Of a stretch of DNA of 64,000 nt, positions 1-64,000 are shown in pieces. The position numbers and the translations under genes are program-made. Within the stretch, counting starts at the first letter, position 1; every line of letters begins with the position of its first letter. This DNA is from Couchioplanes caeruleus (GTDB lineage Bacteria > Actinomycetota > Actinomycetes > Mycobacteriales > Micromonosporaceae): the NCBI RefSeq assembly GCF_003751945.1, contig NZ_RJKL01000001.1, positions 4,216,001 to 4,280,000 on the forward strand. Direction: 5' to 3'. The notes beneath the pieces were generated by a model, which did not search any database, was not told the origin of the DNA, and saw only the letters and a list, made by a program, of their open reading frames with translations.

Positions 1-139
1 CCACGTCGTAGGCGCCCACCACGCCCGAGCGGTCCACGACCGCGTCGAACGTGCCGACCACAGCGTCGCTGTCGCCGCTGAGCGCGCAGTGCAGCACCTG
101 CGTTGCGTCGTCCAGTGCGTGCTGTGGTACGTCGGTCAC
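1..139 (-). CDS. Hypothetical protein, N-terminal part only (runs off the window)
   Basis: Only the first 46 codons are visible; the rest lies beyond the left edge. The frame opens at a GTG with no Shine-Dalgarno site, but TACCTT (147-152, minus strand) sits 7 nt upstream, the layout of a leaderless actinobacterial start. The visible residues begin VTDVPQHALDDATQVLHCAL and are acidic and soluble. No family is recognisable from so short a piece, so no function is proposed. Confidence 0.5.
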   Translation of the reverse strand, partial: MTDVPQHALDDATQVLHCALSGDSDAVVGTFDAVVDRSGVVGAYDV

Positions 140-176
140 GTCAAGAAAGGTACGCGGATTCGTCAACCAGCGCCTC

Positions 177-572
177 TCAAGCGCCCCGCAAAAGGCAGGT
201 GAGCCGGGCGGTGCAGGCCCGGTCGCCGTCCTCGTCGGTGATGACGATCTCGTAGGTGACCGCCGTCCGGCCCCGGTGCACCGGAGTGGCGACGCCGGTG
301 ACGACCCCGGAGCGCACGGCCTTGTGGTGCGTGGCGTTGATGTCCACCCCGACGGCGAACGGACGGTCGACGGTCGCGCCGTGCAGGACCGCTCCGACCG
401 ATCCGAGTGTTTCCGCCAGCACGCACGAGGCGCCGCCGTGCAGCAGCCCGAACGGCTGGGTGTTGCCGTCGACCGGCATGGTGGCGACGACGCGCTCCGG
501 AGTCGCCTCGGTGATCTGGATGCCCATCCGCTCGGCCAGGGCGCCGTGCAGCCCGTTCATAGTTGAAGTCAC
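177..572 (-). CDS. PaaI-type hotdog-fold acyl-CoA thioesterase
   Basis: A 131-residue single-domain hotdog protein, the usual length for PaaI/YbgC-like thioesterases, which hydrolyse aryl- or acyl-CoA esters in the cytoplasm. The motif FGLLHGGASCVLAET is the conserved hotdog helix, with the HGG and following acidic residue that hold the thioester. The C-terminal half gives the expected strands (GVVTGVATPVHRGRT, YEIVITDEDG). The GTG at 572 is preferred because TAGCGT lies 8 nt upstream, a leaderless arrangement. A TTG at 581 and an ATG at 560 are alternatives. The substrate cannot be told; a dihydroxynaphthoyl-CoA or phenylacetyl-CoA role is possible. Confidence 0.85.
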   Translation of the reverse strand: MTSTMNGLHGALAERMGIQITEATPERVVATMPVDGNTQPFGLLHGGASCVLAETLGSVGAVLHGATVDRPFAVGVDINATHHKAVRSGVVTGVATPVHRGRTAVTYEIVITDEDGDRACTARLTCLLRGA

Positions 573-671
573 GGGGGGCAACGCTACCGGCGAGTTGGGT
601 TCACGGGTCGCGAGGGTGGGAACCGGGTCCTACGTTGGTCCCAGAGCCCGGACCAGAGCGAGGAGATTGCC

Positions 672-920
672 ATGAGCGAGCCCCAGGAGATCGTGGAGAC
701 CCGCGGGGACGACCGCGTCGACCTGCTCGCCTCCGACACCAACGGCGACGGCCGGCCCGACGTGTGGGTCGCGGACACCGACGGCGACGGCAAGGCCGAC
801 CTGTTCCAGTTCGACACCGACAACGACGGCAAGGTCGACATCACCATGGTCGACCTCGACCAGGACGGCACCCCGGACGCGATCGTCGACGGCGACGGCG
901 GCATTCCCCCGACCGCCTGA
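672..920 (+). CDS. Small acidic protein of four 13-residue calcium-loop repeats
   Basis: An 82-residue protein made almost entirely of a tandem repeat. Four consecutive 13-residue units follow the pattern D-x-[ND]-x-D-G-x-x-D plus four mostly hydrophobic residues (DTNGDGRPDVWVA, DTDGDGKADLFQF, DTDNDGKVDITMV, DLDQDGTPDAIV), ending in DGDGG. The DxDxDG core is that of EF-hand, dockerin and thrombospondin type 3 calcium loops, so calcium binding is likely. There is no signal peptide or membrane segment, so it should be cytoplasmic, which is unusual for this repeat type. AGGAGA eight bases upstream of the ATG is a good ribosome-binding site. It stands alone between divergent and convergent genes. 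Confidence 0.75.
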   Translation: MSEPQEIVETRGDDRVDLLASDTNGDGRPDVWVADTDGDGKADLFQFDTDNDGKVDITMVDLDQDGTPDAIVDGDGGIPPTA

Positions 921-925
921 TCCGG

Positions 926-2221
926 TCATCGCCCGCCCAGGGTGCTGACGGCGGCCCAGAGGACGGCGACGGCGAGGGCGGTGGAGAAGGCGGCCGAGGC
1001 CGTACGTCGCCACGGCCCCTTGCCGGCCGGGACGACCGCCTCCGGATGGCCGAGTCCGGCGAGCGTGCGGCGGTGCCGGCGGACCTCCTGGCACCGGCGG
1101 CTCAGATCCGGCGTACCGCGGCTGATCTCGACCGCCAGCCGGGCCTGCGCGCGCTGCAGGCGGCGTACGGCGGCCCAGGCGCGCAACCCGGCACGGACCC
1201 GGGCGTGCCACCGTGCGCTGGCCCGCCGCGACCCCGACCGGAGGGCGTCGAGCTCGGCGGGCGTGACGAGCTCGGGATCGTCGAGCGTCGCCAACTGCGC
1301 GGTGTAGTAGTCCGCCTCGCGGTCGTGCGCGGACCGCACGAGGAGCCAGGTCAACAGCAACGGCGGCAGACCCTTGAGCACGAGTACGGCCAGCAGCGCC
1401 ACGGCGCCGTTGCCGAGCCCGTCGCGCAGCAGCGGCGAGTTCCACAGCACGTGCGACGCCCAGGCGCCCAGCACGCCGAGCATGGCCACGCCGATCCGGA
1501 CCCGCGCGAGCCGGTCGGCGCGCACGACGAGATATCCGATGCCCGCACCGGCCAGCGCACCGAAGAGGGTGTGACTCCACACCCCGGACACGAAACCGCG
1601 CAGCAGGAACGTGGTGACGACCGGCTCGACGTGGTCGCCGCGGCCGGCCAGGGCGACCGCGCCCATCGCATACACGATGTCCTCGACGATCTGGAAGCCG
1701 AGACCGACCATCGCGCCGTAGACGACGCCGTCCAGCACGCTGTTCACCTGTGCCCGGGCGACGAGCACGATGGCGACCACGCCGAGCGCCTTGGCGATCT
1801 CCTCGACCGTGGGGCCGGCCAGCGCGGCGCCCCAGTCGGCGGCGAGGTGGGGCGAGCCGAGCTTGGCCATCAGGTCGTCGAGCGCGGCGCTGCCCGGGAT
1901 CGAGACGGCCGTCGACACCAGCGCGCCCCAGGCGAAGGCGAGGATCAGCAGGGCGGGCGGCTCCCTTTCGAGGAAGTCGAGCTCGGAGACGATGAACCAG
2001 AACGGCACGGCGAGCAGGGCGAAGAGCGCCGTCGCGGTGATCAGGGCGAGCGGGTACGCCTGCGCGAATCGCGCCGCGATCAGGGACGTCCGGGCGGCGC
2101 CGGCCAGGACGACGGCGATCACGATCCAGAAGGCGGGCCGGCGCAGCAGGCCGAGGTCCGGCTCGGCACCGGGCTGCACGGGCGCGGACCGGGCGCTGCG
2201 CAACCGGGACTCCGCGGTCAT
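926..2221 (-). CDS. PrsW-family intramembrane metalloprotease
   Basis: A 431-residue polytopic membrane protein. The N-terminal two thirds holds about eight hydrophobic segments with the PrsW signatures: GPTVEEIAKALG (paired glutamates), GFQIVEDIVYA, and two His-containing segments, VWSHTLFGAL and WASHVLWNS. PrsW-type proteases cleave membrane proteins such as anti-sigma factors within the bilayer. The last roughly 130 residues form an Arg-rich cytoplasmic region ending in one more hydrophobic helix (SAAFSTALAVAVLWAAV). The ATG overlaps the stop of the upstream gene (ATGA), so the two are translationally coupled. The substrate is unknown; no anti-sigma factor is encoded nearby. Confidence 0.85.
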   Translation of the reverse strand: MTAESRLRSARSAPVQPGAEPDLGLLRRPAFWIVIAVVLAGAARTSLIAARFAQAYPLALITATALFALLAVPFWFIVSELDFLEREPPALLILAFAWGALVSTAVSIPGSAALDDLMAKLGSPHLAADWGAALAGPTVEEIAKALGVVAIVLVARAQVNSVLDGVVYGAMVGLGFQIVEDIVYAMGAVALAGRGDHVEPVVTTFLLRGFVSGVWSHTLFGALAGAGIGYLVVRADRLARVRIGVAMLGVLGAWASHVLWNSPLLRDGLGNGAVALLAVLVLKGLPPLLLTWLLVRSAHDREADYYTAQLATLDDPELVTPAELDALRSGSRRASARWHARVRAGLRAWAAVRRLQRAQARLAVEISRGTPDLSRRCQEVRRHRRTLAGLGHPEAVVPAGKGPWRRTASAAFSTALAVAVLWAAVSTLGGR

Positions 2222-2787
2222 CCGGCTTGCTCCGGCGTGTACCGGAGGGTGCCGGTGCTGGCGTCGATGGCCGGTAGCGTCCGGCCCAGGTAGAGGTCGT
2301 CCCCGCTGACCGTGACCTCGATGGTGCGCCCGTCGGCGACGAAGACCGCATACCGGCCGCCGCGGCCGGGGCCGCTGTAGCCTCCCTGGACCCCGGCCAG
2401 GCCGCTCACGGTCGCGACGGTCAGCTCGGTGCCGGTGACCTGGTAGCCGGACGTGCCGGTGATGCGCTGGCGCAGCCGTGCGGCCGCGGTGTCCAGGGTG
2501 CCGTCGAAGGGTTGGACGCTGACCAGGTAGCGGACCGGGCCGAGGCGGAAGAGAACGGTGCCGGAGTCGTCGGCCGGCCGGGTCTCGGTGACGTCGATGC
2601 GCGCGCCGGGCGGCGGCACGACGCTCACCCCGCCCCCGATCTCGTACGGGCGATCCGTCGGCACCGGGCGGTCGGCCGGCAGCGCGTGGTTGAGGGCGGG
2701 AAGTCCGAAGGCGAGCCCACCGAGGGCGGCGACGAGGCTGACAGCACCGAGGAGGTTCGTCCGCTGACTGCGCGTAACCCCTCCCAT
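2218..2787 (-). CDS. Membrane-anchored extracytoplasmic protein, coupled to the PrsW-type protease
   Basis: A 189-residue protein with an N-terminal hydrophobic segment (LLGAVSLVAALGGLAFGLPAL) after a short basic stretch: a signal anchor with the rest outside the cell. The outer domain is beta-rich with no cysteines, and I recognise no family. The ATG at 2787 is favoured because TAGCGT (2794-2799) lies 6 nt upstream in leaderless configuration; an in-frame ATG at 2793 is the alternative. Its stop overlaps the start of the protease gene by 4 bp. It may be a partner, regulator or substrate of that protease; this is inferred only from the coupling. Confidence 0.7.
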   Translation of the reverse strand: MGGVTRSQRTNLLGAVSLVAALGGLAFGLPALNHALPADRPVPTDRPYEIGGGVSVVPPPGARIDVTETRPADDSGTVLFRLGPVRYLVSVQPFDGTLDTAAARLRQRITGTSGYQVTGTELTVATVSGLAGVQGGYSGPGRGGRYAVFVADGRTIEVTVSGDDLYLGRTLPAIDASTGTLRYTPEQAG

Positions 2788-2843
2788 CCCCATACGCTAA
2801 CGGTCCCCGCGTACAGGCCCCCGATGGAGAGTGTTTTGTCCGT

Positions 2844-3404
2844 TTATGCGGATCGTTCGCGGATAAACCCCGCGGGTACGGCGGCGGTGAGCCAGACACC
2901 GTTGTCGCTGCGGTGGAAGACGTGGCCCTCCGTCGTCATCGCAGCGGCTTCGACCTGAAGGATCGCCACGTCCGCCGACCTGCGGCGCCCGACGATGAGC
3001 GCGGTCGGCACGTCCGGCGAGAGATGGACGTGATGGCGGCTCCGCGGCCGCAGCCCGTCCTTCATGATCGACGGCAGGTTCTCCCGGGGCGTGCCGTGGA
3101 ACAGGAGCGCGGGCGGCTCCGCCGGCGGCAGGCCGAGGTCGATGTCCACCCGCCGGGAGTGCCCCTGGTTCGCGCGGATCCGCTCGACCCCGTCGGTGCC
3201 GGCGGCGATCGCGAAGCGGGCCTTGTCGTTGCCGGCGACGACCACATCGAGGTCGGCGCGGGCGATGGACAGGGCGGCCAGCAGGTCGGCGACCGGCACC
3301 CAGCCGTTCGCGTCCAGGGTGAGACCGGCCGCCTCGGGCCGGTGGCGCAGCAGCATGGACAGGCGTTTGCTGAGTCGTACCTGCTCTCGGGTCAGTGTGG
3401 TCAC
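2844..3404 (-). CDS. kptA: RNA 2'-phosphotransferase (Tpt1/KptA family)
   Basis: A 186-residue protein covering the whole Tpt1/KptA fold. The enzyme transfers an internal RNA 2'-phosphate to NAD+, releasing nicotinamide and ADP-ribose 1'',2''-cyclic phosphate. Signatures visible: SKRLSMLLRHRPE with the catalytic Arg-His pair (R20-H21), the winged-helix NGWVPVADLLAAL, IRANQGHSRRVDIDL, and the NAD-binding LFHGTPRENLPSI followed by RHHVHLSPD. The GTG start overlaps the stop of the methyltransferase gene by 4 bp (GTGA), so it is translated as the second gene of that operon. In bacteria the natural substrate is unsettled; RNA repair or RNA de-capping roles are considered. Confidence 0.93.
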   Translation of the reverse strand: MTTLTREQVRLSKRLSMLLRHRPEAAGLTLDANGWVPVADLLAALSIARADLDVVVAGNDKARFAIAAGTDGVERIRANQGHSRRVDIDLGLPPAEPPALLFHGTPRENLPSIMKDGLRPRSRHHVHLSPDVPTALIVGRRRSADVAILQVEAAAMTTEGHVFHRSDNGVWLTAAVPAGFIRERSA

Positions 3405-4177
3405 GTGTGCAACTCCATGACCGCAAGGTAGTAAGGCCGGTCCTGGGTGTCGACGGATTTGAGCCGCCAGGCGGTGCCGCGCAGCAACTCCTCCAGCTCG
3501 TCGACGGAGCAGTTCAGATAGTCGAACCAGTCGGTGGCCAGCAGCCGGTACCGCAGCCGGAGCCGGAGCTGGCCGCCGATGCGACCCCGCTCCCGGTTGC
3601 GCCGGTGGTAGCCGGCGTGCACCGGATCGGTCGTTCCGTACGGGTCGGTGCCCTGCGCGACGATCCGGGCACCCGGCCGGGCCAGCGCGGCGAGCGCGGC
3701 GAGGAAGGCCGGCGCGCGCCCGGGCCCCTCCAGCAGGCCGAGGTTGTTGCCCAGCAGCAGGAAGGTGTCGTAGCGGGCCGGCGCCCGGGCATAGTCGTCG
3801 ACCGTGGCGGTGACGGTGTCCCGCAGCCCTCGGAGACGGGCGACCTCGATGGCACCCGGTGACGTGTCCAGCCCGGTCACGGCCATGCCGCGGCGCTGCA
3901 GTGCGAGCGCCGTACGCCCGGCGCCGCAGCCGACGTCGAGCACCGCACCGCGGCAGAGTCGCAGGGCGCGGACGTCATGCGGCTGCCACTCGCCGGGCTC
4001 GGCGAGGTAGTGGTCGGCGGGCGCACCGTTGATCAGGCCGTCGTCGCGCTCGATGATCTCGATGACCGGCCGCGGCACCCGCCCGCCGGCCAGCGGCCGT
4101 GGCCCGATCCCGGTGCGCACCGCGTACGCGTCCCGGATCATCTCTCCGAACACGTCCCCGAGCGTCGGCTGATCCAT
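3401..4177 (-). CDS. Class I SAM-dependent methyltransferase
   Basis: A 258-residue cytoplasmic methyltransferase. AVLDVGCGAGRTALALQRRG is motif I of the Rossmann fold, followed by VTGLDTSPGAIEVAR (motif II, with the acidic residue for the SAM ribose) and FLLLGNNLGLLEG (motif IV region). The C-terminal strand region is WFDYLNCSVDELEELL. The acceptor is unknown. It is first gene of an operon with kptA, which hints at an RNA or nucleotide substrate but does not prove it. The ATG has no Shine-Dalgarno site; AAGAGT lies 7 nt upstream on its strand, inside an 18-bp gap shared with the divergent oxidoreductase gene. Confidence 0.85.
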   Translation of the reverse strand: MDQPTLGDVFGEMIRDAYAVRTGIGPRPLAGGRVPRPVIEIIERDDGLINGAPADHYLAEPGEWQPHDVRALRLCRGAVLDVGCGAGRTALALQRRGMAVTGLDTSPGAIEVARLRGLRDTVTATVDDYARAPARYDTFLLLGNNLGLLEGPGRAPAFLAALAALARPGARIVAQGTDPYGTTDPVHAGYHRRNRERGRIGGQLRLRLRYRLLATDWFDYLNCSVDELEELLRGTAWRLKSVDTQDRPYYLAVMELHT

Positions 4178-4195
4178 TGTCACTACTCTTGACCC
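4178..4195. promoter_or_regulatory. 18-bp bidirectional leaderless promoter
   Basis: The whole space between two divergent start codons. On the plus strand TACTCT (4184-4189) stands 6 nt before the ATG at 4196. On the minus strand AAGAGT (4190-4185) stands 7 nt before the ATG at 4177. Both match the nAnnnT -10 consensus and occupy the same heptamer, offset by one base, so one melted site could serve both directions. Both messages would start at or next to the A of the start codon. Confidence 0.55.
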
Positions 4196-4567
4196 ATGCC
4201 GACGCTGGAGCAACTCGGTACCGAGAAGTACGTCCTCCTGACCACCTTCCGGCGCGACGGCCGGGCCGTGGCGACGCCGCTCTGGGTGGTCCCCGACGGC
4301 TCGGGGCTGGCCTTCTGGACGCCGAAGGGCACCGGAAAGCTCAAGCGCATCCGCAACTCCGGCCGCGTCACGGTCGCCGCCTGCGACCTGCGCGGCAACC
4401 CGGCGGGCGAGGCGATCGAGGCGACCGCGCGCATCGGCGGCGAGGCCGATCGGGTACGGGTCGGCGAGGCCCTCAAGCGCAAGTACGGCCTGATGGGCTA
4501 CCTGACCCTGCTGGGCAGCCGGCTGCGCCGCGGCCTGCACGGCACGACGACCATCCTGGTGTCCTGA
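4196..4567 (+). CDS. PPOX-class, probably F420-dependent, oxidoreductase
   Basis: A 123-residue split-barrel flavin/deazaflavin protein. The start LEQLGTEKYVLLTTFRRDGR followed by VATPLWVVPDG is typical of actinobacterial PPOX-class F420-dependent enzymes, and the later TGKLKRIRNSGRVTVAACD supplies the basic residues that bind the cofactor phosphate. Members reduce biliverdin, quinones or other small molecules with F420H2; the substrate here is unknown. Length is normal for the family. The start lacks a Shine-Dalgarno site and has TACTCT 6 nt upstream, so the message is probably leaderless. A strong hairpin lies downstream. Confidence 0.85.
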   Translation: MPTLEQLGTEKYVLLTTFRRDGRAVATPLWVVPDGSGLAFWTPKGTGKLKRIRNSGRVTVAACDLRGNPAGEAIEATARIGGEADRVRVGEALKRKYGLMGYLTLLGSRLRRGLHGTTTILVS

Positions 4568-4634
4568 GTTTCTGTGCCGTCGAGCAAAACCCGAGAACCG
4601 AGGGCGGCCCTCGAGTCGAATCCCAGGAACGCAG

Positions 4635-4668
4635 AAGGGGCGATCGCCTTCCCCGGCGCTCGCCCCTT
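4635..4668. terminator. Bidirectional terminator hairpin between convergent genes
   Basis: AAGGGGCGA and TCGCCCCTT form a perfect 9-bp stem around a 16-nt GC-rich loop. It lies between the stop of the oxidoreductase gene (plus) and the stop of bldC (minus), so it can end both. Confidence 0.65.
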
Positions 4669-4694
4669 ATATCGATCCTTCGCCTCGACCGCGT

Positions 4695-4904
4695 TCAGTC
4701 GCCCTGGCGCTGCGTGGGGATCTGCCCCTGCAGCAAGGCACGAACTTCCGACTCCCGGTAGCGACGGTGTCCGCCCAGAGTGCGAATTGCACTGAGCTTC
4801 CCCGCCTTTGCCCACCGGGTGACGGTCTTCGGGTCGACGCGGAACATCGACGCCACCTCGGCCGGGGTTAGTAGCGGCTCAGGATCATGCGTACGCGATG
4901 CCAT
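4695..4904 (-). CDS. bldC: BldC developmental regulator (MerR-like DNA-binding domain)
   Basis: A 69-residue protein that is just a winged-helix excisionase/MerR-type DNA-binding domain: LLTPAEVASMFRVDPKTVTRWAKAGKL, then the wing RTLGGHRRYRESEV. This is the sequence and size of BldC, which in Streptomyces binds DNA as head-to-tail oligomers and delays sporulation. The ATG is preceded by GGAGGAG with good spacing. Its neighbours, an uncharacterised conserved gene and then valine dehydrogenase, are the same as in Streptomyces, which supports orthology. Confidence 0.95.
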   Translation of the reverse strand: MASRTHDPEPLLTPAEVASMFRVDPKTVTRWAKAGKLSAIRTLGGHRRYRESEVRALLQGQIPTQRQGD

Positions 4905-5208
4905 CGGTCACTCCTCCACAGGTACCTAAAGACATCGGCCGGGGTCCCGCCGGCCGGTGCGTCTCTCATGGTCCGGCTAGTCCCCGATGTCCGACATGGG
5001 CCGAACGGCCGAACGTCCCTAGATAGACGGTTGAAGCATGACCGATTTATACGGGTTTTCTACGCCAGAAAGTGTCTTGTTTGGACCGAAAGTCACGCTT
5101 CGCGGGAGGGCGATCACGAAGAGTATTCGCCTAGAGAGCGCTCTCTCGTCTGCCCATCCGGGCGGGTTCGTCCTCGTTTCGGCTGGTCATGGCGCTACCC
5201 CCAGGGCC
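4905..5208. other. Intergenic region upstream of bldC
   Basis: About 300 bases without a supported gene. It has lower GC than its surroundings and several T/A-rich steps (around 5040-5100), as expected for the bldC promoter region. BldC proteins often autoregulate and bind AT-rich direct repeats, but I cannot point to a clear operator. A plus-strand open frame from 5038 runs into the opposite gene and is not convincing. Confidence 0.4.
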
Positions 5209-6048
5209 TCAGTTGCAACGCTCGAGCAATTGCACCGCACGCCAGCGGGCGACGAGCTTCTCGTACGCCTCCGTGGCGGCGTCCGCGTCACCCCTCGAGA
5301 GTGCCGACAGACCGGCGGCCACCAATCCGGGTGAATCGTCGTCGCGCAGATCGGTGTCCTGCAGCAGCCCGGTCAGGCCGCCGTAGTCCAGCTCGACGAT
5401 CGACCGCGGATGGAACTCCTCGAGCCAGCGCGTACCCTCCTCGACGGCCTCGGTGATCGGCGCGTCGCCCAGCGACTTGCGCAGCACCGACACCCCCCGG
5501 TGCGCACGCCGGCGAGCTTTCGAGATCTCGGTGCGGTAGCGCAGCGAGCGCCGGCCGCCGTTGAGGTTGATCTCCCGCTCGTCCAGGTCGACGAAGACGA
5601 ACCAGCGCAGCGGCACACCCCACGTGGCGACCTGCTCGTGCACCCGGGGCACCCCGTGCTCGAGCACCTTGGCCCCACTGCGCCAGTCCTCCACGACGGC
5701 CTTGGCCTGACCGGCCAGCACCGGGGGCACGAACGCGTCCGCGAGGACGCTCGGCACCCCGTCGCGGGCGTTCAGCGCGGCCTCGGCCACGCGCAGCCGC
5801 AGGTTCCAGGGACAGATCAGCAGCGTGTCGCCCCACTCCAGCACGTACGCTTCATCGGGGAGGTCGGGCAGCCGAGTCCAGCCGGCGCCGAGCGCCTCCA
5901 GCACGGCGGTGCGCTGCCGGACCGGACCCTCGACCGGGCCCAACGCTCGCCCCTCCCGCGCGTACCGCCGCCAGAAAAGCTGGCGGTCCCGGTCGAAGGC
6001 GGTCAGTGGTTCATAAACGCGCAGGTACGACGCGAACAGTGACGGCAC
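5209..6048 (-). CDS. Conserved actinobacterial protein of unknown function next to bldC
   Basis: A 279-residue soluble protein without signal peptide or membrane segments. I recognise no catalytic motif. Notable stretches are [13 protein letters not shown] near residue 75, [18 protein letters not shown] in the middle, and a helical Arg-rich segment ([20 protein letters not shown]). The GTG start has AAAGGA seven bases upstream. The gene sits between bldC and the divergent valine dehydrogenase, the same position held by an uncharacterised gene in Streptomyces. The steady co-location with bldC suggests a link to development or amino-acid status, but that is inference only. Confidence 0.75.
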
Positions 6049-6213
6049 GGCGCGATCCTTTCACGAAATCGCCGCCGATTGACTTCTCGCGCGCGGCCAA
6101 ATCGGGTGGCAGCATGCACGGCTAGGCTCGCGGATGTCCGGCAACACCCCGCCGGACCAGGCAGGGCGTCCCACGAGGGCGCACACCCCCAACACACTCA
6201 GGAGAGAGCAGTC

Positions 6214-7296
6214 ATGGGCGTGTTCGTAAGCAGCGACGGCATCGATGCCGTCGGGCACGAGCAGGTCGTCTTCTGTCAGGACCGGCACACCGGCCTGAAG
6301 GCGATCATCGGTATCTACTCCACGGCCCTCGGGCCCGCGCTGGGCGGTACCCGGTTCTACCCGTACGAGAGCGAGGAGGCGGCCGTCACCGACGTGCTCA
6401 ACCTCTCGCGCGGCATGGCGTACAAGAACGCCCTGGCCGGCCTCGACCTCGGCGGCGGCAAGGCGGTGATCTGGGGCGACCCGGCGCTGGACAAGTCGGA
6501 GGCGCTGCTGCGCGCGTACGGCCGCTTCGTCGAGACGCTGAAGGGCCGTTACTACACCGCCTGTGACGTCGGCACGTATGTGCCGGACATGGATGTCATC
6601 GCCCGCGAGACCCGCTACGTGACCGGCCGCAGCGTGGAGCACGGCGGCGCCGGCGACTCGTCCGTCCTGACCGCCTGGGGTGTCTTCCAGGGCATGCGCG
6701 CCGCCGCCGAGCACACCTGGGGCCGCCCGACCCTGGCCGGCCGCCGGGTGGGCATCGCCGGCCTCGGCAAGGTCGGCAAGTACCTGGCGGGTCACCTGAT
6801 CGAGGACGGCGCCACGGTGGTCGCCACCGACGTCAACGCCGCCGCGCTCGAGTGGGCCCGGGCCACGTACCCGCAGATCGATCTCGTCCCGGACACCCAG
6901 GCGCTGATCACCAGCGACATCGACGTGTACGCGCCCTGCGCGCTGGGCGGCGCCCTCAACGACGACACGGTGCCGGTGCTGCGCGCCAAGATCGTGACCG
7001 GCGGTGCGAACAACCAGCTCGCCCATCCGGGCATCGAGAAGCTCCTCGAGGAGCGCGGCATCCTCTACACGCCGGACTACGTGGTCAACGCCGGCGGCGT
7101 GATCCAGGTGGCCGACGAGATCGAGGGCTTCAACTTCGAGCGCGCGAAGCTCCGGGCCACCAAGATCTTCGACACCACCGGACAGATCCTGCGCCTCGCG
7201 GACGACGAGGGTGTGCCGCCGGCCGTGGCCGCGGACCGTCTCGCCGAGCGCCGTATGGCCGAAGTCGGACGGCTCCGTAGCATCTACCTGGGTTGA
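6214..7296 (+). CDS. vdh: Valine (branched-chain amino acid) dehydrogenase
   Basis: A 360-residue Glu/Leu/Phe/Val dehydrogenase, which deaminates branched-chain amino acids to 2-oxo acids with NAD+. The catalytic domain shows [13 protein letters not shown], then [19 protein letters not shown] with the substrate and catalytic lysines. The NAD domain has [22 protein letters not shown] followed by an aspartate ([11 protein letters not shown]). The branched-chain choice over leucine or phenylalanine rests on the location next to bldC, as for Streptomyces vdh. AGGAGAGA precedes the ATG. In Streptomyces the enzyme supplies acyl-CoA starter units for polyketides; the same role is plausible here. Confidence 0.93.
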
Positions 7297-7303
7297 CGGA
7301 TTT

Positions 7304-7355
7304 GTACGCCGTCGCGCGCCGCGTCCACGACAGGCCGCGACGCGCGACGGTGGTA
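7304..7355 (+). terminator. Terminator of valine dehydrogenase
   Basis: A long GC-rich hairpin just after the stop. The arms GCCGTCGCGCG and CGCGCGACGGT, extended inward by CGCG/CGCG and outward by GTAC/GTAC, enclose a loop of about 11 nt. There is no T-run, as is usual for actinobacterial terminators. Confidence 0.6.
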
Positions 7356-7475
7356 CACGTAACCCGAGGTGCCGAAGGCGGCATCGTCCATGTACCGTAA
7401 GACCCACGAGAGATGCCTGACGTCATCGGGGCCCGCCTTCGGGCTGCCCCGAATTCTGTGCGAGGGGGTCGAGCC

Positions 7476-7691
7476 ATGGGGCGCGGCCGTGCTAAGGCCA
7501 AGCAGACAAAGGTGGCCCGGGAGTTGAAGTACCACTCCCCGAACACCGACCTCACCGCCTTGCAGCGCGAACTGGCGGGTGCTGGTAAGTCCGACCATCA
7601 CTTCGTCGACGACGACAATGACTTCGTCGACGACGATGACGATGACGATGCGGACGACGAGCACGATAGCTGGTCGCCTTCGAGGCGCTGA
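7476..7691 (+). CDS. DUF3073 family protein
   Basis: A 71-residue protein starting MGRGRAKAKQTKVARELKY, the signature of DUF3073, found across actinobacteria beside purM or vdh. The N-terminal half is strongly basic with the conserved SPNTDLTALQREL helix. The C-terminal third is a poly-Asp tail (about 16 acidic residues). A basic head with an acidic tail suggests nucleic-acid or ribosome association, but no function is established. The ATG follows GAGGGGG. A hairpin terminator follows the stop. Confidence 0.88.
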   Translation: MGRGRAKAKQTKVARELKYHSPNTDLTALQRELAGAGKSDHHFVDDDNDFVDDDDDDDADDEHDSWSPSRR

Positions 7692-7703
7692 CCCGTATTG
7701 CAC

Positions 7704-7727
7704 AGAGCACGCGGCTTCCCGCGTGCT
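7704..7727 (+). terminator. Terminator after the DUF3073 gene
   Basis: GAGCACGCGG-CTTC-CCGCGTGCTC is a perfect 10-bp stem with a tetraloop, 13 bases after the stop. Confidence 0.65.
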
Positions 7728-7755
7728 CCCGTGTGTCGCGGTCGTTCCGGCAGTT

Positions 7756-7792
7756 CATGATGCCCGCGCGGGCTAACCGCACGGGCATCATG
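7756..7792. repeat. 11-bp inverted repeat (second hairpin after DUF3073)
   Basis: CATGATGCCCG and CGGGCATCATG form a perfect 11-bp stem around a 15-nt loop. It could be a back-up terminator or an operator facing the gene-poor region that follows. Confidence 0.45.
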
Positions 7793-7915
7793 CCGGGCCC
7801 GTAGCCGACTCCCTCCACGCCACCGCCACCCCGGCCCCCCGCACGCCCCCGGCGCCCACCCGGAACCAGCAGCGGCTCCCCGGATGCGGCACCGGCACAC
7901 CCAGGGGGTCAGGGC

Positions 7916-8095
7916 AGCGGCTCGCCCGCGTCCGGCCTGGGCTTACCCGTCCCGCTCGCGGGTCGGGAAGCGGCTCGCCCGCGTCCGGCCTGGGCTTACC
8001 CGTCCCGCTCGCGGGTCGGGAAGCGGCTCGCCCGCGTCCGGCCTGGGCTTACCCGTCCCGCTCGCGGGTCGGGAAGCGGCTCGCCCGCGTCCGGC
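7916..8095. repeat. 53-bp tandem repeat, about 3.4 copies
   Basis: Three identical 53-bp units begin at 7916, 7969 and 8022, followed by a partial fourth (8075-8095). Each unit starts AGCGGCTCGCCCGCGTCCGG and ends with two overlapping self-complementary pairs (ACCCG/CGGGT and TCCCG/CGGGA). The period is not a multiple of three, so the array is unlikely to be coding. Degenerate copies of the CGCCCGCGTCCGGCAGCGG part continue to about 8175. Confidence 0.85.
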
Positions 8096-8385
8096 AGCGG
8101 CCCGCGTCGGCAGGGCGCTTGCGTCGGGGCACCGGTTCGCCCGCGTCCGGCAGCGGCCCGCATCCGGCAGCGGTTCGCACTGCGACCTCACCGTGCCGAG
8201 ACATGTGCGGAATCGGTCTACGCCAATGTCCCGTTCGTCATGCCCGGCGTACGCTCCCACCGGAGTCACCGCCGCTATTGACCGGGCCGCGGCCGCGCCG
8301 TCAGGGCCGACCACCCCACCACGCCGCCGAGCCCCACCAGCCCACCGGCGGCGGCAAGGCCGACCACCACGTCAGCGGTGTCCAA

Positions 8386-8490
8386 GCGTCCCGCCACGTC
8401 GGCGGGATCCGAGCGTCCCGCCACGTCGGCGGGATCCGAGCGTCCCGCCACGTCGGCGGGATCCGAGCGTCCCGCACGCACGTCGGCGAT
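8386..8490. repeat. 27-bp tandem repeat, three perfect copies plus degenerate flanks
   Basis: Perfect units start at 8386, 8413 and 8440 and contain GCGTCCCGCCACGTCGGCGG followed by GATCCGA. Degenerate copies lie on both sides (about 8361-8385 and from 8467). The period is a multiple of three. On the minus strand the frame 8275-8481 reads a nine-residue repeat (RSDPADVAG) leading into a hydrophobic tail, but its start is weak, so I do not call it a gene. Confidence 0.8.
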
Positions 8491-8651
8491 GTCCGAACGG
8501 GCCCGCGACGTCAGCGCGGTCGACCGTCCCGCCTACGTCCGCGTGACCCACCACTTCGCCCGGCGGCGGCGTGACCGGGCCGGGACGGCAGCGCCCGGGC
8601 GGTGTGCCACGGGACCTCACTGTGCCCGTACTTATATAAAGAGCCCAGAAA

Positions 8652-8867
8652 TCACCGCGGCCTATTGTTCCAGTTGTAGAAGGTCGGGATGTTTTCGAAG
8701 TGGTTCCAGGCGCACACCGCCGACCCGTCCGACTCGGCACGCTGCTGCCGAGCCTCCTCGGCCTCCTCGATCAGGGCGGCCAGGCCCATTCGGGTGTCAC
8801 GCACCCGGGCCGTCACGGGATCCGTCTCCGCGCGATCAGACGGCCGTGGGCTCGTGATCTCGGGCAT
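8652..8867 (-). CDS. RiPP precursor peptide, likely multi-cyclophane (triceptide/AmcA-like)
   Basis: A 71-residue peptide. Residues 1-50 are a hydrophilic, helical leader (MGLAALIEEAEEARQQRAES). The C-terminus after VCA reads in strict triplets from residue 54: WNH-FEN-IPT-FYN-WNN, then RPR. Four triplets begin with an aromatic residue and three end in Asn, the Ω-x-N pattern that radical SAM/SPASM maturases turn into three-residue cyclophanes by joining the aromatic ring to the beta-carbon of the third residue. GGAG nine bases upstream supports the ATG at 8867. The gene overlaps the 3' end of the maturase gene by 32 bp. No dedicated peptidase or exporter is nearby. The product and its function are unknown. 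Confidence 0.8.
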   Translation of the reverse strand: MPEITSPRPSDRAETDPVTARVRDTRMGLAALIEEAEEARQQRAESDGSAVCAWNHFENIPTFYNWNNRPR

Positions 8868-9960
8868 GGTCCAGCACTCCCTCAAGTAGGCGAATCTTGC
8901 TGTTCCGGCAGTGGTCTGTCGTCGTCACGTCGAACCGGCCCTGCTCGAAGTAGCGGTTGGCCGCATGCGCTCCGCCGCAGAAGCCGAAGTAGGGACACTG
9001 CACCCGGCAGGCCTCCACCCCGTCGAGGAACTCGCGGATCCACGGCGTCGCGCTCGCACCGGCGAGGATCTCCGGTAGCGGGGTGGTCAGCACGTTGCCG
9101 CTGCTGAAGTCGCCGTAGCGGGGGTCCGAGAAGCCGGCCAGCTCGGGCGAGAGCAGCACCACGCTGCCGTCGTGGGCCACCGTTGGTATCGGGTCGAGGC
9201 GCCGGGGCAGCACGTCGTCGGCGGTGCCGTCCAGGACCGCCGCCGCGTAGCGCAGCGACCATTCGATCTCCCGCAGGTGGATGCGGGGGTCGCGGCGCCA
9301 GGCGCCGACCAGCTCGGCCCAGAAGGCGGTCACGTCCCGCTCGGGGTGCCGGTTGGTGCGGACGTTGACGCCTTCCAACTCCTCGACGTTGATACCGAGC
9401 ACGTCGCAGCCGAGATCGAGGAAGTACTCGTAGAGCTCGGTCGCCAGCCCGGGTGCGGGACGGCCGACCACGCACAGCGCCGAGAACGGAATTCCGTGCC
9501 GCTTCAGCGCGTCCGCCCCGCGGACGATCCGGTCGTAGGCCGGCTTGCCACCCAGAGTGACGCGGTCGCGGTTACGCGTCTCGGGACCGTCGACGCTCAC
9601 GCTGACCCGCACCCGGTGCTCGGCGAAGAACTCGCACCAGGCGTCGTCGATCAGGGTCGCGTTGGTCTGTATGTGGTGCTCGACGCCTGCGGCGAAAGGC
9701 CGCATCAACGCGGCCAGATGCTCCCGGCCCGCGGCGAGCGGTTCACCGCCGTGCCACACCACCGAGAATCTTCCGGTACGGGCCCAGTCGTCCACACCAG
9801 CAGCAACGGCGCCGGCGACCTCGACGGACATCTTCCGGTCCACCCGCCGCAACGGCAGGTAGCAGTAGGAACAGTCAAGGTTGCACAGAGTAGTGGGCTG
9901 CATGACGACGTAGGTGGGAACCCGGGCGATCCCCCGCATGCCACTCCAGGGAAGTCCCAC
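8836..9960 (-). CDS. Radical SAM/SPASM peptide maturase (cyclophane-forming type)
   Basis: A 374-residue enzyme. Near residues 26-33, CNLDCSYC is the CxxxCxxC motif that holds the radical SAM [4Fe-4S] cluster. The TIM-barrel continues with VVWHGGEPLAAG and the SAM-binding VSVSVDGPE. The C-terminal SPASM region (CRVQCPYFGFCGG to TTTDHC) supplies cysteines for auxiliary clusters. It should install C-C crosslinks in the peptide encoded by the overlapping downstream gene. The GTG at 9960 is chosen because GGAGG lies just upstream; the ATG at 9939, also with a GGAG, is an alternative. It resembles the actinobacterial multiple-cyclophane (AmcB-like) maturases; that subfamily name is from memory. 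Confidence 0.88.
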   Translation of the reverse strand: MGLPWSGMRGIARVPTYVVMQPTTLCNLDCSYCYLPLRRVDRKMSVEVAGAVAAGVDDWARTGRFSVVWHGGEPLAAGREHLAALMRPFAAGVEHHIQTNATLIDDAWCEFFAEHRVRVSVSVDGPETRNRDRVTLGGKPAYDRIVRGADALKRHGIPFSALCVVGRPAPGLATELYEYFLDLGCDVLGINVEELEGVNVRTNRHPERDVTAFWAELVGAWRRDPRIHLREIEWSLRYAAAVLDGTADDVLPRRLDPIPTVAHDGSVVLLSPELAGFSDPRYGDFSSGNVLTTPLPEILAGASATPWIREFLDGVEACRVQCPYFGFCGGAHAANRYFEQGRFDVTTTDHCRNSKIRLLEGVLDHARDHEPTAV

Positions 9961-10176
9961 GGCCACCTCCGTCCACGCCGTCGTCGACTCAGGCCAGGCT
10001 AAGTGCCGATGTCCACCCGAGTCTGCCCTGCCCCTCTCATCCACGACCGAAAGTTCCACGGGCACCATTACATCGACACACGCGGATCATTCCATACGAA
10101 GCGCGAGAAACCTCCGATTCGAGGCCCCCCGGCGTCACCCGGCGGTGGTCGTCGCGCCGGATCGGCCAGGCATGCC

Positions 10177-10208
10177 TGCGCCGGTGCCCACCGCGGGACA
10201 CCGGCGCA
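10177..10208 (-). terminator. Terminator of purM
   Basis: TGCGCCGGTG and CACCGGCGCA form a perfect 10-bp stem around a 12-nt loop, 13 bases beyond the purM stop on the minus strand. Confidence 0.6.
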
Positions 10209-10220
10209 TTCTTCGCCTGC

Positions 10221-11372
10221 TCAGCCCCGGGTGTACTGGCCCATCATCTGCACCTGTCCGGTGCCCTCGATGATCTCGCCGACCTGCCAGGCCTCGACGC
10301 CCCGGCCGGTCAGATAGGCCATGGCGCGGTCGGCGTCGTCGGAGGAGACGATCGCGAACATGCCCACGCCCATGTTGAAGGTGGCTTCCATCTCGACGTC
10401 CTCGATGCGGCCCTTCGCCTGGATCAGGTCGAAGATCGACTGCGGACGCCACGACGAGCGGTCCACCACCGCATCGACGTGCTCCGGCAGGATCCGGACC
10501 AGGTTGCCCGGGATGCCGCCGCCCGTGACGTGGGAGAACGCGCGGACGTCCGTCTCCTCGATGAGGCCGAGGCAGTCCTTGGCGTAGATCTTGGTCGGGG
10601 TGAGCAGCTCCTCGCCGAGGGTGCGCTGCTTGCCGAAGTCCTCCACGACCGTGTCGAGGCGCATGCGGCCCGCGCCGAGCAGCACGTGGCGCACCAGCGA
10701 ATAGCCGTTGGAGTGCAGGCCCGACGAGCGCATGGCGATGACCGCGTCGCCGATCTCGACGCGGTGGGCGCCGAGGATCTCGCTCTCCTCGACCACGCCG
10801 ACGCCGGTCGCGGAGACGTCGTACTCGTCCGGGCGCAGGACGCCCGGGTGCTCGGCCGTCTCGCCACCGAGCAGGGCGCAGCCGGCGTAGCGGCAGCCGT
10901 CGGCAATGCCGGCGCCGATCTCCGCGACCTTGTCCGGCACGACCTGACCGCAGGCGATGTAGTCGAGCAGGAAGAGCGGCTCGGCGCCGCAGGCGACCAG
11001 GTCGTCGACCACCATCGCGACGAGGTCGATGCCGATCGTGTCGTGGATGTCGAGCTGCTGGGCGATGACCAGCTTCGTGCCGACGCCGTCGGTCGACGAG
11101 GCGAGGATGGGGCTCTTGTACTTCTGGGTGTCGAGCTTGAAGAGCCCGGCGAAGCCGCCCAGGTCACCCATCACCTCGGGGCGGGTGGTCTTCTTGACCT
11201 TCGACTTGAGCAACTCGACCGCGCGCTCACCGGCGTGGATCGAGACGCCGGCGTCCGCGTACGTCACCGTGCGCTTGCGGACGCTGCGGCTGGAACCCGC
11301 CGACCACGGCTGACGGTCGCCGCCCTCGGCGCCGTTCGATCCGGCACTGCTGCGCTCGGACACGTGCGTCAC
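10221..11372 (-). CDS. purM: Phosphoribosylformylglycinamidine cyclo-ligase (AIR synthetase)
   Basis: A 383-residue enzyme for the fifth step of purine synthesis: FGAM plus ATP to AIR. Signatures are TYADAGVSIHAGERAVELLK at the N-terminus, SSTDGVGTKLVIA, DLVACGAEPLFLLDY, LLGGETAEHPGV and HVTGGGIPGNLVRILPE. An N-terminal extension of about 35 residues precedes the family core, as in other actinobacteria. The GTG follows GGGGAGAACC. It lies 87 bp downstream of purF, probably in the same transcript. Confidence 0.97.
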   Translation of the reverse strand: MTHVSERSSAGSNGAEGGDRQPWSAGSSRSVRKRTVTYADAGVSIHAGERAVELLKSKVKKTTRPEVMGDLGGFAGLFKLDTQKYKSPILASSTDGVGTKLVIAQQLDIHDTIGIDLVAMVVDDLVACGAEPLFLLDYIACGQVVPDKVAEIGAGIADGCRYAGCALLGGETAEHPGVLRPDEYDVSATGVGVVEESEILGAHRVEIGDAVIAMRSSGLHSNGYSLVRHVLLGAGRMRLDTVVEDFGKQRTLGEELLTPTKIYAKDCLGLIEETDVRAFSHVTGGGIPGNLVRILPEHVDAVVDRSSWRPQSIFDLIQAKGRIEDVEMEATFNMGVGMFAIVSSDDADRAMAYLTGRGVEAWQVGEIIEGTGQVQMMGQYTRG

Positions 11373-11459
11373 GGTTCTCCCCTTTGGTGGTGGTGCTCGG
11401 CTGGGCCGCTGGTTTCGACGTCTGACGGTAGTGCGATGGTTCCGTACGGGCCCGGAAGC

Positions 11460-13073
11460 TTACGGGCGGTGCAGGGCGTCGACCCCGCCCGGGCTGCCGA
11501 CCAGCGGTGGCGCCGGTTCTCGCTCGCTCTCGGCGTACTGCTCATCCTCGTACTCCTGCTCGAGTCCGGCCACCGCCGCGGAGGCCGCCTCCGGCGAGGC
11601 ATCGGGCATCGAGGCCCGCTTGCCGACGCTTTCCAGCAGGTGCTTGCCGATCAGGTGGCCGGCCGGGAGCTCGATCGGATACTGCCCATCGAAGCAGGCC
11701 ATGCAGAGTCGTGTCTTCGGCTGCTCGGTCGACTGAACCAGACCGTCCAGCGAAACGTATCCCAGGCTGTCCGCGCCGATCGAGCGGCGGATGCCGTCGA
11801 TCTCCAGGCCGTTGGCGATGAGCTCGGCGCGGGTGGCGAAGTCGATGCCGTAGAAGCAGGGCCACTTGACCGGCGGAGAGGAGATGCGGACGTGAACCTC
11901 GAGCGCGCCGGCCTCACGCAGCATGCGGATCTGAGCACGCTGGGTGTTGCCGCGCACGATCGAGTCGTCGATGACGACGATGCGCTTGCCGCGGACGACC
12001 TCGCGCAACGGGTTCAGCTTCAGCCGGATGCCGAGCTGGCGGATCGTCTGCGAGGGCTGAATGAAGGTGCGGCCCACGTACGCGTTCTTCATGAAGCCCG
12101 CGCTGTACGGAATGCCCGACTCCTCCGCATATCCGATCGCGGCCGGGATGCCGGACTCCGGCACGCCGATGACCAGGTCGGCCTCGACGGGATGCTCCTT
12201 CGCCAGGCGGCGGCCGACCTCCACCCGGGCGGCATAGATGTTGCGGCCGGCGATCGTGGTGTCCGGGCGGGCAAGGTACACGTACTCGAAGAGGCAGCCC
12301 TTGGGCTCGGGCACGGCGAACCGGGTCGACCGCAGGCCGTGCTCGTCGATCGCGAGGATCTCGCCGGGCTCCACCTCGCGCACGAAGCTGGCTCCGACGA
12401 TGTCGAGCGCGGCGGTCTCGCTGGCCACCGCCCAGCCGCGTTCCATGCGGCCGAGCACGAGCGGGCGCACGCCCTGGGGGTCACGCGCCGCGTAGAGGGT
12501 GCTCTCGTCCATGAAGACGAAGCTGAACGCGCCCCGCAGCCGCGGCAGCACCTCCATGGCCGCGGCCTCGACCGACAGGTCGGGGCGGCTGGCCAGCAGC
12601 GTCGTCACCAGGGCGGTGTCCGAGGTCGCGGCGCTGTCGGCCTCGAGCCCACGCTCGGCGACCTCGCGGGCCAGCTCCGCCGTGTTGACGAGGTTGCCGT
12701 TGTGCGCCAGCGCGATCGTCGTGCCCGCCGTGGTGGCACGGATCGTCGGCTGGGCGTTCTCCCAGTTGGAACCGCCGGTGGTGGAGTAACGGGTGTGGCC
12801 GATGGCGAGGTGGCCGCGCAGACTCGCCAGGGTCGGCTCGTCGAAGACCTGGGAGACCAGGCCGAGATCCTTGTAGACCACGACACCCGAGCCGTCACTG
12901 ACGGCGATGCCGGCGGCCTCCTGGCCCCGGTGCTGCAGTGCGAAGAGGCCGAAATAGGTGAGTTTTGCGACCTCTTCCTCGGGGGCCCAGACGCCGAAGA
13001 CGCCGCAGGCATCCTGGGGTCCGCGGTCCTGTGGGTCGAGATCGTCGGTCAACCGGCCGTCGCCTCGGGGCAC
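11460..13073 (-). CDS. purF: Amidophosphoribosyltransferase
   Basis: A 537-residue enzyme for the first committed purine step: PRPP plus glutamine to phosphoribosylamine. The N-terminal nucleophile is the Cys of DACGVFGVWAPEEEV; about 22 preceding residues form a propeptide that must be removed. ALQHRGQEAAGIAV and THTRYSTTGGSNWEN-type glutaminase motifs follow. The PRPP site is IVVIDDSIVRGNTQ. Cysteines near the C-terminus (LCMACFDGQYP) may hold the iron-sulphur cluster of this class. GAGGGAG precedes the GTG. It probably forms one unit with purM. Confidence 0.97.
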   Translation of the reverse strand: MPRGDGRLTDDLDPQDRGPQDACGVFGVWAPEEEVAKLTYFGLFALQHRGQEAAGIAVSDGSGVVVYKDLGLVSQVFDEPTLASLRGHLAIGHTRYSTTGGSNWENAQPTIRATTAGTTIALAHNGNLVNTAELAREVAERGLEADSAATSDTALVTTLLASRPDLSVEAAAMEVLPRLRGAFSFVFMDESTLYAARDPQGVRPLVLGRMERGWAVASETAALDIVGASFVREVEPGEILAIDEHGLRSTRFAVPEPKGCLFEYVYLARPDTTIAGRNIYAARVEVGRRLAKEHPVEADLVIGVPESGIPAAIGYAEESGIPYSAGFMKNAYVGRTFIQPSQTIRQLGIRLKLNPLREVVRGKRIVVIDDSIVRGNTQRAQIRMLREAGALEVHVRISSPPVKWPCFYGIDFATRAELIANGLEIDGIRRSIGADSLGYVSLDGLVQSTEQPKTRLCMACFDGQYPIELPAGHLIGKHLLESVGKRASMPDASPEAASAAVAGLEQEYEDEQYAESEREPAPPLVGSPGGVDALHRP

Positions 13074-13151
13074 GCGCTTGCTCCCTCATGCTGATCTGCT
13101 CGGACTTGCTGGTCTGTTCCGACCGCCCAGTGTACGCGAGGGGACGAGGCT

Positions 13152-13514
13152 TCAGCTCGGGTGCACAGGGAGGTACGGAGCCAGATCGGTGCGTATTCCA
13201 CTCGCCCGTACGCGACCGGAATCCACCGCATCGGCCCAGCCCAGACGGCCCGTTGCGACGAGAAGCCAGGTCAGCGGATCGGTCTCGACCACATTGGGCG
13301 GTGTGCCGCGGGTGTGCCTCGGACCGGGGACACACTGAATAGCACCGAAAGGTGGAATACGGACCTCCACCGATCGGCCCGGGGCGGTCCGTGCCAGCTC
13401 GGACAGGAGCGCTCGCACAGCGTCACGGAGCACCGTACGGTCGGGTTCGACGCCGCCGTCCAGCGCGTCCAACGCCGCGCCGACCGACTCGGATTTATTG
13501 TGCGCAGGAGACAC
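13152..13514 (-). CDS. Sterol carrier family protein (SCP_3-like) near purF
   Basis: A 120-residue cytoplasmic protein with the actinobacterial sterol-carrier-like domain: RSVEVRIPPFGAIQCVPGPRHTRGTPPNVVETDPLTWLLVATGRLGWADAV. This domain accompanies purF in many actinobacteria, and its ligand is unknown. There is no Shine-Dalgarno site, but TATTGT on the minus strand stands 6 nt before the GTG, so the message is probably leaderless. It is divergent from the Gly/Tyr-rich membrane protein gene. Confidence 0.8.
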   Translation of the reverse strand: MSPAHNKSESVGAALDALDGGVEPDRTVLRDAVRALLSELARTAPGRSVEVRIPPFGAIQCVPGPRHTRGTPPNVVETDPLTWLLVATGRLGWADAVDSGRVRASGIRTDLAPYLPVHPS

Positions 13515-13669
13515 GTCGGGACAATACGACCCGGCGAATGGACACAACCCGGCGGCCCTGGGTCGCGCAGACGACCTCCGACAGGGCATAGTGGCCGACG
13601 GTGTGTACTCGTCGCGGAATCCAGGGCACCTTCTCAGCCCGGGGACCGCGCGACCGGAAGGCGGTGGAC

Positions 13670-15976
13670 GTGACAACGCACCTACGAGCCCGGGCTGTCC
13701 AGGCCGGTGCGTTCCTGGCTGTGGTCGGTGGCCTCCTCGTCGCCGCGCCTCCGGCGGCACTCGCGGTGGAACCACAGGTTTCGATCAACAGCCTGTCGTC
13801 CGGTGACATCCCCGCCGGGGGCAAGACGGAACTGACTTTCACCATCGCCAACCGGAACCCGCCCACCCCCGGCGCCGCGGACGGCGTCGCGGTGGAGATC
13901 CAGGCCGACGGCATGACCTGCTCCGGCCAGTGCAACTTCAACGACACGGTGCCGCCCGGAGACGACAAGGTATTCAAGGCCACGCTCACCGCGGGACCTG
14001 TCGAGCCAGGACGGTCGAAGAGCGTCCAGGTGCAGATCACCGCGACGATCGGCAACGATGTCGGCACCGCCGGTCGCGCCGTCACCGTGCGCGGCCCGGA
14101 CAAGCCCCAGACGGTCCGGCAGGTCAGCGGCAAGGTCAAGGACCAGGACGGCAAGGCCGTCGCCGGCGCGATCGTGGCGCTGGGCGACAGCCAGAACCGC
14201 AGGTACAACGCGACGACCAACGGCGACGGCGGCTATTTCTTCACGTCGTCCGACAGCACTCCCATCGCGACGGGCCCGCTGGTCGTCGGCGCCACGAAGG
14301 AGGGCTACGACACCGCGACGGCGAATGCGCAGGGCGGTGCCGGCAAGTCCGTCACCCTTTCGCTGATCATCAAGCTCAAGGCGGCGCCGACCACGGCCAC
14401 GCCGTCGGCCGCGGCGAGCCCCACGGCGACGCCCAGTACCGAGGCGACCGACGAACCGGCCACGGCCGCCGCCGAGGAGACCGCCACCACCTTCCAGGCG
14501 GAGAAGACGGCGGGCGAGGACGAGGGCTCGGGCTCGCTGCTCTTCATCATCCTCGGCGGTCTGCTTGTCGCGGCGGGCATCGGCGCCATCGTCCTCGTGG
14601 TGATGCGCCGAAAGAACAACCCGGATGAGGCGGACGACGCGGGCATCAAGGGCGGTGGCGGTGCCCTGCCGCCGGACCAGGGCCGCTATGGCGGTCTGGA
14701 CGAGACCCGCATGGCATCGGCGGCCGGTGGCCGTGGCGGCGACGCGACGATGGTCGCGCCGCGCTCCGGCGCACCCTCCATGGTGGACGCTCCGACGATG
14801 ATCCACCGCACGCCTCCGGTGGAGCCGGTCGACGAGTTCCCGGACCCGTACGGCGCCCCGCTGCCGCAGAACGGCGCGTTCAACGCCCCCGGCGGCTGGG
14901 GAGCCGCCCCGGCGGCCGGAACGGCGGGCGCGGCTGGAATGGGCGCGGCCGGAATGGGCGCGGCCGGAATGGCGGGCGCGGCCGGAGCGGCAAGCGCGTA
15001 CGGCACGGCGACCCAGTACGGCGGCGCGCCGGTGCCCGCCCAGAGCGGTGGCTACGACGACCGCCAGGCCGACGGCTACGGCGGGTACGACGACCAGGGT
15101 GGCTTCGGCCAGGGCGCCGGCGACCAGCAGCGCTACGACGAGCCCACCGGCATGTACCGCCCCGCGGACGGCTTCGACGAGCGCGGTGGCTACGGCAACC
15201 AGGGCTACGACGACGGTTACGCCGGCGGAGGCGACTACACGGGCCGGGACCAGCAGGGCGGCGGTGCACACCAGGGCGGCGGCTATCAGGGCGGCGCCTA
15301 CGGTCAGCAGGCCGCCGACCAGGGCGGCTACGGCCAGCAGCCCGGCGACCAGGGCGGTTACGGCGCCTGGGACGGCCCCGGCGGCGGCATCGACAGCGGC
15401 AACGCCTACGGTCCCCCGGCCGGCGGCGGCAACGCCTACGGACCGCGGGCCGGCGGCGGCACCTACGGCGGCGCTCAGGGCGGCGGCACCTACGGCGGCG
15501 CTCAGGGCGGCGGCACCTACGGCGGCGCCCAGGGCGGCGGCACCTACGGCGGTGGCCAAGGCGGCGGCACCTACGGCGGTGGCCAAGGCGGGAACGGTGG
15601 CGACGGCACGTATGGCGGCGGCGCCCAGGGCGGTGCTTACGGCGGCGGCTACGACGACGGCGACCAGGCTGGCAATGCTTATGGTGGCGCACCGCAGGGT
15701 GGCAGCGCCTACACCGGCGCACCGCAGGGTGGCAACGCCTATGGTGGCCCACCGCAGGGTGGCAACGCCTACGGTGGCGCACCGCAGGGTGGCACCTATG
15801 GCGGCGGCGGCACCTACGGCGGCGGCCAGCAAGGCGGCTACGGCGACCAGGGCGGCTACGACCAGCGCGGCGGCTCCTACGGCGGCGACCAGGGGCGGGG
15901 CGGTGCACCGCGGGAGCAGCACCCGGAGGGATCACACCCCGGGCAGCGCCGGTCGGGCGAATGGATGGACGGCTGA
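13670..15976 (+). CDS. Single-span membrane protein with a long Gly/Tyr-rich repeat tail
   Basis: A 768-residue protein. The first 32 residues are a signal peptide (AFLAVVGGLLVAAPPAALA). Then comes an extracellular part: a beta-sandwich region, a carboxypeptidase-regulatory-like domain (VSGKVKDQDGKAVAGAIVAL) and a Thr/Ala-rich linker. A membrane helix follows at about residues 287-313 (LLFIILGGLLVAAGIGAIVLVV), ending in MRRK. Some 450 residues of low-complexity tail follow, with Gly-Ala-Met repeats, then QGGGTYGGA repeats, then NAYGGAPQGG repeats. By the positive-inside rule the tail is cytoplasmic. GGAAGG precedes the GTG at 13670. Function unknown; a surface sensor or scaffold is possible. 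Confidence 0.8.
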   Translation: MTTHLRARAVQAGAFLAVVGGLLVAAPPAALAVEPQVSINSLSSGDIPAGGKTELTFTIANRNPPTPGAADGVAVEIQADGMTCSGQCNFNDTVPPGDDKVFKATLTAGPVEPGRSKSVQVQITATIGNDVGTAGRAVTVRGPDKPQTVRQVSGKVKDQDGKAVAGAIVALGDSQNRRYNATTNGDGGYFFTSSDSTPIATGPLVVGATKEGYDTATANAQGGAGKSVTLSLIIKLKAAPTTATPSAAASPTATPSTEATDEPATAAAEETATTFQAEKTAGEDEGSGSLLFIILGGLLVAAGIGAIVLVVMRRKNNPDEADDAGIKGGGGALPPDQGRYGGLDETRMASAAGGRGGDATMVAPRSGAPSMVDAPTMIHRTPPVEPVDEFPDPYGAPLPQNGAFNAPGGWGAAPAAGTAGAAGMGAAGMGAAGMAGAAGAASAYGTATQYGGAPVPAQSGGYDDRQADGYGGYDDQGGFGQGAGDQQRYDEPTGMYRPADGFDERGGYGNQGYDDGYAGGGDYTGRDQQGGGAHQGGGYQGGAYGQQAADQGGYGQQPGDQGGYGAWDGPGGGIDSGNAYGPPAGGGNAYGPRAGGGTYGGAQGGGTYGGAQGGGTYGGAQGGGTYGGGQGGGTYGGGQGGNGGDGTYGGGAQGGAYGGGYDDGDQAGNAYGGAPQGGSAYTGAPQGGNAYGGPPQGGNAYGGAPQGGTYGGGGTYGGGQQGGYGDQGGYDQRGGSYGGDQGRGGAPREQHPEGSHPGQRRSGEWMDG
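15466..15800 (+). repeat. Coding Gly-Gly-Tyr tandem repeats
   Basis: Within the membrane protein gene, a unit encoding GGGTYGGAQ is repeated five times (from about 15466), with nearly identical DNA. A 30-bp unit encoding GNAYGGAPQG then repeats four times (from about 15670). Such arrays change length easily by slippage. Confidence 0.8.
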
Positions 15977-16002
15977 GCGGCGACTGAGCCGAGAGACAAG
16001 CG

Positions 16003-16040
16003 GGCCGGTCCTGTCGGAAATGACAGGGCCGGCCTTCCTT
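16003..16040 (+). terminator. Terminator of the Gly/Tyr-rich protein gene
   Basis: GGCCGGTCCTGTC pairs with GACAGGGCCGGCC (13 bp, one G-U pair) around a 6-nt loop, followed by TTCCTT. Confidence 0.75.
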
Positions 16041-16063
16041 CATGCCTTCGCTACGAGGAAACA

Positions 16064-16097
16064 GAAACGCCACGGCGATGCTTCGCCGTGGCGTTTC
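16064..16097 (-). terminator. Terminator of purL
   Basis: GAAACGCCACGGCGA and TCGCCGTGGCGTTTC form a perfect 15-bp stem with a 4-nt loop. Read on the minus strand it lies 17 bases after the purL stop; the outer A/T pairs give a short U-run in both directions. Confidence 0.8.
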
Positions 16098-16113
16098 GTG
16101 GTTGTCGCCGGTG

Positions 16114-18947
<2,834 letters not shown>

Positions 18948-18951
<4 letters not shown>

Positions 18952-19661
18952 CGGTGGGCTCCCCCTGTGAGCTGCCCGCCCGCGGCCGTCCCGGCCAGGT
19001 GCCGCAGGGCGGAGGTGAAGAAGCCGAGTCCGTCGAGCGACGGGCCGGTGAGCGCCTCCACCGCGTGTTCCGGATGCGGCATGATGCCGACGACGTTGCC
19101 GGCCTCGTTGGTGATCGCGGCGATGTCGCGCTGCGAGCCGTTCGGGTTGCCGCGGATGTAGCGGGCCACGACCCGGCCCTCCGCCTCGAGCTCGTCGAGT
19201 GTCCGCTCGTCGGCCACGTAGCAGCCCTCGCCGTTCTTGACCGGGATGAGGATCTCCTGGCCGTCGGCGAAGTTGTTGGTCCACGCCGTCGCCGCGCCGC
19301 CGATGCGCAGATACTGGTCGCGGTTGCGGAAGTGCAGGTGCTGGTTGCGCGTGAGCGCGCCGGGCAGCAGGTGGGCCTCGCACAGGATCTGGAAGCCGTT
19401 GCAGATGCCCAGCACGGGCAGGCCGCCGCGGGCGGCGTCGGCGATGGTCTCCATCACCGGCGCAAACCGGGCGATGGCTCCGCAGCGCAGGGCGTCTCCG
19501 TAGGAGAAGCCGCCGGGCAGCACCACGGCGTCGACGCCGTGCAGGTTCGGGTCGCCGTGCCAGAGGTGTACGGCCTCACCGCCGGCGATGCGGACGGCGC
19601 GGGCGGCATCGCCGTCGTCGAGCGAACCCGGGAAGGTGACGACTCCGATCCGCATGGTCAC
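18948..19661 (-). CDS. purQ: Phosphoribosylformylglycinamidine synthase, glutaminase subunit PurQ
   Basis: A 237-residue class I glutamine amidotransferase that feeds ammonia to Pur[18 protein letters not shown] and the nucleophile Cys in [21 protein letters not shown] are typical, and [11 protein letters not shown] holds the catalytic His and Glu. The GTG overlaps the purS stop (GTGA); an ATG two codons in is an alternative. Order purS-purQ-purL with 4-bp overlaps suits the fixed-ratio complex. Confidence 0.97.
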
Positions 19662-19924
19662 GCGCTCATCTGGGCGGCGTCGCCGGCCGGCTCCTCGACC
19701 CGGATCGAGAAGTCCTCGATGACCGGGTTGGCGAGCAGCTTGTCGGCGATCTCGCGGGCGGTGTCGAGATCGGGTTCACCGGCGAACTCGATCTCGATGC
19801 GGCGTCCGATGCGTACGGAGGAGACCTCGCTGACGCCGAGGCGCGGCAGCGCGTTGGCGACCGCCTGGCCCTGCGGATCGAGGATCTCCGGCTTGAGCAT
19901 GACGTCGACGACGACGCGAGCCAC
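19658..19924 (-). CDS. purS: Phosphoribosylformylglycinamidine synthase, subunit PurS
   Basis: An 88-residue small subunit that bridges PurL and Pur[28 protein letters not shown] and [11 protein letters not shown] are the family signatures. The GTG at 19924 is chosen because AGGAG lies 5 nt upstream; an in-frame GTG two codons earlier overlaps that site. It is the first gene of the purSQL operon, whose likely -10 is TAGGCT (19989-19984, minus strand). Confidence 0.95.
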
Positions 19925-20245
19925 GGGCACTCCTGACTGTATAGGCGCGCAGTTGGGTGGCCCTCTAAGGGGCGAGCGGCCAAAGCCTACCCTGTACGGC
20001 CGCCGATCGACCCATCGGCCGGTGTCGGCAGCTTGACGCTAACGGGTCTGAGCTGGGGATCTGGATGGTGATCTCTACCACCCGATGATCACTTACCGCA
20101 GCCGTTCAACGACTTTTCGTCATATCCGTGTCATCACACGGTGATAGGTCTCAATTGAAATGTTGTTGCAAAACGATGGCCACCCTACGTTCATTCGATC
20201 AAGCTCGATGCCACTCGGCATCGACGGAATCGGAAGGAGCCCGGC
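19925..20245. promoter_or_regulatory. Divergent promoter region of purS and the secreted protease
   Basis: About 320 bases, AT-richer than its surroundings. For purS, TAGGCT at 19989-19984 on the minus strand is a -10 candidate. For the protease, TTGTTG (from 20162) and TACGTT (about 17 nt later) make a plausible sigma-A promoter. Two small inverted repeats, CCGTGT-CATC-ACACGG (20126-20141) and TCGATGCC-ACTC-GGCATCGA (20205-20224), could be operators or mRNA hairpins; the second lies just before the ribosome-binding site. I see no riboswitch that I can name. Confidence 0.45.
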
Positions 20246-20929
20246 GTGCGCATCCGCACCGCTGTCGTCTCTCTGGCCACCGCCCTGACCGGCATCCTCG
20301 CCGTCCCCACCGCCGCCGGTGCCGCCCCGGACGGCCCACAGCACATCATCGGCGGCAGCGCGGTCTCCTCGGCGCCGTGGGCCGCCGCGGTCTTCAGTGA
20401 CGGCGAGTTCTTCTGCTCCGGCACGATCATCTCGCCGAACTACGTGCTCACCGCGGCCCACTGCATCGAGGGCTCGATGTCCGTGCGCATCGGCAGCGTG
20501 AACCGGACCTCGGGCGGCGTGACCCGCACGGTCACCTCCGTCAAGACCCGCTACGACCTCGCGCTGATGCGGCTGAGCAGCTCGGTCTCGACGAGCTACG
20601 TGTCCCTGTCCAGCTCGTATCCGCCGGTGGGGTCGACGAACTCGCTCTTCGGCTGGGGCCGGACCTGCTACAGCGGCTGCGACGCGTCGACCATCCTGAA
20701 GACCGCGGACGTCGAGGTCACCACGACCCGGCAGACCGATGCGTACGGCGGGCGCGCGATCGGCAGCTCCGGCATCGACGGCGCCGCGTGGCGCGGCGAC
20801 TCGGGCGGCCCGCAGTTCTACAACGGCGCCCAGGTGGGCGTGGCCTCGACCGCAGACGGTGTGAGCCGGCAGTACTACGGCAGCGTTGCCTACAACAGGT
20901 CGTGGATCCGCTCGGTCGCCGGCGTCTGA
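20246..20929 (+). CDS. Secreted trypsin-like serine protease (S1A)
   Basis: A 227-residue chymotrypsin-fold protease. A signal peptide of about 26 residues is followed by a short propeptide; the mature chain should start at IIGG (residue 34), as in zymogens. The triad is H72 (LTAAHC), D104 (YDLALMRL) and S186 (RGDSGGP). Cys57-Cys73 and Cys141-Cys145 can pair; the cysteine usually found just before the GDSGGP motif is missing. GGAAGGAG precedes the GTG. Target unknown; nutrition or development-linked proteolysis is likely. Confidence 0.93.
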   Translation: MRIRTAVVSLATALTGILAVPTAAGAAPDGPQHIIGGSAVSSAPWAAAVFSDGEFFCSGTIISPNYVLTAAHCIEGSMSVRIGSVNRTSGGVTRTVTSVKTRYDLALMRLSSSVSTSYVSLSSSYPPVGSTNSLFGWGRTCYSGCDASTILKTADVEVTTTRQTDAYGGRAIGSSGIDGAAWRGDSGGPQFYNGAQVGVASTADGVSRQYYGSVAYNRSWIRSVAGV

Positions 20930-20950
20930 CGGGTATCACCGAACGGATTC

Positions 20951-20979
20951 CTCGGGGACGGCCCCTCGCCGTCCCCGAG
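20951..20979. terminator. Terminator between the protease gene and purB
   Basis: CTCGGGGACGGC and GCCGTCCCCGAG form a perfect 12-bp stem with a 5-nt loop, between convergent stop codons, so it can serve both genes. Confidence 0.8.
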
Positions 20980-20992
20980 GCCCGCTCCGACC

Positions 20993-21076
20993 AGAGGATC
21001 GGGGCGGGCCGGTAACTCTCGGAGGACCGGGCGGGCCCGGTAACGCTCAGAGGATCGGGGCGGGCCGGTAACTCGC
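20993..21076. repeat. 28-bp tandem repeat made from the 3' end of purB
   Basis: Three 28-bp units start at 20993, 21021 and 21049. The third contains the end of the purB reading frame; the stop codon straddles its edge. The first and third differ at only one or two positions, and the middle one at several. The array looks like duplication of the gene's terminal codons into the downstream spacer. Confidence 0.8.
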
Positions 21077-22468
21077 GGCCTCGGGGTGTGCCGCCACGAT
21101 CTGCGCGATCCGGTCGGCTACGGCACGGACCTGCGCGGGCGCGGCGCCCACGAAGGCCGCGCGGTCCGCGACCAGGGCGTCGATCTCGGCGCGGGACAGG
21201 CCCAGCCGGCCGTCCTCGGCGAGGCGGTCGAAGAGGTCGTTCTCGGCGGCGCCCTTCTCGCGCATGGCCAGTGCCATGCCGACCGCGTGCTCCTTGATGA
21301 CCTCGTGTGCGACCTCCCGGCCCACGCCCTTGCGCACCGCCGCGACCAGGATCTTCGTGGTCGCCAGGAAGGGGAGGAACCGGTCCAGCTCGCGGGCGAC
21401 CACCGCCGGGTATGCCCCGAACTCGTCGAGGACGGTCAGGAAAGTCTGGAACAGGCCGTCGGTGGCGAAGAAGGCGTCCGGCAGGGCGACCCGGCGCACG
21501 ACCGAGCAGGAAACGTCGCCCTCGTTCCACTGGTCGCCGGCCAGCTCGCCGATCATCGAGAGGTAGCCGCGGACGATGACGGCGAGCCCGTTGACCCGCT
21601 CCGAGGACCGGGTGTTCATCTTGTGCGGCATCGCCGAGGAACCCACCTGGCCGGGCTTAAAGCCCTCGGTGACCAGCTCCTGGCCGACCATGAGCCGGAT
21701 CGTGGTGGCCAGCGACGACGGCGCGGCCACGACCTGTGCCAGCGCGGACACCACGTCGAAGTCCAGCGAGCGCGGGTAGACCTGGCCGACGCTGGTCAGC
21801 ACCCGCTCGAAGCCCAGGTGCTGGGCGACCTTGCGCTCCAGCTCCGCCAGCTTCTCCGCGTCGCCGTCGAGCAGGTCGAGCTGGTCGGCGGCCGTGCCCA
21901 CGGGACCCTTGATGCCACGCAGCGGGTAGCGCGCGATGAGATCGTCGAGGCGCTCGTACGCGATCAGCAGCTCCTCCGCCGCGCTGGCGAACCGCTTGCC
22001 CAGCGTGGTGGCCTGCGCGGCGACGTTGTGCGAACGACCCGTCATGACCAGGTCGCTGTGCTCGAGCGCACGCTCGGTGAGCCGCGCGAGGGCGGTGACG
22101 ACGCGACCGCGGACGAGCTCCAGCGACGCGCGGACCTGCAACTGCTCGACGTTCTCGGTGAGGTCGCGCGAGGTCATTCCCTTGTGGACATGCTCGTGCC
22201 CGGCGAGTGCGCTGAACTCCTCGATGCGAGCCTTGACGTCGTGGCGGGTGACCCGCTCACGCTCGGCGATGCTGCGCAGGTCGACGTCGTCCACCACCCG
22301 CTCGTAGGCCTCGACGACCCCGTCGGGCACCGCGACGCCGAGGTCGCGCTGGGCGCGCAGGACGGCGAGCCACAACCGGCGCTCCATCCGGATCTTCTCC
22401 TCGGGCGACCAGAGGCCGGCGAGATCGGCGGAGGCATAGCGGCTGGCGAGGACATTCGGGATGCTCAC
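21047..22468 (-). CDS. purB: Adenylosuccinate lyase
   Basis: A 473-residue member of the fumarase/aspartase superfamily. It removes fumarate from SAICAR and from adenylosuccinate, serving two steps of purine synthesis. Signatures: SRYASADLAGLWSPEEKI at the N-terminus, MTSRDLTENVEQLQ, the catalytic-His region MTGRSHNVAAQATTLGKR, and the signature loop VGSSAMPHKMNTRSSER. The GTG overlaps the stop of the MFS gene by 4 bp, so purB is third in a regulator-transporter-purB operon rather than with other pur genes. Its terminal codons belong to a tandem repeat. Confidence 0.96.
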   Translation of the reverse strand: MSIPNVLASRYASADLAGLWSPEEKIRMERRLWLAVLRAQRDLGVAVPDGVVEAYERVVDDVDLRSIAERERVTRHDVKARIEEFSALAGHEHVHKGMTSRDLTENVEQLQVRASLELVRGRVVTALARLTERALEHSDLVMTGRSHNVAAQATTLGKRFASAAEELLIAYERLDDLIARYPLRGIKGPVGTAADQLDLLDGDAEKLAELERKVAQHLGFERVLTSVGQVYPRSLDFDVVSALAQVVAAPSSLATTIRLMVGQELVTEGFKPGQVGSSAMPHKMNTRSSERVNGLAVIVRGYLSMIGELAGDQWNEGDVSCSVVRRVALPDAFFATDGLFQTFLTVLDEFGAYPAVVARELDRFLPFLATTKILVAAVRKGVGREVAHEVIKEHAVGMALAMREKGAAENDLFDRLAEDGRLGLSRAEIDALVADRAAFVGAAPAQVRAVADRIAQIVAAHPEAASYRPAPIL

Positions 22469-23742
22469 GCGGCCAATTCTTCCATGGGCTCCGCCGCGCT
22501 CGGAGCGCCCTGTGGACGGCCGTGGCGCAGGTCGCGAACCTCGCGACTGCTCAGCATGCCGAGCACGGCGAGCGCGACGAGGCAAGCGGCGCCGACCAGC
22601 GTCGGCGCGACGCCGACGGCCTCCGCGATCGGCCCGGCGGCGACCTGACCCACCGGAATCGCGACGAAGGACCGGACCATGTCGTACGAGTACACGCGGG
22701 CGAGCCGGTCCGCGGGCACATGTTCCTGCACGCTCGTCTCCCAGGCGACGACGAACTGCTCGATCGTGAACCCGGCGACGAACGCGGCGGCGAGCAGCAG
22801 GCCGAGGCGCGGGGCGATCCCGAGGGCGAGCAGCGGCAGCACCTGGAAGCCGGTGCAGAGCACGCCGATGAGCAGCAACCGCCGCGCCCGGACCCGCATC
22901 GCCACGACCGCGCCGAGCACCATGCCGGCGGTCTGCGCGGCGAGCACGAAGCCCCACGCCTGACGACCGACGGTCTGGTCGGCCACCAGCGGGCCGAGCA
23001 CGTTGATGCCGCCGCTGAGGCAGGCGTTCATCAGGCAGAAGGCGGCCACGATGACCCACAGCCAGGTCCGGGACCGGAACTCGGTCCAACCCTCTCGAAG
23101 GTCCCTCACCATCCCGGTCCTCCGCGCCGCCGCTTCCTCGTCGGCCTGCCGTGCGCCCCGGCCCGGGCCGGTGCGGAGGAACGCGAAGCAGGCGGCGGAG
23201 AAGACGAAGCTCAGCGCGTCGACGGCGATGCCCCAGCCGGGGCCGGTGGTGGCCACGAGGATGCCGCCGACCGGAGCGCCGACGATGTAGGCACCGTTGA
23301 ACACCAGCCGGTTGAGACCGTTGGCCTGCTGGCGATGCTCGGCCGGGACGAGCTGGGGCAGGATCGCCGAGGAGGCCGGTAGGGCCACGGCGGCTACCGC
23401 GCCGTTGACCGCGGAGAGGGCGATCAGCAGCGGCACCGTCGCCGTACCCGTCAGCACCAGCGCCGCCACCGCGCCCTGGGTGACCGCCGCGGCGAGGCCC
23501 GACCCGACCATGAGCAGGCTCTTGGGCAGACGGTCGGCCAGGGCGCCCGCGACGAGCAGGACGAGCACGTGCGCGAGCATCCGGGAGCCCACGACGAGGC
23601 CCAGATCGCCGGCCGAGCCGGTCAGGTCCAGCACGGCGAAGGCGAGTGCGACCGGGGCGATGGCGTTGCCGAGCGCGGTGACCGTGCGGCCGGCGAGCAG
23701 GTAACGGAACTGGACGTGACGCAGGGGTGCCAGGGTGCTCAC
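22465..23742 (-). CDS. MFS transporter (enterobactin/macrolide exporter-like)
   Basis: A 425-residue protein with about 12 membrane segments. FRYLLAGRTVTALGNAIAPVALAFAV at the start and ADRLPKSLLMVGS (the MFS motif A loop) place it among drug- and siderophore-type exporters of the MFS_3/EntS kind. Its GTG overlaps the stop of the upstream regulator gene, and its stop overlaps purB, both by 4 bp. The linkage suggests the regulator controls it. A purine-related efflux role is possible but only inferred. Confidence 0.85.
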   Translation of the reverse strand: MSTLAPLRHVQFRYLLAGRTVTALGNAIAPVALAFAVLDLTGSAGDLGLVVGSRMLAHVLVLLVAGALADRLPKSLLMVGSGLAAAVTQGAVAALVLTGTATVPLLIALSAVNGAVAAVALPASSAILPQLVPAEHRQQANGLNRLVFNGAYIVGAPVGGILVATTGPGWGIAVDALSFVFSAACFAFLRTGPGRGARQADEEAAARRTGMVRDLREGWTEFRSRTWLWVIVAAFCLMNACLSGGINVLGPLVADQTVGRQAWGFVLAAQTAGMVLGAVVAMRVRARRLLLIGVLCTGFQVLPLLALGIAPRLGLLLAAAFVAGFTIEQFVVAWETSVQEHVPADRLARVYSYDMVRSFVAIPVGQVAAGPIAEAVGVAPTLVGAACLVALAVLGMLSSREVRDLRHGRPQGAPSAAEPMEELAA

Positions 23743-24272
23743 GACGCGTCCATCCGGAACATCGCGATCGTGGTGCTCGTACGGATGGTGCCGGGGGTGC
23801 GGGGTGCACGCGCCGCGTCGTGCAGGTCGCGACTCGCCTGGCTGATGCGATCGCGGACCTCGCGGAACACCTCAGGCTCGACCCACAGCTCGGCGTCGGT
23901 CATCGCACCGCCGACGGACCAGTCGGCCTCGGCGGTGCGCCGGATCAGCTCGTTGGCGAGCGCGGCGAAGAGCGCCCGCTGGGTATCCGCGCCGGTGGCC
24001 TTGTAGGTGCTGTGATCGCGTTCCCGGTCGCGGACCGCGTCGTAGCGGTAACGCTTGGCGACGCCACCCCGGATCCGCTCCTCCCCGTCCGGCACGATCA
24101 GCCCGCCGGCCAGCAGGGTGCGCAGGTGGTAGCTGGCGTTGGCATGGGTGAGGCCGAGCTCGCGCGCCACGTCCGCGGCGGTGAGCGCCGAGCCGGTGAG
24201 CAGCGACAGAATGCGCAGCCGCACCGGATGGGCCATGGCCCGCAGGGCGGCCTGCGCATCTCCCAAAGACAT
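23739..24272 (-). CDS. ArsR-like winged-helix transcriptional regulator
   Basis: A 177-residue regulator. The N-terminal winged helix is clear: AALRAMAHPVRLRILSLLTG, then DVARELGLTHANASYHLRTLLAGGLI as recognition helix, and RYRYDAVRD in the wing. The C-terminal half is a helical domain for dimerisation or ligand binding. No metal-site cysteines are present. TAGACT stands 7 nt before the ATG at 24272, indicating a leaderless message. It heads an operon with the MFS exporter and purB and probably represses it. Confidence 0.85.
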   Translation of the reverse strand: MSLGDAQAALRAMAHPVRLRILSLLTGSALTAADVARELGLTHANASYHLRTLLAGGLIVPDGEERIRGGVAKRYRYDAVRDRERDHSTYKATGADTQRALFAALANELIRRTAEADWSVGGAMTDAELWVEPEVFREVRDRISQASRDLHDAARAPRTPGTIRTSTTIAMFRMDAS

Positions 24273-24402
24273 GTTGGGGAGTCTAGGAGAGACGGGGCTC
24301 ACTATCCAACGGTTATTGGGGGGTTGAGACACTGCACTTAAACGCGGGTTATCGCTAAGGTTACTCGTGAGTAGGTCTGGCGCTCATCCCGAAAGGTCAC
24401 CG

Positions 24403-24855
24403 ATGACTGAATTCAACCCCGAGACGCTCGCCTCGATCGGTCCGAAGGAGTTCGCCGCCCTGGTGAAGTCCACCCCGGACTCGAAGATTGCCGAGGTCAT
24501 GGGCTCGGACAGCCGCACCAAGGTCCTCGACGAGGTCTTCAACCGGATGCCCGCGCTGTTCCGCGCGGACCGGGCCGGCGCCACCCAGGCGGTTATCCAC
24601 TGGAACATCACCGGCGGCGCCGGCGGTGGCACCGACAGCTACGAGACGGTGATCGAGAACGGTGCCTGCACCGTGACCAACCAGCCCGTCCGCGAGCCCA
24701 AGCTCGCCATGACGATGGACCCGGTGACGTTCCTGAAGGTCGTCTCGGGCGACGGCAACCCGATGATGATGTTCATGACCGGCAAGATCAAGGCGAAGGG
24801 CGACCTCGCCCTGGCGGCCCAGGTAGCGAAGCTCTTCGACATTCCGAAGGGCTGA
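24403..24855 (+). CDS. SCP2 sterol-binding domain protein
   Basis: A 150-residue soluble protein with an SCP2 domain. Its central strands and loop (AVIHWNITGGAGGGTDSYETVIENGACTV) and the closing MMMFMTGKIKAKGDLALAAQVAKLF (the conserved G-K-I-K-x-x-G-D-x-x-L-A pattern) are typical. Family members bind lipids or acyl chains in a hydrophobic tunnel. GAAAGG precedes the ATG. It is convergent with purD. Confidence 0.88.
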   Translation: MTEFNPETLASIGPKEFAALVKSTPDSKIAEVMGSDSRTKVLDEVFNRMPALFRADRAGATQAVIHWNITGGAGGGTDSYETVIENGACTVTNQPVREPKLAMTMDPVTFLKVVSGDGNPMMMFMTGKIKAKGDLALAAQVAKLFDIPKG

Positions 24856-24868
24856 ACCGGCCCTTTCC

Positions 24869-24906
24869 CGACGCCGGTCCAGATCCTCGAATCCGGGCCG
24901 GCGTCG
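24869..24906. terminator. Terminator between the SCP2 gene and purD
   Basis: CGACGCCGGTCC pairs with GGGCCGGCGTCG (12 bp, one G-U pair) around a 14-nt loop, placed between convergent genes. Confidence 0.7.
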
Positions 24907-24940
24907 CGCTTTCCCCGTGGCGGCATGTGCCGGCCGCCGG

Positions 24941-26182
24941 TCAGACCTTGATGCGGCCTTCCACCGCGGCGAGGGCGATGTCGGTGCGGTGGTGGGAGCC
25001 CTCCAGAGTGATGCCGTTCACCAGCTCGTAGGCCGCCGCGCGGGCTCCGGCGAGATCGGCACCGGTCGCCGTCGCGCTGAGGACGCGACCGCCCGACGAC
25101 ACCAGAGCGCCGTCCTCCCGGCGGGTCGTCCCTGCGTGGATGACACCGGGCCGCTCTCCGCCCTCGATCACGTCTCCAGTGCGCGGTGTGCCCGGATAGT
25201 TGTGGCCGGCCACCACGACCGTCACCGCGGCGCCCCCGTGCCAGCGCAGTGCCGGGAAGTCGGCCAGCGTGCCGGTCGCCGCGGCCCGCAGCAGCCCGCC
25301 GAGCGGCGATGCCAGCAACGCGAGCACCACCTGGGTCTCCGGGTCGCCGAAGCGCGCGTTGAACTCGATGACCTTCGGGCCCTTGCTCGTCAGCGCCAGC
25401 CCCACGTAGAGCAGGCCGGCGAACGGCGTCCCACGCTCGCGCATCTCGGCGAGCGTCGGGGTCACCGTCTCGGCCATCACCCGCTCGACCAGGTCGGCCG
25501 GGGCCCAGGGCAGTGGCGCATAGGCCCCCATGCCGCCCGTGTTCGGTCCGGTGTCGCCGTCGCCGACCCGCTTGAAGTCCTGCGCGGGCATGAGCGGCAC
25601 CGCCGCCGTCCCGTCGGTGACCACGAACAGCGAGACCTCGGGCCCGTCCAGGAACTCCTCGATGACCACCCGGCCGCAGTCCTCCGCGTGCCGGCGTGCT
25701 TCGGCGAGCGAGTCGGTGACCACGACGCCCTTGCCGGCGGCGAGCCCGTCGTTCTTCACCACATAGGGCGGACCGAACTCCTCGAGGGCGGCGGTGACCT
25801 CCTCGGCGGAGACGCAGGTGTAGGAGCGCCCGGTCGGCACCCCGGCCGCGGTCATGACGTCCTTGGCGAACGTCTTGGAGCCCTCCAGCCGGGCCGCGGC
25901 CGCGCTCGGGCCGAAGCAGGCGATGCCCTTGGCCCGCACGGCGTCGGCCACGCCCGCCACCAGCGGCGCCTCGGGGCCGATCACGACCAGGTCGGTGCCG
26001 AGCTCGACGGCCAACTCGGCCACCGCCACCGGGTCTGTAGCCACGACATCACGCAGTGTTGCCACCGAGGCGATGCCCGGGTTGCCGGGGGCCGCGACGA
26101 GCTCCTCCACCGAGGGGTCGGCGGCCAGGCCGACGGCGAGGGCGTGCTCGCGCCCGCCGGATCCGATCAGAAGTACGCGCAC
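24941..26182 (-). CDS. purD: Phosphoribosylamine-glycine ligase
   Basis: A 413-residue ATP-grasp enzyme for the second step of purine synthesis: phosphoribosylamine plus glycine plus ATP to GAR. Signatures are RVLLIGSGGREHALA at the N-terminus, IGPEAPLVAGVADA, YVVKNDGLAAGKGVVV (ATP site), NTGGMGAYAPLPWAP, and FNARFGDPETQVVLALL with the metal-binding Glu/Asn residues. No Shine-Dalgarno site is seen; TAGGAT stands 7 nt before the GTG, so the transcript is probably leaderless. It faces away from purA across the DnaA-box region. Confidence 0.97.
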   Translation of the reverse strand: MRVLLIGSGGREHALAVGLAADPSVEELVAAPGNPGIASVATLRDVVATDPVAVAELAVELGTDLVVIGPEAPLVAGVADAVRAKGIACFGPSAAAARLEGSKTFAKDVMTAAGVPTGRSYTCVSAEEVTAALEEFGPPYVVKNDGLAAGKGVVVTDSLAEARRHAEDCGRVVIEEFLDGPEVSLFVVTDGTAAVPLMPAQDFKRVGDGDTGPNTGGMGAYAPLPWAPADLVERVMAETVTPTLAEMRERGTPFAGLLYVGLALTSKGPKVIEFNARFGDPETQVVLALLASPLGGLLRAAATGTLADFPALRWHGGAAVTVVVAGHNYPGTPRTGDVIEGGERPGVIHAGTTRREDGALVSSGGRVLSATATGADLAGARAAAYELVNGITLEGSHHRTDIALAAVEGRIKV

Positions 26183-26269
26183 GCCGCAGATCCTACGGGC
26201 CGCCGCCGATCACGCTCGCGGTCGTCCACAGCTCCACAGTGCACGCGCTGCGACGCGGCGCTAACCCCC

Positions 26270-26318
26270 TGTGGATAACTTCTGCAGGCTGTGGATAACC
26301 AGTCCGGCCTGTGGACAA
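26270..26318. promoter_or_regulatory. Cluster of three DnaA boxes at 20-bp spacing
   Basis: Three copies of the DnaA box lie in the same orientation: TGTGGATAA at 26270 and 26290 (reverse complement TTATCCACA, the perfect consensus) and TGTGGACAA at 26310 (TTGTCCACA, the form preferred in Streptomyces). Their starts are exactly 20 bp apart, about two helical turns, so bound DnaA would face one side of the DNA. Partial boxes (GTCCACAG, near 26224) lie upstream. The site is just before purA and could regulate it or titrate DnaA. There is no AT-rich unwinding element, so it is not an origin. Confidence 0.8.
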
Positions 26319-26349
26319 CCCGCCCGCGACGCGGGACGGGGTCGCGTAA

Positions 26350-27702
<1,353 letters not shown>

Positions 27703-27705
27703 CCC

Positions 27706-28842
27706 GTGTACGACGTGATCCTGCTCAGCCTGGCCGAGGGCGGCGGCTCGACCGCCGGCGCCTGCGGTGCGGCCTGCGGCGGCTGCGGCTCGGCCGGCAC
27801 GAGCGACGGCCCGGGCGGGACCGGCCCCGACCCGGCGGACTCGCAGGACGGTCTGCCTGACGCGACTCGCGAGTCTTCGGGCACGGAAAGCGGCCTGGCC
27901 GACGGCGCTCGCGAGGCGGCGGGAACAGGGAGCGGGCCGGACGATGCGGGCTGCGGGCCGGCCGGGGCGGCGGCGTGCGACACACCCCGGGTTCCGGTGC
28001 TCAAGTGCGCGGACGCGCTCACCGAGGCCGGAGCGCGAGTGGAGGTCGTGGTGGCCGCCTCGGATGCCGACATCGACGCCGTGATCTCGCGCTTCGACGC
28101 CGCGCCCCGGCCGGACGGGCTCGCCTGGCCCGATCCGGACAGCAAGGTCCGGCTCGTCGTCGCCACGGCCACGGACGGCCAACTCCGGGCCGTCGTGCGC
28201 CGGCTGGTCCGGCGGTACGCACCACCACCCAGCAAACGCCCCGGCGACCTGGCGGCCAACCGTACGGTGCCGGACCTGCCGCCCGTGGCGATCCTGCCGC
28301 TCGACCCGGGCCACACCGGCGACCTGGCCGCCCAACTAGGTCTGCCCCGGGAGCCTGCTGAGGTTGCGGCGGCGGTGCTCGGTGGCCGCGTACGCCGCCT
28401 CGACCTGCTGCGCAACGACGGCGGATCGGTCACTGTGGACGGCGCACTGGTCGGCGGGGTCGACGACGCCGGGCGGGCGGTCCCGTGGCGCGGGCGGGTG
28501 GAGGTCGACGACGCGGTCCTGACCGACGGCGGCGAGGGCGTCCTCGCATGTGCGATCGGTAACGGTGGGGCCTACGCAGAGTTCGATGGCCTCCGGCTGC
28601 TCGCCGACGGCGACCCGACCGACGGCCGGGTCGAGGTCGCGGTAGCAGTCCCGGTAGTGGTCAAGAAACGCTTCCAGAAGCCGAAGGTAAGGGTCGAGGT
28701 GCGTCGTGCGCGCGGCCGGGCGGTCGCCGTCCTGCCCCGCGACGGCGAACTCCAGTTCCTCGACGACGGTGTCGCCGGAACCATGAGCCGCAAACGCTCG
28801 TGGTGGACCGAACCCGGAGCCTGGGCGGTGTACGCAGCATGA
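27706..28842 (+). CDS. Degenerate diacylglycerol-kinase-like protein with a Gly/Cys-rich insert
   Basis: A 378-residue protein starting 3 bp after purA. The fold of the lipid-kinase/NAD-kinase family can be traced, but the catalytic motifs are changed. The usual GGDGT loop reads VVATATDGQLRAVV, and the usual LGTGNDFAR reads LPLDPGHTGDLAAQLGLP. Where the first loop (NPxSGxG) should be, about 80 residues of Gly/Ala/Cys-rich low complexity (ACGAACGGCGSAG) are inserted after the first strand. The C-terminal beta domain (IGNGGAYAEFDGLRLLADG, VEVRRARGRAVAV) is kept. A phospholipid-binding or regulatory role is likelier than kinase activity. Confidence 0.65.
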   Translation: MYDVILLSLAEGGGSTAGACGAACGGCGSAGTSDGPGGTGPDPADSQDGLPDATRESSGTESGLADGAREAAGTGSGPDDAGCGPAGAAACDTPRVPVLKCADALTEAGARVEVVVAASDADIDAVISRFDAAPRPDGLAWPDPDSKVRLVVATATDGQLRAVVRRLVRRYAPPPSKRPGDLAANRTVPDLPPVAILPLDPGHTGDLAAQLGLPREPAEVAAAVLGGRVRRLDLLRNDGGSVTVDGALVGGVDDAGRAVPWRGRVEVDDAVLTDGGEGVLACAIGNGGAYAEFDGLRLLADGDPTDGRVEVAVAVPVVVKKRFQKPKVRVEVRRARGRAVAVLPRDGELQFLDDGVAGTMSRKRSWWTEPGAWAVYAA

Positions 28843-28902
28843 GCCTCTGTGCGAGTCTGGGATAGCACGCAGGTACGAAACGCATTACGGGAGGACGCAT
28901 CC

Positions 28903-31323
28903 GTGGAGGACGAGAACGCCGATCGCGTCTACGTCCCGGGCACGAACGGCTCACCGCCCGACCGGGACGTCGAGCCGTTCTGGCCGCCGGAGGAGCTGAG
29001 CGCCCCGGTGCACGGCGGCAAGCCGGTGCCGCACGAGGCGACGCCGGCTTTCCCGCTCCCGCCGGCCCAGGAATCGGCCTTCCCGCTCCCGCCGGCCCGG
29101 GCATTCCCCCCGCCTCCGGCCCAGGCGCCGACCTTCCCCCCACCTCCGGCCCAGGCGCCAGCGCTCCCGCCGCCGGCCGAGGCCCCAGCCCCGGCTCAGG
29201 ACCCTGCGCAGGCTCGGGCCTCGGTCACAGCTCCGATTCCGGCGCAGGCTTCGACTCCGCCTCCGACTCTGACGCCGGCACCGGCACCGGCACAGCAGGG
29301 CGACTCGGGCATCTATCGACCGATGGACCGTCCCACGCCCGTCCGTCCGGTTTCGCCGATCCCGCCTCCGGGACCGCCCATCGAGCCGAAAAGGCTCGAA
29401 AGCGGCGCAAACCAGATCTCGCCCGAGCCGGCACATGCCGCCGACTCCCCGTGGGCCCAGCCGCCCCTGCGCGCCTTCCCCCAGGCCACGCCGGGTGCAA
29501 CCGCCCCCACATCCGGGGCTGACGGTCCGCGGTCCGGGTCCGGCACCCCGTTGCCCGCAGTGAGCAACCCCGTGTCCGGGGCCGGCACCTCCTTGCCCGA
29601 GGCGAACAGGCCCGTGTCCGGGGCGAGCGTCCCGTCTTCCGAGGCACTCATCTTCTATCCGACGGTCTCGTCGCGGCAGAGCGACGAGGACGGCGACGGA
29701 GGCGAGCCGAAGAGCATCGGAGCGGTATACCGCCCCGGCCCGGTGACTGCGGAACCCGCCCAGGACGGCGCAACCCTGTCCCGGATTCCTCACCAGCCAG
29801 GTCCCACGTCAGCGATCCCGGCCCCGGTGACCCCGCCCGGCCCTCTGCCGCCGGTATCCGCATCGCCCCAGGCCGTCCCGCCTGGTCCCGGGCCAAGTCA
29901 GGGACTTCCACCCGGCCCCCTCCCAGGCAACCCGTCACCCGAACGGCACCCCGTCCAGCAAGGCGGCCCGCACCCGGGCCCCGGCCCCGGCCCCGGCCCC
30001 GGCACGCTGCACGGCCAAGCCAGCGCCCGTCCCGGCCAGCCCGGCACGCACCCCGGCCAGCCCGGCACGCACCCCGGTCACCCCGGCACGCACCCAGGTC
30101 ACCCCGGCACGCCGCACGGCCCCGGCACGCCGCACGGTCAGCTCGGCGCTCCTTACGGCATGCCGGCCGCGCACCCCGGCCAGCCCGGCATGCATCAGGG
30201 GCGGCCGGATCCGGCACAGCCCGGATCGCCCGCGCCCTGGCCCGCCGAGGTGCAGCCGACGATGCCCGGTCCCTACCCGCCGGCCGTCGTGCCCCCGCAG
30301 CGCAGCGCCCCGCAGCGCAGCGCCCCGCAGCAGCCCGCGCAGAATCCGCCGCCGGTGGACCCTTACCAGCAACTGCCGTGGGTTTCCGATGGCACGCCGA
30401 CCGCCGAGGAGTTCGCACGGCGGCGGCTGGCGAAGCCGGCCGAGCCGGTGGCGACCATGGGTGCGCGCGCAATGGTGCAGAAGGGCACGATGGGCCTGCT
30501 ACGGCTCGCGCCCGGCAAGCGCGAGCAGGAATACAAGCAGGATGTCGAGATGGTCCGGCGCAACTTCGGCGGGCTGCGGCAGGTCACCGTGGTCAACCCG
30601 AAGGGCGGCGCCGGCAAGACCGTCGCCGTGCTGCTGCTCGCCATGACCTTCGGACAGAAGCGCGGCGGGTACGTCCTGGCCTGGGACAACAATGAGACCC
30701 AGGGCACCCTCGGCATGCGGGCGCAGCAGGACTTCCATGCCCGTACGGTGCGCGACATGATGCGGGACCTGCACCAGTTCCGCGGGTCGCACGGGCGGGT
30801 CGGCGACCTGTCGCAGTACGTGCGGGCGCAGGGCGAGGGCATGTTCGACGTGCTCGCGTCCGACGAGTCCGCGACGGCGGGCGAGATGCTCACGGCCAGC
30901 GCCTTCGCCGAGATCCGGGAGATCGTCAGCCGGTTCTACAAGCTGATCTTCGTGGACACCGGGAACAACGTGCGCGCCCAGAACTGGCAGGCGGCCATGG
31001 ACGCCACCGACCAGTTGGTGATCACGATGTCGGCCCGTAACGACTCCGCGGAGACCGCCGCGCGCATGCTCGACCATCTCGAGCAGAGTGGGCGGCAGCG
31101 GCTGGTTCGGCAGGCGGTGAGCGTGGTCACCATGCCGCCGACCCGCAAGGACATCGACCTGCCGGCGATTCAGCGCCACTTCGCCGCCCGGACCCGGGCC
31201 GTGCTGCTGGCACCCTACGAGAAGCTGATCGACTCAGGTGAGCCGATCCGCTACGGACAGTTGTCGAACGGCACCCGCGACTCGTGGCTGAAGATAGCCG
31301 CCGCAGTCGCGGAAGGCCTGTAG
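28903..31323 (+). CDS. MinD/ParA-like ATPase with a long Pro/Ala-rich N-terminal arm
   Basis: An 806-residue protein. Residues 1 to about 500 are disordered and rich in Pro, Ala and Gly, with tracts such as FPLPPA and repeated GTHPGQP units. The last 270 residues are a MinD-like ATPase: VTVVNPKGGAGKTVAVLLLAMTFG is a deviant Walker A, and LIFVDTGNNVRAQNWQAAMDATDQLVIT covers the Walker B and switch region. This layout matches EspI-type proteins of ESX secretion loci and polar-growth ATPases. No ESX genes are in the window. GGGAGG with 8-nt spacing supports the GTG at 28903. Confidence 0.8.
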   Translation: MEDENADRVYVPGTNGSPPDRDVEPFWPPEELSAPVHGGKPVPHEATPAFPLPPAQESAFPLPPARAFPPPPAQAPTFPPPPAQAPALPPPAEAPAPAQDPAQARASVTAPIPAQASTPPPTLTPAPAPAQQGDSGIYRPMDRPTPVRPVSPIPPPGPPIEPKRLESGANQISPEPAHAADSPWAQPPLRAFPQATPGATAPTSGADGPRSGSGTPLPAVSNPVSGAGTSLPEANRPVSGASVPSSEALIFYPTVSSRQSDEDGDGGEPKSIGAVYRPGPVTAEPAQDGATLSRIPHQPGPTSAIPAPVTPPGPLPPVSASPQAVPPGPGPSQGLPPGPLPGNPSPERHPVQQGGPHPGPGPGPGPGTLHGQASARPGQPGTHPGQPGTHPGHPGTHPGHPGTPHGPGTPHGQLGAPYGMPAAHPGQPGMHQGRPDPAQPGSPAPWPAEVQPTMPGPYPPAVVPPQRSAPQRSAPQQPAQNPPPVDPYQQLPWVSDGTPTAEEFARRRLAKPAEPVATMGARAMVQKGTMGLLRLAPGKREQEYKQDVEMVRRNFGGLRQVTVVNPKGGAGKTVAVLLLAMTFGQKRGGYVLAWDNNETQGTLGMRAQQDFHARTVRDMMRDLHQFRGSHGRVGDLSQYVRAQGEGMFDVLASDESATAGEMLTASAFAEIREIVSRFYKLIFVDTGNNVRAQNWQAAMDATDQLVITMSARNDSAETAARMLDHLEQSGRQRLVRQAVSVVTMPPTRKDIDLPAIQRHFAARTRAVLLAPYEKLIDSGEPIRYGQLSNGTRDSWLKIAAAVAEGL
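29980..30150 (+). repeat. Coding Pro-Gly-His repeats in the ATPase arm
   Basis: Near-identical 18- to 27-base units encode GPGPGPGP, then GTHPGQP, GTHPGHP and GTPHGP in series. Such tracts are prone to length change. Confidence 0.7.
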
Positions 31324-31387
31324 CGGCGGCCGCCTGAAACAGACGGCCGCCACTAGGACGGGCTACCGCCGCCGGGAAGGAAGAAAC

Positions 31388-31822
31388 TCAGGCGAGGGCG
31401 TCGGCGGCGGCCGGGTCGCTGTCGCGCAGGAACTGGGCGCAACGAGCGGCCTCGTCCGCCTCACCGATCTCCGCCGCCGCCAGCGACAGGCTGTGCAAAC
31501 AGCGCAGGAATCCCTGATTCGGCCCGTGCGCCCACGGCACCGGCCCGTGCCCCTTCCAGCCGCTACGGCGCAGTGCGTCCAGGCCCCGGTGGTAGCCGGT
31601 ACGGGCATACGCGTACGCGGTCACGGGCTGCTTGTCGGCCAGCGCACTGTGGGCCAGCGCCGCCCATCCCCCGCTGTACGCCGGGAACCGCGCCGCCACC
31701 TCCTTGTACGCCTCGTCGGTGCCGGTCTTCGCTGCCTCGGCCAGCGCCGTGTCAGCCGCCTCGTCGGCGGGCAGGTACGTGGCCGGAGGCTCGGGAAGGA
31801 GATTCTGCATGCCCCTATTCAA
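31388..31822 (-). CDS. DUF3151 family protein
   Basis: A 144-residue soluble protein. NLLPEPPATYLPADEAADTAL, then ARFPAYSGGWAALAHSAL, AYAYARTGYHRGLDALRRSGW and GPNQGFLRCLHSLSLAAAEIGE are the conserved blocks of DUF3151, an actinobacterial helical family that commonly lies near fba. A TTG at 31822 overlaps the stop of the ADP-ribosylglycohydrolase gene by 4 bp (TTGA), which fits the coupling seen throughout this genome. An ATG four codons in (31810) is the alternative start. Function unknown. Confidence 0.85.
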   Translation of the reverse strand: MNRGMQNLLPEPPATYLPADEAADTALAEAAKTGTDEAYKEVAARFPAYSGGWAALAHSALADKQPVTAYAYARTGYHRGLDALRRSGWKGHGPVPWAHGPNQGFLRCLHSLSLAAAEIGEADEAARCAQFLRDSDPAAADALA

Positions 31823-32811
31823 CCGGACCAGGCGTCACCCAGCGCACGCAGCCGCTGTGCGTACTCGATCCGATGCTGCCATTCGTCCGGCCACGCCGCC
31901 ATCCCCAGCGCCGCGCCCGCGAAGGCTCCCGCCAGACACGCGATCGAGTCCGAGTCGCCGGACGTGGCCGCGCCCCGGCCGAGCACCGCCACCGGCTCCT
32001 CCGGCGAGATCAGGTAGCAGTACAGGGCCGTGGCCAGCGCCTCCTCGGCCACCCAGCCCTCGCCGGTCGCCAGGCACGGGTCGCCCTCGAGGGTGCCGCG
32101 CCGTAGCGCTGCCTCCACCCGCGCGAGCGCGGCGTCCGTTTCGTCCCAGCCCTCCGCGATGAACTGCGCCGGGCTGTCCACTCCGGGCCGCTGCCAGAGA
32201 TCGCCGAGCCATTCCTCCCGATAGGTCCCGCGCTGGGCGTTGCAGCGATCACGCAGAGCGCCCACCAGCTCTTGTGGATCAAGACCGTCGGCGAGCCAGA
32301 GTACGGCGAAAGCGGTCGCCTCACTCGCCGCCAACCCGGTCGCATGCCCGTGGGTGAGCCCGGCCTGCAACTGCGCGGCGCCGGCGCGCTGGTCCTCGGT
32401 CAGCCCCGGAATCAGGCCCAGCGGTGTGACGCGCATGTTCGCGCCGCACCCCTTCGAGTGAAGCTGGGAGGCACGCTGCCAGGGCCGGCCGTCGGTCAGG
32501 TCGGCGCAGGCTCGCAGGCAGGTCATCCCCGGCGCTCGATTGTTGTCGGGGCTGGCCGCCCAGTCGAGGAATGCCCGGCGCAGCACCGGTTCGTAGGCGT
32601 CGGGGGTGATCGCGTCCGCCTCGACCAGCGCTTCTCCGACCGCGAGCATCATCTGCGTGTCATCGGTCACCAGTGCCGGATCGCCCTCGAGGTCGCGAGG
32701 ACCGCCGGGACCGTAGCGCGCGACGATGGACTCGTACGTCTGAAACTCGGTCGGCTTGCCCAGCGCATCCCCGTAGGCCAGGCCGAACAAAGATCCTGAG
32801 GCGTTTCGCAC
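31819..32811 (-). CDS. ADP-ribosylglycohydrolase (DraG/ARH family)
   Basis: A 330-residue enzyme of the all-helical DraG/ARH fold, which removes ADP-ribose from proteins or nucleic acids using two Mg2+ ions. FGLAYGDALGKPTEFQ at the start, VTDDTQMMLAVGEAL (the TDDT metal ligands) and SGDSDSIACLAGAFAGAALG (DSDS ligands) form the active site. The GTG has no Shine-Dalgarno site; TAGGGT stands 7 nt upstream in an 18-bp gap shared with the divergent LOG-family gene. DUF3151 follows with a 4-bp overlap. Confidence 0.9.
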   Translation of the reverse strand: MRNASGSLFGLAYGDALGKPTEFQTYESIVARYGPGGPRDLEGDPALVTDDTQMMLAVGEALVEADAITPDAYEPVLRRAFLDWAASPDNNRAPGMTCLRACADLTDGRPWQRASQLHSKGCGANMRVTPLGLIPGLTEDQRAGAAQLQAGLTHGHATGLAASEATAFAVLWLADGLDPQELVGALRDRCNAQRGTYREEWLGDLWQRPGVDSPAQFIAEGWDETDAALARVEAALRRGTLEGDPCLATGEGWVAEEALATALYCYLISPEEPVAVLGRGAATSGDSDSIACLAGAFAGAALGMAAWPDEWQHRIEYAQRLRALGDAWSG

Positions 32812-32829
32812 GGTGGCTACCCTACGGGG
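32812..32829. promoter_or_regulatory. 18-bp bidirectional leaderless promoter
   Basis: The complete gap between two divergent start codons. The heptamer TACCCTA (32818-32824) reads TACCCT on the plus strand, 6 nt before the ATG at 32830. It reads TAGGGT on the minus strand, 7 nt before the GTG at 32811. Both fit TAnnnT, so a single melted site can fire both ways. The geometry is the same as at 4178-4195. Confidence 0.65.
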
Positions 32830-34020
32830 ATGTTCGGGGACCCTTCTCATCCTTTCGACGCCACCGAGTTCGAGGTGGAGTCGCGTGCCGAGTTCGAGGT
32901 GCATCTCGCCAAGCGGTCGCTGGCGGGGCTGATCGTTCTTGGGTTGCGGCTCGATCTCGACGTGCCGGACCTCACCGACGTCGACGTGTCCGGCACGCTG
33001 TTCGTCGGGTGCAAGCTGGCCTCGGCCGAGGTGGAGGTGGACCTGATCCGGCGGGGCGCTCACCTCATCCCGCCGTTCGACGCCCGGCCGTATCCGACGC
33101 ATCCGGCCCTGCTCTACACGCCCGAGGACCTCTCCTTCGGGTTCGCCCAGGACGGCTTCGCCGGGATGTTCGATACCCGGGTCTACCAGCATTTCCTCGA
33201 TCACGGCGGAGCGGCTCCGGACCTGCGGGAGGCGATCTCGCAGCGGTTGCACGACGCCGGCATCGACAACGCGCTCGGCAAGGCGCTCGCCGCGTGGATC
33301 GACGCGCACGGCACTCAGGGCGCGGTCGGCATCATGGGTGGGCATGCGGAGCCGCGGGGCTCCGCCGCGTACCGGATGGCCTCGACCCTGTCGCACCGCC
33401 TGGCCGCGGCGGGCCGCCTCATCGTGACCGGCGGCGGGCCGGGCGTGATGGAGGCGGCCAACCTGGGCGCGTACTTCGCGACCCGCACCGAGGCCGAGCT
33501 GTCCCTCGCGATCGACCGGCTCGCGCCCGCCCCGGACTTCCGGGATCACGATCCGTTTACCGCGGCAGCGCTCGCCGTCCGGGCCGAGTTCCCGGCGCCG
33601 GCCGCCGCCGCGGGCGATGTGGTCGGGCATCTCACCCTGGGCGGTCTGGCGCTGCCGACCTGGCTGTACGGCCACGAGCCCGCGAACCTCTTCGCGGGCC
33701 AGATCGGCAAGTACTTCTCCAACGCGGTCCGCGAGGACTCGATCCTGCGGCTGTCCCGCGGCGGGATCGTGTTCGCGCCGGGTTGGGCCGGCACCGTGCA
33801 GGAGGTGTTCCAGGCCGCGACGAAGACCTTCTACCGTACGGATGGACCGTCCGGAGCCTTTGTCTTCCTCGGCGTCGCGCACTGGGCGGACCTACCGGTG
33901 GAAGCCCTGCTCAGGCCCCTGCTGGCGAAGTCACCGCACGGCGACCAGTCACACCTGCTCGTGGTGACGGACTCCCTGGACGAGGCGATGGAGGCCCTCA
34001 GCGCTTCGCCCGCCGCTTGA
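32830..34020 (+). CDS. LOG-family (lysine decarboxylase-like fold) protein
   Basis: A 396-residue protein, longer than classical LOG enzymes because of an N-terminal domain of about 130 residues. The Rossmann core shows GIMGGHAEPRGSAAYR, LIVTGGGPGVMEAANLGAY, and FAPGWAGTVQEVFQAATKTFY in place of the usual PGGxGTxxE. LOG proteins cleave ribose phosphate from nucleoside monophosphates. With tryptophan-alanine in the PGG position, catalytic competence is uncertain. The ATG follows TACCCT by 6 nt, a leaderless start. Its 3' end overlaps the convergent RNA ligase gene by 23 bp. Confidence 0.8.
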   Translation: MFGDPSHPFDATEFEVESRAEFEVHLAKRSLAGLIVLGLRLDLDVPDLTDVDVSGTLFVGCKLASAEVEVDLIRRGAHLIPPFDARPYPTHPALLYTPEDLSFGFAQDGFAGMFDTRVYQHFLDHGGAAPDLREAISQRLHDAGIDNALGKALAAWIDAHGTQGAVGIMGGHAEPRGSAAYRMASTLSHRLAAAGRLIVTGGGPGVMEAANLGAYFATRTEAELSLAIDRLAPAPDFRDHDPFTAAALAVRAEFPAPAAAAGDVVGHLTLGGLALPTWLYGHEPANLFAGQIGKYFSNAVREDSILRLSRGGIVFAPGWAGTVQEVFQAATKTFYRTDGPSGAFVFLGVAHWADLPVEALLRPLLAKSPHGDQSHLLVVTDSLDEAMEALSASPAA

Positions 34021-34774
34021 GCGTACGGGCGTAGTCCTGGAAGCGAGCCTTGGCGATCACACCGCGGTCGGGGCTGCGCAGCACGATGCCCTCCGGGCCG
34101 CGGCCCGCCGTGTCGTCGAGGGGCACGCGGGTGTGCGGCAGCAGCTCGCGCAGGAAGGCGTCCGTCTTCTCGAGGTCGACCGGCAGCGCGGCGGCGTCCC
34201 AGGTGAAGAGCCGGGGCGTGAGCTCGAGACCGGCCTCCTCCGCGGCGGCGACCAGCTCGTTCTCGGGCAGGAACGGCTGTCCGCCCGCGTCCCGCCAGGC
34301 CGCGATGCGCTCGGCCGGCCAGGCCAGCGGCTCGGCGGGGTCCGGCTGGACGAGCACGTCGAACAGGCGCCAGCCGAACGTGGCCGGGTCGCTCGTGTAC
34401 TGCTTCGCCGCGGCGCCGATCCTGCCGCCGTACAGCTCGACGTAGAAGACCCGGATCTCGTCGGCGGTGACCGGGGCGAGGCGCTCGGCGACGGGCTTGA
34501 GCGCGGCGACGATGCCCTGCGCCGGGTTGGCGATGAGGTCGCCCCGGGCGTGCAGCAGCTCCTCCCGCGAGCCGAGCAGCCAGCCGCCACCGGGCACCTG
34601 GATGATCCGCGCGTTGGTGCCGTCCACCTTCTCGGTGCCGATGACCGTGCCGGAGAACCTGACCGCCTCCTCCTGCAGCCCGCCGTTGCGCGGGTCCAGC
34701 AGGTGGTAGGTCGGGATCGACGGGTACTTCGTCATCGAGTTGAGGGCGCGGAGGTCCACGCTGCGGAGATCCAT
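33998..34774 (-). CDS. RNA ligase (Rnl2-like nucleotidyltransferase domain)
   Basis: A 258-residue protein with the covalent nucleotidyltransferase fold. GTEKVDGTNARI holds the nucleophilic lysine (motif I, K49), and EIRVFYVELYGG gives motif III. Motif IV is EGIVLRSPDRG, and the closing VIAKARFQDYARTLKRR contains the motif V lysine. It should use ATP to seal RNA (or nicked RNA/DNA) ends. The ATG at 34774 is a choice among several near it; none has a strong ribosome-binding site. It lies about 3 kb from the Hen1-Pnkp repair operon. The 3' end overlaps the LOG gene on the other strand. Confidence 0.8.
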   Translation of the reverse strand: MDLRSVDLRALNSMTKYPSIPTYHLLDPRNGGLQEEAVRFSGTVIGTEKVDGTNARIIQVPGGGWLLGSREELLHARGDLIANPAQGIVAALKPVAERLAPVTADEIRVFYVELYGGRIGAAAKQYTSDPATFGWRLFDVLVQPDPAEPLAWPAERIAAWRDAGGQPFLPENELVAAAEEAGLELTPRLFTWDAAALPVDLEKTDAFLRELLPHTRVPLDDTAGRGPEGIVLRSPDRGVIAKARFQDYARTLKRRAKR

Positions 34775-34856
34775 GCCTGGCATTGAAGCCCAGCGCCGCC
34801 ACCAGCACAAAGCCATTACTCGCCACGGTGTGGCACCGGTAGGTCACACTGCGGCC

Positions 34857-35066
34857 ATGGAGATCATGGTCTTGTTCCTCGTGGGTGTCCTCCTCATCGC
34901 GGCCCTGGCCCTGGCGTCTCGCAACAAGGGCAAGTCGCGGCGTTCCCACCGCGGTGACGGCTGGGTCAGCTCCACCGACGGCGGGTGGGGCTCGTGGGGT
35001 GACGGCGGCGGCAGCTCGGACAGCGGCGGCGGCGGAGGTGGTGGCGGCGGCGGCGGCGGCGATTGA
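34857..35066 (+). CDS. Small single-span membrane protein with a polyglycine tail
   Basis: A 69-residue protein. MEIMVLFLVGVLLIAALALA is one membrane helix, followed by a basic stretch (SRNKGKSRRSHRG) that should stay in the cytoplasm. The tail carries WVSSTDGGWGSWGDGGGSS and ends in an uninterrupted run of 12 glycines plus Asp. No Shine-Dalgarno site is evident. Similar membrane-plus-glycine-tail peptides occur in actinobacteria without known function. Confidence 0.65.
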   Translation: MEIMVLFLVGVLLIAALALASRNKGKSRRSHRGDGWVSSTDGGWGSWGDGGGSSDSGGGGGGGGGGGGD

Positions 35067-35069
35067 CGG

Positions 35070-35594
35070 TCAAGCGACGCGGACCCGGCGCCAGCTAGAC
35101 ACCGGAAGGTCCATTTCGGGTACGCCCGTCAGCCCGTTCTCGTCCATCGCGTTGTAGACCGCGAGCCGCGCCCCCTCGAAGAGGAACTCGACCGCGTGCA
35201 GGACGCGGGGTCGCCACTCCGCGACGGTGGTGCGCTCGACGATGTTGACCTCGCGCAGGATCCGGCCCCGGGCATGACGCAGGGCCGCATGCGGGTCGGC
35301 GCGCCAGTCGAGCTGGATGCCGGTCGCGTACCAGTCGATGGGGGCGCTCATGTCCACCTGGTCCCAGGTGATGGCGCACTCGTCGAACTTGCGGTGGGTG
35401 ATCTCGACGTTGGTGCCGCCGAAGCCGAGGATCACCGGGCCGTCGGCGAACCAGCCCCGCGCCGACAGGTCCCACATCAGCCAGCCGTGCAGCAGTCTGC
35501 GGCCGATGAGCTGCGAGAAGCGTCCTCGGTGGACGGCGGCGAGGGCACCGGCGTCGTAATGCCACTCCGGTTCGTATCCCTCGATGCCGAGCAA
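35070..35594 (-). CDS. Hypothetical protein
   Basis: A 174-residue soluble protein, rich in Trp and His (WHYDAGALAAVHRGRFSQLIGRRL, HGWLMWDLSARGWF), with no motif I recognise. GGAGG lies 8 nt before a TTG at 35594; an in-frame GTG at 35600 is only 2 nt from that site, so the TTG is preferred. It sits between the polyglycine membrane protein (convergent) and the fba terminator. Confidence 0.6.
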   Translation of the reverse strand: MLGIEGYEPEWHYDAGALAAVHRGRFSQLIGRRLLHGWLMWDLSARGWFADGPVILGFGGTNVEITHRKFDECAITWDQVDMSAPIDWYATGIQLDWRADPHAALRHARGRILREVNIVERTTVAEWRPRVLHAVEFLFEGARLAVYNAMDENGLTGVPEMDLPVSSWRRVRVA

Positions 35595-35661
35595 GATCAC
35601 CGCCTCCGTGAGCCGAGGACGACGATCGTACCCACGCCTCGGCGTGGCCTTGCAACACAAC

Positions 35662-35694
35662 GGTGGCCGGCCCCACGTACGGGGACCGGCCACC
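35662..35694 (-). terminator. Terminator of fba
   Basis: GGTGGCCGGCCCC pairs with GGGG-A-CCGGCCACC (13 bp with one bulged A) around a 6-nt loop, 10 bases after the fba stop. Confidence 0.75.
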
Positions 35695-35703
35695 GACGAG
35701 TCG

Positions 35704-36729
<1,026 letters not shown>

Positions 36730-36886
36730 CGGTGTGCGCTCCTTGATCGTGCTGACGGGAGAGGGCTCCAGCAGGCAGTATCGCGCAGCCGAGAGGGTGG
36801 GGGAAATCGCGTGCCGGTTTACGCACCGTGACAATCGGGGACGCGGCACCATTGATGGTGCCCGCGACTGCGGAAAGGAGTCGGCG

Positions 36887-37078
36887 ATGACGTACCCGAG
36901 CAACGAACCCGATCTGGAGACGCCGGAGGTGGACGCGGCCGAACAGGCCACCGAGGCCGCACCCGGCTGGCTCGACGCCGAACGCGACGACACGGAAGTG
37001 CCCAGGGTGACCGAAGCGTCTGCCTGGGCCGCGAGTGAAGAGAACCGAATCGTCGAACTAGAGGACGACTACCGCTAA
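36887..37078 (+). CDS. Small acidic hypothetical protein
   Basis: A 63-residue acidic protein (MTYPSNEPDLETPEVDAAEQ and EENRIVELEDDYR at the end) with no membrane segment. AAAGGAG with 6-nt spacing before the ATG makes translation credible. No family recognised. It is divergent from fba and 39 bp upstream of the secreted protein gene, so they may share a transcript. Confidence 0.6.
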   Translation: MTYPSNEPDLETPEVDAAEQATEAAPGWLDAERDDTEVPRVTEASAWAASEENRIVELEDDYR

Positions 37079-37117
37079 AGCTCCCATATCGCATGGTCCG
37101 GACACTTAGCTCCGATC

Positions 37118-37840
37118 ATGCGCCTCTGCCGCCTTGGGACCCTGATCACGGCGGCGGTTCTCGCCGCCCTCGTGGCCCCGACGCCGTCCGATGCGGCTCC
37201 GGCGCCGCCACGGCTGAACACGGTCTTCGACCCGATCACGATCGCGCCCCAGACCGAGGACGAGACTTACACGGCGAACCTCTCCGGAGTGCTGGCTCAG
37301 CCGGAGCTGCCGGCCCGCCCGCACCGCATCGCGTACACGATCGACGTGACCGAGGTCGCCGACCTGGTGGAGCTTCAGTTCGGGGGTTTCGCAGACGACA
37401 TCGTCGTCGCGCGGCTGACGCCGACGAGTCCCCCTGCACCCTGCGGGGCACCGTGTTCCACCCCCTCGCTGTGGGAGGACCAGCAGGTGGTCTTCCGGGA
37501 GTTTCGGGGCGAGCGGGGGCACGGCGCGCCGCTCACCCTGGTGCCGCAGGCCGCCTCCGCCGGCGTTCCGCAGGTGGACGTCGGCGGGGACAACAACTGG
37601 GGCTCGGCGGGGCTCGTCGTCAAAGGACCGCAACGGCCCGACCTCGCCGCCTCCGCACCGGCCGTGACGCTGGAACCCGGAGGAACCACGACGATCCGGA
37701 TCGGCTTGACCAACCGGGGGCCGGGAACCCTCTACGCCGAGCTGTTCCGCAACACTCAGACGCTCACCTGGCTGACCCTGCCGCGGGGCGTCACCGCGAC
37801 CATGGCCGACGCTCGCTGCTGCTCCCCCCGCGCCGGCTGA
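37118..37840 (+). CDS. Secreted hypothetical protein
   Basis: A 240-residue protein with a signal peptide (LGTLITAAVLAALVAPTPSDA, cleavage about residue 27). Two beta-rich parts follow: TANLSGVLAQPELPARPHRIAYTID and, near the C-terminus, an Ig-like or CARDB-like segment (AVTLEPGGTTTIRIGLTNRGPGTLYAELF). Two cysteine pairs (PCGAPC, RCC) may bridge outside the cell. Function unknown. Confidence 0.65.
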   Translation: MRLCRLGTLITAAVLAALVAPTPSDAAPAPPRLNTVFDPITIAPQTEDETYTANLSGVLAQPELPARPHRIAYTIDVTEVADLVELQFGGFADDIVVARLTPTSPPAPCGAPCSTPSLWEDQQVVFREFRGERGHGAPLTLVPQAASAGVPQVDVGGDNNWGSAGLVVKGPQRPDLAASAPAVTLEPGGTTTIRIGLTNRGPGTLYAELFRNTQTLTWLTLPRGVTATMADARCCSPRAG

Positions 37841-37891
37841 GTAGCACGAAATCGCCTCGCTCCGCCCGACAGGCACTGCGATCATCGGTCG

Positions 37892-39304
37892 GTGCTGCTC
37901 ACCGTGACGACCACCCACCGGCCGGCGACCGACCTCGGTTACCTGCTGGTCAAGCACCCGGACAAGGTGCACTCGTTCGACGTCCCCACCGGCACGGCCC
38001 ACGTCCTGTTCCCGGACGCCGCCGACGACCGGTGCACGGCCGCGCTCCTGCTCGACGTCGACCCCGAGCGGCTCAGCGCCGCCCGCGGCGGCCGGCGACA
38101 GCAGACCGCGCCGGAGTCGTTCACCTTGGGCCAGTACGTCAACGACCGCCCGTACGCCGCCTCCAGCCTGGTGGCGAGCGCGCTCGCCAAGGTCTTCCGC
38201 AGCGCCCTGCGCGGGGAGTCGAAGGACCGCCCGGCACTGGTCGGCACGCCCCTGCCGCTGGAGATCCACGTACCCGTGCTGCGGGGCACGACCGAGCTGG
38301 CCACCCGCCTGTTCGAGCCGCTCGGCTGGGCCGTGACGGCGGCGCCGATCCCGCTGGAGCCCGAGCTCGGTGGCGACAGCCGCTACGTCGACCTGCGGCT
38401 GATGGGTGAGCTCACGGTCGCGGCCGCGCTCAACCATCTGTACGTGCTGCTGCCCGTCCTCGACGACGCCAAGCACTACTGGGTCGCGCCCGACGAGATC
38501 GACAAGCTGCTCCGCGCCGGGGAGGGCTGGCTGGCGGGACACCCGGAGAAGGTGCTGATCACCCGCCGCTACCTGGCGCACCGCCGGTCGCTGGCCGCGA
38601 GCGCCCTGGAGCGGCTCGACGGTGATGACGCGGACTCCGTCGACGTCCCCGTGGACACGGCCGCCGACGAGGACGCCGAGTTGCCGGTGCCACGCCGGCA
38701 GTCGCTCGCGGAGCAGCGCCGGGAGGCCGTCCTGGCCGCGCTCGCCGACTCCGGTGCCGCCCGCGTGCTCGACCTCGGCTGCGGCGGCGGTGCCCTGATC
38801 GGTGCCCTGATCAAGGACAAGCGCTACACCGAGATCGTGGGCACGGACGTCTCCGCGCGCGCCCTGGAGCTGGCCCACCGCCGGCTGCACCTGGACCGCG
38901 TCCCGGAGCGGCAGCGCGGCCGCGTCACCCTCTGGCAGTCGGCGCTCACCTATCGCGACGACCGGCTCAAGGGGTACGACGCCGCGGTGCTGATGGAAGT
39001 GATCGAACACCTCGACCCGCCGAGGCTGCCCGCGCTGGAGGCGTCGGTATTCGGCCACGCCCGGCCCGCGACGGTGGTCGTGACCACGCCGAACGCCGAA
39101 TACAACGTCCTCTACGAGGGCCTGACCGGCATGCGGCACAGCGACCACCGCTTCGAGTGGACGCGCGCCGAGTTCGCCGGTTGGACGGCCCGCACGGCGA
39201 GCGCGCACGGCTACGACGTGACGCTCCACGGCGTCGGGGACACCGACGAACGACATGGAACCCCCACCCAGTTGGCGATCTTCACCCGGAAGGAGGCGGC
39301 ATGA
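37892..39304 (+). CDS. hen1: RNA 3'-terminal ribose 2'-O-methyltransferase Hen1 (bacterial)
   Basis: A 470-residue bacterial Hen1. The N-terminal half (LLTVTTTHRPATDLGYLLVKHPDKVHSFD) is the bacterial module that activates the Pnkp ligase. The C-terminal half is the methyltransferase: VLDLGCGGGALIGALI binds SAM, and E369, E372 and H373 in MEVIEHLD are the metal ligands that direct 2'-O-methylation of the terminal ribose. GMRHSDHRFEWTRAEF follows as in the family. The GTG has GATCAT 6 nt upstream, a leaderless-like start. The stop overlaps the pnkp ATG (ATGA). Confidence 0.94.
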   Translation: MLLTVTTTHRPATDLGYLLVKHPDKVHSFDVPTGTAHVLFPDAADDRCTAALLLDVDPERLSAARGGRRQQTAPESFTLGQYVNDRPYAASSLVASALAKVFRSALRGESKDRPALVGTPLPLEIHVPVLRGTTELATRLFEPLGWAVTAAPIPLEPELGGDSRYVDLRLMGELTVAAALNHLYVLLPVLDDAKHYWVAPDEIDKLLRAGEGWLAGHPEKVLITRRYLAHRRSLAASALERLDGDDADSVDVPVDTAADEDAELPVPRRQSLAEQRREAVLAALADSGAARVLDLGCGGGALIGALIKDKRYTEIVGTDVSARALELAHRRLHLDRVPERQRGRVTLWQSALTYRDDRLKGYDAAVLMEVIEHLDPPRLPALEASVFGHARPATVVVTTPNAEYNVLYEGLTGMRHSDHRFEWTRAEFAGWTARTASAHGYDVTLHGVGDTDERHGTPTQLAIFTRKEAA

Positions 39305-41772
39305 CCGACATCGACATCCCGGAGCTGGCGCTCGTGGCGCTCGTCGGCATCTCCGGATCCGGCAAGTCCACCTTCGCCCGGCAGCATTTCGCGCCGACGC
39401 AGGTGCTTTCCTCGGACTACTTCCGCGGCCTGGTCGCCGACGACGAGAACGACCAGTCGGCGTCCGGCGATGCGTTCGACGTGCTGCACTACGTGGCGGC
39501 CAAGCGGCTCAAGGCGGGCCGGCTCACCGTCGTGGACGCCACCAACCTCCAGCCGCACGCCCGGGCCGGGCTGGTCAAGGTCGCCCGGGAGCACGACGTG
39601 CTGCCGGTCGCCGTGGTGCTCGACGTGCCGGAGGCGCTGGCGTGGGAGCGTACGCAGGCCCGCGAGGACCGTACGTTCGGCCGCCAGGTCCTCACCCGGA
39701 TGCACCGCGACCTGCGCCGCTCCCTCGGCCAGCTCGCCCGGGAGGGCTTCCGCAAGGTGCACGTGCTGCGCGGCGCCGAGGAGATCGCCGGTGCCGCGAT
39801 CCGCTACGAGAAGCTGTTCAACGACAAGCGTGAGCTCACCGGCCCGTTCGACATCATCGGCGACGTGCACGGCTGCCGGGCCGAGCTGGACACCCTGCTG
39901 ACCACGCTCGGCTATGCCGTGACCCGCGACAACGCCGTGCATCCGCAGGGGCGCACGGCGGTCTTCGTCGGCGACCTGGTCGACCGCGGCCCCGACTCCC
40001 CGGGGGTGCTGCGCCTGGTCATGGGCATGGTCAAGGCCGGTACGGCGATCTGCGTGCCGGGCAACCACGAGCAGAAGCTCGCGCGCAAGCTCAACGGACG
40101 CAACGTGCAGCTCACCCACGGCCTGCCGGAGACACTCGCCCAGCTCGAAGCGGAGACTCCCGAGTTCGTGGCCGAGGTGCGCACCTTCATCGACGGCCTG
40201 GTCAGCCACTATGTGCTCGACGGCGGCAAGCTCGTGGTCGCGCACGCCGGCCTGAAGGAGGCTTACCACGGCCGCGCGTCCGGCCGCGTGCGCTCGTTCG
40301 CGCTCTACGGCGAGACGACCGGCGAGACCGACGAGTACGGCCTGCCGGTCCGCTACCCCTGGGCGCGCGACTACCGCGGCTCGGCGGCGGTCGTGTACGG
40401 CCACACCCCGACGCCGGACCCGGAGTGGATCAACAACACCATCTGCCTCGACACCGGTTGCGTCTTCGGCGGCAAGCTCACCGCCCTGCGCTGGCCGTCC
40501 CGCGAGCTCGTATCCGTCCCGGCAGCGCGGGAGTACTACGCCCCGGCCCGGCCGCTGGTCGCCGAGACCACCCGGCCGGAGGAGGGACTGGACCTCGCGG
40601 ACGTCACCGGCCGGCGCCACCTCGGCTACGGGTACGGCCGGACCACGGTCGCCGCCGAGAACGCCGCCGCGGCGCTCGAGGTGATGAGCCGCTTCGCGCT
40701 GGCGCCGGAGACGCTGGTGTGGCTACCGCCGACGATGGCGCCCTGCTCCACCGCAACGGTCGATGGCTACCTCGAGCACCCGTCGACGGCGTTCGCGGAC
40801 CTGCGGGCCGCCGGCGTCGGCACGGTCGTGTGCGAGGAGAAGCACATGGGTTCGCGGGCGGTCGTACGGATCTCGAAGGACGGCGCGGGCGACGCGATCT
40901 GGACCCGCACCGGACGGCCGTTCTTCGACGCCGGCCGCACCGGGGCGCTGCTGGCCCGGACGCGTGCCGCGGCGATCGGGGCGGGGCTGCTCGAGGACGG
41001 CTGGCTGCTGCTCGACACCGAGCTGCTGCCGTGGTCGGCGAAGGCTGGTGGCCTGATCCGCGAGCGCTACGCGGGCGTCGGGGCGGCGGGCCGGGCCGCG
41101 CTGCCGGCGGCCCTGTCGGTGCTCGACCGCGTCGCGGCCCGGGGGCTCGACGTGGGCGGTCTGCGCGAACGGATCGCGCTGCGGTCGGCGGAGATCGCCG
41201 GCTACTCGGCCGCCTACCGGGCGTATGTACGGCCCGTCGACACCGCCGTCACCCTCGCGCCTTTCGCGGTCCTCGCCGGTCCCGGTGTCAGCCACAAGGA
41301 CAAGGACCACGGCTGGCATCTGGGCATCGCGGACAAGCTCGTCGCGGCCGATCCGGAGCTGTTCACGCCGACCCGGCGGATGGTGGTGGACCTCGGCGAT
41401 CCGGAGGCGGAACGGGCGGCGACCGACTGGTGGCTCGGGCTGACCGCGGCGGGTGGTGAGGGCATGGTCGTCAAGCCGTACGCCGGGCTCGGCGCGACCG
41501 ACGCCAAGGGACGGCTGGTGCAGCCGGGGGTGAAATGCCGTGGAAGGGAGTATTTGCGGATCATCTACGGCCCCGAGTACACCCGTCCCGAACAGCTCTC
41601 CCGGCTCCGGCAGCGCCAGCTCGGCCGCAAGCGGAGTCTGGCTCTGCGTGAGCATGGGCTGGGTCTGGCCGCGCTGGACCGGCTGGCCGAGGGTGCGCCG
41701 CTGTGGCGCGTCCACGAGCTGGTCTTCGCCATCCTGGCTGCGGAATCGGAGCCGGTCGATCCCCGACTGTAA
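39301..41772 (+). CDS. pnkp: Polynucleotide kinase-phosphatase-ligase Pnkp
   Basis: An 823-residue three-domain RNA repair enzyme. Residues 1-170: 5'-kinase with P-loop GISGSGKSTFARQ. Residues about 180-430: binuclear metallophosphoesterase that removes 2',3'-cyclic phosphate (DIIGDVHGCRAELD, FVGDLVDRGPDS, PGNHEQKL, VYGHTP). The rest: ligase domain with the adenylated lysine K514 in CEEKHMGSRAV and EGMVVKPYAG as motif IV. With Hen1 it heals, seals and 2'-O-methylates RNAs cut by ribotoxins. The ATG overlaps the hen1 stop, giving coupled translation of the two partners. Confidence 0.95.
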   Translation: MTDIDIPELALVALVGISGSGKSTFARQHFAPTQVLSSDYFRGLVADDENDQSASGDAFDVLHYVAAKRLKAGRLTVVDATNLQPHARAGLVKVAREHDVLPVAVVLDVPEALAWERTQAREDRTFGRQVLTRMHRDLRRSLGQLAREGFRKVHVLRGAEEIAGAAIRYEKLFNDKRELTGPFDIIGDVHGCRAELDTLLTTLGYAVTRDNAVHPQGRTAVFVGDLVDRGPDSPGVLRLVMGMVKAGTAICVPGNHEQKLARKLNGRNVQLTHGLPETLAQLEAETPEFVAEVRTFIDGLVSHYVLDGGKLVVAHAGLKEAYHGRASGRVRSFALYGETTGETDEYGLPVRYPWARDYRGSAAVVYGHTPTPDPEWINNTICLDTGCVFGGKLTALRWPSRELVSVPAAREYYAPARPLVAETTRPEEGLDLADVTGRRHLGYGYGRTTVAAENAAAALEVMSRFALAPETLVWLPPTMAPCSTATVDGYLEHPSTAFADLRAAGVGTVVCEEKHMGSRAVVRISKDGAGDAIWTRTGRPFFDAGRTGALLARTRAAAIGAGLLEDGWLLLDTELLPWSAKAGGLIRERYAGVGAAGRAALPAALSVLDRVAARGLDVGGLRERIALRSAEIAGYSAAYRAYVRPVDTAVTLAPFAVLAGPGVSHKDKDHGWHLGIADKLVAADPELFTPTRRMVVDLGDPEAERAATDWWLGLTAAGGEGMVVKPYAGLGATDAKGRLVQPGVKCRGREYLRIIYGPEYTRPEQLSRLRQRQLGRKRSLALREHGLGLAALDRLAEGAPLWRVHELVFAILAAESEPVDPRL

Positions 41773-41826
41773 TCCACAGCATTCGTACAGGTTTCGGCAT
41801 GCCGGCGGCCGGTACCCTTCCTTCTC

Positions 41827-42753
41827 GTGACCTACCGTGCGCTCACCGAGCAGCTTGCTCTGAACCCGATGGACCCGAAGGACCTGCTGCAGACCTTCGG
41901 GCTGATCGGCGTTTGGGTGATCCTCTTCGCGGAAACCGGCCTTCTCGTCGGTTTCTTCTTTCCGGGGGATTCGCTGCTGTTCCTGGCGGGCGTGGCCGCG
42001 TCGCCGGTGGCCGACTCGATCTTCGGCGACGGCACCCGGATGTCCCTGATGGGTCTGCTGATCGGCGCGCCCCTGTGCGCGATCGTCGGCGCCCAGCTCG
42101 GCCACGTCCTCGGCGCCAAGTACGGCCGCCGCATGTTCGACCGCCCGGACAGCAAGCTGTTCAAGCGGGAGTACGTGGAGAAGGCGGAGTACTACTTCGA
42201 GAAGTTCGGCCCGGCGAAGGCGGTGGTACTGGCCCGGTTCATCCCGATCGTCCGTACGTTCCTGAACCCGGTCGCCGGCACGCTCGGCATGCCGGCCCGG
42301 CAGTTCTTCCTCTGGAACGTGGTCGGCGCGATCCTGTGGTGTGACGGCATCATCCTGATCGGCTACCTGCTGGCCGACCGGATCTACAAGGCCATCGGCG
42401 GCAAGATCGACCGCTACATCCTGCCGGTTGTGGCGCTGATCATCCTGATCTCCGTCCTGCCGATCATCATCGAGGTGATCCGCGAGCGGAAGGCGAAGAA
42501 GCGCGCCGCGGTCAAGGGCCTTGCCGAGACGGCGGGTCCGGCGACCGCGATCGGCGTGGTCGCGGCGGCCAGCGTGGTCGGCATCGCGGACGAAGTGGCC
42601 CACGAAGTGGCTCACCTCGCGGACGAAGTGGCCCACCATGTCCCGGGCCACCACCATGAGGCCGGGCCCGGCCAGGGCGACGGCCACGGACAAGACCGCG
42701 GGTACGCCGGCGAGGACGACCACGGGCACCACCGGCCGCGTCACTCGGCCTGA
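41827..42753 (+). CDS. DedA-family membrane protein with a His/Asp-rich tail
   Basis: A 308-residue DedA/SNARE-associated protein. DedA proteins act in membrane homeostasis, some as undecaprenyl-phosphate flippases. ETGLLVGFFFPGDSLLFLAGV and FGPAKAVVLARFIPIVRTFLNPVAG are the family signatures (E, FxxR, G-x-x-x-P). After the last membrane helix, an Ala-rich region with EVAH repeats (DEVAHEVAHLADEVAHHV) ends in about 35 residues of His, Asp and Gly that could bind metal. TACCCT 8 nt before the GTG suggests a leaderless start. The stop codon lies in a 20-bp tandem repeat. Confidence 0.9.
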   Translation: MTYRALTEQLALNPMDPKDLLQTFGLIGVWVILFAETGLLVGFFFPGDSLLFLAGVAASPVADSIFGDGTRMSLMGLLIGAPLCAIVGAQLGHVLGAKYGRRMFDRPDSKLFKREYVEKAEYYFEKFGPAKAVVLARFIPIVRTFLNPVAGTLGMPARQFFLWNVVGAILWCDGIILIGYLLADRIYKAIGGKIDRYILPVVALIILISVLPIIIEVIRERKAKKRAAVKGLAETAGPATAIGVVAAASVVGIADEVAHEVAHLADEVAHHVPGHHHEAGPGQGDGHGQDRGYAGEDDHGHHRPRHSA

Positions 42754-42812
42754 CGCCGCGCGTCTCGCCTTGAGGCCGCGCGTCTCGTCCTGAGGCCGCG
42801 CCACTTGGCCTG
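42731..42812. repeat. 20-bp tandem repeat at the 3' end of the DedA gene
   Basis: Units of 20 bp begin at 42731, 42751, 42771 and 42791, sharing GGCCGCGYGTCTCG-like cores. Units two to four each begin with TGA, so the stop region of the gene has been copied into the spacer. The last unit is degenerate. Confidence 0.7.
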
Positions 42813-42826
42813 AGAAGGCGGACCAG

Positions 42827-42846
42827 GCCGGCCCGTCCGGGCCGGC
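42827..42846. terminator. Terminator between the DedA and aldolase-like genes
   Basis: GCCGGCCCG and CGGGCCGGC form a perfect 9-bp stem with a tight loop, between convergent genes. Confidence 0.65.
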
Positions 42847-42855
42847 ATTCGTCGC

Positions 42856-43536
42856 TCAGACGGTGACCGGCTCGGTGCCGGCCAGCCGATCCAGAAACTC
42901 CTCCGGCACTTCGCGGAGGCTGTCCAGACGACCGAGGGTGAGCGCCCGATAGGTGAGCCGGGCGGCCTCCTCGAGGTTGCGCGCCCGTTTGTGGGCGAGC
43001 TCCACGCTGTCCGCCATGACGACACAGCCGTGCTGGCTCAGGACCAGGCAGTTCGTCCCGTCGGCGGCCATCGCCGCGGTCAGTGCCGCCACCTCGACGC
43101 TTCCGGGCAGCCGGAACGGCACCGTCGACACTCGCGTCAGGTAGTAGGCGTGATCCGTGGTCACGATCCTGATGTGCTCACCCAGGGCATCCAGCAGCAA
43201 CGCCGTCTGCGGATGCAGATGAACGATCGCGTTGACGTCCGGACGCGCCCGATAGAGCGCCAGATGCAGCGCCAGCTCGCTCGTTGGCGTCAGCCGCGGC
43301 ACCGGCACGCCGCCGGTGCCCAGGTTTGCGGGTGAACCGTCGGCGATGCGCACCGGCGCGAACGACGACCGGCTCAGCCGATCCAGCCAGGCGCCGCTCG
43401 CGGTCACCCAGCAGGCGTCCTCGTCGGGGATGCGGGCGGACAGGTTTCCGCCCGATCCGCAGACCATTCCGGCCTGGACCACGTCGTAGCCCACATGCGC
43501 GAGCTGATCGCGCAGATCACCGGGCACGTAGTTCAA
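42856..43536 (-). CDS. Class II aldolase/adducin-family protein
   Basis: A 226-residue cytoplasmic protein of the FucA/AraD fold. MVCGSGGNLSARI is the phosphate-binding motif, WVTASG follows, and IVHLHPQTALLLD has two of the zinc-binding histidines with LVLSQHGCVVM giving the third. Family members cleave sugar phosphates such as fuculose-1-phosphate or epimerise ribulose-5-phosphate; which one cannot be told. GAGGAG seven bases before a TTG at 43536 supports that start over the GTG at 43527. Confidence 0.85.
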   Translation of the reverse strand: MNYVPGDLRDQLAHVGYDVVQAGMVCGSGGNLSARIPDEDACWVTASGAWLDRLSRSSFAPVRIADGSPANLGTGGVPVPRLTPTSELALHLALYRARPDVNAIVHLHPQTALLLDALGEHIRIVTTDHAYYLTRVSTVPFRLPGSVEVAALTAAMAADGTNCLVLSQHGCVVMADSVELAHKRARNLEEAARLTYRALTLGRLDSLREVPEEFLDRLAGTEPVTV

Positions 43537-43584
43537 CCGTTGACTCCTCGGGTCCTCGGGGGTGGATCCTGATGGAGGTGTCCC

Positions 43585-43620
43585 GCCTGGCGTCACGCTC
43601 GATGATCGGTGACGCCAGGC
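43585..43620. repeat. 12-bp perfect inverted repeat upstream of the aldolase-like gene
   Basis: GCCTGGCGTCAC and GTGACGCCAGGC are perfect arms around a 12-nt spacer, about 50 bp before the start of the minus-strand gene. It could be an operator for a dimeric regulator or an attenuating hairpin in the mRNA leader. Confidence 0.55.
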
Positions 43621-44012
43621 ACCTGTCCGCCGTTGCCCGGCGGCCTTGCCACTTCTGTCGTTGTATCAGGGCTGCCCTGCCGACCGGTGTGCCTTTCCAC
43701 CGGCCTGGACCGGCTTGGCACTCTTCCTGCCGGTTGCCGGCTCTTTTCTGCCGGTCGGCCCGCTCCCAGGTGGGCTGGGAGCCGATGGGCAGCACCTGGA
43801 GAGCGCGCCGCCCGCCCTCCCTGAGCGGGCCTGCCCGTGGCCCGTCAGGTCGGAGCGGGCATCTCCCGCGATGGCCCGGCGCCGGCGCGATCGCTTCCTG
43901 GTCCGCCCTGAAGAAACGAACCCTTCGCGATCCGGCCGACACCGGTCAAGTCCCTGGAAGACCGCCGTACGGGCCTGGTGGGCAGGTGTCCCGTCAGCGG
44001 ATCTCTCGCGAG
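43621..44012. other. Gene-free region rich in hairpins
   Basis: About 390 bases with overlapping short inverted and direct repeats (TGCCGGTTGCCGG, CACCGG, GAGCGGGC) but no frame with actinobacterial codon bias and no recognisable protein. It may hold the leader of the aldolase-like gene or decayed sequence. Confidence 0.4.
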
Positions 44013-44036
44013 GCCCGTCCGGTCAGGACGGGCTTT
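44013..44036. terminator. Hairpin terminator downstream of arsR
   Basis: GCCCGTCC-GGTCA-GGACGGGC is a perfect 8-bp stem followed by TTT on the plus strand. It lies 20 bases past the stop of the minus-strand ArsR gene; the U-run favours plus-strand termination, but the stem may work both ways. Confidence 0.5.
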
Positions 44037-44055
44037 CCCCGCAATCGGCCCGGCG

Positions 44056-44433
44056 TCAGCGGGCCTTCTTCGTGGCCCGCTTGCGCGGCGGGGTGAGCAG
44101 GTCCGCGATCGTGGCGATCGCGGACGGGACCAGACGGTAGTAGGCCCACACTCCGCGCTTCTCGCGCTCGAGCAGGCCCGCCTCGGTCAGGATCCGCAGG
44201 TGGTGGCTCACGGTCGGCTGCGACAACCCCAGCGGTGCGGTGAGGTCGCAGACGCACGCTTCGCCATCCGAAGCGGACTGAATGAGGCTGAGCAGCCGAA
44301 GCCGGGCGGGATCCGCGAGTGCCTTGAGCACCCCGGCCAACCGCTCCGCATCGGCACGTTCAATAGGCTCGCCGGCCAGCGGCGAGATCTGAGGCATTGT
44401 CATTTCCGCCAACGCAGTTCCCACGATCTCCAT
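44056..44433 (-). CDS. ArsR/SmtB-family metal-responsive repressor
   Basis: A 125-residue winged-helix repressor. LAGVLKALADPARLRLLSLI leads in, GEACVCDLTAPLGLSQPTVSHHLRILTEAGLL is the sensor and recognition helix, and REKRGVWAYYRLVPSAI is the wing. The CVCDL motif holds the cysteine pair that binds arsenite or antimonite in ArsR proteins. No arsenic resistance gene is next to it, so its target lies elsewhere or it regulates itself. The start is uncertain: GTG at 44424 has GGAAGG nine bases upstream; ATG at 44433 and 44400 are alternatives. Confidence 0.85.
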   Translation of the reverse strand: MEIVGTALAEMTMPQISPLAGEPIERADAERLAGVLKALADPARLRLLSLIQSASDGEACVCDLTAPLGLSQPTVSHHLRILTEAGLLEREKRGVWAYYRLVPSAIATIADLLTPPRKRATKKAR

Positions 44434-45238
44434 CCTTCCACCAACTGCATCGATTCTCCTGCATGTGCGCAGGAACGAACCGGCTGACTTTCAGGCCGTA
44501 AGGCCGAAGTCGATCGAACGGTAGGGCGATCGGTACGTCTGTCCGGCACCCCCGCACGGCAGCGTCCGCACCCCGATCCACCATTCCCGCGACACCGACT
44601 TCGGTCTCTGCCTCCTGCAACGCCTCAGTCGCCGTCTGGTCGCTGTCCAACACCGTCGAGCTCCTCGATCCCCACCCCGGGAGTGAGGGACCCCACATTT
44701 CGATTTCGCGATCAGTACGCCGACCGACCAGCGGCCGCCCGCTCACTGAACCCACCGTGTATGGCACGGTTACACGGTGAGGTTGTGCGCCACAGTCGCC
44801 TTCACGACCCGATGAAAGCACGGCACAACGCTGCGCGACGGGCAATTCAGTGATGAATTTACGCAGGTCGTGGTGGGCTTCCATGACATCGAGGGTACTG
44901 GCTCGACGAAAACCGGAACGATCTGCCCTGCCGGGGCGGAAAGGAACGATTGACGCACGTAGTTAACTAGCCGGTAACAGGAAATATTGTTAACTGAACC
45001 CTCTCCAGCCACCTCGTGACTATCGGCATAGATGCAGCTCAAAGCGCTTTTGGCAGCCTCGGCTCCCGAGGACCGAGACAACGACGGTCATCAACCGAGT
45101 ACGGACTGACACCGATGTCATCCATCCACATCTGTCCGTCCTCGGCGAAAGCCCGGCCGGACAGCGTCAGCAAAGAGACCCTTGTCGCACAACGCTACCC
45201 GTTCGGGTGACGTACAACCGTCTATATCGCGTCCCTCT
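44434..45238. other. 805-bp region without a supported gene
   Basis: GC content is visibly lower than in the flanks and no frame shows normal codon bias. Within it, GTTAACT occurs twice (44961 and 44990) with GGTAAC between, next to TTGACG (44950), giving an AT-rich cluster that looks like a promoter with operator repeats. Minus-strand open frames here (44360-44884, 44770-45081) give no recognisable protein. It may be decayed or foreign sequence. Confidence 0.45.
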
Positions 45239-46345
45239 TCAGCTCGACCGGGGGTCCGGAGAGGACTCTCCCGGGTTATTGACGGTAGAGCCGGGCGCAG
45301 CGGCACCCGTGGATTGATCCGGCGACGGTGAATCCCGCCACTGCCCTGAACCCTCCGCACCCTCGGAAGGCGCCACGCCGCCCGGCGGAAGGTCGTGGGG
45401 TGCCGACGGAACGGTCGACGGAGGATGGGCTGCGGTAGATGAAGGCATCGGTGCGGTAGGCGTCGTGGGGGGCGGCGCTGCCCACGGGCTCGGCCCGTCC
45501 GGTTCCCCCGCCACAGGCGCCGGCGTCGCTGGGGCCGGGCCTCCCGCATACGGCGCCGGGCCCGCGGGATGCGACGCCGGGCCCGCGGAAAACGGCGCCG
45601 GGCCCGCGGAAAACGGCGCCGGGCCCGTCGGATGCGAGGCCGGCCCTCCCACATACGGCGGTGGACCTCCCGGATACGGCGCACCATACGTCGGCGGCGG
45701 CGGATATCCACCCTGCACGGTTCCGTAGCCGACCGGCACTCCGGCGGGCGCGGCGAACGGATCCGCCGGCGCCGGTTTCGGCGCCCGCCCGAAGAACTCC
45801 CGGGGCGCGGCCAGCAGCAACACGCCCACCAGCACATAGCCGATCATCTGCGCGATACCCAGCCCGACGTTGAGCGCGATCCAGGAATCCGGGTACGCCT
45901 CGACCAGCGCCTGCCCGAGGGATCCCGGCGACGAGTCGCCATCGCGCTGGAGCGCCACCGTCACCGTCGAGGCACAGCCTGCGACCAGCCCGAGAGCGCA
46001 CACCACCAGGGTCGCGATGCGGAAGCCGTTGCTGCCGCGGCGCAGTCCCATCGCGAGCACGATGTACAGCGCGAACAGGATGACCGCCAGGACCGCGCTC
46101 ATGGCCGCACCGATCCACAGCACGGTGACGAAGCCGTCGACGTCCTCGCTGTTGCCGGCGGTGTCGCGGAACCGGTCGACCGTGCCGGGAGCGGTCGCAA
46201 GTGTCGCCACCGCGTACGCGAGGCCCACCACCGCCATGACGATCAGCAGGGCCGATGCGATGCCGACCGATGCCGGCCGGCGCGGCGTCGCGGCGGGCGT
46301 GGGTAGCGGGGCGGCCCCGACCGGGGGCTGCGCTGCGTACGTCAT
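45239..46345 (-). CDS. Four-span membrane protein with a Pro/Gly-rich cytoplasmic tail
   Basis: A 368-residue protein. A short Pro/Ala-rich N-terminus leads to four hydrophobic segments (VGIASALLIVMAVVGLAYAV, AAMSAVLAVILFALYIVLAM, IATLVVCALGLVAGC, IGYVLVGVLLLAAP). The last 170 residues are low complexity with repeats of GPASHPAGPAPYAG and GPAPFSA. GGGAGA precedes the ATG. The next gene upstream encodes a protein of the same layout. Tail and topology suggest membrane-associated scaffolding, but function is unknown. Confidence 0.7.
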   Translation of the reverse strand: MTYAAQPPVGAAPLPTPAATPRRPASVGIASALLIVMAVVGLAYAVATLATAPGTVDRFRDTAGNSEDVDGFVTVLWIGAAMSAVLAVILFALYIVLAMGLRRGSNGFRIATLVVCALGLVAGCASTVTVALQRDGDSSPGSLGQALVEAYPDSWIALNVGLGIAQMIGYVLVGVLLLAAPREFFGRAPKPAPADPFAAPAGVPVGYGTVQGGYPPPPTYGAPYPGGPPPYVGGPASHPTGPAPFSAGPAPFSAGPASHPAGPAPYAGGPAPATPAPVAGEPDGPSPWAAPPPTTPTAPMPSSTAAHPPSTVPSAPHDLPPGGVAPSEGAEGSGQWRDSPSPDQSTGAAAPGSTVNNPGESSPDPRSS

Positions 46346-46394
46346 GGAGGTCTCCCGGGTGATCCGTTGCGGACGAACCTACCCGGACGCGACA

Positions 46395-46422
46395 CGCGCC
46401 GCCGGGCTTACCCGGCGGCGCG
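46395..46422 (-). terminator. Terminator of the upstream Pro-rich membrane protein gene
   Basis: CGCGCCGCCGGG-CTTA-CCCGGCGGCGCG is a perfect 12-bp stem with a tetraloop, 14 bases after the stop at 46437. It separates the two related membrane protein genes. Confidence 0.75.
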
Positions 46423-46436
46423 TGAGTGAACGGATG

Positions 46437-47528
46437 TCAGGCCGGATCGGTGGGCCGACGACCCGGCTGATCCGGCGACGAGTCCGACCCGGACGGCGAC
46501 TCCGACCCGGACGGCGGCTGAGACGGCGACTCCGACCCGGACGGCGACTCCGACCCGGACGGCGGCTGAGACGGCGACTGCGATGAGCCCGCGGACGGGT
46601 CGGTCCCGGCCGGAGTCTCCGAGGCCGGCTGCGAGGACCGGGTGGAGGGCGTGGGTTGCTGTGGGACGTCAGGGGCGGCTGAGGGCACGCCCCAGGGATC
46701 CGTTGCCGGGACAGTGCCGGTGTGCGGCGGAGTCTCCCCCGCGGCAGGCGGCGGAGTCGACGGCTCGGGGCTGCTCGGATAAGCCGGGAATGCGCCCGGC
46801 CCCGGGTAACCAGGCTGCTGCGGATATCCGGCCTGTGGATACCCGGTCTGCGGATACCCCGGCTGGGGGTAACCCGGCTGCGGATAACCCGGCTGTGGGT
46901 AGCCCGGCTGCTGCGGGTATCCCGGCTGCCCGGGGTACGGGTAGGGGAACGGCATCGACGGATCCCAGGTCGACTGCGGCTTGCGGAAGTACGTGTTCGC
47001 GGCCGGCAGCATCAGCAGGATCAGGGCTGCGAGCATCGCCAGCACCAGCAGCACGGTCAGCGTCACCGTGATCGGCGTGAACCAGCCCGGCAGCTCCTCG
47101 GCGAGCCGCTCGTCCACCTCCTGCTGGCTCGGCCCGCCGGTGGAACCGGTGTCGAAGTTCATGCCGCTGCCGGCAGCGTTGCTGAGCAGGCCGAAGCCGT
47201 TGCAGCAGAGGAAGATGCCGCCGATCACCCAGGTGGTGACCCGGGAACCCTGGCGTCCCCGGTTGTTGAAGATCCCGAGGATTGCCAGGCCGGCGCCGAT
47301 CAGGATGTTGATGGCCACCGCGACGACGATCGAGACGACGACGAGGGATTCGAAACCGTCCTGGCTGCTGTTCGCATACAGGTCTCGGTAGACGTCCGAA
47401 ATCGTCGAGACCGTGAACAGTGAGAGCACCGCGCTGAGGATGGACGCGGCGGCGCTGAAGTACAGCAGGTACGACGAGACGGTGACGACCGTGGGACGTG
47501 AACTCGGTGCCGGTGCTGCCGGATACAT
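46437..47528 (-). CDS. Four-span membrane protein with PGYPQ repeats
   Basis: A 363-residue protein with four membrane segments ([75 protein letters not shown]). A tail then begins with at least seven PGYPQ units and ends in a Ser/Pro region repeating [12 protein letters not shown]. The architecture matches the downstream gene, so the two look like an old tandem duplication. AGGAGG with 8-nt spacing is a very strong ribosome-binding site. Function unknown. Confidence 0.7.
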
Positions 47529-47874
47529 CGGCGCTCCCTCCTAGATCCACTCACGGTATCGGGTTGACGCCAGATCCGCGGACCCGAGGACGGGACGCCG
47601 GATGTGTGGCAACATCGCCCAACGTAGGACGAAATCGGATGAAATAGGTCGCTCGTTTGAGGGGCGACAGGAGTCGATCCCGCCCCATACACTTCCATCT
47701 CGTGGCGCGCCGCAGGCACCAAAGTCCCTCGGCGTCGTCCTGTGCCCGACCGAGTCGCCGCCCCCGCTCACCCATAGCCGGGGCCGAGACAGACCGGATC
47801 AGAGCACCCTAGATCGCGCGTGCCGTGTGTCCATGCCGCGGCCGCCCCAAGACCCTTAAGGACCGGTGAGTCCC
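47529..47874. other. Intergenic region between divergent genes
   Basis: About 345 bases with no convincing gene. It should carry the promoters of the PGYPQ membrane protein (minus) and of the small protein at 47875 (plus). I see no repeat or operator worth naming. Confidence 0.4.
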
Positions 47875-48054
47875 ATGCCCCACGCAGACACCTTGACCGT
47901 CGTCCACCATGACGACACGAGGACCCGCTACACAGACGTCCGGTATCAGCTCCACCGCGACGGGATCAGGATCTGGTCCGAGGAAGGCGAACATGCCTTC
48001 ACGGACATTCTCATGACCCACGCTTACCGGCAGCGGGAGGCGAAAGCCAGCTAG
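47875..48054 (+). CDS. Small hypothetical protein
   Basis: A 59-residue soluble protein (MPHADTLTVVHHDDTRTRYT, then DGIRIWSEEGEHAFTDIL) rich in charged residues and His. AAGGA lies upstream, with either a GTG (47866) or the ATG (47875) as start. A strong terminator directly after the stop supports a real transcription unit. No family recognised. Confidence 0.6.
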   Translation: MPHADTLTVVHHDDTRTRYTDVRYQLHRDGIRIWSEEGEHAFTDILMTHAYRQREAKAS

Positions 48055-48065
48055 AGAAGACGGCG

Positions 48066-48097
48066 AAAGGCCCCGAGCAAGCTCGGGGCCTTTCTTC
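48066..48097. terminator. Strong intrinsic terminator shared with clpB
   Basis: AAAGGCCCCGAGC and GCTCGGGGCCTTT form a perfect 13-bp stem with a minimal loop, ending in TTTCTT. The A/T ends give a U-run both ways, so it serves the small plus-strand gene and clpB on the minus strand. Confidence 0.9.
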
Positions 48098-48101
48098 GTG
48101 C

Positions 48102-50690
<2,589 letters not shown>

Positions 50691-50750
50691 TTGCTCCCCT
50701 GATCGGATCTTCCAAGAGATGCAGCATCCGAGTGGTACAGCGATCTGAGA

Positions 50751-50771
50751 CTTGAGCGTATTCCACTCAAC
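50751..50771. promoter_or_regulatory. HAIR element (HspR operator) of clpB
   Basis: CTTGAGC-N7-ACTCAAC differs from the HspR consensus CTTGAGT-N7-ACTCAAG by one base in each arm. It lies about 60 bp before the clpB ATG and also upstream of the divergent antiporter subunit gene. Confidence 0.85.
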
Positions 50772-50836
50772 TCTAGGCCGGCGAGTCCATGCCCCGTCAC
50801 CGGTCTCGCGAGCCCGCAACCATTACCGTTGACCGT

Positions 50837-51334
50837 GTGCGTGTACGGGTAGAGCAGACTCCCCTTCCTGGCATCGGCGTCCGTCACGATCTGGTGACCT
50901 CGTCCGGGCGTACGGTCGGCGTGGTCTCACACCGCAACGGCCGCCGCGACCTGGTCCTCTACGACGTGGACGACCCCGACTCGTGCCTCGCCTCGATACC
51001 GCTGACCGACGACGAGGCGGAGGCGCTGGCCGACGTGCTCGGCGCGTCGCTCATGCTGGGCCAGCTCTCCGGCCTGCGGGAGCAGGCCGCGGGCCTGCTC
51101 ACCGAACAGATCGCCCTGCCCGCCGGCTCACCCTTCGTCGGCCGCCGGCTGGGCGACACCCGGGCCCGCACCCGCACCGGTGCATCGATCGTGGCGGTGC
51201 TGCGCGACCGTGAGGTGATCCCCTCGCCCGGCCCGTCAATCGTCTTCGAGGCGAACGACGTGGTCGTCGCCGTCGGCACCCGCGACGGCCTGGGTGGCCT
51301 CACCGCCATCCTCGCCGGCGACACCGGCGACTGA
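50837..51334 (+). CDS. Cation/proton antiporter regulatory subunit (KhtT-like, RCK_C domain)
   Basis: A 165-residue cytoplasmic protein. The N-terminal half is specific to the family (VEQTPLPGIGVRHDLVTSSGRTVGVVSHRNG). The C-terminal half is a TrkA-C/RCK_C domain (GRRLGDTRARTRTGASIVAVLRD, IVFEANDVVVAVGTRDGL) that binds nucleotide ligands and gates the partner antiporter. TACCGT stands 7 nt before the GTG, so the transcript is probably leaderless. The antiporter gene follows after 7 bp. Confidence 0.9.
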   Translation: MRVRVEQTPLPGIGVRHDLVTSSGRTVGVVSHRNGRRDLVLYDVDDPDSCLASIPLTDDEAEALADVLGASLMLGQLSGLREQAAGLLTEQIALPAGSPFVGRRLGDTRARTRTGASIVAVLRDREVIPSPGPSIVFEANDVVVAVGTRDGLGGLTAILAGDTGD

Positions 51335-51341
51335 GGCGCCG

Positions 51342-52547
51342 GTGCACAGCACGACGATCCTTCTGATCGAGGTCGGCGCGCTCCTCTTCGCGCTCGGCAT
51401 GCTCGGGCGGCTCGGCCGTCGCATCGGGCTGTCGCCCATCCCGCTCTACCTGCTCGCCGGGCTCGCGTTCGGCCACGGCGGCCTGGTCCCGCTCTCGGCC
51501 AGCGAGCAGTTCATCGAGGTCGGCGCCGAGATCGGCGTCATCCTGCTGCTGGTGATGCTGGGCCTGGAGTATTCGGCGAGCGAGCTCGTCGGCAACCTGC
51601 GCGCGGCGGCCCCTGCCGGGCTCATCGACGCTCTGCTGAACGCCCTGCCCGGCGCCGGCTTCGCTCTGCTGCTCGGCTGGGGCTGGGAGGCGGCGGTGGT
51701 GCTGGCGGGCATCACCTGGGTGTCGTCGTCCGGCGTGATCGCCAAGGTACTCGCGGATCTCGGCCGGCTGGGTAACCGCGAGACCCCGGTGATCCTGTCG
51801 GTGCTGGTCATCGAGGATCTCGCGATGGCGTTCTACCTGCCCCTCGTCACCGCCGTCCTGGCCGGGGCCGGGCTGTTGGGCGGGGCGAAGGCCCTGGCCG
51901 TCGCGGTGCTCACGGTGGTCGCGGTCCTCGTGGTGGCGATCCGCTACGGCAACGCCATCTCGAACTTCGTGTCGGTGAAGGACCCCGAGGCCCTACTGCT
52001 CAGCGTGCTGGGGCTGACCCTGTTCGTCGCCGGGGTGGCCGCGGAGCTGCACGTCTCCGCCGCCGTGGGCGCGTTCCTGGTCGGCATCGCGCTCTCGGGC
52101 CAGGTCGCGCACAGCGCGGTGCAGATGCTGTCACCGCTGCGTGACCTCTTCGCCGCGGTGTTCTTCGTGTTCTTCGGCCTCTCCACCGACCCCGCCGCCA
52201 TGCCGCCGGTGCTGCTGCCCGCACTGGGCCTCGCCGCGCTGACGATGCTGACCAAGGTCCTGACCGGCGTCTTCGGGGGCCGGCGCCGTGGCATCGCCCT
52301 GCCGGGCCAGGTACGCGCCGGCCTCGCCCTCATGCCCCGGGGCGAGTTCTCCATCGTCATCGCCGGCCTGGCGGTGGCCTCGGGCGTGGAGCCCGAGCTG
52401 GCCCCGCTCGCGACGGCGTACGTCCTCATCACGGTGGTAAGCGGGCCGCTCCTGGCCCGTTTGCCTGATTACTCCTGGTTCAAGACCGCCATCCGGCGGC
52501 GGATGCCGGTGCGCCCACCGGCCGGCCCGGTGCCCGCAGCGGACTGA
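51342..52547 (+). CDS. CPA2-type cation/proton antiporter (KhtU/KefB-like)
   Basis: A 401-residue integral membrane protein with 11 to 13 helices. LGLSPIPLYLLAGLAFG-like start (RIGLSPIPLYLLAGLAFGHG), GVILLLVMLGLEYSASEL, and ITWVSSSGVIAKVLADLGR followed by VIEDLAMAFYLPL (the acidic exchange residue) mark the CPA2 family. It probably exports K+ or NH4+ in exchange for protons under control of the RCK_C subunit encoded just before it. The two genes are 7 bp apart. Confidence 0.92.
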   Translation: MHSTTILLIEVGALLFALGMLGRLGRRIGLSPIPLYLLAGLAFGHGGLVPLSASEQFIEVGAEIGVILLLVMLGLEYSASELVGNLRAAAPAGLIDALLNALPGAGFALLLGWGWEAAVVLAGITWVSSSGVIAKVLADLGRLGNRETPVILSVLVIEDLAMAFYLPLVTAVLAGAGLLGGAKALAVAVLTVVAVLVVAIRYGNAISNFVSVKDPEALLLSVLGLTLFVAGVAAELHVSAAVGAFLVGIALSGQVAHSAVQMLSPLRDLFAAVFFVFFGLSTDPAAMPPVLLPALGLAALTMLTKVLTGVFGGRRRGIALPGQVRAGLALMPRGEFSIVIAGLAVASGVEPELAPLATAYVLITVVSGPLLARLPDYSWFKTAIRRRMPVRPPAGPVPAAD

Positions 52548-52591
52548 CCAGGGAACCTCTGGGCTGCGCAATGCTACTGACCGGTATCCGA

Positions 52592-52610
52592 AAGTGATAA
52601 CTCATCACTT
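52592..52610. promoter_or_regulatory. Candidate operator palindrome
   Basis: AAGTGAT-AACTC-ATCACTT is a perfect 7-bp inverted repeat with a 5-bp spacer, in an AT-rich patch about 57 bp before the 34-codon frame at 52667. It looks like a binding site for a dimeric regulator of the genes that follow. Confidence 0.55.
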
Positions 52611-52666
52611 CCGCCGGGGCGATCTCACGCGCTAACGTGTCGCCGCGACAACAACGAGTTATCAGG

Positions 52667-52771
52667 GTGACCAGCGACACGCCTGATCCGAGGAAGCTCA
52701 CGGCGCAGGCGCGGGCCCTGAGTCTTCAGGAGGACAGGCGGATGATCCAGAGTGATGGGGCGGCGTCGTGA
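52667..52771 (+). CDS. Small ORF of 34 residues coupled to the next gene
   Basis: GTG-started frame giving VTSDTPDPRKLTAQARAL and so on, ending DGAAS. Its stop overlaps the GTG of the following gene by 4 bp (GTGA), the coupling pattern used across this window. AGGAGG lies inside it, ahead of an internal ATG at 52742, so a 9-residue product is the minimal alternative. No family recognised. It may be a real micro-protein or a translated leader. Confidence 0.45.
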   Translation: MTSDTPDPRKLTAQARALSLQEDRRMIQSDGAAS

Positions 52772-53214
52772 CTGTGCGTGAGTCGACGTTCTTCGGATTC
52801 GCCAACCCGGTCGACCCACGGCCGGAGGAGCTGCAAGCGTGGGCCTACCACCCGGAGGCCGTCCCGCTCGACGCCATGCCGTCGGACTGGGACCTGCTGA
52901 TCGCGGGTGACGTGCTCGCGCCGACCCTGTTCGAGCTGGCGATGGACAGGCAGTGCCCGGCCCGGCGCTTCGCCCAGCACTGCATGTACATCTACGCGGC
53001 GGACGGGGTGCGTCCCAACGCGTCCTCGCAGCGCAAGCGCCGCCTGAAGAAGTACGTGGAGCGGGCGGAGGAGGTCGGCGACGAGCCGATGTCCATCTGG
53101 GCGCACAACTGCCGGGTGCTGATGACCCGCCCCGAGCTCTTCGACTACCAGGACTGGATCGAGGGCGGCCTGGTGCGCCATCCCCGCCGCCTGGCCCTCT
53201 TCGGCCGCCGCTGA
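52768..53214 (+). CDS. Conserved hypothetical protein
   Basis: A 148-residue soluble protein (STFFGFANPVDPRPEELQAW, then DWDLLIAGDVLAPTLFELAM and SSQRKRRLKKYVERAEEVGD). It has a basic central helix and conserved-looking Trp and Cys residues but no motif I can name. The GTG overlaps the stop of the 34-codon frame. It is convergent with hspR, with 18 bp between stops. Confidence 0.7.
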   Translation: MTVRESTFFGFANPVDPRPEELQAWAYHPEAVPLDAMPSDWDLLIAGDVLAPTLFELAMDRQCPARRFAQHCMYIYAADGVRPNASSQRKRRLKKYVERAEEVGDEPMSIWAHNCRVLMTRPELFDYQDWIEGGLVRHPRRLALFGRR

Positions 53215-53232
53215 ACCGCGGCGGCCGGACGG

Positions 53233-53673
53233 TCATCCCTGCCCTGAGCGGCGCGGGCGCCACACGACCAGCGCGGTCGAGGGGCGCTCCTGCCGGACCA
53301 GGTCGCGGCTCGGGTACGACGCCACGGCCTCGAGCTGGGCGATCCGCTGGTATGCGGCGTCGAGCTGGGACTCCAGTTCGGCGATCCGCTCCTGAAGCTC
53401 GCCGGCGAGCTGCTCGAGGCCGATGATCCGCTTGATGCCCGCCAGGTTGACGCCGTCCTCCTGGCTCAACTTCTGCACCTCGCGCAGGAGGGCGACGTCG
53501 CGCTCGCTGTAGCGCCGGCCACCGCCACCGGCCCGGCCGGGCTGCACCAGGCCGAGCCGGTCGTATTGGCGCAGGGTCTGCGGGTGCATCCCGGCCAGCC
53601 GCGCGGCGACGGAGATGATCAGGACCTTCGCGTCGGAGGCCTGCTCCATCGAGATGCTGATCTCTTCATACAT
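53233..53673 (-). CDS. hspR: Heat-shock repressor HspR
   Basis: A 146-residue MerR-family repressor. ISVAARLAGMHPQTLRQYDRLGLVQPGR is the DNA-binding domain, GGGRRYSERDVALLREVQKLSQEDGVNLAGIKRI the wing and linker, and a coiled coil follows (LAGELQERIAELESQLDAAYQRIAQLE). HspR binds HAIR elements with DnaK as co-repressor. HAIR sites lie upstream of dnaK and clpB in this window. GGGAGGTG precedes the ATG. It is the last gene of the dnaK operon. Confidence 0.96.
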   Translation of the reverse strand: MYEEISISMEQASDAKVLIISVAARLAGMHPQTLRQYDRLGLVQPGRAGGGGRRYSERDVALLREVQKLSQEDGVNLAGIKRIIGLEQLAGELQERIAELESQLDAAYQRIAQLEAVASYPSRDLVRQERPSTALVVWRPRRSGQG

Positions 53674-53705
53674 GTGCCACCTCCCGGAGGCTCCTGACTC
53701 GCCGG

Positions 53706-54896
53706 TTATCCCCGGCGCAGCCGGGCGTCGATACGTCCGCGTTCCGCGTTCGGCGTGAGTTTGGCGAACCGTTCCAGCGCGTCCCGGGCCTCGTCCGAGA
53801 CGCCGGTGGGCACCTGTACCTCGACCGTGACCAGCAGATCGCCGACCTGACCGTCGCGGCGCTGCACGCCCTTGCCCCGGGCCCGCAGCTTCCGTCCGCT
53901 CGGCGTGCCCGGCGGCACCCGCAGCGTCACCGAGCCGTCGAGGGTGGGCACTCGCAGGTCGGTGCCGAGCACCGCCTCGGCGAACGTGATCGGCACGGTC
54001 ATCGTGATGTCGTCGCCGACGCGCCCGAACAGGTCGTCGGGGCGCACCCGGACCTGCACGTACAGGTCGCCGGCCGGACCACCGCGCTCGCCGGGCTCGC
54101 CCCGGCCGCTGAGCCGGATCCGCTGCCCGTCGGCGACCCCGGCCGGGAAGCGGACGTTGATCGTGCGGTTCTTGGTGACCCCGCCGGTGCCGCGGCATTC
54201 CGGGCACTTCTGCTCGACGATGGAACCCGCGCCCTGACACTCGCGGCACGGCTCGGAGAAGCTGAACGAACCCTGGTTGCGCGAGATCAGCCCCGAGCCC
54301 TGGCACTGCGGACAGGTCCGCGGCACGGTGCCGGGCTTGGCGCCGTTGCCGTGGCAGATGTCGCAGACACCGGGCGAGCGCAGGGTGAGGGGCAGCGTCG
54401 TGCCCTGCACCGCGTGCGCGAAGTCCAGCGTCACCTCGGCCTCGACGTCCCGGCCGCGCTGCGGGCCACGGCGGGGACCGCCACCCGCGCCGCCGCCGGA
54501 GAAGATCGAGCTGAAGATGTCCGAGAAGCCGGCGCCGCCGAACCGCCGGTCACCGGCACCGCCGCCGCCCGCGCCCGCCCCACTGAACCCGCCGAACAGG
54601 TCGGAGGGGTCGAACTGGGAACTGCCGCCGGCCCGCGCGCCCCGGCGGAACGCGCCGGAGCCGAACAACGAGCGCATCTCGTCGTACTCTTTGCGCTTCT
54701 TGTCGTCGGACAGCACGTCGTACGCCTCGGAGGCGGCCTTGAACCGCTCCTCGGCGTCGGTGTTGCCGGGGTTGTGGTCGGGATGGTTCTCCCGGGCCAG
54801 CTTCCGGTACGCCTTCTTGATCTCATCGGCGGAGGCGGATTTGCCCACCCCGAGAACGGCGTAGAAGTCCTTCTCCAGCCAGTCCTTCGAACTCAT
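53706..54896 (-). CDS. dnaJ: Chaperone DnaJ (type I Hsp40)
   Basis: A 396-residue co-chaperone. The J domain ([22 protein letters not shown] with HPD in ENHPDHN) stimulates the DnaK ATPase. A long Gly/Phe region follows. The zinc-finger domain has four CxxCxGxG repeats ([32 protein letters not shown]), and the C-terminal domain binds substrates. GGAGG with 8-nt spacing precedes the ATG. Third gene of the dnaK operon. Confidence 0.97.
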
Positions 54897-54963
54897 CCGG
54901 CCCACCTCCTCCTACGGATGCGACGGGTCCCGCCCACCTGACGGTGGACGGGACGGGACATCG

Positions 54964-55586
54964 TCACGCGGGGTCGGCGACCGCGACCATCGCGGGCCGC
55001 AGCAGCCGCTCGCCCAGGATGTAGCCGCGACGCATGACCTCGACGCAGGTCGGCTCGGTGACGTCGGCCGACGTCAGGTGCGCGACCGCCTCGTGGCGGG
55101 TGGGGTCGAACGGGTCGCCCTTCTCACCGAAGGCGACGAGGCCGAGCTTGCCGACCACGGCGCCCAGCGACTCGGCCACCGTGGCGAACGGCCCGACCAG
55201 GTCGCCGTGCTCACGGGCCCGGTCGAGGTCGTCGAGCACCGGCAAGAGGGCGGTGAGCACCGCACCGGTGGTCTGCTCCGCCGCCGCGCTGCGATCCCGG
55301 TCGACACGCTTGCGATAGTTCGCGTACTCGGCGGTCACCCGCTGGAGGTCGCGGGTGCGCTCCTCCAGCTCGGTACGCAGAGCTGCCAGCTCCGCACCGA
55401 GACCCGGCGTGGCGGTCACCTGGTCCTCGGGTTCCTCGGCGGCACGGTGCGCACCGCCCCTGGTCTCCGCGGACTCCTCGGCCTCCTTGGTCACCGTGGT
55501 GTCCTTACCCTTCACATCGATCTTGCGGCGATCGCGGATGACGACGCGCTCGGTCGCCTGACCGTCGTTCTCGTCGTCCGCCCGGC

Positions 55587-55590
<4 letters not shown>
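54964..55590 (-). CDS. grpE: Nucleotide exchange factor GrpE
   Basis: A 208-residue exchange factor for DnaK. A charged, disordered N-terminus precedes the long coiled coil ([30 protein letters not shown]) and the C-terminal beta domain ([36 protein letters not shown]). The GTG overlaps the dnaK stop by 4 bp, which couples their synthesis. Confidence 0.97.
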
Positions 55591-57473
<1,883 letters not shown>

Positions 57474-57535
57474 GTTCGCTTCCTCGCTTCTCACCGGGCG
57501 TCTTACTGCTGTCTTACACGATTGCGGGCCCACAA

Positions 57536-57556
57536 GTTGAGCGGACCGGACTCAAT
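57536..57556. promoter_or_regulatory. HAIR element (HspR operator) of the dnaK operon
   Basis: GTTGAGC-N7-ACTCAAT keeps the TTGAG/CTCAA core and 7-bp spacing of the HspR consensus. It lies about 65 bp before the dnaK ATG, as at clpB. A third, compact palindrome, GTTGAGTCAAC (57589-57599), uses the same half-sites without a spacer. Confidence 0.8.
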
Positions 57557-57605
57557 GATGCCACGGCGTGGCCAGACCGCAAGCCGAAGTTGAGTCAACC
57601 CGGCG

Positions 57606-57645
57606 CAACTTCCGGGAAGAAGGTCCAACTTCCGGGAAGAAGGTC
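57606..57645. repeat. Perfect 20-bp tandem direct repeat upstream of dnaK and the GTPase gene
   Basis: CAACTTCCGGGAAGAAGGTC occurs twice back to back. Each copy has CTTCC-G-GGAAG at its centre, a small palindrome, so two regulator dimers could bind side by side two helical turns apart. The site lies between the dnaK HAIR element and the divergent GTPase gene. Confidence 0.8.
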
Positions 57646-57710
57646 CCTGTCCGGTCACGACGGGTGGGGTACCTGTTGTCTGCGATGCATAGATCGGGCA
57701 CGCTTTACCC

Positions 57711-59753
57711 GTGACGACGCACGGTGACGCGGTCGGTCCGTCGGCCACGCCCGCCGTAGCCGACGGGCCGCCGACAGAATCCATGGCAGAGAACGGCGAA
57801 CCGGAGGAGCGGGATACTGCCGTGCCCTCCGAGCCCCCTGAGGCCACCGCGGCGCCCGCCGAGGACGCCGGAGCTGCACGTGAACAGGGGCCGGCCACCC
57901 CGGAATGGCCGCCGGTCAAGGCGTCCACCACGGGCAACGTCGTCACCACTCAGACCAATCCGGCCACGCTCGACGACCTTCCCCCCGAAACGGCAACGGA
58001 GAGCGCTCCCCCGGGGCTGCCGGAGCCCGTCGAGCCGCCCCCGGCGCTGGGCCGCCTCGCCACCGCGCTGTCCCAGCTCCGGGCGGCGATCGGCGGCGCC
58101 ACGTACCCGCTGGTCATGCCCTCCGCCGAGGAGGCCCGCCGGATCGGCGCCGCGCTGGTGTCGCAGCTCGACGACTATCTCCTGCCCCGCCTGGCGCGGC
58201 TCGACGCGCCGCTGCTCGTGGTCGTGGGGGGTTCCACCGGTGCCGGCAAGTCCACGCTGGTCAACAGCCTGGTCCGGGCCCCGGTCAGCGCCGCGGGCGT
58301 GCTGCGCCCCACGACCCGGTCCCCGGTGCTGGTCAGCCACCCCGACGACTCCTCGTGGTTCCGCAAGGGCGAGCTGCTGCCGGGCCTGACGCGCACCGCG
58401 GAGGCCGGCTCCCACCCGGAGACCCTGCAACTGGTCTCGGCCCCGGCGCTCGGACCCGGCCTGGCCTTCCTCGACGCACCCGACATCGACTCGGTCGTCG
58501 ACCGCAACCGGCAGCTCGCGGCGCAACTGCTGGCCGCGGCGGATCTGTGGCTGTTCGTCACGACCGCCGCGCGCTATGCGGACGCCGTACCGTGGGAGTT
58601 GCTGAAGACGGCCCGGCTGCGCGGCACCGTGATCGCGCTGGTGCTGGATCGCGTGCCGGAGGAGGCCGCGGGTGAGGTCTCCGCGCACCTCGCCGAGATG
58701 CTCACCGAGCACGACATGGGCGCCGCACCGCTGTTCGTGCTTCCGGAGACCACCCTGGACGGTCAGGGTCTGCTGCCCGAGGACGAGACCCGCCCGCTGC
58801 ACGACTGGTTCGCGCAGCTCGCGGCCGACGCCGACGCCCGGGCCGCCGTCGTGCGCCAGACGCTCGACGGCGCCCTCGCCGCGCTCGGCCCGGCCGTCGA
58901 GGGCCTGGCCGCCGCCGCCGACGAGCAGGCGGTCGCGGCGAAGGCCCTGGACGAGCGGGTGACGGCGGCCTATCGCCACGCTCGACGGACCTTCCAGGAC
59001 GGCCTGCGGGACGGACGCCTGCTCCGCGGTGAGGTGCTCGCCCGCTGGCAGGAATTCATCGGCACCGGCGAATTTTTGCGGACGCTGGAGTCGCGGATCG
59101 GCCAGCTCCGCGACAGGCTGGTCGCGGCGGTCACGGGCCGGCCGGTGCCCGGACGCAACCTGCAACTGGCGTTGGAGTCCCAGCTCGTCACGCTGGTGCG
59201 CGGCGTCGCCGCGGACGCCGCCGAGCAGGCCTTTGGGGCGTGGCAGGCCCATCCCGCCGGCGCCGAGCTGCTGGAGCCGGGCTTGCAGAGACCCGCGCCG
59301 GACCTGCCGCAACGGGCCGAGCGCGTCGTGCGTGACTGGCAGCTCTGGGTGCTCGACCTGGTCCGCACCGAAGCCGCCGACAAACGCTTCGTCGCTCGCG
59401 GCGCCGCGTACGCGGTCAACGGCGTCGGCCTCGCGGTGATGATCGCGGTCTTCACCTCCACCGCCTTCATCCCCACCGGCGCCGAGGTGGCGGTCGGGGC
59501 GGGCACGTCGGTGGCCGCCCAGAAGGTGCTCGAGGCGATCTTCGGCGACCAGGCCATCCGCACCCTGGCGGCCCGGGCCCGCGAGGAGTTGGTGTCCCGG
59601 GTCGACGAGCTGCTCGACGCCGAGGCGGCCCGCTTCACGGACCGCACCGCCGCCGCCGGGCTCGAGCTCGAACCGGGTACCGCCCTGCGGCGGGCCGCGG
59701 CCGACGTGAAGCAGTCCAGGGAGGAACTCGCGTTGACCGGAACGCCGTCATGA
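57711..59753 (+). CDS. Dynamin-like/YfjP-type GTPase, first of a pair
   Basis: A 680-residue protein. Residues 1 to about 110 are an acidic, Pro/Ala-rich disordered region. The GTPase domain has VVVGGSTGAGKSTLVNSLV (G1), threonines in RPTTRSPVLVS (G2), and FLDAPDIDSV (G3). Long helices follow, and the stretch FVARGAAYAVNGVGLAVMIAVF with further hydrophobic residues (about 560-600) should insert in or lie on the membrane. CACGCT 6 nt before the GTG may be the -10 of a leaderless transcript. Coupled (ATGA) to a second GTPase, as in bacterial dynamin pairs that act in membrane remodelling. Confidence 0.82.
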   Translation: MTTHGDAVGPSATPAVADGPPTESMAENGEPEERDTAVPSEPPEATAAPAEDAGAAREQGPATPEWPPVKASTTGNVVTTQTNPATLDDLPPETATESAPPGLPEPVEPPPALGRLATALSQLRAAIGGATYPLVMPSAEEARRIGAALVSQLDDYLLPRLARLDAPLLVVVGGSTGAGKSTLVNSLVRAPVSAAGVLRPTTRSPVLVSHPDDSSWFRKGELLPGLTRTAEAGSHPETLQLVSAPALGPGLAFLDAPDIDSVVDRNRQLAAQLLAAADLWLFVTTAARYADAVPWELLKTARLRGTVIALVLDRVPEEAAGEVSAHLAEMLTEHDMGAAPLFVLPETTLDGQGLLPEDETRPLHDWFAQLAADADARAAVVRQTLDGALAALGPAVEGLAAAADEQAVAAKALDERVTAAYRHARRTFQDGLRDGRLLRGEVLARWQEFIGTGEFLRTLESRIGQLRDRLVAAVTGRPVPGRNLQLALESQLVTLVRGVAADAAEQAFGAWQAHPAGAELLEPGLQRPAPDLPQRAERVVRDWQLWVLDLVRTEAADKRFVARGAAYAVNGVGLAVMIAVFTSTAFIPTGAEVAVGAGTSVAAQKVLEAIFGDQAIRTLAARAREELVSRVDELLDAEAARFTDRTAAAGLELEPGTALRRAAADVKQSREELALTGTPS

Positions 59754-61453
59754 GCCTCGCCGAGAAGGTCAAGCGCGCGCTGGCCGGCGACGACCGGGTG
59801 GACGCCCAGCAGCTCGCCGAGCGGCTCGACGCCTTGCAGCGGTTCCTGCGGGTCACCGACCCGTACCTGCCGGACAGCGATCTCGTCGCCGCGCACACGC
59901 TGGTCGAACGCGCGGGCAGCCGGCTCTCGCTCTCACAGGACCACACGGTGGTCGCGCTGGCCGGCAGCACGGGCAGTGGAAAGTCCAGCCTGTTCAACGC
60001 CCTCGCCCGGCTCAAGCTGTCGCCGGTGGGCGTGCGCAGGCCGACCACCGGCGTCGCCCACGCCTGCGTGTGGGGTCCGCTCGAGCCGGCCAACCGGCTG
60101 CTCGACTGGGTCGGCGTACTCCCCCGGCAGCGGTTCATCCGGGAGAGCGCCCTGGACGGCGACGACGAGGCAGCGCTGCGCGGGCTCGTGCTGCTCGACC
60201 TTCCCGACTTCGACTCCGTCGAACACGGCCACCGGATCGAGGTGGACCGCCTGCTCGGCCTGGTCGACCAGGTGGTGTGGGTGGTGGACCCGCAGAAGTA
60301 CGGCGACCGCATCCTGCACAACGCCTACCTGCGCCAGTTCCGCTCGCACGGCGACGTGACGATCGTGGTGCTCAACCAGGCCGACCGGCTCTCGCCCGCC
60401 GACACCGAGCTCGTCCTGGCCGACCTCAAGCGGTTGCTCGACGAGGACGGCCTGACCGGCGTGCCCGCCATGGCCACCTCGGCGAAGCAGCCCGGGATGC
60501 TCACCGAGCTGCGCTCGGCGCTGGAGAAGACGGTCGCCGAGCGGCAGGCCGCCCTGCGCCGGCTCGCCGGTGACCTCGACACGGTCGCCGAGCAGCTCAG
60601 CGCCGCGATCGGGCCGCCCGCCGCCGAGGACGAGATCGACCGCGCGACCGTACGGCAGCTCACCGACGCGCTCGCCGCCTCCGCGGGAGTTCCGGCGGTG
60701 TCCGCGGCGACCGCGGGCGCGTACCGGCACCGGGCGCTAGCGAGCACCGGCTGGCCGCTACTCCGTGGCGTTCGTAAGCTGCGGCCGGACCCGCTCAAGC
60801 GACTGCACATCTCCTCGGACAAGCCTGTCGCGGATGAGCCTGCCGGGAACGCGCCTGCCCAGGAGATCGCGCCCGTCCCGCGGACCTCGCTGCCGGAGGC
60901 CGACGCCGCGCAGAAGTCGGCGGTCGGACTCTCCGTGCGCGCGGTGGCCGCGCGAGCCGCCGCGCCGATCCCCGACGTCTGGGCGCCGGCGCTGACCGTG
61001 GCCGCCCGGTCCCGGCTCGGTGACCTGCCCGACGCCCTCGACCGGGCGGTCGCCAAGACCGACCTCGGCATGAGCCGCAAGCCCTTCTGGTGGACGGCCG
61101 TCGGCCTGCTGCAATGGCTGCTCACCATCGCCGCCGTGGCCGGGCTCGGCTGGCTCCTGGCCGGATACGCGGTGCGTGCCCTGGGTCTGCCCAAATTCGA
61201 CAATCCCCAGGTCGGAGAGGTGCCGCTGCCCACCCTGCTGCTGCTCGGCGGCCTCGTCCTCGGGCTGCTGCTGGCCGTGCTGCTGCGGCCGCTCGTCAAC
61301 GCCGGGGCCACACGCGCGGGACGCCGAGCCGAGCAGCGGCTGCGCGCATCGGTCACCGAGGTCGGCCGCGAGTACGTCGTCGCGCCCGTACGCGAGGTGC
61401 TCAACGGGTATGCGCAGGCCCGCGAGGCGCTGACGGTCGTCCGATCGGAATAG
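59750..61453 (+). CDS. Dynamin-like/YfjP-type GTPase, second of a pair
   Basis: A 567-residue protein. G1 is VVALAGSTGSGKSSLFNALA, G2 lies in RRPTTGVAHA, G3 is LLDLPDFDSVEHGHR, and G4 is VVLNQADRLS. A helical middle region of low conservation follows. Two membrane helices near the C-terminus (LLQWLLTIAAVAGLGWLLAG and LLLLGGLVLGLLLAVLL) are set in Arg-rich flanks. The ATG overlaps the stop of the first GTPase gene. The pair probably forms a hetero-oligomer at the membrane; a role in cell division or stress is possible given the dnaK neighbour. Confidence 0.85.
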   Translation: MSLAEKVKRALAGDDRVDAQQLAERLDALQRFLRVTDPYLPDSDLVAAHTLVERAGSRLSLSQDHTVVALAGSTGSGKSSLFNALARLKLSPVGVRRPTTGVAHACVWGPLEPANRLLDWVGVLPRQRFIRESALDGDDEAALRGLVLLDLPDFDSVEHGHRIEVDRLLGLVDQVVWVVDPQKYGDRILHNAYLRQFRSHGDVTIVVLNQADRLSPADTELVLADLKRLLDEDGLTGVPAMATSAKQPGMLTELRSALEKTVAERQAALRRLAGDLDTVAEQLSAAIGPPAAEDEIDRATVRQLTDALAASAGVPAVSAATAGAYRHRALASTGWPLLRGVRKLRPDPLKRLHISSDKPVADEPAGNAPAQEIAPVPRTSLPEADAAQKSAVGLSVRAVAARAAAPIPDVWAPALTVAARSRLGDLPDALDRAVAKTDLGMSRKPFWWTAVGLLQWLLTIAAVAGLGWLLAGYAVRALGLPKFDNPQVGEVPLPTLLLLGGLVLGLLLAVLLRPLVNAGATRAGRRAEQRLRASVTEVGREYVVAPVREVLNGYAQAREALTVVRSE

Positions 61454-61488
61454 AGCCCGCGGCCTGCGGTACCGGTAGGCTCGGCGGC

Positions 61489-62712
61489 ATGGCGGCACCT
61501 CAGAATCCGTACGACGCGGTCCTGCACGCGGCCCGCGACGTGGCGAAGCTCGACTGTGCCCTGGACGCCGAGATGCTGGGCACCGCCCTGCTGGGCAGCG
61601 TCTACTCGGTCGCCGCGACGGGCCGTGCGGCAGCGGTCCGAGAGTTCGTGGGCCAGTTCCTCGCCACCACGATCCGCCGGCGCTCCGCCTCGGCGACGAC
61701 GATCCGCCAGGTCTTCGCGACCCTCGTGCCGGAGGCCGAGGGCGCGGCCGAGGTCCGCGGCGGCGCCCAGGCCCCGCCCTGGACGGACCAGCTCGGCCGG
61801 GTGCGCGCGACGGGCTGCTACGCGTACGGCGACGTCTACGGCGACCAGACGTCCTATCTGGTCACTTTCGCCTACGACGACGCCGAGGAGGGCGGGCCGG
61901 AGCACGCGGTCGTCGCCCTGGTGGACCACAACATCGGCATCACCAAGGACGTCTTCGTGGGCGGCCCCGCGGACCGCATCCTCGGCCAGGTCCGCGAGAT
62001 GTGCGCGACCGACGAGCTGACCTGGTTCCGCGAGGAGGACCCGGGCCGGCTGCGCAGCGAGGTCAGCCGCCATCTCGAGATGACCGACAAGCTGAGCGAC
62101 CTGCCCCGGGAGGGCAACCTGGCGACCGACCGCGCGCTGGCCACCGCGCGCCTGGCCCTGCTGCCGACGTCGACGGTTCCCCCGCTGCCGGAGCCGCCCG
62201 AGCTGAGCGGGCCGGACCGTGAGCGGCTGCTCCGCGATTTCCTGGCGTCTCCCGAAGCCGCACGGTTCGGCCTCGACGCCGTCGCGGCCGACGACGAACT
62301 GGCCTCACTGCACTTCTGCCTGAGCCTGCTGCTCGACCACGCCGCGAGCCTGCCGGACACGGATCCACTGCGCTGGAGCCCGGCGGTCGCGGGACTCTTC
62401 CTGCTCGACTGGGTCCACCGCCGCGCGGTCCTGGACATGGACGATGCGGCGATGCTGCCCCGGGTGACGCGGGCCTGGTCGGCCTACGCGATGCGCATGA
62501 AGGGGCTGCCGGAGGCCGCCACAGGGCAGACGGACGCGGTGGTCGAAGAGATGATCCCCGAGTTCGCCCGCCTCTACGCCACCGGCGAGAAGCGCAGCCC
62601 GGCCACGGCCGCGGTGGCGCAACTGATCTCCGAAGGCGTCGACCCGAACGACGCCGAGGCCATCGACGCCTGGATCGAGACCAACCGCCACCGCCTCACC
62701 GACGACTCCTGA
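61489..62712 (+). CDS. Conserved hypothetical protein
   Basis: A 407-residue, mostly helical acidic protein with no membrane segment. Notable stretches are DQTSYLVTFAYDDAEEGGPE and ALVDHNIGITKDVFVGGPADRI in a central beta region, and LASLHFCLSLLLDHAASLPD. I recognise no catalytic motif. TAGGCT stands 7 nt before the ATG, a clear leaderless start, so it has its own promoter although only 35 bp separate it from the GTPase gene. Confidence 0.75.
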   Translation: MAAPQNPYDAVLHAARDVAKLDCALDAEMLGTALLGSVYSVAATGRAAAVREFVGQFLATTIRRRSASATTIRQVFATLVPEAEGAAEVRGGAQAPPWTDQLGRVRATGCYAYGDVYGDQTSYLVTFAYDDAEEGGPEHAVVALVDHNIGITKDVFVGGPADRILGQVREMCATDELTWFREEDPGRLRSEVSRHLEMTDKLSDLPREGNLATDRALATARLALLPTSTVPPLPEPPELSGPDRERLLRDFLASPEAARFGLDAVAADDELASLHFCLSLLLDHAASLPDTDPLRWSPAVAGLFLLDWVHRRAVLDMDDAAMLPRVTRAWSAYAMRMKGLPEAATGQTDAVVEEMIPEFARLYATGEKRSPATAAVAQLISEGVDPNDAEAIDAWIETNRHRLTDDS

Positions 62713-62713
62713 G

Positions 62714-63997
62714 TCACCAGCGGTTGGTGTGACCGGGGTCGGCGTGGTGCCGGCCCACGCGGGAGATGCGGTTGTCGTCCGCCCGGTGCATGCGTTCCGC
62801 GCGGTGACTTCCCCGGTAGGAACGGGCGGCGAACTGGGTGCCGTCCGCCTGGTCCGCCACCAACTGGTGGCGGTGGCCATTGTGGGTCCGGCCCGGGGCA
62901 CGGTCGGTCTTGAGGTTCTGCGGGCGTTCGGTCACTGCCGACCTCCGGCTGCTGTCGGTGCGGGCGGACTCGGCCCGGCGATGGCTGACGATCTTCCTGC
63001 TGTCTGTACGGACGGCGCGCGCCCAACGATGAATGACGACCTTTTTAAGGTGTTTCGGCTGCTCGGCGCGCCGGTGTTCGGTGACGGTCGCCCCGCGGCC
63101 GTGGCGGCCGACCGGTTCGATGTGGACGGTGATCACTCGGCTGTTGCCGGCCCGGTGATGGGACCAGTGGGCACGGTGGTTGACGTCCTCGCAGTGCTTG
63201 TGCGGCGAGCGGTCGGGGCGGTGGTGGTGCGACGGCCGGGACGAGCAGTGGGTCCGGTCGGCGCACCACGGCGGACGGGCCGGCTTCATCGGCGGCCGGG
63301 CCGGGGATTCCGAACCATCCGGATCACCCTGACCGGAGCCATAGCCGCCGCCGTGTCCGTCGTGACCGCCGCCGCCGTGTCCGTCGTGATCGTCGGCGTC
63401 ACCGCCGTCATCGGAATCGTCGGGGTCGGTGTGGTCAGATTCGTCCGGTTGATACGGCTCCTCCGGCCACGTCGGCCCGGGCTGCCACCCCGGCGGCGCC
63501 CCCGGCCAGGTCGGACCTTGCGACCCGGCGGGCGGCTCGGGGCGGGAGGGCTTCCCGGGCCGGCTCGGCTTCTCGACGACCCCGTGGCCCGCGGGCCACG
63601 GCCGGTTCTTCACGCCGCTCGGGATGCCTGACTTGTTGGAGGTGGTGGTGCCGTTGGGGGCGCTGTGGCCGTACCCGCGCGGTTTGGTCTTCCTCTTCTG
63701 GGCCTGGCCCTGGATCGGGGCCGGGCCGACCGGGGAGGGTGAGCCCGTGCCGGCAGAGGCCGGCGGCGAGGTGCGGACCGGACCGGCCGAGGCCGGCGGG
63801 ATGAACGGCACGTCGGTGACGGTCGTCCGGCCGTCGGCCAGCTCATTGGAGCCGGCGGTGATCGCCGCCAGGGTCGGCAGCGAGGCGAGACCCACCAGCA
63901 TGACCACGAGGAGCACGTATCGCCGGGTCGGTCCGGTCAGGCCCTCCGCGCTGTAGACACCATTGAGGCGCCTGCGCAGCACCTTGATCGGTGGCAC
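62714..63997 (-). CDS. Membrane-anchored, His/Arg- and Pro-rich extracellular protein (5' end uncertain)
   Basis: At least 427 residues. A basic N-terminus (IKVLRRRLNGVYSAEGLTGPTR) is followed by one membrane helix (YVLLVVMLVGLASLPTLAAI), giving an N-in signal anchor. Outside follows a Pro/Gly region, an Asp/Gly/His segment (HDGHGGGGHDGHGGGYGSG) and a very basic stretch of about 180 residues full of His and Arg. The GTG at 63997 is three bases from the window edge and the frame stays open beyond it, so the true start may lie outside. Metal or polyanion binding is possible; function unknown. Confidence 0.55.
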   Translation of the reverse strand: MPPIKVLRRRLNGVYSAEGLTGPTRRYVLLVVMLVGLASLPTLAAITAGSNELADGRTTVTDVPFIPPASAGPVRTSPPASAGTGSPSPVGPAPIQGQAQKRKTKPRGYGHSAPNGTTTSNKSGIPSGVKNRPWPAGHGVVEKPSRPGKPSRPEPPAGSQGPTWPGAPPGWQPGPTWPEEPYQPDESDHTDPDDSDDGGDADDHDGHGGGGHDGHGGGYGSGQGDPDGSESPARPPMKPARPPWCADRTHCSSRPSHHHRPDRSPHKHCEDVNHRAHWSHHRAGNSRVITVHIEPVGRHGRGATVTEHRRAEQPKHLKKVVIHRWARAVRTDSRKIVSHRRAESARTDSSRRSAVTERPQNLKTDRAPGRTHNGHRHQLVADQADGTQFAARSYRGSHRAERMHRADDNRISRVGRHHADPGHTNRW

Positions 63998-64000
63998 GAG

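Follow-up and report, generated by a model that had tools for sequence, protein, structure and literature searches.

The closest described counterparts of the locus examined here belong to the AMC family, in which the abbreviation stands for "actinobacterial multiple cyclophane." Phan and Morinaka 2022 (ACS Chem Biol) is said to be the primary paper. The family is represented by the models NF041718, NF041722, and PF28164. Among the papers listed in searches of the open-access literature, none dealt with AmcA or AmcB themselves, their synteny, or the invariance of the core; Phan and Morinaka 2022 may report these. For triceptides, hydrogen abstraction followed by radical addition is described in passages of PMC12257519, and passages of PMC11002830 state that OscB links C7 of Trp to the C-beta of Asn or Asp and that XncB or OscB link C4 of Phe to the C-beta of Asn. 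The passages of PMC11626248 that catalog the clusters found in Actinoplanes sp. SE50/110 make no mention of triceptides by that term.

Family membership and layout of the gene pair

We analyzed a window of 64,000 nucleotides from Couchioplanes caeruleus, by which we mean the whole stretch of DNA under study. An earlier note on this DNA had named the actinobacterial multi-cyclophane group as the likely family of a maturase gene and an overlapping precursor gene and had proposed a search of both proteins against RiPP families. This search agreed with the assignment, as both proteins exceeded curated cutoffs: the maturase scored 521 bits against NCBIfam NF041718 (AmcB; cutoff of 425, profile positions 1 to 361 of 362), and the precursor scored 108 bits against NCBIfam NF041722 (AmcA_3a; cutoff of 65). 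In accordance with AmcA_3a membership, the precursor gene also adjoins and overlaps amcB and encodes several aromatic-x-x triplets. The next best model for the maturase, GrrM/OscB (TIGR04261), reached 230.9 bits and stayed below its cutoff of 310, so that the maturase was not classified as GrrM/OscB; likewise, the peptide was not assigned to AmcA_3b (NF041723), with 46.6 bits against a 65-bit cutoff. The features of the locus are the following.

7413..7691, plus strand: DUF3073 gene (PF11273), the convergent downstream neighbor.
8652..8867, minus strand: amcA, encoding a 71-amino-acid precursor, with a 32-bp overlap with amcB (NF041722, AmcA_3a; homologs carry PF28164).
8655..8720, minus strand: 22-residue core end, AVCAWNHFENIPTFYNWNNRPR, with the predicted ring triplets WNH, FEN, FYN, and WNN (from conservation across the family).
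8721..8867, minus strand: amcA leader, residues 1 to 49, variable, with a conserved GL..L..EA..AR..RAE stretch (from an 81-locus comparison).
8836..9960, minus strand: amcB, radical SAM cyclophane-forming peptide maturase by family, 374 amino acids from the likely GTG (NF041718, PF04055, AlphaFold model).
9966..9970, minus strand: GGAGG, ribosome-binding-site-like, ahead of the amcB GTG (direct sequence reading).
9996..10001, minus strand: TAGCCT, a -10-like element in the purM-amcB gap (26 gaps, selected out of 77, share the consensus TAgcCTg when aligned).
10221..11372, minus strand: purM, the upstream neighbor of the pair (AIRS and AIRS_C domains).

Homologs of the precursor numbered 1,080 at an E value of ≤0.001; the best 120 of these carry Pfam domain PF28164 and, where NCBI gives a name, are called "multiple cyclophane-containing RiPP AmcA." The genome itself harbors one AmcB over the cutoff and one AmcA_3a, and among the matches listed, where records very close to the window may be missing, the nearest named AmcB homolog is that of Couchioplanes caeruleus subsp. 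azureus, with 94% identity over 410 residues. On sequence grounds, the pair falls within the multiple-cyclophane (AMC) triceptides, a named family and a system that is already known, and is unexceptional there: both cutoffs are passed, gene order and overlap are those of its relatives, and no feature was found that sets the copy in the window apart from other AmcA_3a members.

Read on the minus strand, positions 8867 to 8652 encode a peptide of 71 residues with the C terminus SAVCAWNHFENIPTFYNWNNRPR; the terminal sequence of the small protein AmcA is CAWNHFENIPTFYNWNNRPR. The maturase stop codon lies at 8838 to 8836 and the ATG of amcA at 8867, which gives the 32-bp overlap that had been noticed before. 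An overlap of 32 bp was also read for 76 of 111 loci; for roughly 12 loci the start was misassigned, so that not every overlap length is usable. The enzyme-first order had been taken for the reverse of the common arrangement; it turned out to be the rule, with both genes on the same strand and the precursor start near the end of the enzyme gene in 111 of 111 loci. Translation of amcB likely starts at the GTG at 9960 to 9958, behind the GGAGG at 9966 to 9970. A longer frame reaching to 10068 is disfavored because it crosses the conserved promoter-like element TAGCCT, which may act as the -10-like element of a promoter. Scans of positions 7650 to 10300 with a strict sigma-70 consensus and for terminators returned no match.

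The gap between amcA and the DUF3073 gene spans roughly 960 bp in the window, which exceeds the median for the 81 loci (209 bp, measured from one match end to the other). Two tandem repeats lie in this gap, at 7906 to 8095 (53 bp, 3.6 copies, 98% matches) and at 8367 to 8543 (27 bp, 6.4 copies, 82%). Elsewhere in the window, positions 2844 to 3404 hold a gene of the Tpt1/KptA RNA 2'-phosphotransferase family (PF01885, 160.8 bits).

Maturase cysteines, core register, and predicted rings

The maturase matches PF04055 in a Pfam search, and its CxxxCxxC motif, already recognized in the earlier note, corresponds to C62, C66, and C69 (410-residue numbering), each conserved in 93 of the 94 sequences aligned, the remaining one having a gap. 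The SPASM cysteines also claimed there were recovered in part: C354, C358, C364, and C387 near the C terminus are invariant (94 of 94), but in an alignment to anSMEcpe the N-terminal SPASM Cys positions face non-Cys residues in AmcB, and none of the SPASM Pfam models matched at an E value of ≤1. A full SPASM domain provides ligands for two auxiliary clusters, of which AmcB shows only the four C-terminal cysteines. In the simplest reading, AmcB would hold one auxiliary cluster, not two. Further conserved cysteines are C145 (94 of 94) and C221 (93 of 94). The 94 sequences comprise 81 loci and 13 sister loci, excluding the fragments L182, L191, and L192 and the type 1 loci L174 and L175. An AlphaFold model of 373 residues (from one past the GTG) has a pLDDT of 89.1 and a pTM of 0.87, and its closest folds in the PDB are the anaerobic sulfatase maturase anSMEcpe (4k37, TM score of 0.71) and ChlB (9gm3, TM score of 0.75), the latter solved with the leader of its own precursor.

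The strict three-residue register WNH-FEN-IPT-FYN-WNN that had been described is present in the 71-residue peptide; Trp or Phe opens four of its five triplets, and Asn closes three of these four. The residues RPR follow, so that the triplets do not form the extreme C terminus. The register is not due to chance: when the last 22 residues were shuffled 20,000 times, about 29 of the resulting sequences reached it, and 20,000 shuffles of the full-length peptide gave none. In addition, 108 of 111 loci share this end, and the remaining three differ from it by a single change.

The proposed alignment of homologous cores gave the exact end in close relatives and a less strict picture beyond them. In other genera, the same chromosomal slot encodes the cores WRPFEDAFPTFYQFTNRPR, GPRPFEDAFPTFYQFSNRPQR, WRAFSDAFPTFWEFSNRPR, and PRWTDVFTTQFTEFSNRPR. 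Among the best 120 of 1,645 sister-set homologs, 111 are of the FxDxFPT kind and nine of the kind found in the window. Within the 111 sisters FED is constant, FYQ (72) or FYE (39) takes the place of FYN, and FTN (93) or FSN (18) that of WNN; at the position of WNH, 90 have W-R-P/A/T/S/N, four have W-Q-P/T, and 17 lack Trp. The sister cores carry one extra residue before PT, between ring positions two and three, and a strict register is therefore not required; nor is Asn required at each third position, given FYQ and FYE. These sisters correspond to AmcA_3b (NF041723; Hamadaea and Rugosimonospora by NCBI name), which shares with the window peptide the purM slot, an AmcB partner, and three aromatic ring positions, but differs in its core, (W)(R/Q)x-FED-xFPT-FY(Q/E)-F(T/S)N, which has the inserted residue, lacks Cys, and does not keep WNH. 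AmcA_3b was over the cutoff in none of 394 genomes of the class.

Up to four rings had been suggested for the core. Since ring positions two to four recur in the 111 sisters and WNH does not, three rings appear well supported and the fourth doubtful: judged from these alignments, the most likely ring sites are F57-N59, F63-N65, and W66-N68, with W54-H56 as a possible fourth. The comparison of sister cores also predicts which rings matter.

In the proposed mechanism, amcB and amcA would constitute a minimal two-gene triceptide-type RiPP cluster. AmcB would bind the leader of AmcA, whose conserved GL..L..EA..AR..RAE stretch is probably the part recognized by the enzyme, and SAM would be cleaved at the CxxxCxxC cluster to yield a 5'-deoxyadenosyl radical. 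Within an aromatic-x-x triplet, this radical would remove a hydrogen from the C-beta of residue three, and the C-beta radical would bond to the aryl side chain of residue one to form a strained three-residue cyclophane with a mass change of -2 Da, steps modeled on the C-beta abstraction and aryl addition described for triceptides in portions of PMC11002830 and PMC12257519. Leader removal and release might involve unlinked proteases and transporters, or the product might remain intracellular.

We consider it highly probable that amcB and amcA are AMC members and that AmcB makes three-residue cyclophanes on AmcA, the ring chemistry and the number of rings being the parts that we infer. FEN, FYN, and WNN fit the motifs F-x-N and W-x-N given for OscB and XncB in the relevant passages of PMC11002830, and the NCBI name of the enzyme family itself reads cyclophane-forming. 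Both points speak against AmcB making a product other than three-residue cyclophanes, or fewer than four rings, on AmcA, which we regard as improbable even though the N-terminal SPASM ligands are absent, the WNH position is lost in the sisters, and none of the motifs in the same passages has His in third place. GrrM/OscB, the next closest model, has the F-x-N and W-x-N chemistry that is predicted for the pair but, besides its score below 310 bits, is set apart by an identity of 30 to 34% in five plasmid copies among the matches listed.

Conservation, descent, and putative role of the product

A pattern search covering all codon spellings (and admitting Ser at the two Arg) matched the exact 22-residue end in 277 of the 354 family genomes, namely, in all 67 of the own genus, in 159 of 160 of genus g50, and in 51 others. 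AmcA_3a was over the cutoff in 297 of the 354 genomes (303 at an E value of ≤0.001), of which 20 lack the exact core, 11 of them belonging to genus g35. The nine others without it are G115, G133, four genomes of g37, G250, G366, and G380.

In a comparison of 81 loci, which favors close relatives because it consists of the window and the best 80 of 125 contigs found by similarity (so that the count of 277 of 354 is the less biased one), the core was identical in 78 and had FFN for FYN in three Catellatospora loci. These 81-locus counts use L001 and L035 to L114; L005 to L034, partly from the same strains, enter only the 111-locus count. The 81 cores are spelled by 70 distinct DNA sequences, pairwise codon differences (4.5 per pair) are 98.4% synonymous, and the mean identity to the window residue is 0.998 in the core and 0.63 in the leader. 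Among the best 120 database proteins, including that of the window, 116 have the same end and four have one substitution each. The many spellings, the synonymous differences, and the variable leader indicate that selection acts on the peptide product and not on the DNA. Conservation at the DNA or RNA level was ruled out by the 70 distinct core sequences, together with an Rfam search of window positions 4000 to 14000 that yielded no match.

The chromosomal position is similarly constant. Of the 81 loci, 78 have purM directly upstream on the same strand, and all 81 have the DUF3073 gene downstream and convergent; in three Catellatospora loci, purM lies elsewhere and is reversed. Beyond DUF3073 follow a Leu/Glu dehydrogenase gene (79 of 81) and a BldC-like gene (77 of 81), the remainder not being found within the fetched locus. 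Six of 25 genomes without AmcB over the cutoff show DUF3073 after purM and no AmcB (at most 1.5 kb fetched), and in two of these six, G416 and G517, the purM-DUF3073 gap measures only about 0.2 kb. This looks like an empty arrangement that would predate the gain of the pair. Fifty-one family genomes have no AmcA_3a match; 11 of these have AmcB over the cutoff, several with sister precursors, and 40 do not, 22 of which belong to genus g42. The pair is therefore not essential to the whole family.

AmcB over the cutoff was present in 60 of 60 genomes of the own genus (this genome counted), as against 0 of 40 further genomes from the order, and in two of 396 genomes of the phylum. Both of the latter are Micromonosporaceae, the host family, and a spread through the phylum is thus unsupported. 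Trees of AmcB and PurM from 93 loci share 42 of 90 splits, compared with a mean of 0.13 and a maximum of 1 for 100 sets of permuted labels, and their distances correlate at 0.87. Conflicts with PurM splits concern 18 of 64 AmcB splits at a support of 0.8 and one of 27 at 0.95, where a single PurM split conflicts in turn. These comparisons suggest that the pair has been largely vertically inherited, with some transfer or tree error remaining. The 146 matches to AmcB in plasmid records include none with at least 60% identity, and all 18 phage matches are below 60%; together with the broad agreement of the AmcB and PurM trees, this led us to reject a mobile or laterally spread cluster.

The frozen core, the fixed locus, and the presence throughout large genera of the family favor a core physiological role. 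Release and role are what we infer from these patterns, and the chances appear roughly even that the AmcA_3a product acts on a core physiological target, as a signal or modulator, rather than as an antibiotic in an arms race. With about equal weight on either side, the near-invariant multi-ring peptide may be a core-genome molecule, inherited vertically at one site, with a conserved cell target in development, envelope, or signaling. If true, it would be the first example of a triceptide that serves in housekeeping physiology. The freezing of the core could instead reflect substrate limits of the enzyme, not a target.

Peptides used in competition usually diversify, and the exact core in 277 of 354 family genomes counts against a secreted antibacterial or signaling triceptide acting between strains and processed and exported by unlinked general machinery. 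In line with the earlier note, which had seen no linked protease or exporter, no protease, exporter, or immunity gene was seen close to amcBA among 18 frames scanned around the locus (a subset of the frames of the window), where the nearest candidates are a trypsin-like frame at 20246 to 20929 and an MFS frame at 22465 to 23742; this too weighs against such a product. Related ring peptides with an understood action exist in dynobactin and darobactin (in the cited part of PMC12257519), darobactin being active against Gram-negative bacteria (in that of PMC9055067), and we rate a secreted product as unlikely. The authors of PMC12257519 write, in the same part, that the bioactivities of triceptides have not yet been elucidated.

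Binding of a metal through Cys52, His56, and the ring Asn residues, as an intracellular metal buffer or metallophore, seems a very remote prospect. The core Cys and His are invariant across the 81 loci, and bufferins, which are other RiPPs, chelate copper according to passages of PMC12452194, but same-slot sister cores such as VAGPRPFEDAFPTFYQFSN have neither Cys nor His, so that metal binding could not be the shared function. As regards the physiological role favored above, the retention of one unaltered peptide sequence in 277 of 354 genomes, at a site fixed in nearly all of the 81 loci, offers a clean genetic test by way of two small genes.

Other precursor types and related genes

Precursors of the AmcA_1 type (NF041721), such as that of L174 (genome G311), likewise have an AmcB partner over the cutoff and repeated F/W-D-N triplets. 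The L174 locus differs in its enzyme, which is 42% identical, in its core, FDNRPTWDNRGSFDSRPGWDNW, and in that purM was not found in the fetched 4 kb. L175 (genome G392) has an AmcA_1-like core, WDNRPSWDNW, below the AmcA_1 cutoff, with an AmcB partner and no purM in the fetched locus. At L183, L184, and L187, three loci of genus g56, the precursor that accompanies AmcB in the purM slot is of a third kind, PRWTDVFTTQFTEFSNRPR; that of L184, the one of the three that was scanned, is under the cutoffs of the 3a and 3b models.

In L190 (positions 1444 to 2733; genome G176), whose NCBI copy has 413 amino acids and is named for a metagenome-assembled genome (MAG) of Dactylosporangium sp., the AmcB frame runs without a stop into a precursor-like tail that ends in TYYNWNNRSR. 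Maturase and precursor may be naturally fused here, with the core reduced, or the MAG may contain a frame error; in the search for other AmcB-precursor fusions, L190 was the only protein found. The genome of the window also carries a second radical SAM gene (L233:1441-2568; C1:6315112-6316155) encoding 375 amino acids, which scores 115.5 bits against GrrM (cutoff of 310) and is followed on the same strand by what appears by eye to be a GntR-like regulator gene.
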